This document shows, in pieces, positions 1 through 64,000 of a DNA stretch of 64,000 nt. The translations under genes and the position numbers were made by a program. The stretch spans positions 62,001 through 126,000 of the forward strand of contig PABK01000041.1 in assembly GCA_002699145.1 (NCBI GenBank), written 5' to 3'. This DNA is from Halioglobus sp. (GTDB taxonomy: Bacteria; Pseudomonadota; Gammaproteobacteria; Pseudomonadales; Halieaceae). Every line of letters starts with the position of its first letter. The stretch's first letter is position 1. A model generated the notes under the pieces. That model did not search any database. It was given only the letters and a program-made list of their open reading frames with translations, and was not told where the DNA came from.

Positions 1-2335
<2,335 letters not shown>

Positions 2336-2336
<1 letters not shown>

Positions 2337-3247
2337 TGTCACAACAGGCGGAAAACGGCGCCATCGTACTGGTCGTCGACGATTCACCGGAAGCGCTGGG
2401 TATGCTCAACGAGGCGCTGGAACAGGCCGGATACACCGTACTGGTCGCCCTGGAAGGGCGCCAGGCAATTACCATCGCGGAAAAGATCACGCCCGACATC
2501 ATCCTGATGGACGCGATCATGCCGCACCTGGACGGCTTCGATACCTGCCGCGCCATGCAGGAAAATCCCGAATTGTCCAACGTCCCGGTCCTCTTCATGA
2601 CCGGGCTGACCGATACCGACAGCATCATCCGCGCGCTGGACGCCGGTGGCGTGGACTATCTTGGCAAACCCGTCGACCCGGACGAACTCATCGCGCGCAT
2701 GCGCGTGCACCTGGCCAACGCACGCAAGACCGCCAGCGCGCAAAGCGCGCTGGACAGCGCCGGCCAGCACCTGTTCACGCTGGACCGCGATGGACGCATC
2801 CTGTGGAGCACGCCGCAGACCAAGGCGCTGTTCAAGCGCGCCCGGGCGGACGAGAGCTGGCAGCGCGGCGCCATGGCCGAGCAGCTGTTGTCCTGGCTGG
2901 CGCACGATCCGCGGCCCAACCAGGCGCTGCGCCTGCAGGGCTGTCCCAGCCCGCTGGAAGTGCGCCTGGTGGAACGCGCAGCGGGGCGCGAGGTATTGCT
3001 GCGGCTGCTCGATGCGGCCACGCCCTCCGGATCAGAGCGCCTGCGCGCGGCCCTGCCGCTGACCGGGCGCGAGTCGGAGGTGCTCTACTGGATCGGCAAC
3101 GGCAAGACCAACCGCGAGATCGGCCAGATCCTGGACAACAGCCCGCGCACCATCAACAAACACCTGGAGCAGATCTACCGCAAGCTCGAGGTGAGCAACC
3201 GCACATCGGCGGCGGCAATCGCCATCCGCGTGCTGGCCGGCGACTGA
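2336..3247 (+). CDS. LuxR/NarL-family response regulator
   Basis: An N-terminal receiver domain (VVDDS acidic pocket, phospho-acceptor Asp59 in LMDAIMP, conserved Lys in GKPVD) is joined through a ~90-residue linker to a C-terminal LuxR-type helix-turn-helix (TGRESEVL...GKTNREIG...TINKHLEQIYRKL). It is probably the partner of the preceding hybrid kinase: the ATG shares one base with the kinase TGA, implying translational coupling. A GTG at 2333 would add one residue. The likely target is the urea locus, possibly through the 13-bp repeats upstream of the porin gene. It converges on ureG with a 18-bp gap. Confidence 0.9.
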
Positions 3248-3265
3248 GCTCGCGCCCGCGCCGTC

Positions 3266-3910
<645 letters not shown>

Positions 3911-3923
3911 GGCAATACCTCCT

Positions 3924-4598
3924 TCAGGAGCGAAATAGTCTCGAATACTGTGTCTCGTGCCAGGCGCTGGCCATGGCGAGCGCCGGCAGCGATGCGCCGA
4001 TGTCCTCGTCCGCAATCCCCTGGGCGCGGTCCAGCGCAGCCGGTACCAGCGCGGCCATTTCACCCAGCAGGCGTTGCGCGGCACCCTGGCCCAGCGGCAC
4101 CAGCTTGGTGGCGGCCGCGACCTGGTTTTCCAGCCAGGCCCAGGTGTAACCGAGCAGCGTGGCGCGGCTGTCCAGTTGCCAGTGCGCGGCGGCCAGCGCA
4201 AACGTTGTCAGGAACACCCTGTCGCGCGGCAGGGTGTCGGGCAGTGGCACCTGCAGCTGGCCGAGCAGCCGCACCAGGGCCTCGCCCATCGCGGTATCGC
4301 CCAGGCGCATTTCCGCCGACTCGCGGCAGGCCAGGGTAAAGGCGTTCCAGTAACACAGCTGGTCGACATCCGCAGTGCGCGCGGCCTGCAGCTGGCGCAG
4401 CAGCAAGGGCAGGTCCACCCGCGCCATGGCCTCTTCAAGCTGCAGCCCCAGCCACTGTCCGCTGGCCGCCTCGTCCGCCAGCCAACCCGCTTCCACCGCC
4501 GCTTCCATACCCTGGGAAAAGGCGTAGCCGCCCACCGGCAGCGCCGCGCTGCTCAGTTGCAACAGGCGCAGCAGGGCGCTGTCAGTGGTGGTGATCAT
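3924..4598 (-). CDS. ureF: Urease accessory protein UreF
   Basis: A 224-residue all-helical UreF that, bound to UreD, couples UreG GTP hydrolysis to nickel insertion. The N-terminal [19 protein letters not shown] region is the family hallmark. I chose the ATG that starts [10 protein letters not shown]; the open frame extends 47 residues upstream but only in the overlap with ureE. The real overlap with the His-rich tail of ureE is 17 bp, indicating coupled translation. Confidence 0.95.
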
Positions 4599-5079
4599 GC
4601 TGGTGGTGTTCGTGGCCGCCGGCGTAGGCGCCCGCCTCGGGCAGGAACGGCGCGCACTCCGGCACGGTGTGCAGGCCGAGCTGCCGCAGCATGTCCTCCA
4701 GCACATGGTCCGGGGTGATGCGCAGCCAGCGCTCGCCAACCTGCATTTTCACGTGCCGGTTGCCCAGGTGATAACAGGCGCGCGCGAACAGCCGCCAGTC
4801 ATCGCTGCTGGCGTGCAGCACGGCTTCGGCGGCGGCCTCGACGCGGAAGCGGCGCCCGCATTGCGCCAGCAGCACCTCGCCTACCTGCAGCACCTTGCCG
4901 CGATCGAGAAAGACGCGCAGTTCGTCGCCGGCCAAAGTGCGCGCCCTGAACCGGCCCTTCTCACGCTGCAGGTGATCCAGCACCACGGTGTCATCGACAG
5001 CGCGCTGCGCCTCGACGCCCAGGCGGTGACGGACCTCGTAGCTCGCGCAGGTCTCCATGGATATCGTCATGCGCTTCAC
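4582..5079 (-). CDS. ureE: Urease nickel metallochaperone UreE
   Basis: About 165 residues. It binds nickel at the dimer interface and supplies UreG. The C-terminal metal-binding domain contains the conserved NRH-K segment (GNRHVKMQV), and the extreme C-terminus is a histidine-rich tail ([12 protein letters not shown]) typical of UreE. The GTG used here overlaps the ureC stop by 4 bp; an in-frame ATG at 5070 is an equally plausible start three residues later, and neither has a strong ribosome binding site, consistent with coupling to ureC. Confidence 0.95.
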
Positions 5080-6779
5080 ACCAGGTTGTAAAGCTGCGCC
5101 AGGGGCAGCTCGGTGGCAGGCTCACAGGTCAGCAACTCGCCGTCCGCGCGCACCTCGTAGGTCTGCGGGTCCACCATGATGTCGGGCATCCAGGCATTGT
5201 GGATCATGTCCCGCTTACCGATGTTGCGCGTGTTGCGACAGGCGAGCAATCTGCGTTGCAGGCCGAGGCTGTCGCCGATACCGGCCTGTATCGCGGCGGC
5301 GCTGGTAAAGGTCACGCAGGTTGCCGCCGGCGCCGCGCCGAAACCGCCGAACATGAGGCGGTAGTGCACCGGCTGGGGCGTGGGTATGGACGCGTTGGGG
5401 TCGCCCATAGGCGCCGCCGCAATGAATCCGCCCTTGATGATCATAGCGGGCTTGGCGCCGAAGAACGCCGGCTTCCACAACACCAGGTCGGCCAGTTTTC
5501 CCACCTCCACGGAACCCACCTCGTGATCTATACCGTGGCTGATGGCCGGGTTGATGGTGTACTTGGCGATGTAGCGGCGCGCGCGGAAATTGTCGTTGCG
5601 TTCGCTGTCCTGCGGCAGTGGCCCGCGCTGCACCTTCATCTTGTGCGCCGTTTGCCAGGTGCGGGTAATGACCTCACCGACACGTCCCATGGCCTGGGAA
5701 TCGGAGGCGATCATGCTGAAGGCGCCGAGGTCGTGGAAGATATCCTCGGCGGCAATGGTCTCCTTGCGGATGCGCGAGTCGGCGAAGGCGACGTCCTCGG
5801 GAATCGCCGGGTCAAGGTGGTGGCAGACCATGAGCATGTCCAGGTGTTCGTCCACCGTGTTGCGCGTATAGGGCCGCGTCGGGTTGGTGGAAGACGGCAG
5901 TACGTTGGCCTCGGCGCAGGCCCTGATGATATCCGGCGCGTGCCCGCCGCCGGCGCCCTCGGTGTGATAGGTGTGGATGGTGCGGCCGCCTATGGCCGCC
6001 AGCGTGTCATCGACGAAACCCGACTCATTGAGCGTGTCGGTGTGTATCGCCACCTGCACGTCGAAGCGCTCTGCGACCGCGAGGCAGTTGTCGATCGCCG
6101 CCGGGGTGGTGCCCCAGTCCTCGTGCAGCTTCAGGCCGCAGGCGCCGGCGACGAGCTGTTCTTCCAGCGCCGGGGCCAGGCTGGCGTTGCCCTTGCCGAG
6201 AAAGCCCAGGTTCATGGGCAGGCTGTCGGTGGCCTGCAGCATCCTGCCGATATTCCACGGCCCCGGCGTACAGGTGGTGGCGTTGGTGCCGGTGGCCGGC
6301 CCGGTGCCGCCACCGAGCATGGTGGTGACCCCGGACATCAGGGCCTCCTCGATCTGCTGCGGGCAGATGAAGTGGATGTGCGCGTCCACGCCGCCGGCGG
6401 TGAGAATCTGCCCTTCACCGGCGATGATTTCCGTGCCCGGCCCGATAAGGATATCGACGCCGTCCTGCACGTCGGGATTGCCGGCCTTGCCGATACCCGC
6501 AATGCGTCCGCCCTTGAGCGCCACGTCCGCCTTGACAATGCCCCAGTGATCCAGGATCAGGGCATTGGTGATGACGGTGTCGGCGCAATCGGCGCTCACC
6601 GCCTGTCCCTGGCCCATGCCGTCGCGGATGACCTTGCCACCGCCAAACTTCACCTCGTCCCCGTACACCGTGTAGTCGCGTTCGACCTCGATCAGCAACG
6701 CGGTGTCGCCCAGGCGCACCCGGTCGCCGGTGGTCGGCCCGAACATCGAAGCGTAGGCGCCCCGGTCGATGCCGCTCAT
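5076..6779 (-). CDS. ureC: Urease alpha subunit
   Basis: The catalytic subunit, 567 residues, hydrolysing urea to ammonia and carbamate in the cytoplasm. Every active-site residue sits at the position familiar from Klebsiella urease: His134 and His136 (HIH), carbamylated Lys217 (GLKLHEDWG), His246, His272, flap His320 (VCHH) and Asp360 (SDSQAMGR). So the enzyme looks fully functional. It overlaps ureB by 4 bp at its start and ureE by 4 bp at its end, the usual arrangement for a stoichiometric urease operon. Confidence 0.99.
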
Positions 6780-7102
6780 GACTCCCCTCCCGCCGGGTCC
6801 AGCGCGCCCATGACCGCGGCGCGAAAGCCGTATACGCTGCGGCTGCCGGCGTAGGCCACCAGTTCCACGCTGCGGCGCTGACCCGGCTCGAAACGCACCG
6901 CGGTGCCCGAGGCGATATTCAGGCGGTAGCCCCTGGCCGCCTCCCGGTCAAACTGCAGCGCCGGGTTGACCTCGAAGAAATGGTAGTGGGAGCCGACCTG
7001 CACCGGCCGGTCGCCGCTGTTGGCCACCTCCAGTGTCAGCGTGTCGCGCCCGGCGTTCAGGGCGATCTCGCCGTCGGCGAGCAGAAACTCTCCTGGAATC
7101 AT
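6776..7102 (-). CDS. ureB: Urease beta subunit
   Basis: 108 residues starting MIPGEF, the standard UreB N-terminus, with the conserved [11 protein letters not shown] and YGFRA segments. The ATG at 7102 is preceded by GGAGAG; a GTG 15 bp further upstream is in frame but has no family support. UreB is a structural subunit of the (UreABC)3 complex. The 4-bp overlap with ureC indicates translational coupling. Confidence 0.97.
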
Positions 7103-7120
7103 GTAGCGCTCTCCCACTGT

Positions 7121-7423
7121 CTAGTTGATCGGGTTGTGGAGGGTGACGAGCTTGGTGCCGTCCGGGAACGTCGCCTCCACCTGCACCTCGTGCACCAGCT
7201 CAGGCACCCCGTCCATTACCTGCCCGGCGCTGAGAATGGTCTTGCCGTAACTCATCAGTTCCGCAACGGTCCTGCCGTCGCGGGCGCCCTCCATGATCTC
7301 CAGCGTGAGGTAGGCGACCGCCTCCGGATAGTTCAGCCGCACCCCGCGCCGCAGGCGCCGCTCCGCGAGCAGGGCTGCGGTCACGACCAGCAACTTGTCT
7401 TTCTCTCTGGGCAACAGTTCCAT
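7121..7423 (-). CDS. ureA: Urease gamma subunit
   Basis: 100 residues, [12 protein letters not shown] at the N-terminus and the conserved [21 protein letters not shown] at the C-terminus (shown here only in part of the family signature). It is the small structural subunit of urease, as a separate gene in the usual bacterial three-subunit form. It lies 27 bp downstream of ureD and 18 bp upstream of ureB. Confidence 0.97.
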
Positions 7424-7450
7424 GAATGTCCTCGTAATCCTCGCTCTGTG

Positions 7451-8326
7451 TCAGGTCAGCCAGATTCGCGGCGGGCAGGCGGGGCGCCCGCACAGCGCCG
7501 GTCGCAGCAGCTGCCACCAGTGGGAAAACTGTGCCCGCGCTCGCTCCGCGCTGTCGCCGAGGTAGCGTCCGACGTAATAATCCCCCAGCCGGGTGATACT
7601 GAACTGGTGCGCCACGTCCGCCTCGACTACCTCGCGCAACCGCGCCAGCACTTCCGCGCCATCGCCTGCGACCAGTGGCCCAAGCAGGAAAAATCCGTAT
7701 ACCGGCTGCGCCTGCAATGCCGCGGCACCGGCCATACGTTCGCGGTTGTCGTCGTTCAGGTCGAAGCCCTCGACAAATACCGGCACCCCCTCGTGGTAGA
7801 CGCGGTAACGCTGCCGGCAACTGCCACTGCGAAATGGCGCACCGCTGGCCGGCAGGCCAAGGCAGGTGACTTCCCACAGTGCACAGTGCGCTCCGCCGGC
7901 CAGGTGCACCCGCGTATCGATGGATACCTCGGCGCCATCGTAGACGATGGTGTCCAGCGGAAACCATTCCACGCCAGCCTGCCGCTCCAGGTGCAGGCTT
8001 GTCCGCTGGTACTGCCGTGTACCGCAACGCCGTGCGCGATAGGCGCGCGCCGCACCGGGCGTGGTGAGCAGCGCCCGCGCCTGCTCACCCAATCGTATAT
8101 CCACCTCCAGGCTGTCGCCGGAGACCATGCCGCCGGGCGGGTGCAGCAGGTACACGTGCGCGCAATCGGGCCCCTCCGGATAGAAGGGTTTCTGCACGTA
8201 CAGCGGTCCCTCGTGCTCGCAACCAACCAGGCGCGTGCCGCCACGGCGGCGCTGCAGGTCCAGCGCAATGCTGGCGCACCACTGCCCGCTGGCTGCCGCC
8301 AGTTCCTCTGGCAAGGGCTGGTTCAC
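7451..8326 (-). CDS. ureD: Urease accessory protein UreD/UreH
   Basis: A 291-residue beta-rich scaffold that binds apo-urease and recruits UreF and UreG for nickel insertion. Family segments seen are LLHPPGGMVSGD, the TTPGAA(R/K)xYR motif and PLDTIVYDGA. It leads the urease structural genes, as in most proteobacteria, and is 13 bp downstream of a 56-residue small gene. Confidence 0.95.
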   Translation of the reverse strand: MNQPLPEELAAASGQWCASIALDLQRRRGGTRLVGCEHEGPLYVQKPFYPEGPDCAHVYLLHPPGGMVSGDSLEVDIRLGEQARALLTTPGAARAYRARRCGTRQYQRTSLHLERQAGVEWFPLDTIVYDGAEVSIDTRVHLAGGAHCALWEVTCLGLPASGAPFRSGSCRQRYRVYHEGVPVFVEGFDLNDDNRERMAGAAALQAQPVYGFFLLGPLVAGDGAEVLARLREVVEADVAHQFSITRLGDYYVGRYLGDSAERARAQFSHWWQLLRPALCGRPACPPRIWLT

Positions 8327-8339
8327 GGCGACAGCGTGC

Positions 8340-8510
8340 TCAGTTGCCCGGGCGCAGCCAGAAAACGCCGACGCCGATTGCCAGCGCGGCCAGCGACAGG
8401 AACACCCCTTCGCCGGTCGCCGCGCTCGCCACCTCGTGGTGAGCGTGGGTCTGCGCCGCCGGCAGGGCCAGGACGATCACCGCGTAAGCATGACGTTTCC
8501 AGTGGTTCAT
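8340..8510 (-). CDS. Small (56 aa) putative membrane protein between urtE and ureD
   Basis: An ATG preceded by TGAGGAG about 9 bases upstream opens a 56-codon frame ending in TGA. The product has a basic N-terminus (MNHWKRH), a hydrophobic stretch ending in AQTHAHHE that may be a signal peptide, and a second hydrophobic helix (VFLSLAALAIGVGVFWL) close to a short C-terminus. The His-rich THAHH segment could bind metal. It sits in line with the transporter and urease genes (44 bp after urtE, 13 bp before ureD), so co-transcription is likely. I do not recognise the family; a distant link to HupE/UreJ-like nickel permeases is possible only as context, since it is far too short. Confidence 0.6.
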   Translation of the reverse strand: MNHWKRHAYAVIVLALPAAQTHAHHEVASAATGEGVFLSLAALAIGVGVFWLRPGN

Positions 8511-8554
8511 TGCGTCTCTCTCCTCAGGGTGCCGGCCAGCTGGCCGTGCTGGTT

Positions 8555-9250
8555 TCAGACCGCCAGGTGCCGGTTGACCAGTTCATCGGTTAATTCCTCC
8601 ATCGCCCCGTGCGCCACGGCGCGCCCCTTCTCCATCAGGCAAAAGGTCTGTCCCACGCGGCGGGCGAAATGCAGCTTCTGCTCCACCAGCACGACGGTCA
8701 GCCCCTCCTCCCGGTTCAGCTTGAGAATGACATCGCCGATCTGCTGTACGATATTTGGCTGGATGCCCTCGTTGGGCTCGTCGAGAATGAGCACCTTGGG
8801 GTCCAGCACCAGGGCGCGGCCGATCGCCAGTTGCTGTTGCTGGCCACCGGACAGGTCACCGCCGCGCCGCCCCATCATCTGGGCGAGCACCGGGAACAGC
8901 TCGAAGATTCGCTCGGGAATCCTGCGGCTGCGGTCACGGCGACTGCCCAGTGCAACGCGCAGGTTTTCCTCGACGGTGAGCAGCGGGAAAATGTCCCGGC
9001 CCTGGGGGACATAGCCCACGCCGTTGCGCGGGCGGGACTCCGCGGACTGGCGTGTGATGTCGACGCCGTCGACGCTGATCGTACCGCTTTCTATCGGCAA
9101 CAGGCCCATCAGGCACTTCAACAGGGTGGTCTTGCCGACACCGTTGCGCCCCATGATGCAGGTGACCGACCCGGCCGCGATGTCCAGGTTCATGTCCCAG
9201 AGGATGCGCGTGCCGCCGTAGGCCTGGTTGACGCTGTCGAAACTGATCAA
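8555..9250 (-). CDS. urtE: Urea ABC transporter ATP-binding subunit UrtE
   Basis: 231 residues with Walker A GRNGVGKTT, signature LSGGQQQQLAIGRAL and Walker B VLILDEP, followed by the NEGIQPNIV segment typical of UrtE/LivF-like ATPases. I place the start at the TTG at 9250, which overlaps the urtD TGA (TTGA) and has GGGAGAGG just upstream; it gives the normal family length. The long open frame further upstream is antisense noise inside urtD. One of the two ATPases driving high-affinity urea import. Confidence 0.95.
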   Translation of the reverse strand: MISFDSVNQAYGGTRILWDMNLDIAAGSVTCIMGRNGVGKTTLLKCLMGLLPIESGTISVDGVDITRQSAESRPRNGVGYVPQGRDIFPLLTVEENLRVALGSRRDRSRRIPERIFELFPVLAQMMGRRGGDLSGGQQQQLAIGRALVLDPKVLILDEPNEGIQPNIVQQIGDVILKLNREEGLTVVLVEQKLHFARRVGQTFCLMEKGRAVAHGAMEELTDELVNRHLAV

Positions 9251-10083
9251 TGCCCCTCTCCCAGGTAAACCTCGATCACAGCCGGGTCGTTTTGCACCTC
9301 GCTCATGCTGCCCTCCGCCAGCAGGCTGCCCTGGTGCAGGACGGACACGGTGCGCGCGATGCTGCGGACGAAGGCCATGTCGTGCTCGACCACGACCACC
9401 GTGCGCTCCCCGGCCAGCGAGGTGAGCAGTTCCGCGGTGCGCTCGGTTTCCTGGGCGGTCATGCCCGCCACCGGTTCGTCGATCAGCAGCAGCCGCGGCT
9501 CGGACATCAGCAACATGCCGATCTCCAGCCACTGCTTCTGGCCGTGGGACAGGGCGCCGGCGGTCATGCTGTACTCCGCCTGCAGGCCGATAACGCCGAG
9601 CACGTGATCGATGCGGTCGAGCTGTTCACTGTCCAGCCGCGCCAGCAGCGTGGGCAGGATGCCCTTGTTCATGCGCATCGCCAGTTCAAGGTTGGCGTAC
9701 ACGGTCTGCGCCTCGAATACGCTGGGTTTCTGGAACTTGCGCCCGATACCGAGCCCGGCGATCTCCGCCTCGTTGCGGCCCAGCAGGTCCAGCGTCTGGC
9801 CAAACCACACCTCGCCGGCGTCCGGCTGGGTCTTGCCGGTGATGACATCCATCAGGGTGGTCTTGCCGGCACCGTTGGCGCCGATCAGGCAGCGCAGCTC
9901 TCCCTCCTCGATATACAGGTTGAGATCGTTGAGTGCACGGAAACCGTCGAAACTGACCGTAAGGTCCTCGATGTACAGCAGGATGCTCTTCGAGGTGTCC
10001 ACCACCGGTGGCTGCCGTTCGAAGAACAGCGGGAAAACCGTCTCGCGGTCGGCGAGGCTGCGCAGTGTATCGCCAATGCTCAT
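9247..10083 (-). CDS. urtD: Urea ABC transporter ATP-binding subunit UrtD
   Basis: 278 residues, LivG-like ATPase: Walker A GANGAGKTT, signature LSHGQKQWLEIGMLL and Walker B LLLIDEPVAGMT. The ATG at 10083 overlaps the urtC TGA (ATGA). SHGQ in place of SGGQ is usual for UrtD. It pairs with UrtE on the cytoplasmic face of the UrtBC permease. Confidence 0.95.
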   Translation of the reverse strand: MSIGDTLRSLADRETVFPLFFERQPPVVDTSKSILLYIEDLTVSFDGFRALNDLNLYIEEGELRCLIGANGAGKTTLMDVITGKTQPDAGEVWFGQTLDLLGRNEAEIAGLGIGRKFQKPSVFEAQTVYANLELAMRMNKGILPTLLARLDSEQLDRIDHVLGVIGLQAEYSMTAGALSHGQKQWLEIGMLLMSEPRLLLIDEPVAGMTAQETERTAELLTSLAGERTVVVVEHDMAFVRSIARTVSVLHQGSLLAEGSMSEVQNDPAVIEVYLGEGH

Positions 10084-11204
10084 GCGCGCCTCCCGCCCAG
10101 GCGTTCGCGGAACAACCCGACAATCCCCTGGGGCAGGAATACTGTCACCGCCACGAACAGCCCGCCCAGCGCGAACAGCCAGGCCTCCGGCCACACGGCG
10201 GTAAAACGGGTCTTGGCGTAGTTCACAAGGATGGCGCCGATGACCGCGCCGTAGAGCGTGCCGCGCCCCCCCACCGCGACCCACACCACCACCTCGATGG
10301 AGTTCAGCGGCGAGAACTCACCGGGATTGATGATGCCGACCTGCGGCACGTAGAGCGCGCCGGCGATACCCGCCAGCACCGCCGAATACACGAACAGCCA
10401 GATCTTGTACCTCTCGGTACGAAAGCCGATAAAGCGAGTGCGCGGCTCGTCATCGCGAATCGCCAGGATGACGCGACCCATCTTGGACCCCATGATCCAC
10501 TGGCTGGCGACGTAGGCCAGGCCCAGGGCAAGCGCCGATACCAGCAGCAGCCCGACACGGGTGCTGTCCGCCTGCAGGTCGAAGCCGAGCAGGTCCTTGA
10601 AATCCGTCAGGCCGTTGTTGCCGCCAAAGCCCATCTCGTTGCGGAAGAAGGCGAGCATCAACGCGTAGGTCAGCGCCTGGGTCATGATGGACAGGTACAC
10701 GCCGACAACGCGCGAACGAAACGCCAGGTAGCCGAATACGAAGGCCAGTATCCCGGGCACAAGCATCACCATCAGCAACGCGAACCAGAACTGGTCGAAG
10801 CCGTACCAGTACCAGGGCAGTTCCTGCCAGTTGAGGAACACCATGAAGTCCGGCAGTTCCGGGTTGCCGTACACGCCCCGGTCGCCGATTTGCCGCATCA
10901 GGTACATGCCCAGGGCGTAGCCGCCCAGGCCGAAGAAGGCGCCGTGCCCCAGGCTGAGTATGCCGCAGTATCCCCACACCACGTCTACCGCCATGGCCAG
11001 CAGGGCGTAGCACAGATACTTGCCAAGCAGGGTGATGGTGTAGGTGCTGACGTGGAAGATCGAGTCCTGCGGAAAGGCCAGGTTGCCGATCGCCGCCAGC
11101 ACGGTGATGCCGAACAATACCGCCAGGAACAGCGGCGCGCGCGCACGCAGCTCGTGCACGGCCGAGGCCTGCCCGGTCAGTACCGGGGTCGTCGCCACAC
11201 TCAT
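10080..11204 (-). CDS. urtC: Urea ABC transporter permease UrtC
   Basis: 374 residues with about nine membrane helices, LivM family. Conserved stretches include GYCGILSLGHGAFFGLGGYA near residue 80 and the EAA-like cytoplasmic loop IRDDEPRTRFIGF. It forms the membrane channel with UrtB. Four-base overlaps with both urtB and urtD show tight operon coupling. Confidence 0.95.
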   Translation of the reverse strand: MSVATTPVLTGQASAVHELRARAPLFLAVLFGITVLAAIGNLAFPQDSIFHVSTYTITLLGKYLCYALLAMAVDVVWGYCGILSLGHGAFFGLGGYALGMYLMRQIGDRGVYGNPELPDFMVFLNWQELPWYWYGFDQFWFALLMVMLVPGILAFVFGYLAFRSRVVGVYLSIMTQALTYALMLAFFRNEMGFGGNNGLTDFKDLLGFDLQADSTRVGLLLVSALALGLAYVASQWIMGSKMGRVILAIRDDEPRTRFIGFRTERYKIWLFVYSAVLAGIAGALYVPQVGIINPGEFSPLNSIEVVVWVAVGGRGTLYGAVIGAILVNYAKTRFTAVWPEAWLFALGGLFVAVTVFLPQGIVGLFRERLGGRRA

Positions 11205-12862
11205 TCCGCCGCCCTTCCCTTCTGCGGAAACAGCCCCCTGGGCCGTTTCTGGATGAACAGGATGATGAACACCAGCACCAGGATCTTCGCCAGTACCGCC
11301 CCGGTGACCGGCTCCAGGAACTTGTTCACGACACCCAGGGAGAGGGCACCGACCAGGGTGCCCCAGAGATTGCCGACACCGCCAAACACGACAACCATGA
11401 ACGAATCGATGATGTACGCCTGCCCGAGGTTGGGGCCGACATTGGTGAGCTGGCTCAGCGCCACCCCGGCGATGCCGGCGATGCCCGAGCCCAACCCAAA
11501 GGTCAGGGCATCCACCCAGTCGGCGCGCACACCAATGGCCCTGGCCATACTCCGATTCTGCGAAACCGCACGCACGTTGAGGCCCAGCGAGGTGCGATTG
11601 AGCACCAGCTGTAGCACGAAGAACACCACGAGGGCGAACAGGAACACGTAAAGGCGATTGTAGGTCAGCGAGAAAACGCTGTTGATCTGCAGCGAACCGC
11701 TCATCCAGTCAGGGGTGAACACCTGCCGGTTGAGTGGCGAAAAGATGGTGCGCACGGCCTGTTGCAGGATCAGGCTGATGCCAAAGGTCGCCAGCAAGGT
11801 CTCCAGCGGCCGGCCATGCAGGAAGCGAATGACCGAGCGCTCGATGAGTACACCCACCAGTCCCGACACCACAAAGGCCGCGGGTACGGCGATGAACAGC
11901 GAGTACTCGATGTGTTGCGGCAGCAATACCTGGACCATGTAAGTGGTGTAGGCGCCGAGCATGATCAGTTCCCCGTGCGCCATATTGATCACACCCATGA
12001 CACCAAAGGTGATCGCCAGGCCCAGCGCCGCCAACAGCAGCACCGAGCCCAGGCTGAGGCCAAAGAATACGGTCTCCAGGGAGCCGTAGAAGCTGATCCT
12101 TGAGTCGATGGTGACCAGGGCGCGCTGCGCCGCCTCGCGCACCGCGGCGTCTTCCTCGCCATAGTTGCCGTCGTCATCGCGCTGGACCATGGACTGCAAC
12201 TGGTTGCGCACGGCGGGCTGCAGGCTGCCCGCCACCGTTTCCACCGCGCCCAGCCGCGCCTCGCTATCGCCGGAGGTCTGCAGCAGGTTCAGCGCCAGGG
12301 CCGTTTGCAGCAGCTCGACGACATCGGGATCGGTCTCCGTCTCGATGGCAGCGCGCAACAGGGGCAGGTTGTCCTCGTCTGGCCGTTCCAGCAGGTTCTG
12401 CGCAGCGCGCAGGCGCTGCCGGGGGTCCTCGCTGGACAGGGTCAGGCGGGCTATGGCGCCGCGCAAGTGGATACGCACCCGGTTGCTCACCTTCACCTTG
12501 CGCAAGGCGGATTTTTCGCTCGCGCCCAGGGAAGCGCCCGACAGGGGATCGCTGAGCTGGTACTGGCCCGCGTCGTCGCGCACGGCGCGCACCACCCGCT
12601 TGTCGCTTCTGCGATAGTACAGGTCGCCCTCGAGCATGGCGGTGAAGGCGGGTACTGCCGCTTCGCCACCCACGGCTTCCACCTCCTCGAGAATGGCCGG
12701 GACCTTGCTCAGCGAAGCGCCCGCCAGTGCGGCCAACGCGCTGTCTAGATCGGCGGCCCAGACGCTGTAAGGCAACAGGAGCAGCGCCATGCACAGCAGC
12801 AGTGCCTGCCAGCGGCCCGTGCACCTGGCTGTCTCAATGGCTTGGTTGAACCGTCCCGTCAT
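11201..12862 (-). CDS. urtB: Urea ABC transporter permease UrtB with periplasmic extension
   Basis: 553 residues. A signal peptide (LLLLPYSVWAADLD) leads a ~230-residue extracytoplasmic region of helical, HEAT-like character, followed by a LivH-type permease domain (ITFGVMGVINMAHGELIMLGAY, then ~8 helices). This long N-terminal extension is usual in proteobacterial UrtB. It starts 119 bp downstream of urtA, beyond a hairpin terminator. Confidence 0.94.
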   Translation of the reverse strand: MTGRFNQAIETARCTGRWQALLLCMALLLLPYSVWAADLDSALAALAGASLSKVPAILEEVEAVGGEAAVPAFTAMLEGDLYYRRSDKRVVRAVRDDAGQYQLSDPLSGASLGASEKSALRKVKVSNRVRIHLRGAIARLTLSSEDPRQRLRAAQNLLERPDEDNLPLLRAAIETETDPDVVELLQTALALNLLQTSGDSEARLGAVETVAGSLQPAVRNQLQSMVQRDDDGNYGEEDAAVREAAQRALVTIDSRISFYGSLETVFFGLSLGSVLLLAALGLAITFGVMGVINMAHGELIMLGAYTTYMVQVLLPQHIEYSLFIAVPAAFVVSGLVGVLIERSVIRFLHGRPLETLLATFGISLILQQAVRTIFSPLNRQVFTPDWMSGSLQINSVFSLTYNRLYVFLFALVVFFVLQLVLNRTSLGLNVRAVSQNRSMARAIGVRADWVDALTFGLGSGIAGIAGVALSQLTNVGPNLGQAYIIDSFMVVVFGGVGNLWGTLVGALSLGVVNKFLEPVTGAVLAKILVLVFIILFIQKRPRGLFPQKGRAAE

Positions 12863-12892
12863 GTGTCGCGATACCCGTCCCGGTCAGCGAAG

Positions 12893-12912
12893 GGGCGGCC
12901 CGGGGGCCGCCC
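12893..12912 (-). other. GC-rich hairpin downstream of the urtA terminator
   Basis: An 8-bp perfect stem (GGGCGGCC/GGCCGCCC) with a 4-base loop lies between the terminator and urtB. It may stabilise or pause the read-through transcript; the function is inferred from position only. Confidence 0.4.
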
Positions 12913-12917
12913 TGGAG

Positions 12918-12945
12918 AAAAAAAGGAGAGGTACAGGTACCTCTC
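12918..12945 (-). terminator. Rho-independent terminator after urtA (attenuator before urtB)
   Basis: Read on the minus strand, a 9-bp perfect stem (GAGAGGTAC, 2-base centre, GTACCTCTC) is followed by CC and a run of seven T. It lies 37 bp after the urtA stop and before urtBCDE. It should end most transcripts after urtA, giving excess binding protein over transporter, as is common in ABC operons. Confidence 0.8.
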
Positions 12946-12981
12946 AAGCAACACCCGCAAAGGTGCACACAGGAATCTGTG

Positions 12982-14268
12982 CTACATGTTCTGGCCCGAA
13001 CAGGTCTTGGTGACCGTGTTGTAGTTGCCGCAGTTGATGGGCGCAGTCCAGTCCGCAATGATGTCCTTGGAGCCGGGCAGGAAGTCGGACCAGGCATCGC
13101 CATCGACCAGGCCGTCGGTTTCCCAAACGACCTCGAACTGGCCGTCCTCCTGGATTTCGCCGATCAACACCGGCTTGCTCAGGTGATGCGCCTTGTTCAT
13201 GGTGGCCACGCCGCCGGTGAGATTCGGCGTGGAAATACCGATCATCGCCTGCTCCACCGCGTCCACGTCGGTGGTGCCGGCCTTCTCGACGGCCTTGACC
13301 CACATGTTGAAGCCGATGTACGTCGCTTCCATCGGGTCGTTGGTCACGCGCTCGTCATCGCCGATAAACGCTTTCCACTGGGCGATGAACGCCTCGTTCT
13401 CGTCGCTTTCGACACTCTGGAAGTAGTTCCAGGCGGCCAGGTGGCCGACCAGCGGCTTGGTATCGAGGCCGGACAGTTCCTCTTCGCCCACGGAGAAGGC
13501 GACCACCGGGATATCCTCGGCGGAAATACCCTGGTTACCCAGCTCCTTGTAGAAAGGCACGTTGGCGTCGCCGTTGATGGTCGAGACCACCGCGGTCTTC
13601 TTGCCCGCGCTGCCGAACTTCTTGATCTCGGACACGATGCTCTGCCAGTCGGAATGACCGAACGGCGTGTAGTTGATCATGATGTCCTTCTCATCCACGC
13701 CCTTGGCCACGAGATAGGCCTCGAGGATCTTGTTGGTCGTTCGCGGATAGACGTAGTCCGTCCCGGCCAGCACCCAACGCTCCACTTCCAGGTCGTTCAT
13801 CAGGTAGTCCACCGCAGGAATCGCCTGCTGGTTGGGCGCCGCGCCGGTATAGAAGACGTTCTTCGAGGACTCCTCACCCTCGTACTGCACCGGGTAGAAC
13901 AGCAGTCCGTTGAGTTCCTCGATCACCGGCAGCACGGATTTGCGCGACACGGAGGTCCAGCAGCCGAAAATCACGTCGACCTCGTCCTGGGTGAGCAGCT
14001 CACGGGTCTTCTCCGCGAACAGCGGCCAGTTGGACGCCGGGTCGACTACCACCGGCTCCAGTTTCTTGCCGAGCAGGCCCCCTTTCTTGTTCTGTTCCTC
14101 GACCATCATCAGGACCGTGTCCTTGAGCGTCGTCTCGGAAATCGCCATGGTGCCCGACAGAGAGTGCAGCACACCGACCTTGATGGTATCGGCAGCGTGC
14201 AGGGTAGCGCTGAACAACACGCTACCGGCCAGCAGCGCGGCCTTACTGAAATATTTGCTGAGTTTCAT
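12982..14268 (-). CDS. urtA: Urea ABC transporter substrate-binding protein UrtA
   Basis: 428 residues with a signal peptide (MKLSKYFSKAALLAGSVLFS, cleavage after LHA). The mature part is a type I periplasmic binding protein with the amide/urea-binding family start DTIKVGVLHSLSGTMAISE. The ATG at 14268 was chosen because GAGGAAAA lies about 8 bases upstream and it gives the signal peptide at the N-terminus. It captures urea in the periplasm for UrtBCDE. It follows the porin by 28 bp. Confidence 0.96.
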   Translation of the reverse strand: MKLSKYFSKAALLAGSVLFSATLHAADTIKVGVLHSLSGTMAISETTLKDTVLMMVEEQNKKGGLLGKKLEPVVVDPASNWPLFAEKTRELLTQDEVDVIFGCWTSVSRKSVLPVIEELNGLLFYPVQYEGEESSKNVFYTGAAPNQQAIPAVDYLMNDLEVERWVLAGTDYVYPRTTNKILEAYLVAKGVDEKDIMINYTPFGHSDWQSIVSEIKKFGSAGKKTAVVSTINGDANVPFYKELGNQGISAEDIPVVAFSVGEEELSGLDTKPLVGHLAAWNYFQSVESDENEAFIAQWKAFIGDDERVTNDPMEATYIGFNMWVKAVEKAGTTDVDAVEQAMIGISTPNLTGGVATMNKAHHLSKPVLIGEIQEDGQFEVVWETDGLVDGDAWSDFLPGSKDIIADWTAPINCGNYNTVTKTCSGQNM

Positions 14269-14296
14269 ACCTTGTTTTCCTCGCTGGTTGATCGTG

Positions 14297-15460
14297 TCAA
14301 ATCTGTACCTGGATACCGAAGGACACGGAGTCCACGTCGGCACCCTGATAGCCGCTGATATTGGCGTCGCCGGTGTTGTAGTTCAGGTTCAGCTTGGCGT
14401 TGAAGCCGTCGATGACATAATTCACGCCCAGTTCGGTCAGGTCGGAGTCATCGCTGTCATCCGGGTCGTTGACGACGTAGCGCGCATAGGGCTGGAACTT
14501 GCCGGGACCGACATCCTGCGGAAACAGGTAGCCGGCGGTGAAAAAATAGGACGTGCCCTCGAACAGGCAAAAACAATCGCCCTCCTCCGGGGTTGTGGCG
14601 ACCGTATAGTCGGCGTCGAAGTCCTTGAACTCGCCTTCCAGGTTGAGCACGCCGCCGCCGTCGAACACCGTCTCGGAGAACACGTCCACCGTATAACCGG
14701 AAAAATCGCCGCTGTCCTGCTCTGAACCGGAGCCGCCGTCCTGGCTCTGGAAGGACACCGCGACCGTGAGGATGTTACCGAGGCCGCCGTAGTAGCTGCT
14801 GCTGGTGTAGTAGCCCGGGTTCGACTCCATATTGAGAATGTTGTAGGCAAATCGCCCGGCGAACAGCAGGTTGTCTTCCTGGTTGCTCTTGCCCTCCAGG
14901 CCGTCGAAGGCGCCGATGGCGTACTGGAACTTGCCGAAGGCGCCCCACACGGTCAGGCCGTCGTCGCGCCCGTACTGGCCGGCGTCTCCACCCTGGTCCG
15001 AGGGATAGAGCGGCTGGGTGTACTGGTTCCAGGTCATGCTGTAGAACGGGCCGTTCATCTCGATGCGATCCGCCGGTGTCAGCATGCGCCCCATCCACAG
15101 GTTGAATTCGGGCGACAACTCCACCTGCACAATGGCGTCCAGCACATCCACCGGACCATCGCCGAAAATCTCGTCGGTATTGAAGGTGAACTTGATGTAC
15201 TCATGCACCTGTCCTGCCATGTACAGGCGCATGTTCTCCACGTCGAAGTCCCAGCCGTCGTCCTCGCCGCTGGGCGCGCCGTCCTCGGTCCACTTGGCGT
15301 GGGTGCGGATACCGGCGCCAATGCTGACCCATTTGGTCTCGTCGATTTCCAGCTTGGCGCCCGCCAGCGCCGGGGCGGAGATTGTCGCCAGGCCTGTCAT
15401 CCCCGTTCCCAGGAGAAGTGCTGCCAGTGGCCGCAGCCTGTTGCTTTCTTGTCCAGACAT
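14297..15460 (-). CDS. Outer-membrane porin, probably for urea/short amides
   Basis: 387 residues: a signal peptide (cleavage near APALAGA), then a sequence of alternating, aromatic-rich beta strands typical of trimeric porins (phosphate-selective porin-like). It is acidic, with segments such as WGAFGKFQYAIGAFDG and a C-terminus VSFGIQVQI. Good Shine-Dalgarno (GGGAG) 7 bases before the ATG. As first gene of the urt operon it should carry substrate across the outer membrane; a precedent is FmdC of Methylophilus, an amide/urea porin, but I cannot show homology beyond context and general class. Confidence 0.82.
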   Translation of the reverse strand: MSGQESNRLRPLAALLLGTGMTGLATISAPALAGAKLEIDETKWVSIGAGIRTHAKWTEDGAPSGEDDGWDFDVENMRLYMAGQVHEYIKFTFNTDEIFGDGPVDVLDAIVQVELSPEFNLWMGRMLTPADRIEMNGPFYSMTWNQYTQPLYPSDQGGDAGQYGRDDGLTVWGAFGKFQYAIGAFDGLEGKSNQEDNLLFAGRFAYNILNMESNPGYYTSSSYYGGLGNILTVAVSFQSQDGGSGSEQDSGDFSGYTVDVFSETVFDGGGVLNLEGEFKDFDADYTVATTPEEGDCFCLFEGTSYFFTAGYLFPQDVGPGKFQPYARYVVNDPDDSDDSDLTELGVNYVIDGFNAKLNLNYNTGDANISGYQGADVDSVSFGIQVQI

Positions 15461-15565
15461 TTTTTGCTCCCTAGATTGACTATCTTGTTGTGTGTTGCTC
15501 TGGTTGCACCGTCTGGATTATTGGGCAACGGCTACAGTGGCGGTATTCGTTGAATGCATGGTCGG

Positions 15566-15599
15566 ACTACGCCATTTGTTCCTCGCACTACGCCATTTG
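15566..15599. promoter_or_regulatory. Two 13-bp direct repeats, candidate activator site for porin-urtA promoter
   Basis: ACTACGCCATTTG occurs at 15566-15578 and 15587-15599, a period of 21 bp, i.e. two helical turns on the same face. The second copy runs into CGTAG, giving a CTACG...CGTAG palindrome. The site is 106-139 bp upstream of the porin ATG and about the same distance from the divergent regulator gene. Spacing suggests a dimeric regulator; candidates are the LuxR-type regulator at 2336 or the sigma54 activator next door. Confidence 0.5.
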
Positions 15600-15732
15600 A
15601 CGTAGCCCCGAGAGCTCCCCGGAACATGCGCCGCGGACGCCCTGCGCGCTCCCCACCCCCCCGGTTTTTGTGGTATACAGGGCGCTCTTTCGCCGCCCAG
15701 GCCCGGGCAGGCGCGCACCAAGGAGTCGCAGC

Positions 15733-17067
15733 TTGAAACCCCGTTGCCTTATCTCGGACAGGGACCCGTCCCACGCGGCCGAACTGGCCGCCCTCGTGAA
15801 GGCTTGCGGATTCAGCGTCGACACGCTCGAACCCGGCGCCAGACCGGACATGGCGCGCTACGACCTGCTTGTCCTGGACCTGCCCGGGGACGACCAACCC
15901 GACCTGCTGGCCATGCTGAACCCGGACCTGATCCAGGACACCGAGGTCTTCGTCATGACCGACGTGGACGTACCCGAGGTCGCCGACCGCGCGATCCGCC
16001 TGGGGGCCAGCTACTACTTCTGCAAACCGGCCAACGAGACCAACCTGCGCCCGCTGTTCGAGGACATCGCCACCGAGGCCGGCAGCGTCGATACCGACGT
16101 CTCCGAACACGACGGCTGCAATGTCGACCAGTTCGGCATGCTGCGCGGCAGCAGCCGCGGCATGCGCAAGCTCTACCGCCAGGTGCGCAAGGTCGCACAG
16201 AGCGAGCTGAGCGTGTTTATCGTCGGGGAGAGCGGCACCGGCAAGGAACTGGTCGCGCTGACCACACACCTGATGTCCGAGCGCCGCGACGGTCCCTATG
16301 TCGCCTTCAACTGCGCCGCGGTACCTGAAGGGCTGGCGGAAAGTGAACTGTTCGGCCACGAAAAAGGCGCGTTCAGCGGCGCCACCCAACGTCACCGCGG
16401 TTACTTCGAACGTGCCCGCGGCGGCACCCTGCTACTCGACGAAATCACGGAGATGGATATCGACCTGCAGGCCAAGTTGTTGCGCGTACTGGAGACGCGC
16501 ACCCTGCGCCGGCTTGGCTCGGAAGAGGTCATGGACCTGGACGTGCGCGTCATTTCCGCCTGCAACCGCGCGCCGGAAGAAGCGGTGCAGGACGGCAAGT
16601 TGCGCGAGGACCTGTTCTACCGCCTGGCGCAGTTCCCGCTACACGTGCCGCCGCTGCGCCGGCGCGGCGCTGACATTGTCGGGCTGGCGCAGTATTTTCT
16701 GCGCGAGCTGAACGAGAAGCACGACACCAGCCTGGTGCTGCAGGGCGAGGCGGTAGCCGCCATGGAGGCCTACGACTGGCCGGGCAACGTGCGCGAACTG
16801 CGCCACCTGGTCGAACGCGCCTATATCATGTCGGAGACGAGTATCGACGCGGAGCTGGAACAGGCTATCCGCGAACAGGCGGATGGCGCCCCCGCGGCCC
16901 AGGACGGTATCCGCCTGCGCGTGGGCACGACTATCGCCGAGATGGAGCGCCAGCTGATCCTCGCGACGCTCGAGCACACCGGCGATGACAAGACCGCGGC
17001 GGCCGAACTGCTGGGGGTCAGCGTCAAGACACTCTACAACCGTCTCAAGGCCTACGCAGAGTCCTGA
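15733..17067 (+). CDS. Sigma54-dependent response regulator (NtrC family)
   Basis: 444 residues from a TTG start with AAGGAG 8 bases upstream; an ORF start 63 bp upstream lacks a binding site. A receiver domain holds possible acceptor Asp49 (LLVLDLPG) and Lys in CKPAN. The AAA+ domain follows, with Walker A GESGTGKE at residues 165-172, GAFSGA (sigma54-contact loop, Ser instead of the usual Thr), Walker B GGTLLLDE and WPGNVREL. A Fis-type helix-turn-helix (TAAAELLGVSVKTLYNRLKAY) ends it. No kinase gene is adjacent. Divergent from the porin-urt operon, so it may regulate urea/nitrogen genes; a perfect sigma54 promoter 510 bp downstream is another candidate target. Confidence 0.9.
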   Translation: MKPRCLISDRDPSHAAELAALVKACGFSVDTLEPGARPDMARYDLLVLDLPGDDQPDLLAMLNPDLIQDTEVFVMTDVDVPEVADRAIRLGASYYFCKPANETNLRPLFEDIATEAGSVDTDVSEHDGCNVDQFGMLRGSSRGMRKLYRQVRKVAQSELSVFIVGESGTGKELVALTTHLMSERRDGPYVAFNCAAVPEGLAESELFGHEKGAFSGATQRHRGYFERARGGTLLLDEITEMDIDLQAKLLRVLETRTLRRLGSEEVMDLDVRVISACNRAPEEAVQDGKLREDLFYRLAQFPLHVPPLRRRGADIVGLAQYFLRELNEKHDTSLVLQGEAVAAMEAYDWPGNVRELRHLVERAYIMSETSIDAELEQAIREQADGAPAAQDGIRLRVGTTIAEMERQLILATLEHTGDDKTAAAELLGVSVKTLYNRLKAYAES

Positions 17068-17068
17068 G

Positions 17069-17323
17069 TCATTCGTCGGCCGGCGGCGGCAGCAGCTGGA
17101 AACGCCTGTTGTCGCGATCCAGGCGCACCCGTTCCCAGGGCACACTGATCGTCTGCCACGCGGTCGCCAGGATCAGGTAACGAATACGCCCGCTCGCCAG
17201 GTCGATACCACAGGCCTCCACGCTGCCGATGCGCTGGCCGTGCACGCCGAGCATCTGCCAGCGCTCTCGCAGGGCGGCGACGGCAGTTTCTGATTCACTG
17301 TGTCCAGCTTGCGGCTTCACCAT
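17069..17323 (-). CDS. Small PRC-barrel-like protein
   Basis: 84 residues. The middle part (VHGQRIGSVEACGIDLASG followed by RIRYLILA and SVPWERV) has the alternating pattern of a PRC-barrel domain, which serves as an adaptor in RNA metabolism and photosynthetic reaction centres. The stop codon is one base from the stop of the sigma54 activator (convergent). No signal peptide. The function is unknown. Confidence 0.6.
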   Translation of the reverse strand: MVKPQAGHSESETAVAALRERWQMLGVHGQRIGSVEACGIDLASGRIRYLILATAWQTISVPWERVRLDRDNRRFQLLPPPADE

Positions 17324-17670
17324 TGGTTCCTGCCCGTGACCTGGTTCCCACTCTCCCTGGATTAGCGGCAGCGCCCGCGGTCACATCCCTTGACCTGTCG
17401 TTCTGGGGTTCACCTTATCTAGCAGGTTGCGTGCCATGCGCAGAGCATGCCCGGAGAGCGCACATTGCAGGCTTTCGCCACCGCGCCTGTGCAATATTTT
17501 CCCGGCGGCCGGTAAAAATTCCACGCCGCAGGTGCCCGGCGAGCAGCACAGCCCGCTGCCCGCGGGTCCGCGGCGGTTGGCACGTGCCTTGCTACTGCCC
17601 CTGTGTGACCACCGGGCCGCTGCCGACGCCGGCCCGGCCGAACGACCATCAACCTCGACAGGAGACAGAC
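17324..17670. other. Intergenic region upstream of the 126-aa gene
   Basis: Holds no convincing coding sequence. It contains the sigma54 promoter at 17577-17593 and several GC-rich inverted segments. A TTGACC...TTATCT pair near 17390-17420 resembles a sigma70 promoter but its 19-bp spacing is poor. Confidence 0.5.
17577..17593 (+). promoter_or_regulatory. Sigma54 (-24/-12) promoter
   Basis: TTGGCACGTGCCTTGCT matches the sigma54 consensus TGGCACG-N4-TTGCW at every conserved base, with the invariant GG (17579-17580) and GC (17591-17592) exactly ten bases apart. Expected transcription start is near 17604, leaving a ~67-base leader before the 126-residue gene, which has AGGAG upstream of its ATG. 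Confidence 0.8.
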
Positions 17671-18051
17671 ATGACCACCGAAGACAAGGGCCAGGACAGT
17701 TACGCAATGTTCATGGGTGCCCTCGACGTGTTCAACGAAGCAATGGACAAATACCGCGACAAGCCCGTTATCAAGGATGTCCTCTCGCTGGTCGACGAGC
17801 ACACCGCGGGGCGCAAATTCGGCGCTGCCGTTTACGCCGATGACCCCGACCAGCCTTTCGACTACTTCACGGTGCGCCTGCACAACCAGCGCCTCGAGCT
17901 GGTGTCACGCGGCAAGGATGCGCCGGACATCGACTGGAAAGTGTCCATGGAGTACCTGCGCAACCTCAACGACAACCCGCAGGAATACGTCAGCAACCCG
18001 CTGAAGCTGGATTTCGACTGGCTGAAGCACCGCTTGCGCGACGCCGCATAA
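17671..18051 (+). CDS. Unknown 126-aa cytoplasmic protein, sigma54-controlled
   Basis: Start ATG has AGGAG 6 bases upstream. The protein is acidic, soluble, with no signal or membrane segment. The second half (FDYFTVRLHNQRLELVSRGKD ... KLDFDWLKHRL) vaguely resembles the beta sheet and final helix of SCP2-like lipid-binding domains; I am not sure of this. Expression is probably driven by the sigma54 promoter at 17577, so its role may lie in nitrogen or stress physiology. It ends at a strong terminator and precedes sodB. Confidence 0.75.
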   Translation: MTTEDKGQDSYAMFMGALDVFNEAMDKYRDKPVIKDVLSLVDEHTAGRKFGAAVYADDPDQPFDYFTVRLHNQRLELVSRGKDAPDIDWKVSMEYLRNLNDNPQEYVSNPLKLDFDWLKHRLRDAA

Positions 18052-18089
18052 CCGGTGATGGGGCTCTCCCCGGGCCCCGTTGCGGTACC

Positions 18090-18114
18090 GGGGGCCGCAA
18101 CGGCCCCCTTTTTT
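18090..18114 (+). terminator. Rho-independent terminator
   Basis: An 8-bp stem GGGGGCCG/CGGCCCCC with loop CAA followed by six T, 38 bp after the 126-residue gene. It isolates that sigma54 unit from sodB. Confidence 0.85.
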
Positions 18115-18148
18115 CCACTTTTACACGACACGACAGGCAGGTACTGAT

Positions 18149-18730
18149 ATGACGATCGAACTTCCATCGCTTCCCTACCCCGAGAACGCCCTGGAACCGC
18201 ATCTATCGCGGGAGACCCTGCAGTACCACCACGGCAAGCACCACGCCGGGTATGTCGATGCGCTGAACGAGGGCCTGGCCGACAGCGAGCTGGCCGACTA
18301 CAAACTGGAGGACCTGGTGCAGGTAATCGAGGGCGAGCTGTTCAATCCCGCCGCGCAGGCCTGGAACCACGCCTTCTACTGGCAGTGCATGACGCCCGAG
18401 TCGGGCACCGCGCCCGGCGCGGCGCTGCAGCAGGCCATCGACAGCAGCTTCGGCTCCATGGACAAGCTGCGCGAGGCCTTCACCACAGCCGCCGCCGACA
18501 ACTTCGCCTCCGGCTGGACCTGGCTGGTCAAGGACAACAGCAACCGCCTGATGGTGATGAACACCGATGACGCGGATACGCCGCTGCGGCGCGCCGGGCT
18601 GACGCCCCTGCTGACCACCGACGTGTGGGAGCACGCCTACTACATCGATTACCGCAACGCCCGCGGGGATTATCTCGACGCGTTCTGGGAACTGGTCAAC
18701 TGGGAGTTCGTCGCGAGCAACTTCCAGTAG
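18149..18730 (+). CDS. sodB: Superoxide dismutase [Fe]
   Basis: 193 residues, cytoplasmic Fe-SOD that dismutates superoxide to hydrogen peroxide and oxygen. Family features: TLQYHHGKHHAGYVD (first metal His), FNPAAQAWNHAFYWQCM (second His), and DVWEHAYYIDYRNARGDY (Asp and third His). Gln in FNPAAQAW and the overall length favour iron over manganese. The open frame upstream of the ATG covers a terminator and is not coding. TAG stop. Confidence 0.97.
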   Translation: MTIELPSLPYPENALEPHLSRETLQYHHGKHHAGYVDALNEGLADSELADYKLEDLVQVIEGELFNPAAQAWNHAFYWQCMTPESGTAPGAALQQAIDSSFGSMDKLREAFTTAAADNFASGWTWLVKDNSNRLMVMNTDDADTPLRRAGLTPLLTTDVWEHAYYIDYRNARGDYLDAFWELVNWEFVASNFQ

Positions 18731-18771
18731 CCGCGCGCGAGCGCGCCTCTGGCTGTTCCACACAGAAGCCC

Positions 18772-20280
18772 ATGACAACACTCCCGGACCAGCTCCCTGC
18801 ATATCGCTCCCGGCAACGGCCCCTACTGCGCCCGGCACTACTGGCCGCCCTCGCCTTGCTGCTTGCACTGGCGCAGGCGCCGGCCAACGCGCAGGCCACG
18901 GCAGCCGGCGACGTTGCGCAGCAGGCCGGGCAGGCGCCCGCAGACCTGCACGCGCTGGTCGAACTGCTGGAAGACCCGCAGCGCCGCGCCGACTTTCTCG
19001 CGCGCATCAGGGAGCTGGAGCAGGTCCGCGACAGCGTGGAGGACGAGCAGTCCCTGGAATTGAGCCAGGCCCTGCAGCTGGACCAACGGGTGGGCAAACT
19101 GCTGAAGAACTCCCTGACACTGCTGTCAGGATCGGATATTCGCGCCAGCAGCGTCGGCAAGATTGTCGCCCTGGCCACCCTGGGCCTGGTGGCAATCCTG
19201 CTGGCGCTGGCCAATCGCTGGCTGGCACGCACGCTGGACCGCAATCTCGCCCGGCTGCGCAGGCGTCTGCAGCTGGACCGCACACGTTTCTCCTCGGTAT
19301 TCACCTGGCAGCGTCTGGCCGGCTCGTCGCTGATCGTCCTGGCCTGGGTGTATGCCACGGCGGTCGTCGTATTCGACCAGGACCCCGAGGCCGCGATCGG
19401 CACGGCACTGCAGGCCGTCATCCAGACCGCGGTGGCGGTGCTGCTGGTCGTGCTGCTGTTCCTGCTGATTTGGGAGTTCATCAACGCGCTGCTGGAATCG
19501 CTGGCCGGGCGCAAGGCCGGTCTCAACAACCGCCGCGCCATGACGCTGCTGCCGGTGGTACGCAACGTCCTGACTTTCATCCTGGTGCTGATGTCCTCGC
19601 TGGTCATTCTCTCGGAGCTGGGCGTGGACGTCGTGCCGCTGCTCGCCGGCGCCGGCGTGGTCGGCATCGCCGTCGGCTTCGGCGCCCAGACCCTGGTGAA
19701 GGATTTCCTCACCGGCTTCACCATCATCATCGAGGACCTGCTGCAGATAGACGACGTCGTCACGGTGGCCGGGCGCACCGGGCAGGTCTCGCATATCTCG
19801 ATGCGCAAACTGGAGCTGCGCTCCCTGGACGGCATCGTCCACACGGTGCCGTTCAGCGCCATCGATATCGTCGACAACCTGACCAAGGACTACAGCTACT
19901 ACCTGCTCGAGGTCGGCGTGGCCTACCGCGAGAACACCGACGAGGTAGTGCAGTGCCTGCTGGAGATCGACGAGGAACTGCGCGCCAGCGAGGAGTTTGG
20001 CGAGGCCATACTGGAACCGCTGGAGGTCCTGGGCGTCGACGCGTTCGCCGACAGCGCGGTCATCATCAAGGCGCGCACCAAGACCGTGGGTCGGGAGCGC
20101 TGGAACGTGGGACGGGAGTTCAACCGCCGCATCAAGCTGGCCTTTGACGAGCGCAATATAGAAATACCCTTTCCGCACCAGACACTATACTTCGGGGAGG
20201 ACAAGGAGGGTAAGGCCCCGCCCCTGCCGCTGAAGTACGAGGCGCTGTCGCAAGATGGCGCCGAACCGGCGCAGGCCTGA
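18772..20280 (+). CDS. MscS-family mechanosensitive channel
   Basis: 502 residues from an ATG 41 bp after sodB. A signal peptide (LLALAQAPANAQA) is followed by a ~90-residue periplasmic coiled-coil-like region, five membrane helices, and the MscS core: pore helix PLLAGAGVVGIAVGFGAQTLVKDFLTG and beta domain DDVVTVAGRTGQV. It should release solutes on hypo-osmotic shock. The longer open frame upstream overlaps sodB and is rejected. It leads a group of envelope and ion-transport genes. Confidence 0.92.
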   Translation: MTTLPDQLPAYRSRQRPLLRPALLAALALLLALAQAPANAQATAAGDVAQQAGQAPADLHALVELLEDPQRRADFLARIRELEQVRDSVEDEQSLELSQALQLDQRVGKLLKNSLTLLSGSDIRASSVGKIVALATLGLVAILLALANRWLARTLDRNLARLRRRLQLDRTRFSSVFTWQRLAGSSLIVLAWVYATAVVVFDQDPEAAIGTALQAVIQTAVAVLLVVLLFLLIWEFINALLESLAGRKAGLNNRRAMTLLPVVRNVLTFILVLMSSLVILSELGVDVVPLLAGAGVVGIAVGFGAQTLVKDFLTGFTIIIEDLLQIDDVVTVAGRTGQVSHISMRKLELRSLDGIVHTVPFSAIDIVDNLTKDYSYYLLEVGVAYRENTDEVVQCLLEIDEELRASEEFGEAILEPLEVLGVDAFADSAVIIKARTKTVGRERWNVGREFNRRIKLAFDERNIEIPFPHQTLYFGEDKEGKAPPLPLKYEALSQDGAEPAQA

Positions 20281-20337
20281 CGGCCCGCAGCCAAACCCGT
20301 CGCAACGACATCGTTACTGACAGAAGGAGAACAAACC

Positions 20338-20520
20338 ATGGGTATTGAAGTCACTGGGATTTTTGGTCTGCTGGTCCTGATCCTGGATATCTGGGCCATC
20401 ATCAACACCGTGAGCTCGTCAGCCAGCCTGGGTTCCAAGCTCCTGTGGGTGCTGCTGATCCTGCTGCTGCCGGTGCTCGGCGTCATCATCTGGTTCTTTT
20501 TCGGGCCGCGCGGCAAGTAG
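20338..20520 (+). CDS. Small PLDc_N-type membrane protein
   Basis: 60 residues with two membrane helices and a short basic end (FFFGPRGK). The pattern ILDIWAIINTVSSSASLGSKLLWVLLILLLPVLG-IIW matches the PLDc_N family, the N-terminal membrane anchor of cardiolipin synthases found also as free-standing proteins. AAGGAG lies upstream of the ATG. It is 57 bp after the MscS gene. Confidence 0.85.
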   Translation: MGIEVTGIFGLLVLILDIWAIINTVSSSASLGSKLLWVLLILLLPVLGVIIWFFFGPRGK

Positions 20521-20620
20521 CGCGCCGCTGCCGCCGCGCCGGCGACGACCAGCAGCGCGGCTATCCCGTGCCGCCCACAGGGCGGCACGTGTTCCTACAA
20601 CAACGACAGGGAGAAACACC

Positions 20621-20938
20621 ATGAAAAAACTGCTACTGACATCCATCGCCGCCGCTTCCATAACCCTGGCCGTGACCGGCTGTGATTCAGACGACGGCCC
20701 CATGGAGGAAGCCGGCAAGAAACTCGACGAGACCTACCAGGACGCGGTCTCCTCCATGGAGGACGCCGCCGATGACCTGCAGGATCAAGCCGGGGACGCC
20801 TCCGACTCCATGTCCGATTACATGGACGAAACCGGCGACAAGATGCGCGACACCGCCGAGGACATATCGGACAGCGCCGGAGATTTCGCCGAGGAGACCG
20901 GCGACAAGATCGAAGACGCTGCAGACAAGATGCAGTAA
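20621..20938 (+). CDS. Acidic LEA/apolipoprotein-like lipoprotein
   Basis: 105 residues. The signal ends in lipobox AVTGC (Cys about residue 22), and no Asp at +2 is followed by a strong sorting argument beyond CDSD, which favours inner-membrane retention. The mature part is a series of ~11-residue amphipathic repeats of the kind D-A-x-D-D-x-x-D, resembling LEA/osmotic-stress proteins. Likely an osmotic-stress envelope protein; the function is inferred. Confidence 0.8.
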   Translation: MKKLLLTSIAAASITLAVTGCDSDDGPMEEAGKKLDETYQDAVSSMEDAADDLQDQAGDASDSMSDYMDETGDKMRDTAEDISDSAGDFAEETGDKIEDAADKMQ

Positions 20939-20956
20939 TCACAACGGCCATCGTGA

Positions 20957-20982
20957 CGCGGGCGCCCTGAACGGCGCCCGCG
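20957..20982 (+). terminator. Perfect 10-bp hairpin, possible terminator
   Basis: CGCGGGCGCC, loop CTGAAC, GGCGCCCGCG, 19 bp after the lipoprotein gene. The following bases are not a T run, so it may slow or protect rather than end transcription before the DUF502 gene. Confidence 0.5.
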
Positions 20983-21028
20983 AAGCCTTGTTGCGCAGCG
21001 CCACCACGGCACGGGGAGAGCCTGGTCC

Positions 21029-21604
21029 ATGAAAACCCTTGGAAGATGGTTCATGCAGGGCCTGGTGGCCGTGCTGCCGATCACGTTGACCATCGCCCTG
21101 CTGTACTGGCTGGGCACCACCGCCGAGTCGCTGCTGGGCCCGGTGTTGCGCTGGGTCCTGCCGCAGGGCTGGTACTGGCCGGGGCTGGGCATATTCGCCG
21201 GCCTGGCGGTGGTTACCGCCACCGGCATGCTGGTCAACGCCTACCTGTTCCGCAACCTGCTGGAGCTGGCGAACAACCTGCTGGCCAGGATTCCCCTGGT
21301 CAAGACCGTGTTCGAGAGCATCCGCGACATCGCACGCTTCGCGGCGCCGGACAAACAGCGCGAGGAAATCAAGCGCGCCGTCCTGGTGCGCCTGGGCGAG
21401 GACGTGCGGGTGCTGGGATTTGTCACCAATGCGCCGCCGAAGTGGGCCGGGCTGGACAAGGCGCTGCCCGTCTACGTGCCCATGGGCTACCAGATCGGCG
21501 GCTTCACCCTGCTGGTCGACGAGGACCAGCTGGAACCGCTGGACGTGGACGTACAGACCGCCATGCGCTACACCCTCACCGCCGGCATGGCGGACAGTGC
21601 CTAG
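21029..21604 (+). CDS. DUF502 membrane protein
   Basis: 191 residues with two N-terminal membrane helices (GLVAVLPITLTIALLYWLG and GLGIFAGLAVVTATGMLVNAY without repeats) and a cytoplasmic domain containing PLVKTVFESIRDIARF and YVPMGYQIGGFTLLVDEDQLEPLD, the DUF502 signatures. Biochemical role unknown. It is 9 bp upstream of the TrkH gene, so likely co-expressed with potassium uptake. Confidence 0.88.
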   Translation: MKTLGRWFMQGLVAVLPITLTIALLYWLGTTAESLLGPVLRWVLPQGWYWPGLGIFAGLAVVTATGMLVNAYLFRNLLELANNLLARIPLVKTVFESIRDIARFAAPDKQREEIKRAVLVRLGEDVRVLGFVTNAPPKWAGLDKALPVYVPMGYQIGGFTLLVDEDQLEPLDVDVQTAMRYTLTAGMADSA

Positions 21605-21613
21605 CAGCGGCGC

Positions 21614-23062
21614 ATGAACAAGTACCGCAGCATGCAGTTCGCGGTACGCCCCTCCGTGGTGCTGCGCCTGCTCGCGGATATGTACGGGCTGCTGGCGCTG
21701 CTCACGCTCGTCCCCGGCACGCTGGCGCTGCTGACCGGCAGCGCGGCCGGGCCCGCCTACCTCGGCGTGATCGGGGCACTGGCGACGGCGTGGCTGTTCG
21801 GGCGCCTGCTGCCGGACCCGCAGAAAATCCAGCAGAACGAGGCGCTGGTCATGGTCGCGCTGCTCTTCACCAGCGCCTCGCTGCTGCTGTCCCTGCCCGT
21901 GACCGCCTACGGCGTGCCCTTCCTGGATGCCTGGTTCGAGGCGGTGTCCGGCGTGACCACCACGGGACTGTCGACACTGGACATCGGGCCAATGCCCGCC
22001 GCCTTCCTGTTCGGCCGCGCCTGGATGCAGTGGGTGGGCGGGATTGGCGTGGTGGTGCTGGCGCTGGCGATCTTTGTGCGCCCGGGCGTTACCGCCAGCC
22101 GCCTCGGGTTCAGCAGCCGCGAAATGGACGACGTGGTAGGCGGCACGCGCGCGCACGCCCGCCGCGTGCTTGTCATCTACCTGCTGCTGACCGGCGCCGG
22201 CGTCCTCGCGCTGTTGCTGTGCGGGGCCGGCCCGCTCGATGCGGTCGCACACGCCATGGCCGCCGTGTCCACCGGCGGCTTCGCCAACTATCCCGACAGC
22301 CTGGCATCGGTGGGCAGCGCGCGGCTGTGGGTCATCAACCTGTTGTGCATCGCCGGCGCGGTCTCCTTCTACCTGTACTACCGTTCGCTGCTGTCCAGCA
22401 GGCCGGGAAAATTTCTCGACAACCAGTTGTACGCGCTGCTGATCCTGATCGCCCTGGGCACGGCGGCGGCCTGGATTTCCACGCGCCTGGCCGGGGAGGA
22501 ACTCGGCCTGGGCAACCTGCTGACCCTGGTGATCTCCGCCCAGACCACGGCCGGCTTCAGCACGTTCGCTATCGGCGACCTGCCGCCGGTCCTGCTGCTG
22601 GTCCTGTGTGCATGCATGGCGGTGGGCGGGGGCGCGGGCTCGACCGCCGGGGGTATCAAGCTGGACCGTGCGCTGCTGCTGGCCGGGCTCGCCCGGCGGG
22701 CGGTGCTGCGCACCGGGCTGCCCGAGGACGTCTACGTCGCCGGCGACGCCGCCGACGGCGGCCGCCGCATCGAGGAGGCCGTGGCCTTGCTGGCCTGGTT
22801 TGGTGGCGCGCTGCTGCTGTCCTGGATGGTATTTCTCGCCCACGGCCTGCCGCCGCTGGCATCGCTGTTCGAGGTCACCTCGGCGCTGGCCAATGTCGGG
22901 CTGACCGCGGGGCTGACCGGGGCCGAGTTACCGGCCACGCTCAAGGTCATACTGTGCTGCAACATGCTGCTGGGTCGCCTCGAACTGCTGGCGGTGCTGG
23001 TGCTGTTCGCCCCGCGCACCTGGATCGGCCGGCGCCGGCGCACAACGAGGAGGAAGCAATGA
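21614..23062 (+). CDS. TrkH/KtrB-family potassium uptake permease
   Basis: 482 residues with ~10 membrane helices. Four selectivity-filter loops are visible: VTTTGLS, STGGFAN, QTTAGFST and LANVGLTAG, one per pseudo-repeat. It transports K+ (or Na+) and needs a cytoplasmic RCK gate, supplied by the next gene, whose ATG overlaps this TGA by 4 bp. The charged tail GRRRRTTRRKQ is cytoplasmic. Confidence 0.92.
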   Translation: MNKYRSMQFAVRPSVVLRLLADMYGLLALLTLVPGTLALLTGSAAGPAYLGVIGALATAWLFGRLLPDPQKIQQNEALVMVALLFTSASLLLSLPVTAYGVPFLDAWFEAVSGVTTTGLSTLDIGPMPAAFLFGRAWMQWVGGIGVVVLALAIFVRPGVTASRLGFSSREMDDVVGGTRAHARRVLVIYLLLTGAGVLALLLCGAGPLDAVAHAMAAVSTGGFANYPDSLASVGSARLWVINLLCIAGAVSFYLYYRSLLSSRPGKFLDNQLYALLILIALGTAAAWISTRLAGEELGLGNLLTLVISAQTTAGFSTFAIGDLPPVLLLVLCACMAVGGGAGSTAGGIKLDRALLLAGLARRAVLRTGLPEDVYVAGDAADGGRRIEEAVALLAWFGGALLLSWMVFLAHGLPPLASLFEVTSALANVGLTAGLTGAELPATLKVILCCNMLLGRLELLAVLVLFAPRTWIGRRRRTTRRKQ

Positions 23063-23475
23063 GAACTGTCATCATCGGCGCCAGTCGCCTGGCGCTGGCA
23101 TCCGTGGAACTGTTTCTCGAGGCGGGCCACGAGGTGGTCGTCATCGAGAAACAGCAAAAGGTCATAGAAGAGATAGACGAACTGTACGACTGCAGCTTTT
23201 TCTGCGGCGACGGCGCCAAGCCCAGCGTCCTGGAGGAGGTAGACCCGTCCAGCACCGACCTGCTGCTGTGCCTGTCGGACGACGACACCTCCAATGTGCT
23301 GGCCGCCGTGGTGGCGAAGTCGATGGAGTTCAACCGGGTGCTGCTGCGCCTGGAACAGCGCGAACTGGTGCCGATCTGCGAGCAACTGGAACTGGAGCAC
23401 GTGATCGTGCCCTCCGAGCGCATCGCCAGGGAGCTGTTGTCCTTCGCCGAGGGAGAAAGGGAGCACCCGGAATAG
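23059..23475 (+). CDS. Short TrkA-N (RCK) protein
   Basis: 138 residues, only one RCK_N Rossmann domain (no RCK_C), compared with ~220 for KtrA and ~450 for TrkA. The dinucleotide loop is GASRLA rather than GxGxxG, so nucleotide binding may be weakened. Acidic VIE residue at the end of strand 2 suggests NAD(H)-type binding. GAGGAGG lies 5 bases before the ATG. It should gate the adjacent TrkH protein. Confidence 0.87.
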   Translation: MRTVIIGASRLALASVELFLEAGHEVVVIEKQQKVIEEIDELYDCSFFCGDGAKPSVLEEVDPSSTDLLLCLSDDDTSNVLAAVVAKSMEFNRVLLRLEQRELVPICEQLELEHVIVPSERIARELLSFAEGEREHPE

Positions 23476-23510
23476 TCCGGCGCGCCCCCGCCCGGGCACT
23501 ACCCACCGGG

Positions 23511-23801
23511 TCAGTGGTCGTGGGCGATTTCCTTCTCGGTGAACAGGTAGTCCTTCAACTCGCCGTCGAATTGCGGATCGCGGCGGCGGATCCATTCCAG
23601 CACCATGGCCGCGTGCTCCTTCTCCTCGTCGCGGTTGTGCGCCAGGATCGCCTTCAGTTCCTTGTCCTTGCAGGCGTCGACGCGCTGGTTGTACCAGTCG
23701 ACCGCCTCCAGTTCTTCCATCAGCGAGACGATGGCCCGGTGCATATCCCGGGTCTCGTCGCTCAATTCCTCGATCGGTTCGTGATAACCCTCACTTGCCA
23801 T
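23511..23801 (-). CDS. Encapsulated-ferritin-type (EncFtn) protein without encapsulin
   Basis: 96 residues closely matching EncFtn of Rhodospirillum: EELSDETRDMHRAIVSLMEE, LEAVDWYNQRVDAC, AHNRDEEKEHAAMVLEW and YLFTE. The ferroxidase residues Glu30, Glu60 and His63 correspond to Glu32, Glu62 and His65 there. It oxidises Fe(II) as a ring of dimers. The C-terminal encapsulin-targeting tail is missing (it ends at ...YLFTEKEIAHDH) and no shell gene lies nearby. ATG chosen at 23801 with GGGAGGAA upstream. Confidence 0.9.
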   Translation of the reverse strand: MASEGYHEPIEELSDETRDMHRAIVSLMEELEAVDWYNQRVDACKDKELKAILAHNRDEEKEHAAMVLEWIRRRDPQFDGELKDYLFTEKEIAHDH

Positions 23802-23912
23802 ACCGTTCCTCCCAGGTTGATCCATGTGTCAGGCGCGTGCGCCTGCAAAAAAGGTAAGTGACACGCGACGCGAGGTCCAGTTGTTTTTTCGCGCCGGGCA
23901 AACGCGACCGGC

Positions 23913-25244
23913 TCAGCCGGACACGTCGCGCAGGGTGGCGCAGCGCCAGATGCCCAGCAGGCTGACCAGCAGCAACAGCAGCAGCACCGCGTTCAGCCCG
24001 AGCAGGGTCTCCACCGCGCCAAGCGCCGCGCCGCCGAGCAGGAACACCCCCATCACCGTGTTGCTCACCGCGGTGTACTGTGCCCGGTTGTCGGCGTTGG
24101 CCATATCCACCAGGTAGGTCTTGCGCCCGACCCGCGCGCCCTGGTGGGCCACGGCGGCGAGGAAAAACAGCGTGAAGGCGGTCACCGGGTTCGCCAGCCA
24201 GGCCGGGGCGACGGCGTCGATCAGCAGTACCGCGCCGAGCAGGGCCGCGCCCATGGTCGCCGCGGCCGCCATCACCCGGTGCGCGGCGGCGTCCGACCAG
24301 CGGCCCCAGAAGCGACCGGACCACAGGCCCGCCGAACCCTCGGCGAACAGCAGCACCGCCAGCGCGCCGCCGTCGCCGTTGCCAGCGCGCTGCAACAGCA
24401 CAACGATGTAGGGGATGGCGAAGGCGGTGGCGACCAGCAGGATGCGCCCGACCAGGAAAGCGCGGAAATCCGCGTCGCGGCGCAACAGTGAAAGGCTTTT
24501 CCAGGCGGTGCCGATGGCGTTGCCGCCCCCCGCTGTGGCGCCCGGCACCTCCGGCGTGAGGGCGTAGATCGCGGCGGCGACGCACCACAGCAATGCGGCG
24601 ACGGCGAGTATCACGGCGAACAGGTCCACGTCGCCGCTGCCGGTCTCACCCCAGCGGGGGAAGAGCCATAGCAGCAGCGCCACCGCCAGGGTGACCAGCC
24701 CGGCGATGGACGCGGCGATACCGGTGAGCCGGCCGCGGCGCGACTTGGAAATGGTCTTGCCCAGCACGTCCTTGGCGGCGACGGAGCAGACCCCGCGCGA
24801 CAGGCTGAACAGCGCCAGCAGGACGACGATGGCCCAGGCCGTGCCGTCGCCGGGCAGCGGCAGCAACAACGCCGCCACCATGCCGCACAGGGCCAGGGCC
24901 TGGCCGAGGCTGCCGCCGACCCAGAACCACTTGCGCACCGGGTGCTCACGCATCCACTGGGCGATGAACAACTGCGGCAGCAACGACAGCGATTCGCGGA
25001 TAGGCACCAGCAGCGCCACCAGGTAGCCCGGCGCGCCTATCGCGGCCATCATCCACGCCAGCACGAGGCGGCTGCTGGTGAGCGCGTCGCCGATTTTGGT
25101 CAGCGTCTGCGCGCCGACCTGGGCGAGGAAGGCGCGCGGCTGCTCGTTGCAGGCGGCATCGGGGATATCCTTGCAGACGCGGGCGTCCTCGTCCTCAACC
25201 AGTAGTTGGTAGATCGCGTCTGAACTGGGCAGTGTGCGTGACAT
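23913..25244 (-). CDS. MFS-family transporter
   Basis: About 443 residues with ~11-12 membrane helices and an unusually long hydrophilic N-terminus (first ~45 residues). Helix 2-3 loop contains REHPVRKWFW and the central loop is long and Gly/Ala-rich. Substrate unknown. I use the ATG at 25244; a GTG at 25280 with AGGA upstream would add 12 residues. Transcribed away from the regulated GST promoter. Confidence 0.82.
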   Translation of the reverse strand: MSRTLPSSDAIYQLLVEDEDARVCKDIPDAACNEQPRAFLAQVGAQTLTKIGDALTSSRLVLAWMMAAIGAPGYLVALLVPIRESLSLLPQLFIAQWMREHPVRKWFWVGGSLGQALALCGMVAALLLPLPGDGTAWAIVVLLALFSLSRGVCSVAAKDVLGKTISKSRRGRLTGIAASIAGLVTLAVALLLWLFPRWGETGSGDVDLFAVILAVAALLWCVAAAIYALTPEVPGATAGGGNAIGTAWKSLSLLRRDADFRAFLVGRILLVATAFAIPYIVVLLQRAGNGDGGALAVLLFAEGSAGLWSGRFWGRWSDAAAHRVMAAAATMGAALLGAVLLIDAVAPAWLANPVTAFTLFFLAAVAHQGARVGRKTYLVDMANADNRAQYTAVSNTVMGVFLLGGAALGAVETLLGLNAVLLLLLLVSLLGIWRCATLRDVSG

Positions 25245-25521
25245 GCTGGGATATACGGTGCTTGCTGGCGGCAGGTTCACGCATCCTACAACCGTCGGCG
25301 CGCGGCGGCGAGCGGTTGCGGTAGCAACCGCTGTGCAGGAGGGCGCGACAGCGCCCCAGGCCCGCGACCGGGGCGCCCATCGAGATATACCTATCTGTTT
25401 ATAACAATTGCCCAGCTCCAGGAGCCCCTTTCAACTGGAACGCTCCATGGAGTTTTTAAGTCACTATATTTCAATTAGATAAGGACATAGATCCTCGCGC
25501 CTGGCCGGCCAAAATTTCCTC

Positions 25522-25550
25522 TTGACAGAAACCGTTCTGTCTACCATTAT
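25522..25550 (+). promoter_or_regulatory. Sigma70 promoter with embedded operator (GST-flavoprotein operon)
   Basis: TTGACA (25522-25527), a 17-bp spacer and CATTAT (25545-25550) form a near-consensus promoter. The spacer is almost filled by a palindrome GACAGAA-ACCG-TTCTGTC (25524-25541), and an imperfect second palindrome GGAGACAG-AA-CTGTTTCC follows at 25561-25578 near +1. This is the layout of repression by a TetR-like dimer. The rest of the 25,245-25,604 gap shows no gene. Confidence 0.7.
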
Positions 25551-25604
25551 TCGCAGCAAGGGAGACAGAACTGTTTCCCTCAACCACACAACCTGGAGCC
25601 CGAC

Positions 25605-26216
25605 ATGATCACACTCTACGACTTCCCCCTCTCCGGCCACGCCCACCGGGTGCGGCTCATGCTGTCACTGCTAGGCCTGGACTACGAGCGCGTGCACGTG
25701 GACCTCGCCCAGGGCGAGCACAAGAACGCCGATTTCCTCGCCATCAACCCCTTCGGCGTGGTGCCCGCGCTGGTGGACGGCGACCTCGTGCTGCGCGAGT
25801 CCACCGCCATCCTCGTCTACCTGGCCCGCGCCTACGGCCCCCAGTGGTATCCCATCGAGCCCGTGGCGCAGGCCCGGGTACAGGAATGGCTGGCCACGGC
25901 CACCGGGGACATCGCCGCCGGCCCCGCCGCCGCCCGCCTGGTCACCGTGTTCGGCGCCGAACTGGACCACGCCGCCCTGATCGACCGGAGCCACACCCTG
26001 CTGGCGGTCATGGACCAGCACCTGGCGGACCGGCAGTGGCTGGCGCTGGACGGGCCGAGCATTGCCGACGTGGCCGCCTACAGCTACATCGCCCACGCTC
26101 CGGAAGGCCAGGTGTCACTGGAGGACTACCCCAACCTGCGCCGCTGGCTCGCCGGCGTGGAAGCGCTGCCGGGCTTCGTCGCCATGCCGCGCACAGACGT
26201 GGCCGCGGCAGCGTGA
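25605..26216 (+). CDS. Glutathione S-transferase
   Basis: 203 residues. Thioredoxin-fold N-domain (LYDFPLSGHAHRVRLMLSLL with putative catalytic Ser/His, cis-Pro in VVPALVDGD, glutathione-binding ESTAILVYLA) and all-helical C-domain with the N-capping box SIADVAAYSY. It conjugates glutathione to electrophiles in the cytoplasm. Shine-Dalgarno GGAG 7 bases upstream. Its stop overlaps the GTG of the next gene, so both form an operon behind an apparently repressor-controlled promoter. Confidence 0.92.
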   Translation: MITLYDFPLSGHAHRVRLMLSLLGLDYERVHVDLAQGEHKNADFLAINPFGVVPALVDGDLVLRESTAILVYLARAYGPQWYPIEPVAQARVQEWLATATGDIAAGPAAARLVTVFGAELDHAALIDRSHTLLAVMDQHLADRQWLALDGPSIADVAAYSYIAHAPEGQVSLEDYPNLRRWLAGVEALPGFVAMPRTDVAAAA

Positions 26217-27121
26217 CGCCGCGGCAGCCGCGAGACCGGGGACCGGGCGGCGCGCCGCCCAGCCCCTTTCATCCCGGCGAGCGCGAGGTCCAGCGCCTGG
26301 CCGGGGTGCGCGCGGAGGCAGAGACGCGCGGCCAGCGCATGCTGACCGCGGATGTCAACGCACAGCAGGTGGCGTTTTTCTCGCGCCTTCCTTTCCTGCT
26401 CAGCGCCCACCTGGACAGCGCCGGCCAGCCCTGGGCGGGCCTGGTCACCGGCGAGCCCGGGTTCGTCGATATCGACGCGGCGACGCGGCGCTGCTCCCTG
26501 GACTGGCGACGCGCCGCCAGCCCCACGCAGTTACAGGCCGGCGCGGGCGATGCCATCGGCCTGCTCGGCATCGATCTGGCCACGCGGCGGCGCAACCGCC
26601 TCAACGGCCAGTTGCTGGTCGCGGGCGCGCAATGCTGGGATATTGCCATCGAGCAGGGCTACGGCAACTGCCCGCAGTACATCAGCGAGCGCGCCTGGCC
26701 GGCGCAACGCTTCGCCGGCCCCTACTCACTGCACGAACGCGACGGCCTCGACGCCGCGGCGCGGGCGCTGCTCGCGCGCAGCGATACGGCCTTCATCGCC
26801 AGCGCCAGCGGCCCCGCCGACGAGCAGGACCCCAGCCTGCCGGGCGCCTGGGGCGTGGACGTATCACACCGCGGCGGCGACCCGGGATTCCTGCGCACAC
26901 AGGGGACGACGCTGAGCTTCGAGGATTTTCCCGGCAACAACCTGTTCAACACGCTGGGCAACCTCCACCGCTACCCGCCCTGCTCACTGCTGGCCCTGGA
27001 CTTCGCCAGCGGTGAGGTGCTGCAACTGGGCGCCCGCGGCAGCGTCGAGCAGACGGCGAGCGGGCGCCGCGTGCGCCTCGACGTGCACACCACGCGCTGG
27101 TGGCGCCGGCAGGGGGACTGA
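26213..27121 (+). CDS. Pyridoxamine-phosphate-oxidase-like FMN split-barrel protein
   Basis: 302 residues from a GTG that overlaps the GST TGA (GTGA). It has the split-barrel pattern seen in PNPOx-like proteins that are often fused to ferredoxin domains: FFSRLPFLLSAHLDSAGQPWAGLVTGEPGF, then IDLATRRRNRLNG and GYGNCPQYI, and later FPGNNLFNTLGNL. There is no ferredoxin domain here. It probably binds FMN or a related cofactor and acts with the GST in detoxification (inference from coupling). Confidence 0.82.
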   Translation: MTPRQPRDRGPGGAPPSPFHPGEREVQRLAGVRAEAETRGQRMLTADVNAQQVAFFSRLPFLLSAHLDSAGQPWAGLVTGEPGFVDIDAATRRCSLDWRRAASPTQLQAGAGDAIGLLGIDLATRRRNRLNGQLLVAGAQCWDIAIEQGYGNCPQYISERAWPAQRFAGPYSLHERDGLDAAARALLARSDTAFIASASGPADEQDPSLPGAWGVDVSHRGGDPGFLRTQGTTLSFEDFPGNNLFNTLGNLHRYPPCSLLALDFASGEVLQLGARGSVEQTASGRRVRLDVHTTRWWRRQGD

Positions 27122-27327
27122 GCGGGACCGCCCCACGCCCCGGCGCGGTGCGCCGCGACACCATCCTGGTGCGGCTTCACACAAACATCACGGTACTTTT
27201 GCCGTAAAGCAACACTGCACGGGCACCATTTGCCGGGTATAAGGGTCGTATTCGCCATGGCCCGAATCTTGCTCCCTTTGAGCACAGAAACCAGCAACAG
27301 GCGCCAGCGACGCGCCAGGAGACCGGC

Positions 27328-28815
27328 ATGCCCAGTGCACAACTCAGCCAGCAGCTAACGACCATCGAACAGGACGGCAATGGCGACAGGTGCGTGGCGT
27401 TTTTCGACCTGGATCGCACCCTGATTGCCGGTTACTCGATCGTGGCGGTGGCGCGCGAGCGCATACGCAACGGCTTCACCCGCGGCGACCTGGTCGAATC
27501 CAGCGCCATCCTGCGCGACCTGCTGCGCCACGAGAGCCGCGCCGATGCCAAGGTCAAGGGGCCCGCCTACCAGCGGCTGGTCAAACGCATGTCACTGTCG
27601 CTCAAGGGCACCCCCGAGGAAGCCCTGGCGCGCCTGGGCCAGCAGGCCTACAGCAACTACCTCGCCGGCAGTTTGTACAGCGAGGCTATCGCCCTGATCG
27701 AGGCGCACCGCCGGCAGGGGCATCACCTGGTGATCGTCACCGCGGCGACCCGCTACCAGGTGGAGCCCATCGCCTGGGTGTTGGGCATCGACGAGGTGTG
27801 CTGCACCACGCTGGAAGTCGAGGACGGCGTATTCACCGGACACGCCGTGGCGCCGCTATGCTACGGCGAGGGCAAGGCCATGGCGGCGCGGCGCGTGTGC
27901 AAGCGCAAAAAAGCCACTCTGCGCAACAGCTACTTCTATTCGGATTCCATGGACGACGCGCCCTTGCTGCGCATCGTCGGTCATCCCGTGGCGGTGAACC
28001 CCTCGGAACGACTGGCCGTGTATGCGCGGGCCAAGGGCTGGCCGCAGCTCAAGTTCGGGTCGCGCGGCCTGCCCAGCCTGGAAACCGTACTGCGTACCAC
28101 GCTGACCGCGCAGACGGTAGCCGCCACGGCGGCGCTGGGCATGCTGAGCAAGACGCTGCGGGTGAGCAGCATCAGCAACGCCAACCGCCTGACCCAGTTG
28201 GTCGGCGAGGTGGGCACCGGGTTCGCCGGTCTGGACTTCGAGGTCGAGGGCATGGAACACCTGCGCAGCGACCGGCCCTGCATCTATATCTTCAACCACC
28301 AGAGTTTTCTCGACGCGATGGTGCTGGCGCACCTGCTGCGCGAGGATGTCGTACCCATGGTAAAGCACGAGGTGGCGGACAATGTCATCCTCGGCCCGCT
28401 GATGCGCCAGGTGGATACCATCTTCGTGGATCGGCAGGAGAACAACCAGTCACAGGTGCTACGCAAGGCGCTGCAGGTGCTGCGCTCCGGTCGCTCGCTG
28501 GTGATCGCGCCCGAGGGCACGCGCAGTACGCTGGGTGAAATCCAGCCCTTCAAGCACGGTGCGTTCTTCATCGCCAAGAAGGCCAGGGTGCCGGTCGTGC
28601 CCATCGTGCTGCACAACGTGAAGGACGCCCTGCCCAAGGGCGGGCTGTTGATTCGCCCCACCACCATCCGCGTGACGGTGTTGCCGCCAATCTACCCGGA
28701 CAAGATGGGCGGTGTGCGCCAGGCCTGTGAGAGCATGGAGCACACCTACGAACAGGTGATCGGCTCTTCGAAAATCGCCGCCCTGCCCTATACCAAGGTC
28801 AAACGCTCCGCCTGA
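27328..28815 (+). CDS. HAD-IB hydrolase / 1-acylglycerol-3-phosphate acyltransferase fusion
   Basis: 495 residues in two parts. Residues ~20-240 are a HAD-IB phosphatase of SerB type (FFDLDRTL with Asp27, VTAATRY, SYFYSDSMDDAPLL). Residues ~300-480 are a PlsC acyltransferase with HX4D box NHQSFLD (His324), FVDR and APEGTRS. It should make or remodel phosphatidic acid at the membrane, with a phosphatase activity of unknown substrate. AGGAG precedes the ATG by 7 bases. No membrane segment is obvious apart from the short one in the linker. Confidence 0.9.
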   Translation: MPSAQLSQQLTTIEQDGNGDRCVAFFDLDRTLIAGYSIVAVARERIRNGFTRGDLVESSAILRDLLRHESRADAKVKGPAYQRLVKRMSLSLKGTPEEALARLGQQAYSNYLAGSLYSEAIALIEAHRRQGHHLVIVTAATRYQVEPIAWVLGIDEVCCTTLEVEDGVFTGHAVAPLCYGEGKAMAARRVCKRKKATLRNSYFYSDSMDDAPLLRIVGHPVAVNPSERLAVYARAKGWPQLKFGSRGLPSLETVLRTTLTAQTVAATAALGMLSKTLRVSSISNANRLTQLVGEVGTGFAGLDFEVEGMEHLRSDRPCIYIFNHQSFLDAMVLAHLLREDVVPMVKHEVADNVILGPLMRQVDTIFVDRQENNQSQVLRKALQVLRSGRSLVIAPEGTRSTLGEIQPFKHGAFFIAKKARVPVVPIVLHNVKDALPKGGLLIRPTTIRVTVLPPIYPDKMGGVRQACESMEHTYEQVIGSSKIAALPYTKVKRSA

Positions 28816-28871
28816 GGGACCGGCGCAGCCAGGATCACTGGCCACGCCGCTCGCTGGCGGACTACCGACAC

Positions 28872-31154
28872 TCAGAAGGCGTAGGTAACCGTCACCCCGT
28901 AGTTACGCGGCTCGTTCCACTGGCCGAAGGTGGAGACCGGCGGAATGGTGACAGCGCGGAAGTAGCGCTCGTCGCCCAGGTTGCGCCCGTACACCGACAC
29001 CGTCAACGCGTCGTTGTAGGTGTAATCGATGTTGGCGTTCCAGAAGCCGGCCGACTCCTTCTGACCCAGCGGGTCGTTGTTGAAGATCGTCACGTAGCTG
29101 TCACGCCAGTTGTAGGTCACGTCGTAGGACATGCGACTGTGGGCGAACAGGTCGTGCACGTAGGCCAGGCCGACACCAAAGGTGTACTCCGGCGCGTTGC
29201 GCATTTCCAGGGTGCTGCCATCCTCGGGCACGCCGGGGATGTCGTCGATGAGGAATTCGTCGTACTCCGCGTCCAGGTAGCCGCCCTGGGCGAAGGCCGT
29301 GAAGCCCTCGAACAACAGCGCGGTGATTTCCAGTTCCGCGCCTTCCATGGTGGCGTCGGAGGCGTTGACCACCACGGTATCGACGTTGCCGTCGGGATCG
29401 GAGACGATGATCTCTTCCTGCTTGTCCGTGTAGTTGCTGCTGAACAACGCGGCGTTCACGCGCAGGCGCTTATCCCACCACTCGCTCTTGATGCCGATTT
29501 CGTAGGTGTCCACTTCCTCGGGATTGAACTTGCGAATGTTGGCGCCGGAAGTGATACGCCCGAAGAAACCGCCGCTCTTGAAGCCCTGGGAGTAGGAAGC
29601 GTAGCTCATGACGTTGTCATTGAACGCGTACTGCAGGCCGATGCGCGGCGACCACTTGTCCCAATCATCGTCGGCGTGCGCCGCGGCGAGCGGCGGCTGC
29701 AACGGCGTGCCGTCGGGCAGGAAGAACTGCTGGCCGATCGGTTCCAGCGTCTTTTCCTCGTAGGTGTAGCGCAGGCCCAGGCTCAGGGTCAGCTGTTCGG
29801 TGATGGCCCAGTCCGCGCTGCCGAAAGCCGCGTAGGAGTCCGTTTCACCGTCCTGGCTGATGGTGCCCACACTGCCGTCGGGCAGGCCGGCCAGGTATTC
29901 GAACAGGTCCAGGGTCCTGGAGTCGGTCGAGTACTCGGAATCCCAGTAGTACAGGCCGGTGGTCAGCTCGACATTGCCGATGGTGCCGTTGAGGCGCAGC
30001 TCCTGGCTGAACTGCTCGTAGTCAGTGTCACTTTCCACGGTCAGGAACTCGAAGTGGTTGGCGTCGTACTCCAGCCGCGAGTTCTCGTTGCGGTTGATGT
30101 AGCCGGTGATGGCGGTCAACTGCCAGTCACCCATGCTGTACTCCAGGGTCAGGTTGACGAAGTCCTGGTTGGTCTGGCCGGTGTTGCGCCCGTTCTGCGA
30201 GTTGTGATCCTCATCGCTGCCGGTGTCGAACTGGCGGAAGCCGCTGGGGTCCGGCAGGAACAGCAGGCCGGCCAGGTCGGCGGGGGCATCGGCGGTGGGG
30301 TAGGGAAACTCGTCGAAATACTTGTTGAAGTTGGACCAGGCGCCCACGTCGGACTCGTCCTCGGTGCGCTCGTAGGTGAAGGACACGGCGAGGTCCTCGC
30401 TCAGGTCATAGGCGAAGGTGGCGCCGCCGTTGAGGTAGTCCTGGCCGCCGACATCGTCGTTGATGGTGGTGTTCTTGATGTAGCCGTCGCTTTGCAGGCT
30501 GGAGGCCCACAGCTTGACGCCGCCGTTTTCCGTCATGGGCAGGTTGAGCAGGCCGCGCAGGTCCTCGCGCCCGTCCTCGCCCAGGGTGCCCTGCACCTTG
30601 CCGCCGAACTCGCGGGTCGGCTCGGTGCGGAAGACGTTGACCGCGCCGCCGATGGTGTTCTTGCCGAACAGCGTGCCCTGGGGCCCGCGCAGCACCTCCA
30701 GCCGCTGGATATCGAAGTTTTCCAGGATCTGGCCGGCGTTGGTGCCCAGGTAGACACCGTCCAGCAGCACACCGATGCCCGGGTCCAGGCTCTTGTCGAT
30801 TTCCTGGTAGCTGACGCCGCGGATGGCGATGGCCGCGCCGCCCTGCAGGGCGGTGACCTTGTCCACCAGCAGGTTGGGCACGAAGGCGGTGATATCGCGC
30901 AGGTCGCGCACGCTGGAGCGCTGCAGTTCCTCACCCAGCGCGGTCACCGAAATGGGCACGTCCTGTATGGACTCCGCGCGTTTTCGCGCGGTGACGATCA
31001 CCTCTTCCAGCTGGATTTGCGCCTGGCCCAGCGCCTGGCCGGACCAGGGAGCCAGGGCCGCGCTGACCGCCGCCGCCAGGAACAGCGCGCCAGGGCGCCG
31101 GGCGCCAGGCTTCGCGGTGGATTCTGCGGACAGGGTGAGAGAAGTGTGTTCCAT
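28872..31154 (-). CDS. TonB-dependent outer-membrane receptor
   Basis: 760 residues: signal peptide (cleavage near GQALGQA), TonB box region LEEVIVTARKRAES, plug domain (residues ~50-170, with LRGPQGTLFGKNTIGGAVNV) and a 22-strand barrel ending YGVTVTYAF. Sequence style is that of the IROMP/FecA-like receptors expanded in OM60 and sphingomonads. Ligand unknown. It has a possible operator palindrome about 42-57 bp upstream. Confidence 0.94.
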   Translation of the reverse strand: MEHTSLTLSAESTAKPGARRPGALFLAAAVSAALAPWSGQALGQAQIQLEEVIVTARKRAESIQDVPISVTALGEELQRSSVRDLRDITAFVPNLLVDKVTALQGGAAIAIRGVSYQEIDKSLDPGIGVLLDGVYLGTNAGQILENFDIQRLEVLRGPQGTLFGKNTIGGAVNVFRTEPTREFGGKVQGTLGEDGREDLRGLLNLPMTENGGVKLWASSLQSDGYIKNTTINDDVGGQDYLNGGATFAYDLSEDLAVSFTYERTEDESDVGAWSNFNKYFDEFPYPTADAPADLAGLLFLPDPSGFRQFDTGSDEDHNSQNGRNTGQTNQDFVNLTLEYSMGDWQLTAITGYINRNENSRLEYDANHFEFLTVESDTDYEQFSQELRLNGTIGNVELTTGLYYWDSEYSTDSRTLDLFEYLAGLPDGSVGTISQDGETDSYAAFGSADWAITEQLTLSLGLRYTYEEKTLEPIGQQFFLPDGTPLQPPLAAAHADDDWDKWSPRIGLQYAFNDNVMSYASYSQGFKSGGFFGRITSGANIRKFNPEEVDTYEIGIKSEWWDKRLRVNAALFSSNYTDKQEEIIVSDPDGNVDTVVVNASDATMEGAELEITALLFEGFTAFAQGGYLDAEYDEFLIDDIPGVPEDGSTLEMRNAPEYTFGVGLAYVHDLFAHSRMSYDVTYNWRDSYVTIFNNDPLGQKESAGFWNANIDYTYNDALTVSVYGRNLGDERYFRAVTIPPVSTFGQWNEPRNYGVTVTYAF

Positions 31155-31460
31155 ATCGATGCCTCTTGCAGGTTATGTGAGCTTTATCTTCATTTACACT
31201 ATGTTCAGTGTCGTCAACGCCCTGGGCGGTGCCGACCTGTTGTTGCCTGGCCAGGCCTGCCCCGGTATTGGCCAGGAAATGCAACTCCGGGGGGCCGTTA
31301 CCGGCTGCGCGGCAGTGACCCGCACAACGCACCCGGCTTGTTATCATTAAAAAGTCAGTATATCCTGTTTTTTATCGAGCACAACCACTAACCATTTCGT
31401 CGTCTCCGGTTGGTCACCAGATTCCGGTCCGGCGCGCGAGTACCCCCAGGAGGCCCGCAC
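31155..31460. other. Divergent intergenic region
   Basis: Separates the TonB receptor from the gene at 31461. It holds a palindrome ACACT-ATGTTC-AGTGT (31196-31211) next to a TTGACG -35-like hexamer reading toward the receptor, and a rightward promoter at 31338-31366. No further gene is seen. Confidence 0.5.
31338..31366 (+). promoter_or_regulatory. Candidate sigma70 promoter
   Basis: TTGTTA, 17-bp AT-rich spacer, TATCCT, about 95 bp upstream of the ATG at 31461. It stands out from GC-rich surroundings. Confidence 0.45.
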
Positions 31461-31958
31461 ATGGCCGTCAACATCCCTGATTTCGCCGCCCTGCTGGCTC
31501 CCTACATCGGCACGGTGCCCGCCGAGGCCGTACCGGCCTTCCTCGCGCGCCTGGAGCGCACGGCGGCGCAGCGCTACCGCCAGTGGGCCGAGGATTTTCC
31601 CGAGCACGCCCCCGGCCTGCTCGAGTGCGCCGCGCGCGAGGACCTCATCGCCGACGAGGTGGAAGGGATTTACCCCGCCACCGAAGCGGCACAGGTCAAG
31701 GCGATGGACGAGGCCCTGATGCCAGCGCGCGACACCTACTACGCTGTATTCGCGCAACTTTCCCCCGTCGAGCAACTGACGGTGCAGGCCAATGCTGAAC
31801 GGCAGGGCGCCGCGGCCTGGCGCAACATGCTGCCGCAGGAACAGGACGCGGCGCACCGCGCCGTGCTGGAGCGCTGCGCGCGCCACGAGGAGGCGAGCGC
31901 GGATTACCTGGACCAGTTGCTGCCACAGCTGTCGCGCGACCAGGCGCACCAGGCATAA
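31461..31958 (+). CDS. Hypothetical helical protein
   Basis: 165 residues, almost entirely helical and soluble, with no signal peptide and no family I recognise. AGGAGG lies 7 bases before the ATG, which decides this start over an upstream in-frame start. It is 71 bp upstream of a flavin-barrel protein with which it may share a transcript. Confidence 0.75.
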   Translation: MAVNIPDFAALLAPYIGTVPAEAVPAFLARLERTAAQRYRQWAEDFPEHAPGLLECAAREDLIADEVEGIYPATEAAQVKAMDEALMPARDTYYAVFAQLSPVEQLTVQANAERQGAAAWRNMLPQEQDAAHRAVLERCARHEEASADYLDQLLPQLSRDQAHQA

Positions 31959-32029
31959 CCCCGCCGGTTCGCCGCAGAGCGCGCGGCCGGCCGCACCAAA
32001 TTCGCACACACAGACCCGGAGAACAGACC

Positions 32030-32623
32030 ATGGCCCAGACCCACGACCACGAAGTGGTTTCCATCTACCCTTTCAGTGAAGACGAGGTCCAGGCGCTGGT
32101 GGACAACGCCGTCGAGGCGGTGCTGATGTGGACCACCAAGGACGGCTGGCCCGTCGGTGTGACCCACGCCTTCATCTGGCGCGACGGCAAGCTCTGGCTG
32201 ACCTTCGCCTCGCACCGCCACCGCGCCGCCGCCATCCGCCGCGACAACCGCGTGTCCGTTAACGTCAGCTCCGCCTCCTATCCCGCGGGCTCGGACGCGG
32301 ACCTGCCCTCGGGGGCGATCACCTTCAAGGGCACCGGCGAATTTTTTGACGACGACGACACCAAGGCGTGGTTCTACCGCGCGCTGGCGGCCAAGGTCGG
32401 CCGGGGCAACAAGGCGGTCGAGGACCATTTCTTCCACTTCCTCGACTCGCCCATGCGCACCATCCTGGCGGTCACCCCGGTCAAGCGCATCATGTACAAC
32501 GCGGGCCTGGCCAACCGGCATATCGAAGGCACGGTGAGCGAGGACGAACTCGGCGAGCGCCTGAGCAGCGACGCCCAGCGGATGAACCGGGAGCGGGCGA
32601 AACAGGGCCTGGACCCGCGCTGA
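32030..32623 (+). CDS. Pyridoxamine-phosphate-oxidase-like flavoprotein
   Basis: 197 residues with a split-barrel flavin-binding fold: VLMWTTKDGWPVGVTHAFIWRDGKLWLT, HRHRAAAIRRDNRVSVNV. Relatives bind FMN, heme or F420. It lies 117 bp before an LLM-class enzyme, which often uses reduced flavin or F420, so a joint redox role is possible but unproven. Confidence 0.85.
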   Translation: MAQTHDHEVVSIYPFSEDEVQALVDNAVEAVLMWTTKDGWPVGVTHAFIWRDGKLWLTFASHRHRAAAIRRDNRVSVNVSSASYPAGSDADLPSGAITFKGTGEFFDDDDTKAWFYRALAAKVGRGNKAVEDHFFHFLDSPMRTILAVTPVKRIMYNAGLANRHIEGTVSEDELGERLSSDAQRMNRERAKQGLDPR

Positions 32624-32740
32624 GGCAGACCCTGCCGGAGCGCAGCGCGCCGCGGCGGACGGCGCTCTGCGCGCAGTCATCCGCCGGCCGGGGAAGCGCG
32701 TATACTGCGGGGACTGTTCACTTTTCGCGAGGAGCCCCCT

Positions 32741-33622
32741 GTGAAATTCACCTTCCACGCCACCATGTGCGACCCGGCGGAGTACCTGCCCCTGGCGCGC
32801 GCCGCCGAGGACGCCGGTTTTGACGGTTTCACCTTCCCGGACAGCATCTGCTACCCCCGGGAAGGATCCGATGTCTACCCCTACAACGACGACGGCAGCC
32901 GCGACTTCCTCGACGGCGTACCCTTCCTGGAGCCCTTCGTGGCCATCCCCTACCTGGCCGCGCACTGCGAAAAACTGCACTTCACCACCTCGGTGGTGAA
33001 GCTGGCCATTCGCCAGCCGGCGATCGTCGCCAAGCAGTTGTCCACGCTGGCCGTCCTGCTCGGCGACCGTTTCGCTTTCGGCGTGGGCATCAGCCCCTGG
33101 CCGGAGGACTTCGAGGCCTGCCAGATCCCCTGGGAAAAACGCGGCAAGCGCATGGACGAGATGATGGAAATCGTCAACGGCCTGATGAGCGGGGAGTACT
33201 TCGGCTACGAGGGCGAAATATTCTCCCTCGCGCCGATCAAGCTGACGCCGGTGCCGCAACACCACGTGCCGCTGCTGGTGGGCGGCCACGCCAAACCCGC
33301 CCTGCGCCGCGCCGCGCGCCTCGGGGACGGCTGGGTTTCCGCCGGCTCCTCACTGGAGGAACTGCGGGCGATGATCGGGCAGATAGAGGAATTCCGAAAG
33401 CAGTTCGGCCGCGACGAGGGCCCTTTCCAGTACCACGCCATGACCGAGGCGGCCTATTCCGCCCAGGGGCTGGAAGATCTCGCGGCGGCCGGCGTCACCG
33501 AGGTCATCATCGCCTTCCGCAATCCCTACGACGGCACGCCCGATACGCAGTCGGTGGAGGAGAAGGTCGGCATGATCAACTGGTATGCGCAGAACGTCAT
33601 CCGGCCCTACCGCGGCGCTTGA
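32741..33622 (+). CDS. LLM-class (luciferase-like) oxidoreductase
   Basis: 293 residues from a GTG with GAGGAG 7 bases upstream and a TATACT -10-like box at ~32700. It shows the bacterial luciferase-like TIM-barrel pattern: AEDAGFDGFTFPDS, HFTTSVVKLAIRQPAIVAKQ, LGDRFAFGVGISPWPEDFEA, VPLLVGGHAKPALRRAARLGDGW. This group uses FMN or F420; cofactor cannot be decided here. It converges on the DUF3833 gene with a 16-bp 3' overlap. Confidence 0.88.
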   Translation: MKFTFHATMCDPAEYLPLARAAEDAGFDGFTFPDSICYPREGSDVYPYNDDGSRDFLDGVPFLEPFVAIPYLAAHCEKLHFTTSVVKLAIRQPAIVAKQLSTLAVLLGDRFAFGVGISPWPEDFEACQIPWEKRGKRMDEMMEIVNGLMSGEYFGYEGEIFSLAPIKLTPVPQHHVPLLVGGHAKPALRRAARLGDGWVSAGSSLEELRAMIGQIEEFRKQFGRDEGPFQYHAMTEAAYSAQGLEDLAAAGVTEVIIAFRNPYDGTPDTQSVEEKVGMINWYAQNVIRPYRGA

Positions 33623-34155
33623 TGGTCCTGGCGCAGGATAACCAGCAGGATGCTGCCCACCTCCACGCCGAACTTGCTCATGATCGATTCGTTGAGCAGG
33701 ACCCCCGGCGCCAGCAGGTACATACGATCGTCGACGCGCACGTCCACCGTGCCGTCGCCGTAGGGCACGCGCAGTACGTAATCGAGAAAAACGCTGTTGC
33801 CCGCGACCTGCAACCGCCCTTCCCCCACGACGTCGCCGGCGCTGCCAGTGTAGCGCCCCTGGGCCACAGGGGTGAGCGTCCACACCCGCCTGTCGCGCTC
33901 GCCATCGTCGAAGACGAAGTCCTCGTCCAGGGTTCCCTCCCCGTCCTGCCAGTGCGCCGCGATGTCGGCGTTGAAGGTGCGGATCACCCGGCCGCCGCGA
34001 TTCTTCACCACGCCGTGGGCAACGAGCGTGCCGGTGAAGAACTCCTCCAACTCCATGCGCGGTTCGAGGTCGCTGTAATCGCTTACACGCACCTGGCTGC
34101 AGCCGGCCGCCACGCTCAGCGCGAGTAGTGCAAGGAATAGTCTGACTGGTAGCAT
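33607..34155 (-). CDS. DUF3833 lipoprotein
   Basis: 182 residues with a lipoprotein signal (LLALSVAAGC) and a lipocalin-like beta-rich domain with DUF3833 features (LEEFFTGTLVAHGVVKNRGGRVIRTF in part, EDFVFDDGERDRRVW). ATG at 34155 has GGAGAG upstream. Role unknown; often near fatty-acid or SDR genes in marine gammaproteobacteria. Confidence 0.87.
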   Translation of the reverse strand: MLPVRLFLALLALSVAAGCSQVRVSDYSDLEPRMELEEFFTGTLVAHGVVKNRGGRVIRTFNADIAAHWQDGEGTLDEDFVFDDGERDRRVWTLTPVAQGRYTGSAGDVVGEGRLQVAGNSVFLDYVLRVPYGDGTVDVRVDDRMYLLAPGVLLNESIMSKFGVEVGSILLVILRQDHQAPR

Positions 34156-34290
34156 ATCGTCTCTCCCGCCCGGTTTGATTCCGGGTGTGGAGGTGATACG
34201 CCGGCGCCGCGTCCACGGTTCAACGCCGCCTGGCATTCACCGCGCACAATTGGCTAGACTGCTCCATCCGACAACACGACAGGCCGGCCC

Positions 34291-34833
34291 ATGACGCAAC
34301 ACGAGTACGTCTTCGTCGCCATCTCCATCATTCTCGGTTTGGCCATCACCCGGCTGCTACACAACGTGGCGATGCTGATCCGCGCCCATCGCGAGGTGAG
34401 CTTTCACTGGTCCACCGCCCTGTGGGGTGTCTGTGTGATGTCCTACAGCCTGCAGTTGTGGTGGGTCGGCTGGGGCCTGAACGAACTGACACTGTGGTCC
34501 TTCGGCGATTACGTGGTGCTCACCGCCGGCTCCATATTCGTCTATGGCGCCGCCGAGATGGCGCTGCCGGTGCCCGAGAGCGATCGCACCCTGGACTTCC
34601 TGCGCCACAGCCGGGGCCTGGGGCGGCTGTCGGCCCTGTCCATGACGCTGTATTTCGCCGTGGGGCCCTACGTCAACATCGCCCTGTTCGGCAACGAGTT
34701 CCTGCCCTCGCTGCTGCTGCCAGCCTTCGGCATGGTGCTGACCGGCCTGATTATCGGCATACCGCGCCTGTTTCCGCTGCTGTCAGTGCTGTTCGCCGTC
34801 TACACCCTCGCCATCGTCGCCATCACCACCTAG
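34291..34833 (+). CDS. Integral membrane protein of unknown function
   Basis: 180 residues with five or six membrane helices; begins EYVFVAISIILGLAITRLLHN, a start seen in a family of uncharacterised small membrane proteins. No catalytic motif is visible. A weak promoter-like segment lies upstream and the gene is 149 bp before the photolyase. Confidence 0.75.
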   Translation: MTQHEYVFVAISIILGLAITRLLHNVAMLIRAHREVSFHWSTALWGVCVMSYSLQLWWVGWGLNELTLWSFGDYVVLTAGSIFVYGAAEMALPVPESDRTLDFLRHSRGLGRLSALSMTLYFAVGPYVNIALFGNEFLPSLLLPAFGMVLTGLIIGIPRLFPLLSVLFAVYTLAIVAITT

Positions 34834-34982
34834 GGCCGCGCGGGAGCGCCCGTGCGCGGGGAAGATCAGCGCGTGGTATCGTGCAGCGCACCACCGGGGT
34901 GGACGGCAATGCCTGGTGATCAGATCGATGCCGGGGCGCGTACAATCCATAGCGCACCGGACGCCGGCGGGCAGGGAGAACA

Positions 34983-36281
34983 ATGCGGCACCTGTACTGG
35001 TTCAGGAACGACCTGCGCCTGAATGACAATCCAGGGCTACTCGCCCATGCACAGGCAGAGCGCCTGCTGCTGATATACATCTGGCCGCTGAACCAGCCCT
35101 GGTGCAATGTCACTGGCATGGGCGCACAGCGCGAGCGCTTCCTCTGCGAAAGCCTGCAGGCGCTGCGCAAGGGCCTATCGAAACTCGGCCAGAACCTGCT
35201 GGTGATGCACGGTGCGCCGGAGAGCATCATCCCGCAACTGGTGCAGGAACACGCTATCGATCGCGTGGGCGCGAGTCGCGCGCCGGGTTACTACGAACGG
35301 CGCACCCTGGAACTGCTCGCGGCGCGACTACCGGTGCCCCTGGACATCCACGAGAACGGAACCCTGTTCAGGGAACAGGAGCTGCCCTTTCCACCTGGCG
35401 CGCTGCCAGACCACTACACCCGTTTTCGCGAACAGCTGCAGGAGCTGCCGCTGCGCCAACCGCTGCCGCGACCGGATACCCTGCCGCATCCACCGGCGGC
35501 GCCGTTCCACCCCATTCCCGACCCGCCCACCCGGCCACACACCGCCCTGCCTGTGCGTGGCGGCAGCCTCGCGGGCAACCGGCGCCTGCGGCAGTTCGTG
35601 TTCGAGGAGCAAGCCATCGAGCACTACGCACAAAGACGCAACTGCCTGGATGGGCTGGACGGCTCCAGCACGCTGTCGCCGTGGCTGGCCAACGGCTGCC
35701 TGTCAGCGCTGGAGGTCGCCACGGCCGTCCGTCGCTACGAGCGCGGGCACGGAGACAACGAATCCACGCGCTGGCTGTTGCACGAGTTGCTGTGGCGCGA
35801 GTTTTTCCACTGGCGCGCCTACCGCGATGACATAAACCTGTTCCGTGCCGGCGGCGGGCAGCGCAGGCTGCACCACTGCAGCTTTGAACCGCGCAGCTTC
35901 GCCCGCTGGTGCGCCGGCGATACCGAGTACGCGCTGGTCAACGCGGTGATGCGGCAACTGGTGGCGACCGGCTGGGCCAGCAACCGTGGCCGGCAGATCG
36001 CGGCGAGCTGCCTGGTCGACGAACTCAAGCTCGACTGGCGTTACGGCGCGGCGTTTTTCGAGAAGCACCTGCTGGACTACGACGTGGCCAGCAACTACGG
36101 CAACTGGCAGTACATTGCAGGCAGCGGCGCCGACCCGCGCGGCGGTCGCCACTTTGACCTGGCCAAACAGGCGCGCGAACACGACCCGGAAGGGACGTTC
36201 ACCCTGAAATGGGGCGGTGAACGGCCCAGCCAGCCGGAATACGTCAACGACGCGGCCGACTGGCCGATCGTCGATCCCTGA
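34983..36281 (+). CDS. Photolyase/cryptochrome, DASH type
   Basis: 432 residues: N-terminal antenna domain (MRHLYWFRNDLRLNDNP) and FAD-binding C-domain (STLSPWLANGCLS, LLWREFFHWRAY, GWASNRGRQIAASCLVDEL, LDYDVASNYGNWQYIAG), ending in KWGGERPSQPEYVNDA. The WREFF and SNRGRQ motifs are DASH-like. DASH enzymes repair CPDs in single-stranded DNA with light. The C-terminus matches the DASH family in length. Confidence 0.9.
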   Translation: MRHLYWFRNDLRLNDNPGLLAHAQAERLLLIYIWPLNQPWCNVTGMGAQRERFLCESLQALRKGLSKLGQNLLVMHGAPESIIPQLVQEHAIDRVGASRAPGYYERRTLELLAARLPVPLDIHENGTLFREQELPFPPGALPDHYTRFREQLQELPLRQPLPRPDTLPHPPAAPFHPIPDPPTRPHTALPVRGGSLAGNRRLRQFVFEEQAIEHYAQRRNCLDGLDGSSTLSPWLANGCLSALEVATAVRRYERGHGDNESTRWLLHELLWREFFHWRAYRDDINLFRAGGGQRRLHHCSFEPRSFARWCAGDTEYALVNAVMRQLVATGWASNRGRQIAASCLVDELKLDWRYGAAFFEKHLLDYDVASNYGNWQYIAGSGADPRGGRHFDLAKQAREHDPEGTFTLKWGGERPSQPEYVNDAADWPIVDP

Positions 36282-36460
36282 GCGACTTGCACGGACGGCA
36301 GTACGGGAATACGGGATGCGGCCATGTCGCATTGCCATTCGGCCAGGCGGCGCAACCAGTACGCGCCGACACTACATTTAATGCGCTGCATCATGGATTT
36401 CGCCGCGGCTCTCACGGTGTACTACGCTGTCAGACAACATAGTGTCCAACAGGGTAACCC

Positions 36461-37867
36461 ATGGCAGAACTCAGATTTTTTGGTGCGGTCGAGGGCGTCA
36501 CCGGCTCCTGCTACCTGCTGCACAGCGGCGAGATCAACATCTTGCTGGATTGCGGCCTGTTCCAGGGCCGTCGCGAAGAAGAGGCAGCGAACCTGCAAGC
36601 CTTCCCCTTCGACGTGGACAAGATCGATGCGGTGGTGCTGTCCCACGCCCACCTCGATCATTCCGGTCGCCTGCCACTGCTGGTCGCCCAGGGCCTGTCC
36701 TGTCCCATCTATATGACCAGGCCCACCTGCGATCTCATTGAGGTATTGCTCAAGGACGCCGCGTCGTTGCAGGAACGGGATGCAGAATGGGAAAACAGGC
36801 GCCGCAGGCGGGCGGGGAAAGAGGAGGTGGAGCCGCTGTATACGCTGGACGATGTCGAGCAGACCCTGCAGTTCTGCAAGGGCCTGGGTTACGGGCGGCG
36901 TCATGCCATCGCCGACGGTATCGATATCTGCTATCGCGACGCCGGACACATACTCGGCTCCGCCATCGTAGAGGTGTTCATCGGCAAGGAGGGCGATGAG
37001 AAAAAACTCGTCTTCACCGGCGATCTCGGCAATTCACAGGCAGCCCTGCTGAAAGACCCCGAGTGTGTCGAGGAAGCCGACGTGCTGTTGCTGGAGTCGA
37101 CCTACGGCGACCGCGAACACCGGTCGATGCAGGAAACACTGCAGGAGTTTGAGGAGGTACTGGAGGAGGCCTCCGCCAATGGCGGCAATATTCTTATCCC
37201 GTCGTTCGCCGTGGGCCGCACACAGGAGATCATCTTCCGGCTGGGTGAGCTGTACCAGAAAGGCAAGTTACGACACCAGGCTGTATACCTCGACAGCCCC
37301 ATGGCGATCGCGGTAACTGAAATCTATCATCGCTACCAGGATACCTATAACGAGGAAGACCTGGCGGCGATCAACGACCAATCGCATCACAACAAGAGCC
37401 TGCATCACTTCCTTCCCATATTGCGCTACTCGAGCACGACCGAGGAGTCGATGGCGCTCAACCGTATCGAGAGCGGCGCGATCATTATTGCCGGTAGCGG
37501 CATGTGCACCGGCGGCAGGATACGGCATCACCTCAAGCACAATGTCTGGCGCAAACAGTCGCATATCATCTTCGTTGGCTTCCAGGCCAACGGCACACCC
37601 GGCCGGGCGCTGGTGGACGGCGCAAAAAGCTACCGGATCGGCGGCGACGAGATCGCGGTTAAAGCCAGCATCCATACGCTGGGCGGCTTTTCCGCACATG
37701 CCAGCCAGTCACAGTTGATCGAATGGGTGGAAGATTTCAGCGTACGCAAACCACAAATATTCCTCGTGCATGGTGAAGCCGACGCTAAAAACGCTTTGCA
37801 ATCCGCACTGCAACAACGCGGATGGCAGGCATGCATTCCGACACTCAACCAGGTCATTCGGTTTTGA
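36461..37867 (+). CDS. Beta-CASP metallo-beta-lactamase RNA nuclease
   Basis: 468 residues. MBL motif HAHLDH at residues 62-67 binds two zinc ions, with DAGHILGSA and FTGDLG later. The beta-CASP cap has motif A (E in LLLESTYGDR), and later GSGMCTGGRIRHHL and HTLGGFSAHA (motif C His). It resembles CPSF73-like/YsH1-type nucleases of bacteria that process or degrade RNA. Length normal for the family. Confidence 0.92.
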   Translation: MAELRFFGAVEGVTGSCYLLHSGEINILLDCGLFQGRREEEAANLQAFPFDVDKIDAVVLSHAHLDHSGRLPLLVAQGLSCPIYMTRPTCDLIEVLLKDAASLQERDAEWENRRRRRAGKEEVEPLYTLDDVEQTLQFCKGLGYGRRHAIADGIDICYRDAGHILGSAIVEVFIGKEGDEKKLVFTGDLGNSQAALLKDPECVEEADVLLLESTYGDREHRSMQETLQEFEEVLEEASANGGNILIPSFAVGRTQEIIFRLGELYQKGKLRHQAVYLDSPMAIAVTEIYHRYQDTYNEEDLAAINDQSHHNKSLHHFLPILRYSSTTEESMALNRIESGAIIIAGSGMCTGGRIRHHLKHNVWRKQSHIIFVGFQANGTPGRALVDGAKSYRIGGDEIAVKASIHTLGGFSAHASQSQLIEWVEDFSVRKPQIFLVHGEADAKNALQSALQQRGWQACIPTLNQVIRF

Positions 37868-37950
37868 CGCACGATAACTGCATGCGTTACTGCGTTTTTG
37901 TGCAGCGTTTTCGCCTGAAACTGCAGCAAGAGGAATGTAACTAATCGACG

Positions 37951-37968
37951 TTTGTGAATGAGTCACAA
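37951..37968. promoter_or_regulatory. CRP-like palindrome upstream of histone-like gene
   Basis: TTTGTGA-ATGAG-TCACAAA is a perfect 7-bp palindrome with a 5-base centre, one base shorter than the CRP/Vfr consensus (TGTGA-N6-TCACA). It lies 77 bp before the ATG of the H1-like gene and just upstream of an AT-rich segment that may hold its promoter. Confidence 0.5.
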
Positions 37969-38044
37969 ATCTTTTCATATGTTAAGATTTTTTTAGCGGC
38001 TTACAGACCTGGCTGCAATGTAATAACACAAGGGAGATCTCGAC

Positions 38045-38854
38045 ATGGCTACAGCCAGTAAGAAAGCACCGGCAAAACGTAAAGCAAAGGCAAAACGAAA
38101 GGCGCCGACGAAAGCAAAACGCAAGGCGCCAGCCAAGCGTAAAGCAGCGGCCAAGACAAAACGCAAGGCGCCGGCAAAGCGCAAGACAACCACCAAGGTA
38201 AAGCGCAAGGCGCCGGCCAAGCGTAAAACAGCCGCCAAGGCAAAGCGTAAGGCGCCGGCAAAACGCAAGGCGGTAGCGAAAAAGCCTGCAGCGGCGAAAT
38301 CCACCGCCAAGGCGAGCATCTTCCGCGACGCGATGAACGACGCCATGGGTGAAATCGAACAGTGGGTGGACACGGCGAAACTGAAAGCGAAACAACTTGC
38401 CGCCGAAGAAAAGCTCATCGAGAAAAAGGCCGAGCTGGCGATCAGGACGGAAGTCGACCGCGCCAGGCACCTGGCAGCACAGGCGGAAAAGTGGACCCGC
38501 GCACGCCTTAAAGCCGACGCCAAAAAACTGGACGCCCTGGAGAAAAAACTTGCCGCGCAACTGCGCAAGGTCGAGCGCAGGCTGAAGGCCCAGGCCAAAG
38601 CAGCCGAGAAAAAAGCAGAGAAGAAGAGCAAGGCGCTGCAGAAGAAGGCCAAGTCGGCAACGAGGAAAGCCAGGGGCAAGGCCAGCGCGAAAGCGAAGCG
38701 CAAGGCGCCTGCCAGGAAGAAAGCGCCCGGCAGGAAGAAAGCAGCCGCGAAGAAGAAGGCACCCGGTCGCAAGAAGGCGCCGGTCAAGCGCAAGGCAGCC
38801 GCACCGAAGCGCAAGGCAACCGCCCGCAAGGTGAAGGCGCGCGCCAAACGCTAG
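38045..38854 (+). CDS. Histone H1-like / AlgP-type DNA-binding protein
   Basis: 269 residues. Two lysine-rich tails (residues ~1-95 and ~205-269) built from repeats of K-R-K-A-P-A-K, flank a ~110-residue charged coiled-coil core (IFRDAMNDAMGEIEQWVDTAK ... EKKLIEKKAELAIRTEVDRA, segments only). Such proteins coat DNA in an H1-like way; AlgP of Pseudomonas has similar KPAA repeats. The two-tail layout is less common. GGGAG precedes the ATG. Confidence 0.85.
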   Translation: MATASKKAPAKRKAKAKRKAPTKAKRKAPAKRKAAAKTKRKAPAKRKTTTKVKRKAPAKRKTAAKAKRKAPAKRKAVAKKPAAAKSTAKASIFRDAMNDAMGEIEQWVDTAKLKAKQLAAEEKLIEKKAELAIRTEVDRARHLAAQAEKWTRARLKADAKKLDALEKKLAAQLRKVERRLKAQAKAAEKKAEKKSKALQKKAKSATRKARGKASAKAKRKAPARKKAPGRKKAAAKKKAPGRKKAPVKRKAAAPKRKATARKVKARAKR

Positions 38855-38914
38855 GCGGCGGCGCCAGAAAAAGCGGCAACGCTATAAGAAGAAGACCGCC
38901 CAGCGCGATGAACT

Positions 38915-38940
38915 CGCCTGGCCTGATTCCAGGCCAGGCG
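38915..38940 (+). terminator. Perfect 11-bp hairpin between H1-like gene and TonB receptor
   Basis: CGCCTGGCCTG, loop ATTC, CAGGCCAGGCG. It is 60 bp after the H1-like stop and 47 bp before the receptor ATG. No T run follows, so termination would be inefficient; it may also act in the receptor leader. Confidence 0.5.
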
Positions 38941-38986
38941 ATGTTCGTTAAACAGGGCAAGAAATCACCGCCATCGAGGACACGCC

Positions 38987-41362
38987 ATGACCCTGTCCGC
39001 CAAACCGCGCCGTGCGCGGAGACACCTTGCCTGTCGCGCCCTCGGCGCACTCTGCACCTCCGCCGCCCTGTACCCGGTAACACTCGCCGCCCAGCAACCC
39101 GTGCTGGAAGAGATCATCGTCACGGCGCAAAAACGCGAACAGAACATGATGGATGTGCCGGTGGCGCTCACCGCGGTGTCACCCGAGGACCTGCAGGTCT
39201 ACGGCGTGCGCGACACCGCCGACCTGACCAAGATCAGCCCCTCCCTGACCTATGACCAGACCGGACTGGCGCAAAACTCCGGTTTCAGGATTCGCGGCAT
39301 CGGCACGGTGGTGTATTCGGTCAGCGCCGAGAGCGCGGTGGCCGTGGTCATCGACGATGTGGCGACCACACAGTCCGGCCAGGCGCTGGCCGACCTGACC
39401 GATATCGAGCGGGTGGAGATCCTGCGCGGCCCGCAATCCACGCTGTTCGGGCGCAACGCCTCCGCCGGGGTGATCAGCGTGGTGACAAAGGGCCCGACCA
39501 GCGAGTTCGAGGCCAGTGCGGAACTGACCCTGACCGATGACGAGCAGGAAAAGATCAGCGCGTCCGTATCCGGCCCCATCAGCGACACGCTCGGCTACCG
39601 GCTGACCGGCTACTACGACGATATCGACGGCTGGGTGGACAACCTGCACGATGGCGACGAGGTGGACGGCTCGGAAAAATGGGGCGCCAACGCCAAGCTC
39701 GATTGGCAGGCCAGCGACCGCCTCGTACTGAAATTCCAGGGCAAGTATGACGACAGCGACAGCGCCTGCTGCTCACCCGTCTTCAGCTATATCGACGACG
39801 TCAACCAGGCGCTGGTGCTGACCGCCATCCCGTTGACCGAGGCCGCACCCGAGATCCTGCCGTACATCGACGAGGAAAACCGAACCGTCAGCATAGACGA
39901 CGTGCCCAGGATCACCTCCGAAAGCACACAGCTTTCCGTCAAGGCCGAGTGGGACGTGCGCGACCACAGCCTGCTCTCCATCACCGCTTACAGCAACTGG
40001 GACCTCGACGAGTTCAACGAGCTGGACGGCACCGCTTTCGACATCATCGACTACCCCTTCGCCGGCGGTACACTCGGTGACCCGCTGGGCACGGGCATCG
40101 AACCCTTCACCATCGCCAGCAACGGCGGCGTGGTGCAGCTCAACCAGCTCGACGTGGACTTCTGGTCCCAGGAGTTCCGCCTGCTGTCGCCCGACGCCGA
40201 CTGGGGCAATTACATCGCCGGCCTGTACTACTCGCGTATGGACGCGGACCGTCAGTTCGACCGCTATGCGCCCGGGCTGGGTGTCACCGCCGGGCTGGAC
40301 GCGCACAGCCTGTCGGACAACGTGGTCAGCTCCCTCTCTGCCTTCGGGCAGATGACATGGAATTTTGGCGAGCGCTCGCGTGTGACGCTGGGCGGGCGCT
40401 ACCAGTACGAGGAGATCGAGTTCGACCTGACCGACATCGATTTCTACGGCGGCGGGCCGGATACGAACGCCTCCTACGATGACGACGACAGCGTGGCCAT
40501 GGGCAGCCTCGCCTACCAGTACGACGTTTCCGATAACGGCATGCTGTTCGCGCGCTACGCCCGCGGACACAAGGGCCAGTTCTTCGACGCCGCCGCCTCC
40601 ACCGCTTTCACCGGCGAGCTGGTGCCGGTGGACAAGGAGACCTCCGACGCCTTCGAACTGGGTTACAAGGCGCAGCTGTTCGACAACAGAATGCGCCTGG
40701 AACTGGTCGGCTTCTACACCATCTACGACGACTACCAGGCGCAGCAGACCACGATCACCGACGCCGGGGCGATCGTGTTCTCCACGGAGAACGTCGGCGA
40801 GCTGGAGACCTACGGTATCGAGCTGGACAGCACCACACTGATCGGCGACAACTTCACGCTGCAGGCGGCGGCCGCCTGGGTGGACGCCACCATCGAGGAC
40901 TACCCCAATGCCGAGTGCTACTTCGGCCAGACCGTCGCGCAGGGCTGCGTGACCGACGCCAACGGCATCAGCAGCCAGGACCTGGCGGGACAGGACCTGC
41001 AGAACTCGCCCGACTTCAAGTTCAACCTGGCCGGCACCTATGTCTGGCCGGCGGGCGGCAGGCTGCCCGGCGACGTGTTCGCCAACGCCGCGTACAGCTG
41101 GACCGACAAGGTCAACCACGACCTGCAACTGGCGCCGTGGATGGAAGCGGACAGCTACGGCGTGCTGAACCTGGCGTTGGGTATGGACGTGGTCGGGGAG
41201 GTCAGCTACAGCGTGACGCTGTTCGCCAACAACGTGCTGGACGAGGACTACGACAGCGGCCTGCTGGACAGCTCGCTGGCGGCGGTGACGGTGGCGACCA
41301 GTCGTTTCGTGCCCAGGGACTACGCGCGCTACTACGGTGTGCGCCTGAAAATCGGCCTGTAA
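38987..41362 (+). CDS. TonB-dependent outer-membrane receptor
   Basis: 791 residues with signal peptide (cleavage after TLAAQ), TonB box LEEIIVTAQKREQN, plug (VEILRGPQSTLFGRNASAGVIS) and C-terminal beta barrel ending YYGVRLKIGL. Similar in style to the receptor at 28872 but clearly a different protein. No transporter or regulator gene is adjacent to hint at its ligand. Confidence 0.94.
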   Translation: MTLSAKPRRARRHLACRALGALCTSAALYPVTLAAQQPVLEEIIVTAQKREQNMMDVPVALTAVSPEDLQVYGVRDTADLTKISPSLTYDQTGLAQNSGFRIRGIGTVVYSVSAESAVAVVIDDVATTQSGQALADLTDIERVEILRGPQSTLFGRNASAGVISVVTKGPTSEFEASAELTLTDDEQEKISASVSGPISDTLGYRLTGYYDDIDGWVDNLHDGDEVDGSEKWGANAKLDWQASDRLVLKFQGKYDDSDSACCSPVFSYIDDVNQALVLTAIPLTEAAPEILPYIDEENRTVSIDDVPRITSESTQLSVKAEWDVRDHSLLSITAYSNWDLDEFNELDGTAFDIIDYPFAGGTLGDPLGTGIEPFTIASNGGVVQLNQLDVDFWSQEFRLLSPDADWGNYIAGLYYSRMDADRQFDRYAPGLGVTAGLDAHSLSDNVVSSLSAFGQMTWNFGERSRVTLGGRYQYEEIEFDLTDIDFYGGGPDTNASYDDDDSVAMGSLAYQYDVSDNGMLFARYARGHKGQFFDAAASTAFTGELVPVDKETSDAFELGYKAQLFDNRMRLELVGFYTIYDDYQAQQTTITDAGAIVFSTENVGELETYGIELDSTTLIGDNFTLQAAAAWVDATIEDYPNAECYFGQTVAQGCVTDANGISSQDLAGQDLQNSPDFKFNLAGTYVWPAGGRLPGDVFANAAYSWTDKVNHDLQLAPWMEADSYGVLNLALGMDVVGEVSYSVTLFANNVLDEDYDSGLLDSSLAAVTVATSRFVPRDYARYYGVRLKIGL

Positions 41363-41401
41363 TCGCAGCGGCGCGGGCCAGTTGCCGCGCGTGCCCCGAA
41401 T

Positions 41402-42703
41402 CTACGCGGCGCCGTTTTCCGCCGCGATGCAGTTGAGCACTGCCGCCTGGTAGCGCTTGCCGCGCTCATTGAGCAGGTCCAGCGAGTGCAGCGTCGTCGG
41501 CACGAAAGCAAAACCTATCTCGCGCTGCGGGTGCCACTGGAAGATGGAGCCGCCGAAGCCCATCCAGCCGTAGAACCCCTCACGGCCGGTGTTGAAATCC
41601 CGCTCCATGCGCGTGCTGCCCGGGCCGCAGGGCACGAAACTGTCCACGCCGCCCTGGGTGAAGCGCGTGGTGAGCAGGCCGCCCATGCTCGCCTTGAGCG
41701 GGTGGGCGTGCGCCGCCGCCCAGGCCTCCTCGCTGAGAAACTGACGGCCCGCCAGCGCGCCGCGCGCCGCCATCATCGCCGCCACCCGGGCCAGGCCGCG
41801 GGCGGAACAATTGGCATTGGCGGAGGGCGTCTCGCCGCGCAGGAAATCCGGGTGGTTGACGAAGCCCATGCCGGGCACGTCGGCGAATGGCGGCGCGCTG
41901 CCGGACTTGCGCCCGCGCAGCATCAGGGGCAACAGCTTGAACAGGCGGCTGAACACCTGGAAGGCGTTGTGCACGACGCGCCGGCCCAGGAAGCGCGGCA
42001 ACAGCCCCTGCAGCAACTGGTACCCAATGCCCAGAATGGTGACCCGGGCCACGCGCGGCATCTCCTCGTCGCGCACACCGATCACCACGTCGGCGCCCAG
42101 CGGGCCACTGATTTCCTCGCGCAGGTACTGCCCGATCGTGCGCCCGTCAGGGTCCACGCGCCGGAACAGCTCGTTGACGATCCAGCCCCGCGTCAGCGCG
42201 TGGTACTGCCGCCTCTCCTCACCGTCCGCCCCAAACCGCGGCGCCTGCCCCTCGATCACCCGCCCCACCGCGTTCTCCCTGATCCTCTCGGGGGTCAGGT
42301 CTTGCAAATGGACAGAGGTATCGAAATTGGCGAGCCCCGCCTCGTGGCGCATCAGGTTCGCCACCGTCAGCTCGTCCTTACCGGCGGCGCCGAACTCCGG
42401 CCAGTACCGCGTAATCGGGGCGTCGTAGTCCAGCAAGCCCCTGCTCACCAGTGACGCGACGGCTATCGCCTCCAGGCTCTTGCCGCTGCTGAACACGTTG
42501 ACCAGCGAATCCGCGGAAAAACTGCCGTCGGCGCTGCGGCTGGCCCACAGGTCCACGACCTTCTCGCCCCGGTGGTAGACACAGAGCTGGGCGTTGTCCT
42601 CGGCCAGGGTGCGCATCTCGTGCCGGAACAGTGCCTCGACGGGCTCGAAGCCCGGGGCCACCGTGCCGTGGATTTGCATGGGTGTGGAATTGCTGGATGT
42701 CAT
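41402..42703 (-). CDS. Serine hydrolase, class C beta-lactamase family (EstB-like)
   Basis: 433 residues. The nucleophile motif is S-x-x-K at Ser72-Lys75 (FSSGKSLEA), and the second motif is Tyr in QYHALTRGW. The family includes esterases and carboxypeptidase-like enzymes; no signal peptide, so a cytoplasmic esterase is more likely than a beta-lactamase. Start at the ATG with GGGGGG upstream; 14 further residues are open upstream. Confidence 0.88.
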   Translation of the reverse strand: MTSSNSTPMQIHGTVAPGFEPVEALFRHEMRTLAEDNAQLCVYHRGEKVVDLWASRSADGSFSADSLVNVFSSGKSLEAIAVASLVSRGLLDYDAPITRYWPEFGAAGKDELTVANLMRHEAGLANFDTSVHLQDLTPERIRENAVGRVIEGQAPRFGADGEERRQYHALTRGWIVNELFRRVDPDGRTIGQYLREEISGPLGADVVIGVRDEEMPRVARVTILGIGYQLLQGLLPRFLGRRVVHNAFQVFSRLFKLLPLMLRGRKSGSAPPFADVPGMGFVNHPDFLRGETPSANANCSARGLARVAAMMAARGALAGRQFLSEEAWAAAHAHPLKASMGGLLTTRFTQGGVDSFVPCGPGSTRMERDFNTGREGFYGWMGFGGSIFQWHPQREIGFAFVPTTLHSLDLLNERGKRYQAAVLNCIAAENGAA

Positions 42704-42786
42704 CTGTCGCCCCCCTGGTTGTGGCCGGATTATAACCTGAAGCATATTAGGGGAATTTCGGGCTGTGCGTGGCGGGCGATCTTTTC

Positions 42787-42792
42787 TATAAT
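42787..42792 (+). promoter_or_regulatory. -10 box of the tRNA gene
   Basis: A perfect TATAAT 19 bases before the tRNA. The -35 position is weak (no TTGACA), but a GC-rich GCGCC discriminator follows, as in stable RNA promoters. Confidence 0.55.
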
Positions 42793-42811
42793 CGCGCCTC
42801 CTTCCAAAGAC

Positions 42812-42888
42812 GGGCCCATAGCTCAGTTGGTTAGAGCATCCGACTCATAATCGGCAGGTCGAAGGTTCAAGTCCTTCTGGGCCCACCA
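42812..42888 (+). tRNA. tRNA with CAT anticodon (elongator Met or Ile2)
   Basis: 77 bases folding as a cloverleaf: acceptor GGGCCCA/TGGGCCC, D arm GCTC-AGTTGGTTA-GAGC, anticodon loop CTCATAA (anticodon CAT) on a CCGA/TCGG stem, T arm GAAGG-TTCAAGT-CCTTC, and an encoded CCA. CAT can be elongator Met or lysidine-modified Ile2; identity needs the tilS determinants. It sits at the left edge of the mobile island and is a plausible attachment site. Confidence 0.95.
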
Positions 42889-42937
42889 TCTTATTGTTTT
42901 TTATAGTTTTTCTATAGAAGTGAGCGTCCGACTGGCT

Positions 42938-43062
42938 GGCTCTACCCAACTAACGGGGGATGAGCATTCATCCGGCTCTACCCAATTAACGGGGGACTGT
43001 TCCGGCTCTACCCGGATTGTGTTACCCATGTGTCCGGTATGGTAGCTCGTTCGGCTCTACCC
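42938..43062. repeat. Four copies of GGCTCTACCC, remnant IS ends
   Basis: GGCTCTACCC occurs at 42938, 42974, 43004 and 43053. The first two extend to GGCTCTACCCAACTAACGG and GGCTCTACCCAATTAACGG followed by GGGA, 36 bp apart. The pattern resembles ISL3-family terminal repeats, and an ISL3 transposase fragment lies at 45278. Probably stacked remnants of transposon ends. Confidence 0.6.
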
Positions 43063-43111
43063 CATCCCAAGCACGTTCCGTGGTAGCCTGTGACGAAAGA
43101 CTGACGGTAGT

Positions 43112-44462
43112 GTAAATATTTTTTTCGCACTTTTTTCTCAGCGGCGTCCTTCAAGCTGACTGTTGAGTCTCCATATCCTGCTGCCGCAACCAGTCCATCG
43201 ACATGTACTTGCGGGTTCCCCAATTGGTGCTTGCTATGTGGCGCAGCCTGGCGCCGACCAGCATCACAGCTGACTCCCCGTCAGGGAAAGCACCCACGAC
43301 GCGTGTGCGGCGCCGTATCTCCCGCATGATGCGCTCCAGAGGGTTGTTGGTTCGGATCCTCAGCCAGTGAGTCTGAGGGTAGCTGTAGAAGCCAAGTGTC
43401 TCATCAATGCAGCGCTCCACCAGATCAGCAGCCTTTCGGAGCCGCATGGCTCTAAGGTCCTCGACAACCTTAGCGGCCTTCTCCTGCGCCGCCTCGCGGC
43501 TCTCCTGAGCATGAATCGCCTTTAGCATAGCCGATACCTGCTGCATCTTCGCCCTCGGCACATGGCTGAACACGTTGCGGTAGAAGTGGACGGTACAGCG
43601 CTGCCAGTCGGCCTCCGGGAAGTACTCTGCTGCCGACTCGCTGAGACCCATGCAGGCGTCGGAGATGATCATCCGTACCCCTTCGAGGCCACGGGACTTC
43701 AGGTGCTCCAGGAAACTACTCCAACCAGACTTATCCTCCTTGTGGCCTTCCTGAACGCCAAGAATATGGCGGTAGCCATCCTGATCAACGCCCACTCCGA
43801 CTAGCACGGAGACATTGCGGACCTCGCCGGCCCAGCTGCGCTTCAGCACGATCCCGTCCAGGTACACGTAGGGGTATTCACCCTAAATCGGGCGATTCCG
43901 CCAGGTCTCGATGTGCTTGTAGACCTTTTTGTTGAGTTTGCTGACGGTGCCAGAGCTGACGCGGGTTCCCCACAGGGCCTCGGTGATATCCTCTACCCGG
44001 CGGACCGAGACGCCAGCCAGGTACATCTCCATCAGGGCTTCTTCGATGGAGGTCTCCCGCCGCTTGTAACGCTCTATGATCGCTGTCTCGAAGGTCTGCT
44101 TGCGCAGTTTCGGCATCTTCAGCTTCACCTCGCCGGCTTTGCTGTGGAAGCTGCGCTCGTAGTGGCCGGCGCGGGTATCAACTCGATCGGGGCTGCGTTC
44201 GTAACGCTGGGCCCCGCACATGGCGTCTGCCTCCGCATCCAGCATAGCGTTCAGTGTCTCCTCAACGGTGCCGCGCACCAGCTCACCGAGGTGATCCTGT
44301 ATCCTGGCATCATTGATCTGAACGACTTTACCCAAGGCCTGGCTCTCGCTATCTTGGCTCATGGTGGTGGTTCTCCTTTGTTGTTGGATTAAGCTTCGCA
44401 ACTCAATCGTATCAACTTGGAGGGCCACCGCCTCTATTTCAAAAGTGCGAAAGATAATTTAC
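43112..44462 (-). mobile_element. IS256-family insertion sequence
   Basis: About 1,351 bp, the normal size. Imperfect ends GTAAATATTTTTTTCGCAC (left) and GTAAATTATCTTTCGCAC (right, reverse complement) face each other. They enclose one transposase gene. I see no clear 8-9 bp target duplication, which suggests an old or rearranged copy. Confidence 0.8.
43151..44362 (-). pseudogene. IS256-family transposase interrupted by an amber codon
   Basis: The protein is complete apart from a TAG at 43883-43885 in RNRPI*GEYPYVYLDG, where relatives have Glu (GAG to TAG, one base). Both halves are in the same frame. The DDE catalytic residues are intact: Asp in YLDG, Asp in IISDACMG and Glu in NNPLERIMREIRRRTRVVG. 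A read-through product would be ~403 residues, normal for the family. Without read-through the element cannot move by itself. Start at the ATG of MSQDSESQ. Confidence 0.88.
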
Positions 44463-44487
44463 GTTATCAGACTGACTCTACATCCTT

Positions 44488-45177
44488 ATGTCCACAGCTT
44501 GCATCTCCCAGTTCAGAAAGCGACTGTATAGCAAATGGCTACCTGGCTTCTGTCACGCTCCCCACAGAAATCTGTCTACCTCTGGATTCAAAGAGCAGTC
44601 GCTCGACAATCTTAGCGAACATGATGCTCTTTGGTTCTTGAGGGCCATTGAGCTTGACTTAGTGACTGAAGCAGACGGCTTCTTTACTGCCCCGCTCAGT
44701 AGAGCCAAGGAGCAGATATTCTGGACTGGGTCTCGAAATGTCGATCCAAGGCCATTAACTCTATGGATAGAACCCGTGATAACAATAGGTGCCTTAGCCA
44801 AGCTAAACCTTTCCCATAAGTGGCCAGCAGAGAAACTGGGTACACAATCTCAAACGTGGGCCTTCGACCTCGTTGGATATGGTGACACCGAAAATCACGA
44901 ATTTCTCGCATGCGAAGTAAAGAAGACCACACGAGAGATCGATTTACTGATAGAGCTGATGAAGCAATACGGAGCCGATGGCTCGATCCAAGAGCCGGAA
45001 AAGGCGAAAGAAAAAAATGCGTATAGAAAGTCAGAGGGAATTCGCCGAACTTGGCCTTCTGTTTTCTGGGCACTGGGACCAAATAATTACAGTAAAGTAT
45101 TCGATGTAATAAAACGGAATGAGCGTGAGTTTGAACTAGTTGAAATGGGTAGTGATCGGCTTACCCGCTCAACCTGA
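44488..45177 (+). CDS. Possible PD-(D/E)xK nuclease, island gene
   Basis: 229 residues, AT-rich relative to the chromosome, starting 26 bp beyond the IS256 end, so it may be truncated at the N-terminus. The segment FDLVGYG followed 10-15 residues later by CEVKKTTREID fits the D-x(n)-ExK metal motif of PD-(D/E)xK nucleases. Beyond this I recognise no family. Possible defence or mobile-element function (inference). No clear Shine-Dalgarno is seen. Confidence 0.6.
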   Translation: MSTACISQFRKRLYSKWLPGFCHAPHRNLSTSGFKEQSLDNLSEHDALWFLRAIELDLVTEADGFFTAPLSRAKEQIFWTGSRNVDPRPLTLWIEPVITIGALAKLNLSHKWPAEKLGTQSQTWAFDLVGYGDTENHEFLACEVKKTTREIDLLIELMKQYGADGSIQEPEKAKEKNAYRKSEGIRRTWPSVFWALGPNNYSKVFDVIKRNEREFELVEMGSDRLTRST

Positions 45178-45277
45178 AGGCCAGGTATGCCTATAATCGT
45201 TGCAGCGAAGTACATCGGTATTCGCTCCATTGAATTGATCGTCGCAAAATCAGTTTAATGAATGTCGGTGCCCGCCG

Positions 45278-45691
45278 TTAATGATGAAGAGCTTTGTTGT
45301 GGAAGCCCTCAGTGATGCCGTTGCTTTTGCTAAAGCGCCACATCGCAAGAATGGCTTCCATCCAACTGGTCAGCGTCTTGGCCAGGGCTCTCAGTGGGCC
45401 ATCCCCCAACTGCTCGAGTAACGCCATGTATGCCGGCAGCTTGCGCTTCGCACGTCGGGCAGAAAGCATCTTGAGCAGCATAAAGCGGACCAGCTCTTGC
45501 TTGGCCGCGTACAACGCTTGCAGCACCGGGTAATCTGCCAGGTAGGTCATCAGGTTCGCATGCTGCTCATCACTTAGATGCCACTGGTGACGGCGCATCA
45601 GGCTGATGAGCCCCCGGTTCTTGCGCCCTTCCGGATTATGCTGCTTGAGGATCGAGATAATCTGTTCTGCGGTGTAGCGCTTGCGCTTCAT
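45278..45691 (-). pseudogene. Chimeric IS3 OrfA / ISL3 transposase fragment
   Basis: 137 codons. The first ~18 residues (MKRKRYTAEQIISILKQH) are the start of an IS3-family OrfA. From about residue 25 onward the protein is the C-terminal part of an ISL3 transposase (LTSWMEAILAMWRFSKSNG then ITEGFHNK). The catalytic core is missing, and it ends soon after EGFHNK where ISL3 proteins continue. It must be a fusion made by a deletion or insertion between two elements. Confidence 0.75.
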
Positions 45692-45897
45692 ATTGGGATC
45701 TCCTTGAATCTAAAATAGATGGAAATCCCACATCCTGCATGGCTCGAATTACGGGGATACGGTCAAAATTAATTATAAATATTTTTTTGTTTGTGAGGGA
45801 GGAATTTAAACCTGTGCATGGCGAATTACTAGTTCATCAACAATATCAATGAGTTGATGGTTGCTGCAACCAAGCACCTTGCCTACCCTCGTACTGC
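45692..45897. other. AT-rich intergenic scar
   Basis: Very AT-rich stretch (e.g. AATTAATTATAAATATTTTT). It includes GAATTACGGGGATACGG, a phrase that recalls flanks of IS200-like/REP transposase genes. The left end of the next element begins at 45809. Confidence 0.4.
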
Positions 45898-47002
45898 ATG
45901 AAAGATGCTATTTTCCTGCTATTCAACCTTCTGTCAGCCATCACCAAACTATTCCAGCCGGGTGGCAGCAGAGCTGTCATCGCCGAGAACCTGCTCCTGA
46001 AGCAGCAACTGATTATCCACAGCAGATCTAGGCAAAGGGCACCGAATCTGACTACAAAGGATCGCACTCTCCTCGGCTTTCTCTCGCTATTCCTAAGTCC
46101 AAGACGCCTGGTCAGATCGGCGATCATCATCAAGCCATCCACCCTGCTGTCTTTCCACAACGCACTGAAGAAACGTAAGTATCGCCGTCTTTATTCGCCA
46201 CGAGGCGGCAAGAAGCCAGGGCCGAAAGGTCCATCCAGGGAAGTCATCAATGCCATTGTAGAAATGAAGCAGCGCAATCCACGATACGGCTGCCCGCGTA
46301 TCGCTCAGCAGATCAATCTGGCATTCGGTCTTGATCTCGATAAGGACATTGTCCGGCGTGTACTGGCTGTCCACTACAAGCAAGACCCATCCAACCACGG
46401 ACCTTCCTGGTTGACCACCCTCGGCCACGCCAAGGATAGCCTATGGAGTGTCGATCTTTTCCGTGCGGAGTCCATTACCCTGAGAACGTACTGGGTCATG
46501 GTAGTCATGGATCAATACACCCGCAGGATCATTGGCTTCGCTGTCCGCGCTGGCAACGTAGACGGCCTTGTAGTCTGCCGCATGTTTAACGACGCTACAT
46601 CAGGCCAAGGCTGGCCGGAACGAGTCAGCTCAGATAATGATCCACTATTTCAATACCAACGCTGGAAAGCCAATCTTAGGGTGCTCGATATTGAGGAGAT
46701 CAAATCGCTGCCACATGTGCCAATGTCACATCCGTTTGTGGAGAGATTGATTGGCAGTGTCCGGAGAGAACTACTGGATCAGACCTTCTTCTGGACTGCG
46801 ACTGACCTGGAAAACAAGCTCAGGGTCTATCAGGCGTATTACAACGAGCATCGCTGCCATTCGAGCCCGAGTGGCCAGACTCCTGCCAAATCAGGCACCA
46901 ACGATGTCGTGAGTATCAGCAGCTATCGCTGGAAGAAGCATTGCCGCGGGCTATTTCAGCTACCGGTAGCAGCTTGAATTTGGAATTCGCCAGGGACAGG
47001 TT
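45809..47002 (+). mobile_element. Integrase-type transposon bounded by 19-bp inverted repeats
   Basis: AACCTGTGCATGGCGAATT (45809-45827) and the reverse complement AACCTGTCCCTGGCGAATT (46984-47002) match at 16 of 19 bases. They enclose a single DDE integrase gene and its AT-rich upstream region, 1,194 bp in all. No target-site duplication is visible. Confidence 0.75.
45898..46977 (+). CDS. DDE integrase/transposase (rve domain)
   Basis: 359 residues. N-terminal helix-turn-helix region followed by an rve core with the catalytic triad Asp in WSVDLFRAE, Asp in SSDNDPLF and Glu in HPFVERLIGSVRRE. The C-terminus has YNEHRCHSS, as in IS481/IS3-like enzymes. It looks intact. It is the only gene inside the element defined by 19-bp inverted repeats. 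Confidence 0.88.
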   Translation: MKDAIFLLFNLLSAITKLFQPGGSRAVIAENLLLKQQLIIHSRSRQRAPNLTTKDRTLLGFLSLFLSPRRLVRSAIIIKPSTLLSFHNALKKRKYRRLYSPRGGKKPGPKGPSREVINAIVEMKQRNPRYGCPRIAQQINLAFGLDLDKDIVRRVLAVHYKQDPSNHGPSWLTTLGHAKDSLWSVDLFRAESITLRTYWVMVVMDQYTRRIIGFAVRAGNVDGLVVCRMFNDATSGQGWPERVSSDNDPLFQYQRWKANLRVLDIEEIKSLPHVPMSHPFVERLIGSVRRELLDQTFFWTATDLENKLRVYQAYYNEHRCHSSPSGQTPAKSGTNDVVSISSYRWKKHCRGLFQLPVAA

Positions 47003-47016
47003 CCAGACATATTCAA

Positions 47017-47421
47017 CTACAGGTACTGGCCATCCAGGTAATACCAGCGGCCATCCATTTTCTCGAAACGGCTGATCTCGTGCAGGCGATGGCCTTTTCC
47101 ATTGACTTTGAAGCGCGCTACAAACTCCACCGTACCTGACTGGTCGTCGGCTGTACCTGCATCAGTAGCGCGTATATTCAGGCCCAACCATTGGTGGCTT
47201 TTATCCAGGCTGACCCTGCTCGGTCGGGTGTCGGGATGCCAGGTCGATAATAGGTAAGACTCGTCACGCATGACAAAGCCGGTGTACCGCGACCTCATCA
47301 ATTGTTCCGCAGTCCGTGGGATATCGTCACTGGTCAAATACCGACCGCAGCATTGGGAGAACTCAACGCCGCTACCGCAGGGGCAGCGGGCATCATTGCT
47401 TTCCGCTTTCTTTCTGGCCAT
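47017..47421 (-). CDS. YchJ-family protein with SEC-C zinc motif
   Basis: 134 residues. N-terminal SEC-C motif CPCGSG-x(5)-CC (zinc), then an NTF2-like domain with AEQLMRSRYTGFVMRDESYLLSTWHP and RFEKMDGRWYYLDG. YchJ-like proteins are common and uncharacterised. ATG at 47421 chosen because the SEC-C motif follows at a normal distance. It ends 15 bp from the transposon end; the element may have landed next to it. Confidence 0.88.
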   Translation of the reverse strand: MARKKAESNDARCPCGSGVEFSQCCGRYLTSDDIPRTAEQLMRSRYTGFVMRDESYLLSTWHPDTRPSRVSLDKSHQWLGLNIRATDAGTADDQSGTVEFVARFKVNGKGHRLHEISRFEKMDGRWYYLDGQYL

Positions 47422-47582
47422 GGTATTCGCTTGCCGGATATGCCCATAACGAAGAGCTCCGGCCACATTTTCTCACTGTAGACGCGCGCCGACATGGTCG
47501 AGCAGACCGAGTGCGGCCAAAACGGCTGACCCTCGCTTCCGGCGATACTACGTCATCCCTGATTCCACCGCGGTTTGGCCTG

Positions 47583-48602
47583 CTAGCTTGCCGGCGCTTC
47601 TGGATAGAGAATCCCCTGGCTCAGCCAGTACATGAAATCACTCGCGGTGATTATACGTTTTTCAGTGCCGCTCCAGTACAGAAACACTGAATGCCTGCCA
47701 GGAACGGGGCTACTCGTGTCTGCCTTGAGTGCTTTCAATCCGTCCAGGAAAGTAGCTTGAGGATCAGAGAACACAACGGGAGCGCGGCAATAATCAGATA
47801 GCCCTGGCGATTCCCCACGATACAGGCGCTGAACCAGCGCATGACAGTCAAGGCTCACACGGGGCGCTCCAGTACGGTCTGTCAAAACGAACCATCGTCG
47901 CGTGCTCAAACGTACTTTTTCAATTAGCTCATCGTACTCACTGGTTCCAGGCTCGGGGAAGCCTGCCTTAGAATCGCAGTTCTGGAGAGTAATGATACAA
48001 TCCGAATCGATGGCCTGACCGATCTGAAGAAGAGTGAGCTTATCGATATTGGCAAAATTTATCATGCCGGCACTTTCAATATTGCTTATCTCAGTGTGCT
48101 CTTCCTGGTCCTTCTGTAATCTCAGCAATGCGACTAAATCGGACTCCTTTACGTAACGTGTCGATTCTTCACCCAGCCAAATATTCAGGACGATTGCCGT
48201 GGGCTTGGCAAGAGGATACAGAAGTACCTGATACAGCCTGATCATGGGCGCCAGAAAAGAGGCGGCAGACATCGCGTTACGAGAAAGATAGGCCTGTGGA
48301 ATGATCTCACCAACAATGGTGATAACAAAAGTCGAAAATAAAAATGCCAGAACACCAGCCAGCACTGACCCTGAAAGCAAAGTAAGAAGCACGTTAACGC
48401 CAACGTTGCCCCATAAAATGGTCGCCAGCAGGAAGTTCGAGTCCTTTCTCAGTGCAGCTATCGGAAACGCCCTGGCGTTGCCTTTCGACATTTCAAGCTC
48501 CAGCTCCAGCCTGGATATACTGAAGAACGCAAGGTTAAGCCCCGAAAACATCGCTGACTGGGAAATACATACTACGATGCTCAACCAGATAACTGCATCC
48601 AT
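47583..48602 (-). CDS. DUF21/CNNM-type membrane protein with CBS-like domain
   Basis: 339 residues: DUF21 transmembrane domain (three to four helices in the first ~140 residues, with GEIIPQAYLSRNAM) followed by a degenerate CBS pair. Related to CorC/CNNM ion-transport proteins. No CorC_HlyC domain. AT-richer than the chromosome, so probably part of the island cargo. Confidence 0.85.
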   Translation of the reverse strand: MDAVIWLSIVVCISQSAMFSGLNLAFFSISRLELELEMSKGNARAFPIAALRKDSNFLLATILWGNVGVNVLLTLLSGSVLAGVLAFLFSTFVITIVGEIIPQAYLSRNAMSAASFLAPMIRLYQVLLYPLAKPTAIVLNIWLGEESTRYVKESDLVALLRLQKDQEEHTEISNIESAGMINFANIDKLTLLQIGQAIDSDCIITLQNCDSKAGFPEPGTSEYDELIEKVRLSTRRWFVLTDRTGAPRVSLDCHALVQRLYRGESPGLSDYCRAPVVFSDPQATFLDGLKALKADTSSPVPGRHSVFLYWSGTEKRIITASDFMYWLSQGILYPEAPAS

Positions 48603-48795
48603 GTGAAAGCTCCACTTCTACGCCAACAAAAGTCTATTCCGAACCCATAGTTCGCACAATCTGGACCGTAAAGAGAACTGACCGCATTACCAACTAAAGT
48701 ACACGCGAGTCTCTCCGGACTGCCTCAAAATCATGAACTGTTGTATAGTCACTGGTCCCAAAAGTTAGCAGTGACAACAAGAGAGGCTATCGATC
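48603..48795. promoter_or_regulatory. Upstream region of P450 gene with TATAGT -10-like box
   Basis: TATAGT at 48744-48749 is the best -10 candidate (an upstream TG at 48740-41 may make it extended); no good -35. AGAGAGG precedes the P450 ATG. The region marks the right boundary of the AT-rich island. Confidence 0.35.
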
Positions 48796-50091
48796 ATGGC
48801 AAACGCCCCGGAGCAGACCGCACAGGACAACCCGGAAGAGTTCTACCGATCGCCCACGACTACCCCGGAGGCGGACCCCTGGGCGGTGCCTCTTGAAGAC
48901 ATAGACCTTGCCACGGGCGCCATTTTCCAGGCCCAGAAACACCACGAGTACTTCAAGCGGCTGCGCCAGGAAAATCCTGTACATTACCACGACAAGAACC
49001 CTGACATCGGCCCCTACTGGTCGCTGACCCGCTACGAAGACATCATGGCGGTGGACACCGACTTCCAGCGGTTTTCCTCCGAACCCTCCATCGCCCTGTT
49101 CGATGAAGTGCTGGGCGAACAGCGGGCGCCCATGTTCATTGCGATGGACCCGCCCAGGCACGACGAGCAGCGCGCGGCGGTGATCCCAGCCGTCGGGCCG
49201 GTACGATTGAAAGACCTCGATAAACTGATTCGCGAGCGCACGGTGGAAGTGTTGGACGGCTTGCCCACGGGTACGCCATTCAACTGGGTCGACAAAGTCT
49301 CTATCGAACTGACCACCCGCATGCTGGCGACCCTGTTTGATTTTCCTTTCGAGGAGCGCCGCAAACTGACCTTTTGGTCCGACGTGATCACCACACCGCC
49401 TTACCTGATGGGCATCACCATCGACGATCGCCTGAACCACCTGGCCGAGTGCCTGCAGACCTTCACCGGCCTGTTCAAGGAGCGCCAGTTCGAGGGCAAC
49501 GAGAGCCAGGACTTCATTTCCCTGCTGGCCAACAACCCGGCCACGGCCGACCTGGACGGGGTGGAACTGCTGGGCAACCTGATGCTCCTGATCGTCGGCG
49601 GCAACGACACCACGCGCAATTCCATGTCCGCGGGCGTGCTGTTCATGCACGAGAACCCCTCGGAGTTCCAGAAGATCAGGAATGACGAGTCGCTCATTAC
49701 CGCCGCGGTATCGGAGATCATTCGCTACCAGACACCGCTGTCCTACATGCGCAGGACCGCGAAGGAAGACGTGGAAGTCGGCGGCAAGCTGATCAGGAAA
49801 GGCGACAAGGTTGCCATGTGGTATGCCTCCGGCAATCGCGACGAGTCTTTCTTCCCGGACGCGGACAAGTTTATCATCGACCGCCCCAACGTCCGCCGCC
49901 ACATGGCCTTCGGCTTCGGCATCCACCGCTGTATGGGCAATCGCGTGGCTGAGGCGCAACTGCGAATCGTGTGGGAGGAGATCCTCAAGCGCTTCGACCG
50001 GCTGGAAGTGGTTGGCGAGCCAGAGCGCGTAGAGCACAGCTTCGTGCACGGCATCAAGGACCTGCAGGTGATTGCACACCCCAAAGCCTGA
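48796..50091 (+). CDS. Cytochrome P450 (CYP153-like)
   Basis: 431 residues, soluble. I-helix GGNDTTRNSM, K-helix ExxR in EIIRYQTPLSYMRR, and heme loop FGFGIHRCMGNR with proximal Cys379; this form of the heme loop with GNR is typical of CYP153 alkane/terminal hydroxylases and relatives. It should hydroxylate or epoxidise a hydrophobic substrate. It needs a ferredoxin, encoded 40 bp downstream, and a reductase not found in this window. Confidence 0.95.
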   Translation: MANAPEQTAQDNPEEFYRSPTTTPEADPWAVPLEDIDLATGAIFQAQKHHEYFKRLRQENPVHYHDKNPDIGPYWSLTRYEDIMAVDTDFQRFSSEPSIALFDEVLGEQRAPMFIAMDPPRHDEQRAAVIPAVGPVRLKDLDKLIRERTVEVLDGLPTGTPFNWVDKVSIELTTRMLATLFDFPFEERRKLTFWSDVITTPPYLMGITIDDRLNHLAECLQTFTGLFKERQFEGNESQDFISLLANNPATADLDGVELLGNLMLLIVGGNDTTRNSMSAGVLFMHENPSEFQKIRNDESLITAAVSEIIRYQTPLSYMRRTAKEDVEVGGKLIRKGDKVAMWYASGNRDESFFPDADKFIIDRPNVRRHMAFGFGIHRCMGNRVAEAQLRIVWEEILKRFDRLEVVGEPERVEHSFVHGIKDLQVIAHPKA

Positions 50092-50131
50092 ATGCCCTGG
50101 CTAGAATTATGATTCGTTACGGAGAGACACC

Positions 50132-50452
50132 ATGACCAAGATCCACGTCACCGACGCCAGCGGAGCAAAGCATATCGTGGAGGCGCCCAACGGCGACTCC
50201 CTGATGAGTGCGCTATTGAACGCCGGTATCGAGGGGATCCTGGCGGACTGTGGCGGCGGCTGCGCCTGTGCCACCTGCCACTGTTACATCGAAGGCGACG
50301 GCATGGACCTCGTGGGCGAAGTGAATGCGATCGAAAACGTCATGCTGGATTCCGCCGCCACGGAACGTCGCGACAACAGCCGCCTGTCCTGCCAGATAGA
50401 CGTCAGTGACGCACTGGACGGCCTGCAGGTCACGGTGGCCGAGAACGCATGA
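50132..50452 (+). CDS. [2Fe-2S] ferredoxin
   Basis: 106 residues, adrenodoxin/putidaredoxin type. Cluster ligands are C-x5-C-x2-C in DCGGGCACATCHC plus a distal Cys in LSCQIDV. The RLSCQI context is typical of P450 redox partners. Starts 40 bp after the P450 stop with GGAGAG upstream. It passes electrons from a ferredoxin reductase to the P450. Confidence 0.95.
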   Translation: MTKIHVTDASGAKHIVEAPNGDSLMSALLNAGIEGILADCGGGCACATCHCYIEGDGMDLVGEVNAIENVMLDSAATERRDNSRLSCQIDVSDALDGLQVTVAENA

Positions 50453-50561
50453 TCCTGCGCGGGGATAGATCGGCGCCGACTCCGGGACCGGGCCCGGACC
50501 TGTGAACAGCCATCCAACAGTCTCCCCATCTGGCAGTTGAAAGTATCCCGCCCCTGGGGCG

Positions 50562-51164
50562 CTAGCGTTTAAGCTCGGCTTCTACCTGCTGCAACCTGTC
50601 CTTGCCAAAGAACATCTCGTCACCGACAAAGAACGTGGGAATGCCAAACACACCCCGCTCTACCGCCTGCTCGGTGTTCTGGATCAGCTGCGCCTTGATG
50701 GCCGGGTCCTGGGTTCTCTCAAGCAGTGCCTGGCCGTCCAGGCCCGCGTCGTTCATCGCCTGTACGAAAACCTCGGGGTCATCCATTTTCAGGCCGGATT
50801 CCCACATGGCCGCGAGCCCTGCGTTGATATAGCGGTCAAAGGCGTCGCCCTCGGCCGCAGCAATGGCCCCACGCATCAGCGTGAGCGTGTTGATCGGGAA
50901 GTGCGGATTGAACTGGAACGCCGTCAATGAGTGTTCGTCGATAAAGCGCTGCATCTCCTTCTGCTCGTAGTGCATCTTGTTCTGGACATGGCCATAGGCC
51001 GAGAACGGGGCCTGGTTGCCTGTCGCCTTGAAAATACCGCCCAGCAGGCAGGGGATGATTTCCAGTGACGCACCGGTCCGCTCCAGGATGGGCGGCAATA
51101 CCTTGTAGGACAGGTAGGCGTTGGGACTGGCGAAATCAAAGACAAACTCGAGAACGTTACTCAT
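50562..51164 (-). CDS. DsbA-family 2-hydroxychromene-2-carboxylate isomerase / kappa-GST-like
   Basis: 200 residues with a thioredoxin fold and long helical insertion: FVFDFASPNAYLSYK with the glutathione-site Ser, HFPINTLTLMRGA, GVFGIPTFFVGDEMFFGKDRL. The family uses glutathione as a cofactor (HCCA isomerase) or conjugates it (GST kappa). No dioxygenase of naphthalene type is nearby, so a general glutathione-transfer role is more likely in this cluster. Confidence 0.9.
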   Translation of the reverse strand: MSNVLEFVFDFASPNAYLSYKVLPPILERTGASLEIIPCLLGGIFKATGNQAPFSAYGHVQNKMHYEQKEMQRFIDEHSLTAFQFNPHFPINTLTLMRGAIAAAEGDAFDRYINAGLAAMWESGLKMDDPEVFVQAMNDAGLDGQALLERTQDPAIKAQLIQNTEQAVERGVFGIPTFFVGDEMFFGKDRLQQVEAELKR

Positions 51165-51219
51165 GGGTCTCTCCGAGGTGTGTTGTGTTCATGCGATAGA
51201 TCGATCCCGCGCACCCGTT

Positions 51220-51987
51220 TCAGGGCGCGTGGTTCCACCAGGCCAGGTCGGAAAACGCCCTCAGATCGAGCTCATGCGTCCAGGCGGACCGGTGCTGCCG
51301 GGCAACGTGAAAATAGGTTTCGGCCATCTTTTCCGGCAACAGCAGCCCGTCGTGCTCCATGCCCTTCGTTTCGCGCAACTGTTGATACAGCTCCGGCCCG
51401 AGCATTTTCCCCAGCGTGTCCGGCGCGTCCACGGCACCGTCGATCAGGATGTGTGCAACATGAATTCCCCGGGACGCGTACTCGGCATTCAGGGTCTGGC
51501 AGAGCATACGACGCCCGCCCATTGCCGCCGCATGCGAGTGTTGCCCGGCATTCCCGCGAACAGCAGCCGTTGCCGATGTGACCAGGAGGGTACCACCACC
51601 GCGCTCCACCATCAGGGGCATGAGCACTTTCGCGAGACGAAACAGGCCCATACAGGCCATCTGCCAACCCAGTTCGAATACTTTCAAGGTGGTGTCTTCA
51701 AGGGAACGGCCGCCGATCTGCGCGCCGAGATTGAACAACACCACCTCTATGGGCCCGATCTTCTCCACGTCGGCGACGAGGTCCTCAATCGCGCCTTCTT
51801 TCACCGCGTTGACGAGGTGGCCGCTGGCGGAAGCGCCCTCTGACTCGATGGCGCTGACCAAGTTGTTCAGGCCTTCTTCGTCACTGCGCCGGCACAATGC
51901 GGCGTGATAGCCCTCCAGGGCGAATTTGCGGCCGACACTACCGCCAATACCTGCGCCGGCGCCGATAACCAGACAGACTTTTTTCAT
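51220..51987 (-). CDS. Short-chain dehydrogenase/reductase with altered active site
   Basis: 255 residues from the ATG of MKKVCLVIG (GGAG 7 bases upstream; two further upstream starts lack this). NAD(P) loop GAGAGIG and the Ser of TSAT are present, but where SDRs have Tyr-x3-Lys the sequence is HSHAAAMGG: both Tyr and Lys are missing. Related SDRs have Phe instead of Tyr but keep the Lys. It may be a divergent dehydrogenase or a non-catalytic partner. Between a CoA-transferase and a GST-like isomerase. Confidence 0.88.
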   Translation of the reverse strand: MKKVCLVIGAGAGIGGSVGRKFALEGYHAALCRRSDEEGLNNLVSAIESEGASASGHLVNAVKEGAIEDLVADVEKIGPIEVVLFNLGAQIGGRSLEDTTLKVFELGWQMACMGLFRLAKVLMPLMVERGGGTLLVTSATAAVRGNAGQHSHAAAMGGRRMLCQTLNAEYASRGIHVAHILIDGAVDAPDTLGKMLGPELYQQLRETKGMEHDGLLLPEKMAETYFHVARQHRSAWTHELDLRAFSDLAWWNHAP

Positions 51988-52011
51988 CTCGTTCTCCATC
52001 ACAATTTCACC

Positions 52012-53199
52012 CTACTCAGAGGCCAGTACCTTGTTACCGGCAACCAGCGCCTCGACCTCGTCATCTGTATAGCCCAGCCGACCCAGGATTTCACGGCTGT
52101 GCTGGCCGAGCCTGGGGCCTGGCCCCGCTATCCCGGCGGGCGTTTTGTCAAACCGGGCAGCGGGCCGTGGCTGGCGTACTTCCCCGAACCCGGGATACTG
52201 GATTTTCTGGATGGAATCGTTGGCGATGATTTGTTCCTGCTCAATCAACTCCATCCGGTTCAACAGCGGCGCGCAGGGAACACCTTCACGATCAAGACGC
52301 TCCAGGATTTCCTCGCTGGACCACTTGATAATCTCTGCCGCGGTGATGGTCTTGCGCTCCTCCCCATTGACGAACCGGTCGGACGAGGTCTTGAAGCGAG
52401 GATCCTCGATCAGGTCCTCACGCTCTATCGCCCTGCACATTGCCGCCCACTCCTTGTCGGAGACCGCACCGGCGGTGATGTAGCGATCTTGCGTCTCGTA
52501 GATGAGGTCCATCTTCCCCTGGAACTGGGTCACGTCGAACTCCATGTCCGCAAAGGTGAGGCCGGCCATGCCCTCCGGCCAGAAGAACGACAGCATGGTA
52601 TCGAGCATCGAAAGGCGGATGTGCTGGCCTTCACCCGTTTTCTCCCGGGCGTAAAGCGCTGAAGAGATAGCCTGGGCTGCGGCCAGAGAAGTCACCTTGT
52701 CCGCGATGATGATTCGAAACATCTGCGGCCGGCCGGTTTCGCGGTCTGCCTGTATATCCGTCGCACCGGTCAGAGCCTGTATCACCGGGTCGTAAACGCG
52801 TTTGTGGGTATAGGGGCCATGTTCGCCAAAACCACTGATGGAGACGTAGATCAGTTTCTCGTTGATCTCACGCAGCACTTCCTCCGAGAAGCCCATGCGT
52901 TCAATGGCTCCCGGCCGGAAATTCTGGATGAACACATCGGCGGACTCTGCCAGTTGCAGCAGTATCTTCTTCCCCTCCTCCGATTTCAGGTCCAGCGAGA
53001 TGGATTCCTTGCCCCGGTTACAGGAGAAAAAGCCCGAGGCCACCCCATTGTGGGGCGGCCCGATATGACGCATCTGCTCACCTGCCAGCGGCTCTACCTT
53101 GATGACATGCGCTCCCTGGTCGGCCAGCATCATGGAGGCCACCTGCCCCGACACCATGGTTGTGAGGTCAACGACTTTCAATCCGTCAAGCGGTCCCAT
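52012..53199 (-). CDS. Family III CoA-transferase (CaiB/BaiF)
   Basis: 395 residues. N-terminal PLDGLKVVDLTT, CoA-binding fold ADQGAHVIKVEPL, nucleophile Asp137 in RVYDPVIQALTG, typical GRPQMFRIIIADKVTSLAAAQAI (in part) and ARFDKTPAGI later. It moves CoA between carboxylic acids. AGGAG precedes the ATG; it overlaps the GST gene by 14 bp at its 5' end. In isoprene degradation IsoG is of this family. Confidence 0.93.
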   Translation of the reverse strand: MGPLDGLKVVDLTTMVSGQVASMMLADQGAHVIKVEPLAGEQMRHIGPPHNGVASGFFSCNRGKESISLDLKSEEGKKILLQLAESADVFIQNFRPGAIERMGFSEEVLREINEKLIYVSISGFGEHGPYTHKRVYDPVIQALTGATDIQADRETGRPQMFRIIIADKVTSLAAAQAISSALYAREKTGEGQHIRLSMLDTMLSFFWPEGMAGLTFADMEFDVTQFQGKMDLIYETQDRYITAGAVSDKEWAAMCRAIEREDLIEDPRFKTSSDRFVNGEERKTITAAEIIKWSSEEILERLDREGVPCAPLLNRMELIEQEQIIANDSIQKIQYPGFGEVRQPRPAARFDKTPAGIAGPGPRLGQHSREILGRLGYTDDEVEALVAGNKVLASE

Positions 53200-53842
53200 T
53201 GGCGACTCCTCCAAACAGGTCGGGGTAATTGATCTGCATCGCGCGCTCATAGGCCGCTCGTTGCGCGATGCGGTCCCGGTATTGCGCCACGACCGGCGGC
53301 AGTTCCACACCGTAGAACAGCGCCCAGTCCAGGCAGGACACCAGTAACAGGTCGGGGAGACTGAAGCCCTGCGCCATCAGGTGCTCGTGGTTGGCCAGGT
53401 GCTGCGCCAGGACGTCGAGATGCCGCTTGAGATAGCCTGCTGCAGACGCGATGACCACCTCGCTCGCACCGTAAATGTCCGCGAGATCGCTGTGCCTGCG
53501 CATCACATACAGGCTGGTCTCGTCGAGCTCGCCAAATATGTAACAACACCACTCATCTTCTTTCGCTTTCGCCTCGGCGGTAGCGGGCAGGTAAACCTCC
53601 CCGTTCGGATACGTACCGAGCAGGTAGCGGCAGATCGCCACGCTCTCGGACAGCCGGATATCGCCGTCCACCAGGAACGGGATCTTCTGCTTGCGGTTCA
53701 TCCGGGTGTATTCCGGGGTCTGCGTTTCACCGGTCCTGGGGCCGATGGGCATGACTTCGTACTTGAGTCCGAGCTCCTCCGCCAGCCAGATGGGGCGCAG
53801 GCTGCGAGGGGTACCCGCACCCCAGATCCGTATCGTTGACAT
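53186..53842 (-). CDS. Glutathione S-transferase
   Basis: 218 residues. N-terminal thioredoxin domain (IRIWGAGTPRSLRPIWLAEELGL with a possible catalytic Ser, IPFLVDGDIRLSESVAICRYL) and helical C-domain (FSLPDLLLVSCLDWALFYG). Start at the ATG of MSTIRIW. The gene is first in the minus-strand set GST, CoA-transferase, SDR, isomerase, and divergent from lysR. Probably opens or conjugates an electrophile with glutathione. Confidence 0.92.
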   Translation of the reverse strand: MSTIRIWGAGTPRSLRPIWLAEELGLKYEVMPIGPRTGETQTPEYTRMNRKQKIPFLVDGDIRLSESVAICRYLLGTYPNGEVYLPATAEAKAKEDEWCCYIFGELDETSLYVMRRHSDLADIYGASEVVIASAAGYLKRHLDVLAQHLANHEHLMAQGFSLPDLLLVSCLDWALFYGVELPPVVAQYRDRIAQRAAYERAMQINYPDLFGGVANGTA

Positions 53843-53893
53843 GGCGGCTCCTCCAATTGTCACCAAGGTAGCAACCCGCCTGCCCGAAAGATA

Positions 53894-53916
53894 ATGAATA
53901 GTTTTTAGTAGTTCAT
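53894..53916. promoter_or_regulatory. Candidate LysR operator
   Basis: ATGAA-N13-TTCAT (53894-53916) in an AT-rich 80-bp stretch between lysR and the GST gene, with further ATTTAAAAT and ATGGAATACAT segments. Fits the LysR-type half-sites of the divergent promoter. Confidence 0.5.
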
Positions 53917-53969
53917 TTAAAATATGGAATACATGTAACGACCCAAGCCCATGACAAGAGGGGGCAGCA

Positions 53970-54863
53970 ATGGATGTCAGAGATATCGAGTTGATACACG
54001 CGGTGTACGAGGCCGGCAGCCTGTCCCGGGCCTGCACTCGACTGAACATGTCACAGCCCACCCTGAGTAAAAAGCTGGCGCGCCTCGAGCACGTAATGGA
54101 TACAGAGCTGTTTCACCGCTATCCCAAGGGCCTGGTGCCTACCGATACGGCACGCTACATCCTGTCCAGGGCGGAACCCCTGCGCGCGCATCTCGCGGAA
54201 ATCGAACGCCACGTTCAGCTGATGACCCAGCTCGACAAGGGCCGGCTGAACCTGGGCGTGGGACCGATCATTGAACAGGTGATGCTGCCTGAGGTACTGA
54301 AAACGTTCGTCGAGTCCACCGGGGAAGTGGAACTGTCCATCGTGACAGAGAACGAGGAAACCTTGCTCTCTATGTTTTGGGCTTCGGAGCTGGACATCGT
54401 CGTAGGCCCGTTCCAGGCTCAACAGCAAAAGGATGAACATATCGTGGCCATGCCGATGATCACGGACAGGATTATCGCCGTGGCAAGGCCGGGCCATCCG
54501 GTCTTCGATTCGAAGACGGTCGAGATGGATACGCTCATCCACTATTCATGGGTGGCGCCCAAGCCCCAGGGTACGGTACAGCAGATCGGGGATCACCCCA
54601 TCTTGAGCAGAATGAAGGTCCTGTCGGACAACTACGACATCCTGAAGAAACTGACGATATCCTCGGATGTGGTTTGCGCCGGCCCACGAACGGTGTTCAA
54701 AAGCGAGCTGGATGCAGGCGCGCTCAGCGAGATATCCGTTTCGTTGGACGTGACCTGGGAAAGCGCACTACTGGTAAAACCCGAGACGTATGCCACTCCA
54801 CTCGCAAAGCATCTGGTGGCAACCTTCGAGTCCGCCAGAGCACGACACCAAGGCGTCGCCTAG
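53970..54863 (+). CDS. LysR-family transcriptional regulator
   Basis: 297 residues with N-terminal winged helix-turn-helix (DIELIHAVYEAGSLSRACTRL, SQPTLSKKLARLE) and a LysR substrate-binding domain. Divergent from the GST operon, so probably its regulator, responding to a pathway intermediate. Confidence 0.92.
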   Translation: MDVRDIELIHAVYEAGSLSRACTRLNMSQPTLSKKLARLEHVMDTELFHRYPKGLVPTDTARYILSRAEPLRAHLAEIERHVQLMTQLDKGRLNLGVGPIIEQVMLPEVLKTFVESTGEVELSIVTENEETLLSMFWASELDIVVGPFQAQQQKDEHIVAMPMITDRIIAVARPGHPVFDSKTVEMDTLIHYSWVAPKPQGTVQQIGDHPILSRMKVLSDNYDILKKLTISSDVVCAGPRTVFKSELDAGALSEISVSLDVTWESALLVKPETYATPLAKHLVATFESARARHQGVA

Positions 54864-54939
54864 CACAAACCTCCTGCTACACCTTCCAGGTTTTGGCACT
54901 GGCGCCTTCGTTTATTTCGACCTGGTCAGTCGCAACCCG

Positions 54940-56196
54940 TCACCGATCAAAGGCCAGGTCCAGCGCTTCCAGCGCGCGCAACGTAAACCCCGGCACATGC
55001 TTGAGCTCATCACTCCCCCGCGCCAGGCGTATATTCTTCAAGCGCCTCAACAGCACGGAAAACGCCACTTTCATTTCCATGCGCGACAGCGGTGCGCCCA
55101 TGCAGTGATGTTGCCCATGGCTGAACGCCAGGTGGGTGGCCGCGTTTGAGCGAGTAATGTCGAAGACGTCCGCCTCGCTGTACTGGCCATCATCGCGGTT
55201 GCCCGCGGCAAAGCGTAAATGCACCATGGAGCCTTTCGGGATAAAGGTTTCACCCACAGTGGTGTCCTGCACCGTATAGCGGTACAGTCCCTGGGTCGGG
55301 GACTCGTAGCGCAGGCATTCCTCGACGAAACCCTTCACATACCTGTCGATGTCGCTCAACAGCAAGTCCATCTGCCCGGGATGCTGCAGCAACAGCAGCA
55401 TGGCCGAGGCCATGGCATTGTTGGTGGTCTCGTTACCACCGACCAGCAACTGCTCGGTGATGGACAGCAGTTCATTTTCCGTGAGGGGCCGCCGGGTACC
55501 GTCCAGCGCGGTATAACTGCAGTTCACAAGATCGGAAATGACACGGCCGTCGGGCTTACGTCGCTTTTCGTCAAACTTCTCGACGAGATAGGCCTTTAGC
55601 TCAACGTGTTCCAGGGCGTACCTGTAGGCCGACTCGCTGTCATTGTTCATCGCGAAGGGCGCCACCCAGGCGATAGACCAGCGCTTGAAATCCTCCAGGT
55701 CCTGCTGTGGCAGGCCGAGGAAATCAGCGATGACCATCATCGGCAGCGGATAGCAGAATTCCTCGACGAACTCGACTTTCCCCTTGTCGATGAAAGCATC
55801 GATCAGCTCGTTGGAAAGCTGTTCGACCATCGGCTGCATTGACTTGATGCGGCGGTTGGTGAAGCAATGCTCAAGCAGGCTGCGGTAGGAACCGTGCAGG
55901 GGAGGATCCGTTGACAGGACGGTGCGACTTTCCCATCCTCGTTCGCTGAACAGCCGTTTGATGTCCGAATAGTTGTCGTAGGGATGCCCGCCATCCTGTG
56001 TGGTATCGATGGAAAAGACCTCGGGCTCACGCACAATGCGCCAGATGTCCTGGTAGCGCGAGACGACGTAGTGCCCGGTCTCGGGCATCTGGAACACAGG
56101 CCCTTCTCGATAGACCTTGTAGGCGTGATAGGGACATGCCTGCACCGCCGGATCAAGCAGGCTGTAATCCGCCGGGCTTTCCTTTGGTCGGGTCAC
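54940..56196 (-). CDS. Cytochrome P450
   Basis: 418 residues from a GTG with GAGG 8 bases upstream. I-helix GGNETTNNAM, K-helix ECLRYESP with Glu-x2-Arg, heme loop FSHGQHHCMGAPLSR with Cys365. This is a different P450 family from that at 48796. No ferredoxin lies next to it; the [2Fe-2S] ferredoxin at 50132 may serve both. A putative monooxygenase (ABM) gene is 29 bp upstream in the same operon. Confidence 0.94.
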   Translation of the reverse strand: MTRPKESPADYSLLDPAVQACPYHAYKVYREGPVFQMPETGHYVVSRYQDIWRIVREPEVFSIDTTQDGGHPYDNYSDIKRLFSERGWESRTVLSTDPPLHGSYRSLLEHCFTNRRIKSMQPMVEQLSNELIDAFIDKGKVEFVEEFCYPLPMMVIADFLGLPQQDLEDFKRWSIAWVAPFAMNNDSESAYRYALEHVELKAYLVEKFDEKRRKPDGRVISDLVNCSYTALDGTRRPLTENELLSITEQLLVGGNETTNNAMASAMLLLLQHPGQMDLLLSDIDRYVKGFVEECLRYESPTQGLYRYTVQDTTVGETFIPKGSMVHLRFAAGNRDDGQYSEADVFDITRSNAATHLAFSHGQHHCMGAPLSRMEMKVAFSVLLRRLKNIRLARGSDELKHVPGFTLRALEALDLAFDR

Positions 56197-56225
56197 AACA
56201 GGTTCCTCGCGATTCGGCCCATGGT

Positions 56226-56627
56226 TTACTGGCGGTGAGCCTGCCACCATGCCTGCACCGCAACGGGATAGCTTGCAGCGGCCGCCTTGATGGCCTCGCT
56301 GGCGCTCCCGGGCAAATTACCTGACCCGGTGGCGCCCATTGGCGCGGCGTCGCCCACCGGGTCGACCCACTCCATATCGAGCGTTTTTATCATCGAGGCG
56401 AAGTCGAAACCCTCGTGGTAATCGCTGACCTGATGCTGCAGGAAGGCGTGCCAGTCGGTGAAACTCAGCAGGCAGTAGTAGAAATTCGGCCGGGCGCCCC
56501 GGTAGTACTCGTAGCGTATGCAGTTTGGCTCTTCGGCATGCGTGCGGCGGTACATCTCCCTGGTGACCGCTTCAAATTCCGCTTCCATGCCCGGATTGAT
56601 TTCAATATGACAGAGCAGCGTGGCCAT
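56226..56627 (-). CDS. Antibiotic-biosynthesis-monooxygenase (ABM) domain protein
   Basis: 133 residues: ABM alpha-beta barrel half (ATLLCHIEINPGMEAEFEAVTREMYRRTHAEEPNCIRYEYYRG in part, FTDWHAFLQHQVSDYHEGF) followed by a C-terminal helix. Family members are cofactor-free monooxygenases, heme-degrading or quinone-forming enzymes, or isomerases. The ATG of MATLLCH was chosen. Lies directly downstream of a TetR-like operator. Confidence 0.85.
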   Translation of the reverse strand: MATLLCHIEINPGMEAEFEAVTREMYRRTHAEEPNCIRYEYYRGARPNFYYCLLSFTDWHAFLQHQVSDYHEGFDFASMIKTLDMEWVDPVGDAAPMGATGSGNLPGSASEAIKAAAASYPVAVQAWWQAHRQ

Positions 56628-56651
56628 GCATCTCGCCTTGCACAAGTGAAT

Positions 56652-56669
56652 ATGTTAACACGTTAACAT
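56652..56669. promoter_or_regulatory. TetR-type operator
   Basis: ATGTTAAC-AC-GTTAACAT is an 18-bp palindrome with perfect 8-bp arms, followed by a third half site GTTAATAT at 56673-56680. It lies between the divergent ABM/P450 operon and the TetR gene, where it could control both. Confidence 0.7.
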
Positions 56670-56772
56670 TACGTTAATATGCTATCAAACTGTTATTGCC
56701 TTCAGTGATCTGCAAGAATACAGGCCCTGCTTGCCCACCCCTGGAGAGCCCGGCCTGCAGCAGCCAAACACC

Positions 56773-57513
56773 ATGAAACTCGTTGAAGAACAAGCACTTG
56801 AACGTCGTGAGCGGATTCTGCAGAGCGTGCGCGACTGCATTGCCACCCAGGGGGTGCTGGAACTCACCATCCGCGACCTGGCGACGGCCTGCCGGGTGTC
56901 CGTGCCCACGCTGTACCGGGGCTTCGGCAGCAAGGAGCAACTGCTGGTGGAGGCGGTCAGTTCGTTTTTCAATTCGGACGTCCTGGGAGACAAGCTCGAC
57001 AACACCGGGCATACCGGGGCGTCGCGCCTGCTGGCCATCATCGACCTGTGCAGCCAGACCATCGAGGAGTTGCCCGAATACAACCAGCAGCTGTTCAGGC
57101 TGTTTATGAACTCCGACTACGGCGGCCGACTGGGTTGGGATATCACCGAATCCATCTGCCAGGCAGCCCGCCAGGCGCTGGACGAAATCAGGCAGGCAGG
57201 AGAACTGCGCGACGGCGTTGACCTTGATGTCCTGGCCGAACGCATCGCCGCACAGTGCGTCATCACCGTGCTGGAATTCTGCAACGGCGATATCGCTATC
57301 GATGGCTTTGCGCCAACGTTTGGCTACAGTGCGGCACTGCTGGCCTCGGCGGTGACAACAGGCAGGGCGCACAGCGCTTTTACCGAACGTGTACAACAGT
57401 CGCAGGCAGGGGCGCGCCGCCAGCACAACGCGCGCCTGAGCAGGACGCCGGGGCAGGTCGGCGCGGGGCCGGACGCTGCAGGTACAGCGAATCACTCTGC
57501 CACCGCTGGCTGA
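56773..57513 (+). CDS. TetR-family regulator
   Basis: 246 residues: N-terminal TetR helix-turn-helix (TIRDLATACRVSVPTLYRGFGSKEQLLVEAV) and a helical ligand domain with a disordered C-tail. I use the ATG at 56773; a TTG at 56731 is also open. Likely a repressor of the divergent P450/ABM operon and of itself through the palindrome at 56652. Confidence 0.88.
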   Translation: MKLVEEQALERRERILQSVRDCIATQGVLELTIRDLATACRVSVPTLYRGFGSKEQLLVEAVSSFFNSDVLGDKLDNTGHTGASRLLAIIDLCSQTIEELPEYNQQLFRLFMNSDYGGRLGWDITESICQAARQALDEIRQAGELRDGVDLDVLAERIAAQCVITVLEFCNGDIAIDGFAPTFGYSAALLASAVTTGRAHSAFTERVQQSQAGARRQHNARLSRTPGQVGAGPDAAGTANHSATAG

Positions 57514-57572
57514 ATACCGCGGCTCTCGCTTACCATGCGCCGTGTAAGCAAATACTCCGCAGGGATCACCAC

Positions 57573-58574
57573 GTGGCGCATGACTTGCCAATTTTCCAGA
57601 CGTACCCGGACCTGGCGCAGGCTTTCCCCCGTTTGCCGCTGGCGGACCTGCCCACGCCGGTAACGCATTACCCAGGAATCAGGAAGAACCTCTGGGTCAA
57701 GCACGATGACCTCAGCAATAGCCGGTACGGCGGCAACAAGGTTCGCAAGCTGGAGTTCATTCTTGCGCGCGTGCAGCAGGCGGGCAGATCCCACATCGTG
57801 ACCTTTGGGGCTACCGGTACCAACCATGGCCTGGCGACGGCATTGTTTTGCCGCGAGCTGGGTTTGCGCTGCACGGTGCTGCTGTTCGACCAGCAGGACA
57901 GTGAGGTGTGCGCGGAAAATTATCGCCGGCTGCAGACCTCGGGCGCCAGGCTGATCCACTGCGGCAGCCTGTTCCGCAGCGTCATGGCCTTTTACCTCTT
58001 CGAGCGTTTACGCAGCCCGGGCGCCTACTTCCTGTTTGCCGGCGGGTCGAACATCGAAGGCTGCTTCGCCTTTGTCAACGCGGCTTTCGAACTGAAACAG
58101 CAGTACGATAGTCGCCGACAGCCCTACCCCGACGTCATCTATTGCGCCGTCGGTTCGACCAGCACCTGCGCGGGCCTGACCCTCGGGGCATATCTGGCCG
58201 GCTTACCCAGCAGGGTTGTTGGTGTGCGCGTTGCCCCGAGCCACCTGGGCCCGATCCCCACCTGCGCGGCGAGCACCATTGCCACCCTGATGGCCAAGAC
58301 GCTGGCGGCGATGCGACGTCACCAACAGGAGCCGCAAGGCGAGCTGCCGCCCGTGCACCTGCTCAACCAGTACTTTGGCGCCGGCTACGGCGTGGCGACA
58401 GCGGAGGGCGATGCCGCGACTCGGGAATTCGCCACCAGTGGTATCCGGCTGGACCCAACCTATACCGCAAAGGCTGCGGCCGCGGCGCTGGCGCACTGTG
58501 ACGCACACGAGCAGGAGCGTGTACTTTACTGGCATACATTCAACTCGGCGCAGCCTGGGCCATTGCCTGCATGA
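57573..58574 (+). CDS. ACC deaminase / D-cysteine desulfhydrase family PLP enzyme
   Basis: 333 residues from a GTG with AGGGA upstream. PLP-binding Lys56 in GGNKVRKLEF, TGTNHGLA, and GAGYG. The family deaminates ACC or removes sulfide from D-cysteine. In this cluster it could also act on a cysteine conjugate formed after glutathione breakdown, but that is speculation. Confidence 0.88.
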   Translation: MAHDLPIFQTYPDLAQAFPRLPLADLPTPVTHYPGIRKNLWVKHDDLSNSRYGGNKVRKLEFILARVQQAGRSHIVTFGATGTNHGLATALFCRELGLRCTVLLFDQQDSEVCAENYRRLQTSGARLIHCGSLFRSVMAFYLFERLRSPGAYFLFAGGSNIEGCFAFVNAAFELKQQYDSRRQPYPDVIYCAVGSTSTCAGLTLGAYLAGLPSRVVGVRVAPSHLGPIPTCAASTIATLMAKTLAAMRRHQQEPQGELPPVHLLNQYFGAGYGVATAEGDAATREFATSGIRLDPTYTAKAAAAALAHCDAHEQERVLYWHTFNSAQPGPLPA

Positions 58575-58690
58575 CAGGCTGCCCGACTATTGCACCGGGA
58601 TAGGTTACACTCACCGGCCCGGATACTGACGGCAGGTCAACAGGCAATGCCGATCCGGACTGGATGAACTGATTACGAAGAGAGACACAC

Positions 58691-59035
58691 ATGGCCTATG
58701 AGTTAACCGGCAAGATCAAGCTGATCCAGGATCCCAAGACCTTCGACAGTGGTTTTACCAAGCGCGAGATGGTAGTCATCGTTGAGGACGGAAAATATCC
58801 ACAGGAGATCAACCTGGAATTCGTCCAGGACAAGGTGTCCCTGCTGGAGTCGCTACATGCGGGACAGGAAGTCACGGTTACTTTCGATATTCGCGGACGC
58901 GAATACAATGGCAGGTACTTCAACAACCTCCAGGGGTGGAAGGTGGAGGTCCTCGGTGACAACGCGGGGACCCCGGGCGAGGAAGCGCCTTTCCCCACGC
59001 CCTCCGATTTCGGCGAGGATGACATTCCGTTCTAG
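58691..59035 (+). CDS. DUF3127 OB-fold protein with SSB-like tail
   Basis: 114 residues: YELTGKIKLIQDPKTF, GFTKREMVVIVEDGKYPQEINLEFV, FDIRGREYNGRYFNNLQGWKVEVL (segments), a conserved OB-fold family. The C-terminus is acidic and ends DDIPF, like the protein-interaction tail of SSB. It may bind single-stranded nucleic acid and recruit SSB partners; this is inference. No neighbour of related function. Confidence 0.9.
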   Translation: MAYELTGKIKLIQDPKTFDSGFTKREMVVIVEDGKYPQEINLEFVQDKVSLLESLHAGQEVTVTFDIRGREYNGRYFNNLQGWKVEVLGDNAGTPGEEAPFPTPSDFGEDDIPF

Positions 59036-59091
59036 GCTGCCAGCGCACGCGGCAAGGTTGGTCGCGCGCCAATAGCCCCGGAGAAAGAAAG

Positions 59092-59111
59092 CAGGGCTGA
59101 CAGAAGCCCTG
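59092..59111 (-). terminator. Probable terminator of the ThuA/dehydrogenase gene
   Basis: CAGGGCT, loop, AGCCCTG hairpin; on the minus strand it is followed by CTTTCTTTCT. It lies 71 bp after the stop of the gene ending at 59183. Confidence 0.5.
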
Positions 59112-59182
59112 GGTATTCAGGTTCCGGCGTATTCACGACCCAGTATCCGCTTCACCCACTCCCCACGAAGCGAGTCCGCCTG

Positions 59183-61603
59183 CTAGCGCTGATGTCCTTG
59201 CTCCCCTTGTCGGCCAGCCTCACCCAGCGACAATATCCAGTCGACAACCGCGTTGATCTCGCTACTGGTAAGCTGTGGATGAGGCGGCATATGCGTATCG
59301 CCCCAGACACCCGCGCCACCTTCCAGGATCTTGCCGGCCAGGTAATCACTGTCCCGCGCGCTATAGCGCGCGGCCACCTGCCGGAAGCTGGGCCCGTTGA
59401 CCAGCGCTTGCTCATCATGACAACCGAGGCAGCCCGATGTATGCACCAGGCGCTGCCCCTCGGGCAGGCCCGCCTCGAGCTCGGGTTTTCCAATCAATGC
59501 CTCGTTATCGGCGTCGGTGCCCTGGGCGTGATAGCTGATACGGTTGAGGCTCGCATCCGGGTTCCGCTGCTTCCATTTGCGACCGTACTCCAGTACGTAC
59601 AGATTGCCATCGCTGGCGAACAGCATGTCCATGGGGTGAGAGAACTGGTGATCCGGCAGGAAGGGCTCGACCCTGCGCAGCCTCGCTCCCGTCCTGTCGA
59701 AATGCCCGACCGCTATCCAGTCGCGCGCCCATTCGTAAAGAAACAGGCCACCTTCAAAGTACGCGGGAAAGGTGTTTACCGACTCCGCGAAATTCTCCCG
59801 GTAGAACACTGGCCCCACCATCGGGTTCACGCCGCCGGCGCCGGGCCAGGGGAATTCGGGCTGCACGCCGTAGGAGTACCAGACGAAGGCCCCCCTGGAG
59901 GGAGGCAGTTGGACCAGTCCGTTACTGTTCGGCGAGTCGTTCCGCGGACGCTGCGGATCAAACGGAGCGCCGCTCTGGCTGCGCGCGAAATCGTAGTCCA
60001 CGTAGGGCTGGTTGTTGCCCACACTATAGGGCCAGCCCCAGAAACCCGCCTCGGTGGCCCGGTTGAATTCCCCCATACCCCGGGGGCCGCGCTCGGGGTC
60101 GGCTTTGCGCGCATCCGGCCCCAGGTCCGCCCAGATCAGGTCGCCGCTCGCGCTATCGAGCGTAAAGCGAAACGGGTTGCGACAGCCCATGATGTAGATT
60201 TCGGGCCGGGTCTGCGCGGTGCCCTGAGGGAAGAGATTGCCCTCGGGGATGGAGTAGCCGCCATCGTCCTGCACCGTGATGCGCAGAATCTTGCCGCGCA
60301 GATCCATGCTGTTGGCCGCTGAGCGCTGTGCATCCCAAAGGGCATGCCCCGGGCGCTCGTCTATGGGCGTAAACCCCTGCGACTTGAACGGGTGGGTGTT
60401 GTCACCGACCCCGATATAAAGCTGCCGATCCCTGCCAAACTCCAGGCTACCGCCGCTGTGGCAGCATTCACGATCGGTGGGTATTTCCAGCAGAATCTTC
60501 TCCGAATCGGCTACCAGCTTGCCAGCTTCGAGTGTAAACCGGGAGATACGCTGCAGCGACTGTTCAAGCGGCGCGGTATAGAACAGGTAGATCTAGTGAT
60601 TGTCGTCGAAATCCGGGTCCACCGCGAGCCCGAGCAGGCCGTCCTCGTGACCGTAGAAGACATCCAGTTTTCCCAGCACCCTGGTTTGCCCCAGCGCGAA
60701 GTCATGAAATTTGACCGATCCCCGGCGTTCAATGAAGATAATGCCCTCCCCGGGGATTTCATCGAGTTCCATGGGTTCGTCGAGGTTCTGGTCGAGTATC
60801 TCGCGCTTGAACCTGCTCTGTTCCGGCATCGCGTGCAGGGCAGATTCATCCCCCATTGCCCAGGCGAGGCCGCCCGCCAGGTGACTGAGAAACCCGGGGG
60901 CCTCGTAACTGCCCCGGGTGTGGCCCATCGCCGTGTAGAACACCCGGCCACCGTCATATACCCGGTACCAGGCGATGGGGTGATGCTCGCCGTTGGTGCC
61001 GCCGCTGTAGCTGGACTCGTCAATCTCGATAAGCACACTGGAGTCCGGGACTATATTCCGGAAGTTGTACCACTCATCGACCCGCCGCCACAGTGACGGC
61101 AATTCCCAGGTCGCCGGATGCCCTGCATCAACGACGCGTAGCAGGCCTTCCTGTGTCTTCGGATGGCTGTCGAAGCGGGCGCCAACCAGTTGGCCATACC
61201 AGTCCCAGTCGTATTCCGTATCCGCCGCAGCGTGGATACCGACAAAACCACCACCACCCTGGATATAGCGCTCGAATGCCTCTTGTTGAGTTGCGTCAAG
61301 AATATCGCCCGTGGTGTTGAGGAACACGACGGCAGCAAACTCAGCCAACTGCGCTTCGTTAAATACACCGGCGTCCTCACTCAGGACCACCCGATAGCCG
61401 GCGTCGCTGCCCAGCCGGCGCAAGGCATCCCGCCCGTCGGCAATCGACTTGTGGCGATAGCCCTCGGTCTTGCTGAAGACCAGTATGGCGGCCGATTCAT
61501 CACTCCAGCGCGGATCGGGCGTGCCGCAGGAACTGAACAGAATAAAGGTCGCGGCGCCGCCAAGGAGCAGGATCGCTGTCGCGATTACGGTCACTGGCTT
61601 CAT
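59183..61603 (-). pseudogene. ThuA / PQQ-like sugar dehydrogenase / cytochrome c lipoprotein fusion, broken by an amber codon
   Basis: A 807-codon frame with a TAG at codon 337 (60593-60595) in DDNH*IYLFYTAP, where relatives have Trp (TGG to TAG, one base). Segments in order: lipoprotein signal (Cys26), ThuA domain (~38-250), glucose/sorbosone-dehydrogenase-like beta propeller (~285-700) and a C-terminal cytochrome c (heme motif CLGCH, axial Met in HMPPHP). Such proteins oxidise sugars extracytoplasmically. Without read-through only the ThuA part and the start of the propeller are made; ATG at 60307 could restart the rest. Confidence 0.88.
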
Positions 61604-61939
61604 TCGGTAGCACTCTCGGATCACAAACAAGAAATTCACGTTCACCCGGCCGGTTACGCCAGCCCTGCACATCCACCACCCGCAAACCCGGCAACGGCTT
61701 CCTGTCGAATGGAGCACCCGGCATCCTAGCAAACGGCTCGCAGTGCTGTCCTGACCCCGAGGCAGGTTTTGCGCTGTCGCGCGGCCGGCATCGCGCTGTC
61801 TCCCTGGCCGTTGCCTGTGCCGGGCGCGGCCGCCACCTGGCCGCGGGAAGCCCGTGACTTGTTCGCACCGGCACGAAGCCCTAGACTGGCCTCCCGGTGC
61901 AGAATCCCGACCGACAGCGACAATAATCAGGGGAGTCCC
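61604..61939. other. Divergent intergenic region
   Basis: No gene is seen. TTGTTC, 17 bp, TAGACT (61859-61887) is a promoter-like pair reading right, about 50 bp before the gene at 61940. Confidence 0.45.
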
Positions 61940-62494
61940 ATGAAGCTCAACCCCAACAATACATGGCGCCTGGTCCAGGAGCGCATGGAGCGCGAAACCG
62001 ACGCCAGGATCCGGCGCAACCTGGAACTCGTGCTGCAACACATGAAAGCCGAGGCGCAGGGCGACATCGAGGGTGTCGTCGCAACGCTTTGCGACAGGCC
62101 GCGCTACCTCGCACACGACGCACCGCATGACGAGGGGCTGAATCCCTCGTGGAGCAAGGACGCGGTGCGGGCGTTCTACGACATGACGATTGTGCAGACG
62201 GGCGCCCATCAACTCGAACTGAATTGCGACCGGGTGATCGCCGACCACGAGGCGGTGATGACCGAGGGTGTAATGCGCATGGCCTACCCGGGCCACACAC
62301 TGGCCTCGTTTGGCATCGAGGTCGACGACCCGGACGCCTATTACCTGTACCAGACGCGGATGAGCGTCGTCTGGCCCATCGACCCGGAGTCCGGCATGTT
62401 GCTGGGCGAGGAGACCTACACCGGCACGGATGGATTCGAGGGGATCGCGCAGCGCAAGATCGGCGCCGGGGACATTGCGCCGCTGGCCATTTGA
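61940..62494 (+). CDS. SnoaL/NTF2-like protein
   Basis: 184 residues with the cone-shaped alpha+beta pattern of SnoaL-like proteins: NLELVLQHMKAEAQGDIEGVVATL, SKDAVRAFYDMTIVQTGAH. GGGAG 5 bases upstream of the ATG. Family members are small isomerases, cyclases or hydrolases; none can be assigned. Confidence 0.82.
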   Translation: MKLNPNNTWRLVQERMERETDARIRRNLELVLQHMKAEAQGDIEGVVATLCDRPRYLAHDAPHDEGLNPSWSKDAVRAFYDMTIVQTGAHQLELNCDRVIADHEAVMTEGVMRMAYPGHTLASFGIEVDDPDAYYLYQTRMSVVWPIDPESGMLLGEETYTGTDGFEGIAQRKIGAGDIAPLAI

Positions 62495-62508
62495 GCGCCC
62501 GGCCGCCT

Positions 62509-62940
62509 TCAGCCCGGGGTCAGACCGGCGACGTCGGCAAAGCTCAACTGCAGGGCTGCGCAGATCATGTTGAAATAGCTGGCCTCGGCGGTGGCGATCC
62601 GGTCATCTGAGCGCAACACCTCCACCAATGCCCGGACCAGTTCCAGGCGCTGCGGCCTGGGCAGTCTCGCGCCGACCCTGGCCACGTATTTTTCCAGCGG
62701 CGCGGATTCGTACAGCGCCGATCTTGCGGCGACGCGCACATCGGCGCTAGTGAGGTCTTCGCCGATATAGTCGCGCAAGACTTTTTGCACGGTTTCTACC
62801 TCGGCGTGATGCGTGAAGGCATCCACGTCCGTCGCCCGCGCCAGCACCATGAGCAACAGCTCGCGGTAGGCATCGGGACCAGGCTCGACGCGATCCCGGG
62901 CAAAGAGTTGTCGCACATTCAGCAGGTCAGACAGGGCCAT
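62509..62940 (-). CDS. TerB-family protein
   Basis: 143 residues, all-helical, with the acidic metal-binding-like segments of TerB-like proteins (LMVLARATDVDAFTHHAE, EVLRSDDRIATAEASYF). TerB relatives act at the membrane in stress responses. Tandem with the DUF1826 gene 3 bp upstream. Confidence 0.85.
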   Translation of the reverse strand: MALSDLLNVRQLFARDRVEPGPDAYRELLLMVLARATDVDAFTHHAEVETVQKVLRDYIGEDLTSADVRVAARSALYESAPLEKYVARVGARLPRPQRLELVRALVEVLRSDDRIATAEASYFNMICAALQLSFADVAGLTPG

Positions 62941-62943
62941 AAT

Positions 62944-63444
62944 TCAGCAATCCATACAAAACAGGACGCGGACCTGGCCGGACCCCGCTATCGGCGGGGA
63001 GCGGTGCACCAGGCCCTGCCCGTTGTTACCGGGGTCACCTTGCATAAGACCCACCCAGAACGGCTCGAACTGCGACGGCTCGCCGTGGCGCAGCACCGCG
63101 TCGTTGGGCGCGCACTGCGCCAGCGCCGTGCGGTTCACCTGCGCATCGGCAAGCCACTGGGTACCCGGGCCCTGGTAGGTGCAGATCAGTCGCAGGCGCC
63201 TGCGATCCACATGGAGGCGCCGGCAGTCATCCGCATCGGTGGTGGCCAGGCGAAACTGCGCCTCGCGCGCATGACTGATAGTGAAAAAGTGCCTGGGCAG
63301 GCTGCACATATCCGCCTGCCAGTACCTGAACGCTTCGGGGTCGAGGTCCTGCCGGCACAGCAGCGCGCGCAGGTCAGCGTCAAACGTCTCCGGCGCGGTG
63401 GAACAACGCACGTCCGCCAGGTCGGCCGCGCCGAGCCGTGACAC
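62944..63444 (-). CDS. DUF1826 protein
   Basis: 166 residues with family features: CRRLHVDRRRLRLICTYQGPGTQWL and GQGLVHRSPP. DUF1826 genes often accompany COG0523 (CobW-like) metallochaperones in zinc-limitation sets, but no such gene is visible here. The His/Asp pattern (HVD...HRSP) suggests a metal-dependent dioxygenase-like fold; this is inference. Confidence 0.87.
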   Translation of the reverse strand: MSRLGAADLADVRCSTAPETFDADLRALLCRQDLDPEAFRYWQADMCSLPRHFFTISHAREAQFRLATTDADDCRRLHVDRRRLRLICTYQGPGTQWLADAQVNRTALAQCAPNDAVLRHGEPSQFEPFWVGLMQGDPGNNGQGLVHRSPPIAGSGQVRVLFCMDC

Positions 63445-63802
63445 TTCCCGGGCAACGCGCTGTCACGATTCTTTACACTCCTCCTGGATTACCCGGTTCG
63501 ACTCCACGTAAGTTGTTGATTCGGCAAGCATGGTATGAACATTGCTTTCTTAATGGTCATCCAACCTGGCAGCCACTCGGTGGCCCGCCTGCAGGCCGTA
63601 CCCACAGCACTGCCAGTGAGCATGCGCGGGCCGGAAATACTCGTAGTCGCCCGCCGCATCTCCCGGCGCTCGCCATGGGACGGACAACATCGGCGCGACA
63701 GGCGAGTTCCCCGCAGCGGCGACCACCCTGACCAGGCCAGATGACGACGGGGAACCGATGTGTTCTCTTTTATCCGCCCTCAAGGACAGACGGGACACGA
63801 CT
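63445..63802. other. Intergenic region without recognised features
   Basis: 358 bp. No gene, hairpin terminator or riboswitch that I can recognise. Short frames inside it have no support. Confidence 0.4.
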
Positions 63803-64000
63803 ATGACTGGTTTCCTCACCGCACCCGGCAAGCAAGGCGTTTGCGCGGCATTGCTCACGCTGCTGTTACTCCCGATCCCGGCGACCGCCGATTCGGAACT
63901 GCCCACCGGTGTCGATCCCCGGCCATCAGGGCCCGACCTCGAGCAGTTGATCGCCGTGCTGAGAACCGCGCCTGAAAACGGCTGGGTACGCGTCAACAGC
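63803..64000 (+). CDS. Secreted protein, 3' end outside window
   Basis: Open to the right edge. ATG followed by a signal peptide (VCAALLTLLLLPIPATA, cleavage before DSELP) and LEQLIAVLRTAPENGWVRVN. 66 residues visible, too few to assign a function. Confidence 0.6.
   Translation, partial: MTGFLTAPGKQGVCAALLTLLLLPIPATADSELPTGVDPRPSGPDLEQLIAVLRTAPENGWVRVNS

Follow-up and report, generated by a model that had tools for sequence, protein, structure and literature searches.

Within the window, by which we mean the whole 64,000-nucleotide stretch of Halioglobus sp. DNA analysed here, a LysR regulator flanks a core of four genes encoding a GST, a family III CoA transferase, an SDR-fold protein and an HCCA-isomerase/kappa-GST-like protein. 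With slightly better than even confidence, we take this core to belong to a module that is widespread in marine Proteobacteria and leads from glutathione to coenzyme A, in the manner of the later steps by which isoprene and styrene are degraded via glutathione. Many bacteria of the surface ocean carry related sets, and the module therefore probably marks an undescribed breakdown route linking glutathione chemistry to coenzyme A.

Gene content and organization

The initial annotation had placed ten protein families within 8.7 kb, and all were recovered as open, intact frames, each with a Pfam match above cut-off (p450 twice, Fer2, DSBA, adh_short, CoA_transf_3, GST_N, LysR, ABM and TetR_N). Its view of a single block was borne out as regards gene proximity but not as one operon, since the genes lie on both strands in three units. 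In the first unit, the minus strand carries the genes for the GST (53186..53842; GST_N, 5.9e-16), which is the first gene of the operon, the CoA transferase (52012..53199; CoA_transf_3, 1.6e-105), the SDR-fold protein (51220..51987; adh_short, 6.3e-23) and the HCCA-type protein (50562..51164; DSBA, 3e-33), and the LysR gene (53970..54863, plus strand) diverges from them. The genes for the GST, CoA transferase and SDR likely start at 53842, 53199 and 51987, respectively; with the revised starts, the first two thus overlap by 14 bp. The second unit, on the plus strand, comprises the genes for a CYP153-type P450 (P450a, 48796..50091) and a 2Fe-2S ferredoxin (50132..50452; Fer2, 1.1e-8). The third comprises the minus-strand gene of a second P450 (P450b, 54940..56250) and the overlapping gene of an ABM-domain protein (56226..56645; ABM, 3.2e-9), beside a divergent TetR regulator gene on the plus strand (56731..57513; TetR_N, 9.9e-11). 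Family searches of the ten block proteins returned no di-iron monooxygenase, in agreement with the initial annotation.

Conservation of the module

The GST and CoA transferase genes lie no more than 3 kb apart in 77 of 80 loci; as these are the best 80 of 431, the count concerns the nearest relatives. In 61 loci the pair is on one strand, in 68 fewer than 50 bp separate the frames, and 31 of the 80 are titled SAR86. The flanks of the pair contain the SDR in 39 loci and the HCCA-type protein in 25. Searching the flanks retrieved for these loci at E ≤ 1e-3 detected no relative of P450a, P450b, the ferredoxin, the ABM protein or the TetR regulator; for 55 of the 80, the retrieved flanks were complete, extending approximately 10 kb to either side. 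Neighbourhood conservation thus holds for the GST/CoA transferase unit but not for the P450, ferredoxin, ABM and TetR units, and on this basis the idea that the whole 8.7 kb is one conserved cluster was rejected.

The SDR (E ≤ 1e-50) was present in 30 of 36 module genomes compared to 3 of 298 sampled genomes, and the HCCA-type protein (E ≤ 1e-30) in 31 of 36 compared to 27 of 293 sampled genomes without the module CoA transferase, with fewer candidates scored per genome in these control searches than in the module-genome searches. The 36 genomes are those of 36 of the 80 loci, near-identical SAR86 and Bradyrhizobium genomes having mostly been thinned. The HCCA-type protein thus also exists without the module, and an SDR with the Ala-His-Met residues described below was found in two sampled genomes without a CoA transferase at E ≤ 1e-60 (G177 and G339).

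Fuller operons with an additional TauD-type dioxygenase occur elsewhere. In locus L254, ten co-directional genes include those for the GST, CoA transferase, SDR, HCCA-type protein, a GMC oxidoreductase, malate synthase G (found in this one fuller operon) and TauD, where genes in fetched loci are longest-frame picks and names outside the searched families were read by eye. In the SAR86 locus L051, three further GSTs follow the CoA transferase, one of them above the NF008731 cut-off. LysR relatives (52–57%) diverge from the GST in L038, L039, L072 (partial frame), L254 and L255. The LysR–GST intergenic stretch (53843..53969) has ATTCATT in common with three other loci; a common 7-mer arose in 2 of 2000 shuffled sets. 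Scanning for promoters returned a single site where 3.0 would be expected, and this was given no weight. The LysR-flanked operon was probably acquired horizontally: an alphaproteobacterial MAG carries counterparts of the window's GST, CoA transferase, SDR and HCCA-type protein at 68%, 80%, 78% and 68%, and the best GST matches among those listed for other genomes of the window's own genus reach at most 34%.

Phylogeny of the CoA transferase

In a tree of 52 CoA transferases, that of the window falls in one clade (98/94) with the CoA transferase of the styrene-glutathione plasmid of Gordonia rubripertincta CWB2. Within it, the module sequences form their own clade (96/84), sister to the group of the Gordonia enzyme and those of L221 and L222; in L222 this CoA transferase adjoins a YfcG-type GST with 49% identity to StyJ. 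Frc, YfdE, CaiB and eight other CoA transferases of the window's own genome fall outside the 98/94 clade; long branches make the place of CaiB, Frc and three of the own-genome sequences unsure. The tree comprised 19 module sequences (those of the window, a Bradyrhizobium plasmid and G035, together with 16 picked from the 80 loci to cover their spread), the Gordonia sequence, three intermediates and 29 background sequences (18 of the 21 loci L190–L210, eight of the nine other own-genome CoA transferases and three from E. coli); the ninth own-genome sequence, L120, which matched only in part, was omitted, as were the module copies L182–L186. The Gordonia enzyme serves as stand-in for IsoG in this sampling; the module shares its clade but as a sister group, so that orthology with IsoG or with the Gordonia enzyme is at most possible. 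Among plasmid records, the Gordonia enzyme is the second-best match of the window CoA transferase (44% identity), after that of Bradyrhizobium, which is also the top hit of the Gordonia enzyme apart from itself. A carnitine or oxalate enzyme was rejected, as the window protein scores below the cut-offs of those models and the tree places such enzymes elsewhere.

The GST, the SDR-fold protein and the HCCA-type protein

The initial annotation had likened the GST, SDR and CoA transferase to IsoI, IsoH and IsoG. The clade of the CoA transferase and its adjacency to the GST support a link from glutathione to CoA, but neither of the other two proteins is of the corresponding type. The window GST had no match to the IsoI model NF049950 (cut-off 300) at E ≤ 1e-3, whereas the positive control StyI passed with 364 bits. 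A StyJ/YfcG-like GST was also rejected, with 25% identity to StyJ and 20.2 bits on NF010579 (cut-off 332), on which StyJ itself scored a likewise sub-threshold 192.5. Judged by sequence, the window GST belongs to the class of neither StyI nor StyJ, and the block contains neither a Ure2pB/YfcG-class (IsoJ/StyJ) second GST nor any other canonical GST. Its model has the GST fold (pLDDT 93); T11, R13, R16 and E66 are invariant between it and the 42 GSTs aligned from the 80 loci, and the module's group has an invariant T-x-R at the position of T-x-N in YfcG. When StyI was searched against plasmids, Gordonia itself matched at 100%, and none of the 11 other matching records exceeded 30.4%; a search of 398 genomes from the G088 family returned nothing at E ≤ 1e-25, which proves little.

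For the SDR-fold protein, the IsoH model NF049951 (cut-off 350) lay outside the best 25 of 169 families, the last of which scored 53.9 bits, whereas StyH passed with 374.5 bits as positive control. At the columns of S138, Y151 and K155 of FabG, the protein has Ala, His and Met. The Ser column is less clear than the other two, with a Ser one residue earlier as in StyH. Alignments show the His and Met to be kept in relatives (the accompanying Fisher values disregard relatedness and are not taken as probabilities), and the fold (model pLDDT 89) and the glycine motif GAGAGIGG are retained. An ordinary dehydrogenase was therefore rejected, Tyr-x-x-x-Lys being absent: the protein is maintained, yet from its residues cannot carry out standard SDR catalysis. 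The operon thus has no obvious enzyme for the step of the isoprene route in which the alcohol is oxidised to the acid. The loss of Tyr and Lys, being conserved, would make the protein a clear example of the SDR fold put to other use. The description of the fourth protein as a kappa-GST-like isomerase proved apt, its closest solved relatives being HCCA isomerases and kappa GSTs.

The P450 units

The assignment of P450a to CYP153, judged by similarity scores, agrees with its Pfam p450 match and with 13 distinct solved sequences at 328–465 bits, including CYP153A7 and CYP153D17, the next best scoring 223. P450b, likewise a Pfam p450 protein, has no CYP153-like match, and its best solved sequence scored 213 bits. 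The ferredoxin gene adjoins the CYP153 gene; no ferredoxin reductase was found among the block proteins searched. The closest P450a relative in the 36 module genomes (74%) is that of G087, a genome that also has a module matching the window's very closely but unlinked to this P450 gene; matches in the window's own genus reach 55–59%. Since the flanks of the 80 loci yielded no relative of either P450, the claim of a P450-driven pathway depends on the window genome alone and was not sustained. The P450 units may supply a substrate in this genome, from outside the conserved module.

Proposed role of the module

Considering these results, we propose the following scenario. The GST would join an electrophilic intermediate to glutathione, or free it, and the conjugate would give rise to a carboxylic acid that the family III CoA transferase loads onto CoA for entry into central metabolism. 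A likely second glutathione-using enzyme, either an isomerase or a deglutathionylase, is the HCCA/kappa-type protein, and the P450 units could be a source of substrate in the window genome only. Gene content, clade, neighbourhood, co-occurrence and the loss of Tyr and Lys are observed; every reaction, the substrate and the part played by the P450s are inferred. A route from glutathione to CoA is credible because the Gordonia styrene-glutathione cluster has a CoA transferase of the same clade.

A fairly unlikely alternative is ring cleavage, in which the GST and HCCA-type protein would act on ring-fission products as glutathione-dependent cis-trans isomerases, as MaiA and NahD do, with glutathione as cofactor only; TauD, hydratase-like and aldolase genes elsewhere would finish the breakdown and the CoA transferase would activate the acid. 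The window GST does match the MaiA model (4e-12, though far under cut-off), the best solved relatives of the HCCA-type protein are HCCA isomerases, in five loci of Halieaceae type the gene after TauD encodes a hydratase-like protein, in L033 a KHG/KDPG aldolase gene comes before the module, and one study takes nahD, nahG and tfdA-like genes of SAR86 as aromatic catabolism (PMC11582366). However, among the loci read, an extradiol-type (VOC) protein stands beside the module only in L037 and L069, and the CoA transferase belongs with that of Gordonia, whose pathway conjugates glutathione (PMC8552685). The module might instead serve detoxification rather than growth, endogenous or algal electrophiles such as unsaturated aldehydes being converted to glutathione conjugates and their carbon recovered via CoA thioesters; retention of the GST–CoA transferase pair, SDR and HCCA-type protein in SAR86 genome records of 0.9–1.5 Mb and an aldehyde dehydrogenase after the module in Aquisalinus (L031) would fit, but L254, with its GMC oxidoreductase and malate synthase G, resembles a dedicated catabolic operon, and we regard this reading as unlikely.

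The pathway originally proposed would start with epoxidation of an alkene or terpenoid by CYP153 or P450b; ring opening by the GST would give an alcohol for oxidation by the SDR, and the CoA transferase would form the thioester. We regard it as very unlikely. Gene proximity in the window genome, the CoA transferase clade and the closer P450a in module-bearing G087 than in the genus speak for it; against it stand a GST that is not IsoI-type, an SDR that is not IsoH-type and lacks Tyr-Lys, and P450 units that lie outside the operon and have no P450 relative in the fetched flanks of the 80 loci.

A bolder reading, which we hold to be improbable, is an undescribed catabolic route of surface-ocean bacteria with glutathione as carrier, in which a GST of a new group would load the substrate, the CoA transferase would turn the conjugate into a thioester and the His-Met SDR would have a non-redox or scaffold role. 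Where the operons are fuller, thioether cleavage by a TauD/TfdA-type dioxygenase would release glutathione as well as glyoxylate, the latter for the malate synthase G of L254. If true, it would jointly explain 'nahD', GST and 'tauD' of SAR86 beyond aromatic or taurine breakdown. According to PMC11582366, SAR86 makes up as much as 6% of the surface-ocean community, and its many GSTs, nahD and tauD are read as genes for aromatic compounds, hydrophobic compounds or taurine, with doubt on the tauD reading voiced there as well. For SAR86, the GST–CoA transferase pair with its co-occurring SDR and HCCA-type protein offers a concrete alternative, namely a single glutathione-to-CoA pathway.

Comparison with known systems

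No description of the module was found in the literature covered, which mostly lacked subscription journals. Naphthalene NahD, an HCCA isomerase, shares fold and family with the HCCA-type protein of the window; family searches of the ten proteins recognised no other naphthalene pathway gene in the block. The Bradyrhizobium plasmid NZ_CP066352.1 carries SDR, GST, CoA transferase and HCCA families within 3.4 kb (37/47/50/51% to those of the window). Its SDR is different, with Ala-Phe-Lys in place of Ala-His-Met, its CoA transferase and HCCA genes lie on the strand opposite SDR-GST, and acyl-CoA dehydrogenase, thiolase and AMP-binding genes stand alongside. The iso cluster (isoGHIJ, aldH) of Rhodococcus AD45 and Variovorax WS11, in which IsoG is assigned to the Frc (family III) CoA transferases (PMC10057887), has three broad families in common with the window, but the window GST and SDR fall below the IsoI and IsoH models. 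In the styrene-glutathione cluster of Gordonia CWB2 (CoA transferase, StyH, StyI and StyJ), StyI and StyH belong to GST and SDR families different from those of the window, and no HCCA, LysR or TauD is named in the 21-kb stretch shown; as in the window, however, the CoA transferase gene lies near GST genes, and the two CoA transferases share a clade.

Conserved core of the block

All ten genes that the initial annotation had assigned to the block at 48796-57513 were found as open frames. Strand and spacing divide the block into three units: genes for a CYP153-type P450 (P450a) and a ferredoxin on the plus strand; genes for a GST, a family III CoA transferase (CoAT), an SDR and an HCCA/kappa-GST-like isomerase (HCCA), hereafter the module, on the minus strand, a LysR gene diverging from them on the plus strand; and minus-strand genes for an ABM protein and a second P450 (P450b), a TetR gene diverging from these. 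With the likely starts of the GST, CoAT and SDR frames picked by comparison with homologues, the GST frame overlaps that of CoAT by 14 bp, and a 24-bp gap follows between CoAT and SDR. Solved relatives bore out the CYP153-like label for P450a; P450b gave no CYP153-type match, its best solved relative scoring 213 bits. Other frames read by eye in the window are urease alpha-subunit-like (5076-6779), TonB-dependent-receptor-like (28872-31154 and 38987-41362) and, on the minus strand at 59183-62296, ThuA-like and sorbosone-dehydrogenase-like with a cytochrome-type CxxCH stretch.

Three GSTs used as queries on genome contigs yielded 431 relatives, the best 80 of which were kept; 31 of these loci are titled SAR86, and the rest belong to Halieaceae, OCS116, PS1, OM182, Pseudohongiella, Rhodobiaceae, AqS3, Bradyrhizobium, Afipia and further groups. 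Of these best 80 of 431 loci, 77 have a CoAT gene no more than 3 kb from the GST gene, 61 have the two on one strand, and in 68 their frames are less than 50 bp apart. Three loci have no CoAT near the GST: L079; L084, a second GST copy in genome G087, whose CoAT sits at the first copy (L254); and L105, which stops 370 bp past the GST. Genes related to those of the window (blastp, 1e-10) occur in the fetched flanks of the 80 loci for SDR (39), HCCA (25) and LysR (3), full flanks of at least 9.5 kb on both sides being available in 55. No relative of P450a, P450b, the ferredoxin, ABM or TetR was found in these fetched flanks, even at E ≤ 1e-3. Conservation of the whole block, a check named in the initial annotation, holds in these loci for the GST-CoAT pair but not for the P450s, ferredoxin, ABM and TetR.

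For the proposal of a P450-driven pathway there is support in this genome, where the P450 genes lie close to the module, and none in the fetched flanks of the 80 loci, which hold no P450 relative. Of the 17 other genomes in the genus, 15 contain P450a relatives of 55-59% identity (E ≤ 1e-100); in the 36 module genomes, the best P450a match (74%, in G087) is unlinked to the module; the best P450b match in 36 related genomes is 41%. P450a may possibly feed substrate to the module, the direct support being linkage in one genome. The 5.2-Mb genome itself gives 30 P450 matches, about 24 of them distinct frames; matches of identical score on its contigs C17 and C45 suggest a duplicated or doubly assembled stretch.

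Co-occurrence of the SDR and HCCA with the module

Searches of the genomes that carry 36 of the 80 loci found HCCA at E ≤ 1e-30 in 31 and SDR at E ≤ 1e-50 in 30; the nine SAR86 genomes among them hold SDR in eight and HCCA in nine. In the control, a habitat-unmatched phylum sample of 299 genomes including the present one, HCCA occurred at E ≤ 1e-30 in 32 of 298, or in 27 of 293 once five module genomes by CoAT score are set aside, and SDR, at E ≤ 1e-50, in three of 298 (two at 63%, one at 45%). These frequencies compare genomes that are related to one another, with more candidates scored per module genome (SDR up to 73, HCCA all) than per control genome (at most eight for SDR, six for CoAT and ten for HCCA), although any close relative would be expected near the top of the candidates. 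The link between module, SDR and HCCA is not exclusive, because HCCA is common without the module (27/293 control genomes), two genomes (G177 and G339) hold an Ala-His-Met SDR and HCCA with no CoAT at E ≤ 1e-60, and in two genomes of one genus (G153, L259:8078-9435; G149, L264:6363-7866) an Ala-Phe-Lys SDR adjoins HCCA, again with no CoAT at E ≤ 1e-60.

An SDR with altered catalytic residues

At the columns of E. coli FabG S138, Y151 and K155, the aligned SDR has Ala, His and Met. Tyr and Lys are plainly replaced; the Ser column is less sure, as the SDR has a Ser one residue earlier, in the same column as the StyH Ser. Of 19 genomes read whose SDR has at least about 62% identity (window included), 18 have Ala-His-Met, and the other, L033, has Ile in place of Met; the Bradyrhizobium-type SDR differs in having Ala-Phe-Lys. 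In the window SDR, fold and glycine motif are preserved (model pLDDT 89; best solved match 3h7a). Because its identity of 62-83% equals or exceeds the conservation of the GST, the SDR is under selection, though for something other than the textbook SDR reaction.

Origin of the module

A search of this genome and 56 relatives with the GST turned up a single full-length match exceeding 35% identity, at 43% in G035, which belongs to the same family. Within the genus, the best-scoring matches from the 17 other genomes reach at most 34% among the 16 listed, and that of G011 has an E-value of 3e-6. The nearest module copies found are in alphaproteobacterial MAGs, at L254 (G087; GST 68%, CoAT 80%, SDR 78%, HCCA 68%, LysR 57%) and L255 (G091; GST 68%, CoAT 78%, SDR 83%, LysR 55%). 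Transposase-like frames and fragments, read by eye, lie just upstream of the block at 43151-46977, and G+C is 0.52-0.585 at 44-56 kb versus 0.60-0.69 at 1-44 kb. Considering these lines together, the module was likely gained by horizontal acquisition.

Larger operons and regulation

At L254, ten co-directional genes (3203-14786) run in the order GST, CoAT, SDR, a small protein whose leader looks twin-arginine-like by eye, GMC oxidoreductase, DUF2855, HCCA, malate synthase G, TauD and a hydratase-like protein. The TauD of L255 is 81% identical to that of L254; TauD of the same subfamily (49-56%) occurs in L031, L033, L034, L035, L036, L038, L039 and L054, and the hydratase-like protein in L034, L035, L036, L038, L039 and L054. 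In the present genome, the portions read of contigs C57, C51, C29 and C17 yielded no TauD relative. Malate synthase G, seen in L254 only among the loci searched, suggests a pathway end yielding glyoxylate; TfdA-type oxygenases free glyoxylate from oxyacetates. A KHG/KDPG aldolase gene stands before the module in L033, and in L037 the module is followed by a gene for a PEP-mutase-family protein.

A LysR gene whose product is 52-57% identical to that of the window diverges from the GST gene in L038, L039, L072, L254 and L255. The intergenic stretches of the window, L038, L254 and L255 have ATTCATT in common, and a common 7-mer arose in two of 2000 shuffled sets of these stretches; in L038, a second copy of the core lies inside a perfect 8-bp inverted repeat. 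Since the L254 and L255 MAGs stem from one study, ATTCATT is modest evidence on regulation.

Comparison with known systems

No published description of the GST-CoAT-SDR-HCCA module was found in the literature searched, which covered few subscription journals. In a SAR86 study, nahD, GST and tauD genes are read as aromatic, solubilising and taurine functions, with another purpose allowed for tauD (PMC11582366); a second study naming SAR86 and a GST has no bearing on the module (PMC8371827). For isoprene degradation, IsoG is assigned to the Frc family, with a glutathionyl-CoA intermediate predicted and not demonstrated (PMC10057887), and deletion of isoG, isoJ or aldH is reported to abolish growth on isoprene (PMC9804861). 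In the styrene-glutathione cluster of Gordonia rubripertincta CWB2, StyI joins glutathione to styrene oxide, whereas StyJ presumably takes glutathione off (PMC8552685).

The GST and SDR had been likened to IsoI and IsoH, for which NCBIfam has models (cut-offs 300 and 350), and neither likeness survived: the GST has no IsoI-model match at E ≤ 1e-3, while Gordonia StyI passes at 364, and IsoH is absent among the best 25 models of the SDR, while StyH passes at 374. In blastp, the GST is nearer StyJ (24.9%, 7e-11) than StyI (E = 1.7), and about equally near StyJ, a SAR86 NF008731-type protein, YfcF and GstA. T11, R13, R16 and E66 are kept in it and 42 others aligned; T11-x-R13 in this group takes the place of T-x-N in YfcG and StyJ. 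The model of the window GST (pLDDT 93) shows an ordinary GST fold, with a Sinorhizobium GST (4nhw) as best match by E-value and TM-scores up to 0.84 (fungal URE2P8).

A CoAT tree of 52 rows puts the 19 CoATs of the module in one clade (support 96/84), which groups at 98/94 with the Gordonia CoAT and L221/L222, whose two genomes share a genus. Outside this wider clade fall Frc, YfdE, CaiB and eight further CoATs from the present genome; L115, the nearest of them, comes in at the following node (100/99), along with L223 and L190. Against plasmid records, the window CoAT matches first Bradyrhizobium (50.3%) and then Gordonia (43.8%), and the first match of the Gordonia CoAT after itself is the Bradyrhizobium module CoAT (42.9%). 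No GST was recognised beside the CoAT in L221. In L222 (6659-8553) the Gordonia-group CoAT adjoins a YfcG-type GST; that genome, of another family in the same order as the present one, holds a minimal second arrangement. In the SAR86 locus L051 (11822-15191), the CoAT is followed by three more GSTs by family search, one over the NF008731 cut-off, and by a fourth by eye. CoATs of the 98/94 clade thus often adjoin GST genes of several classes, and the central idea of the initial annotation, a glutathione-to-CoA link, is therefore supported by the grouping with the Gordonia CoAT and by these neighbouring GST genes.
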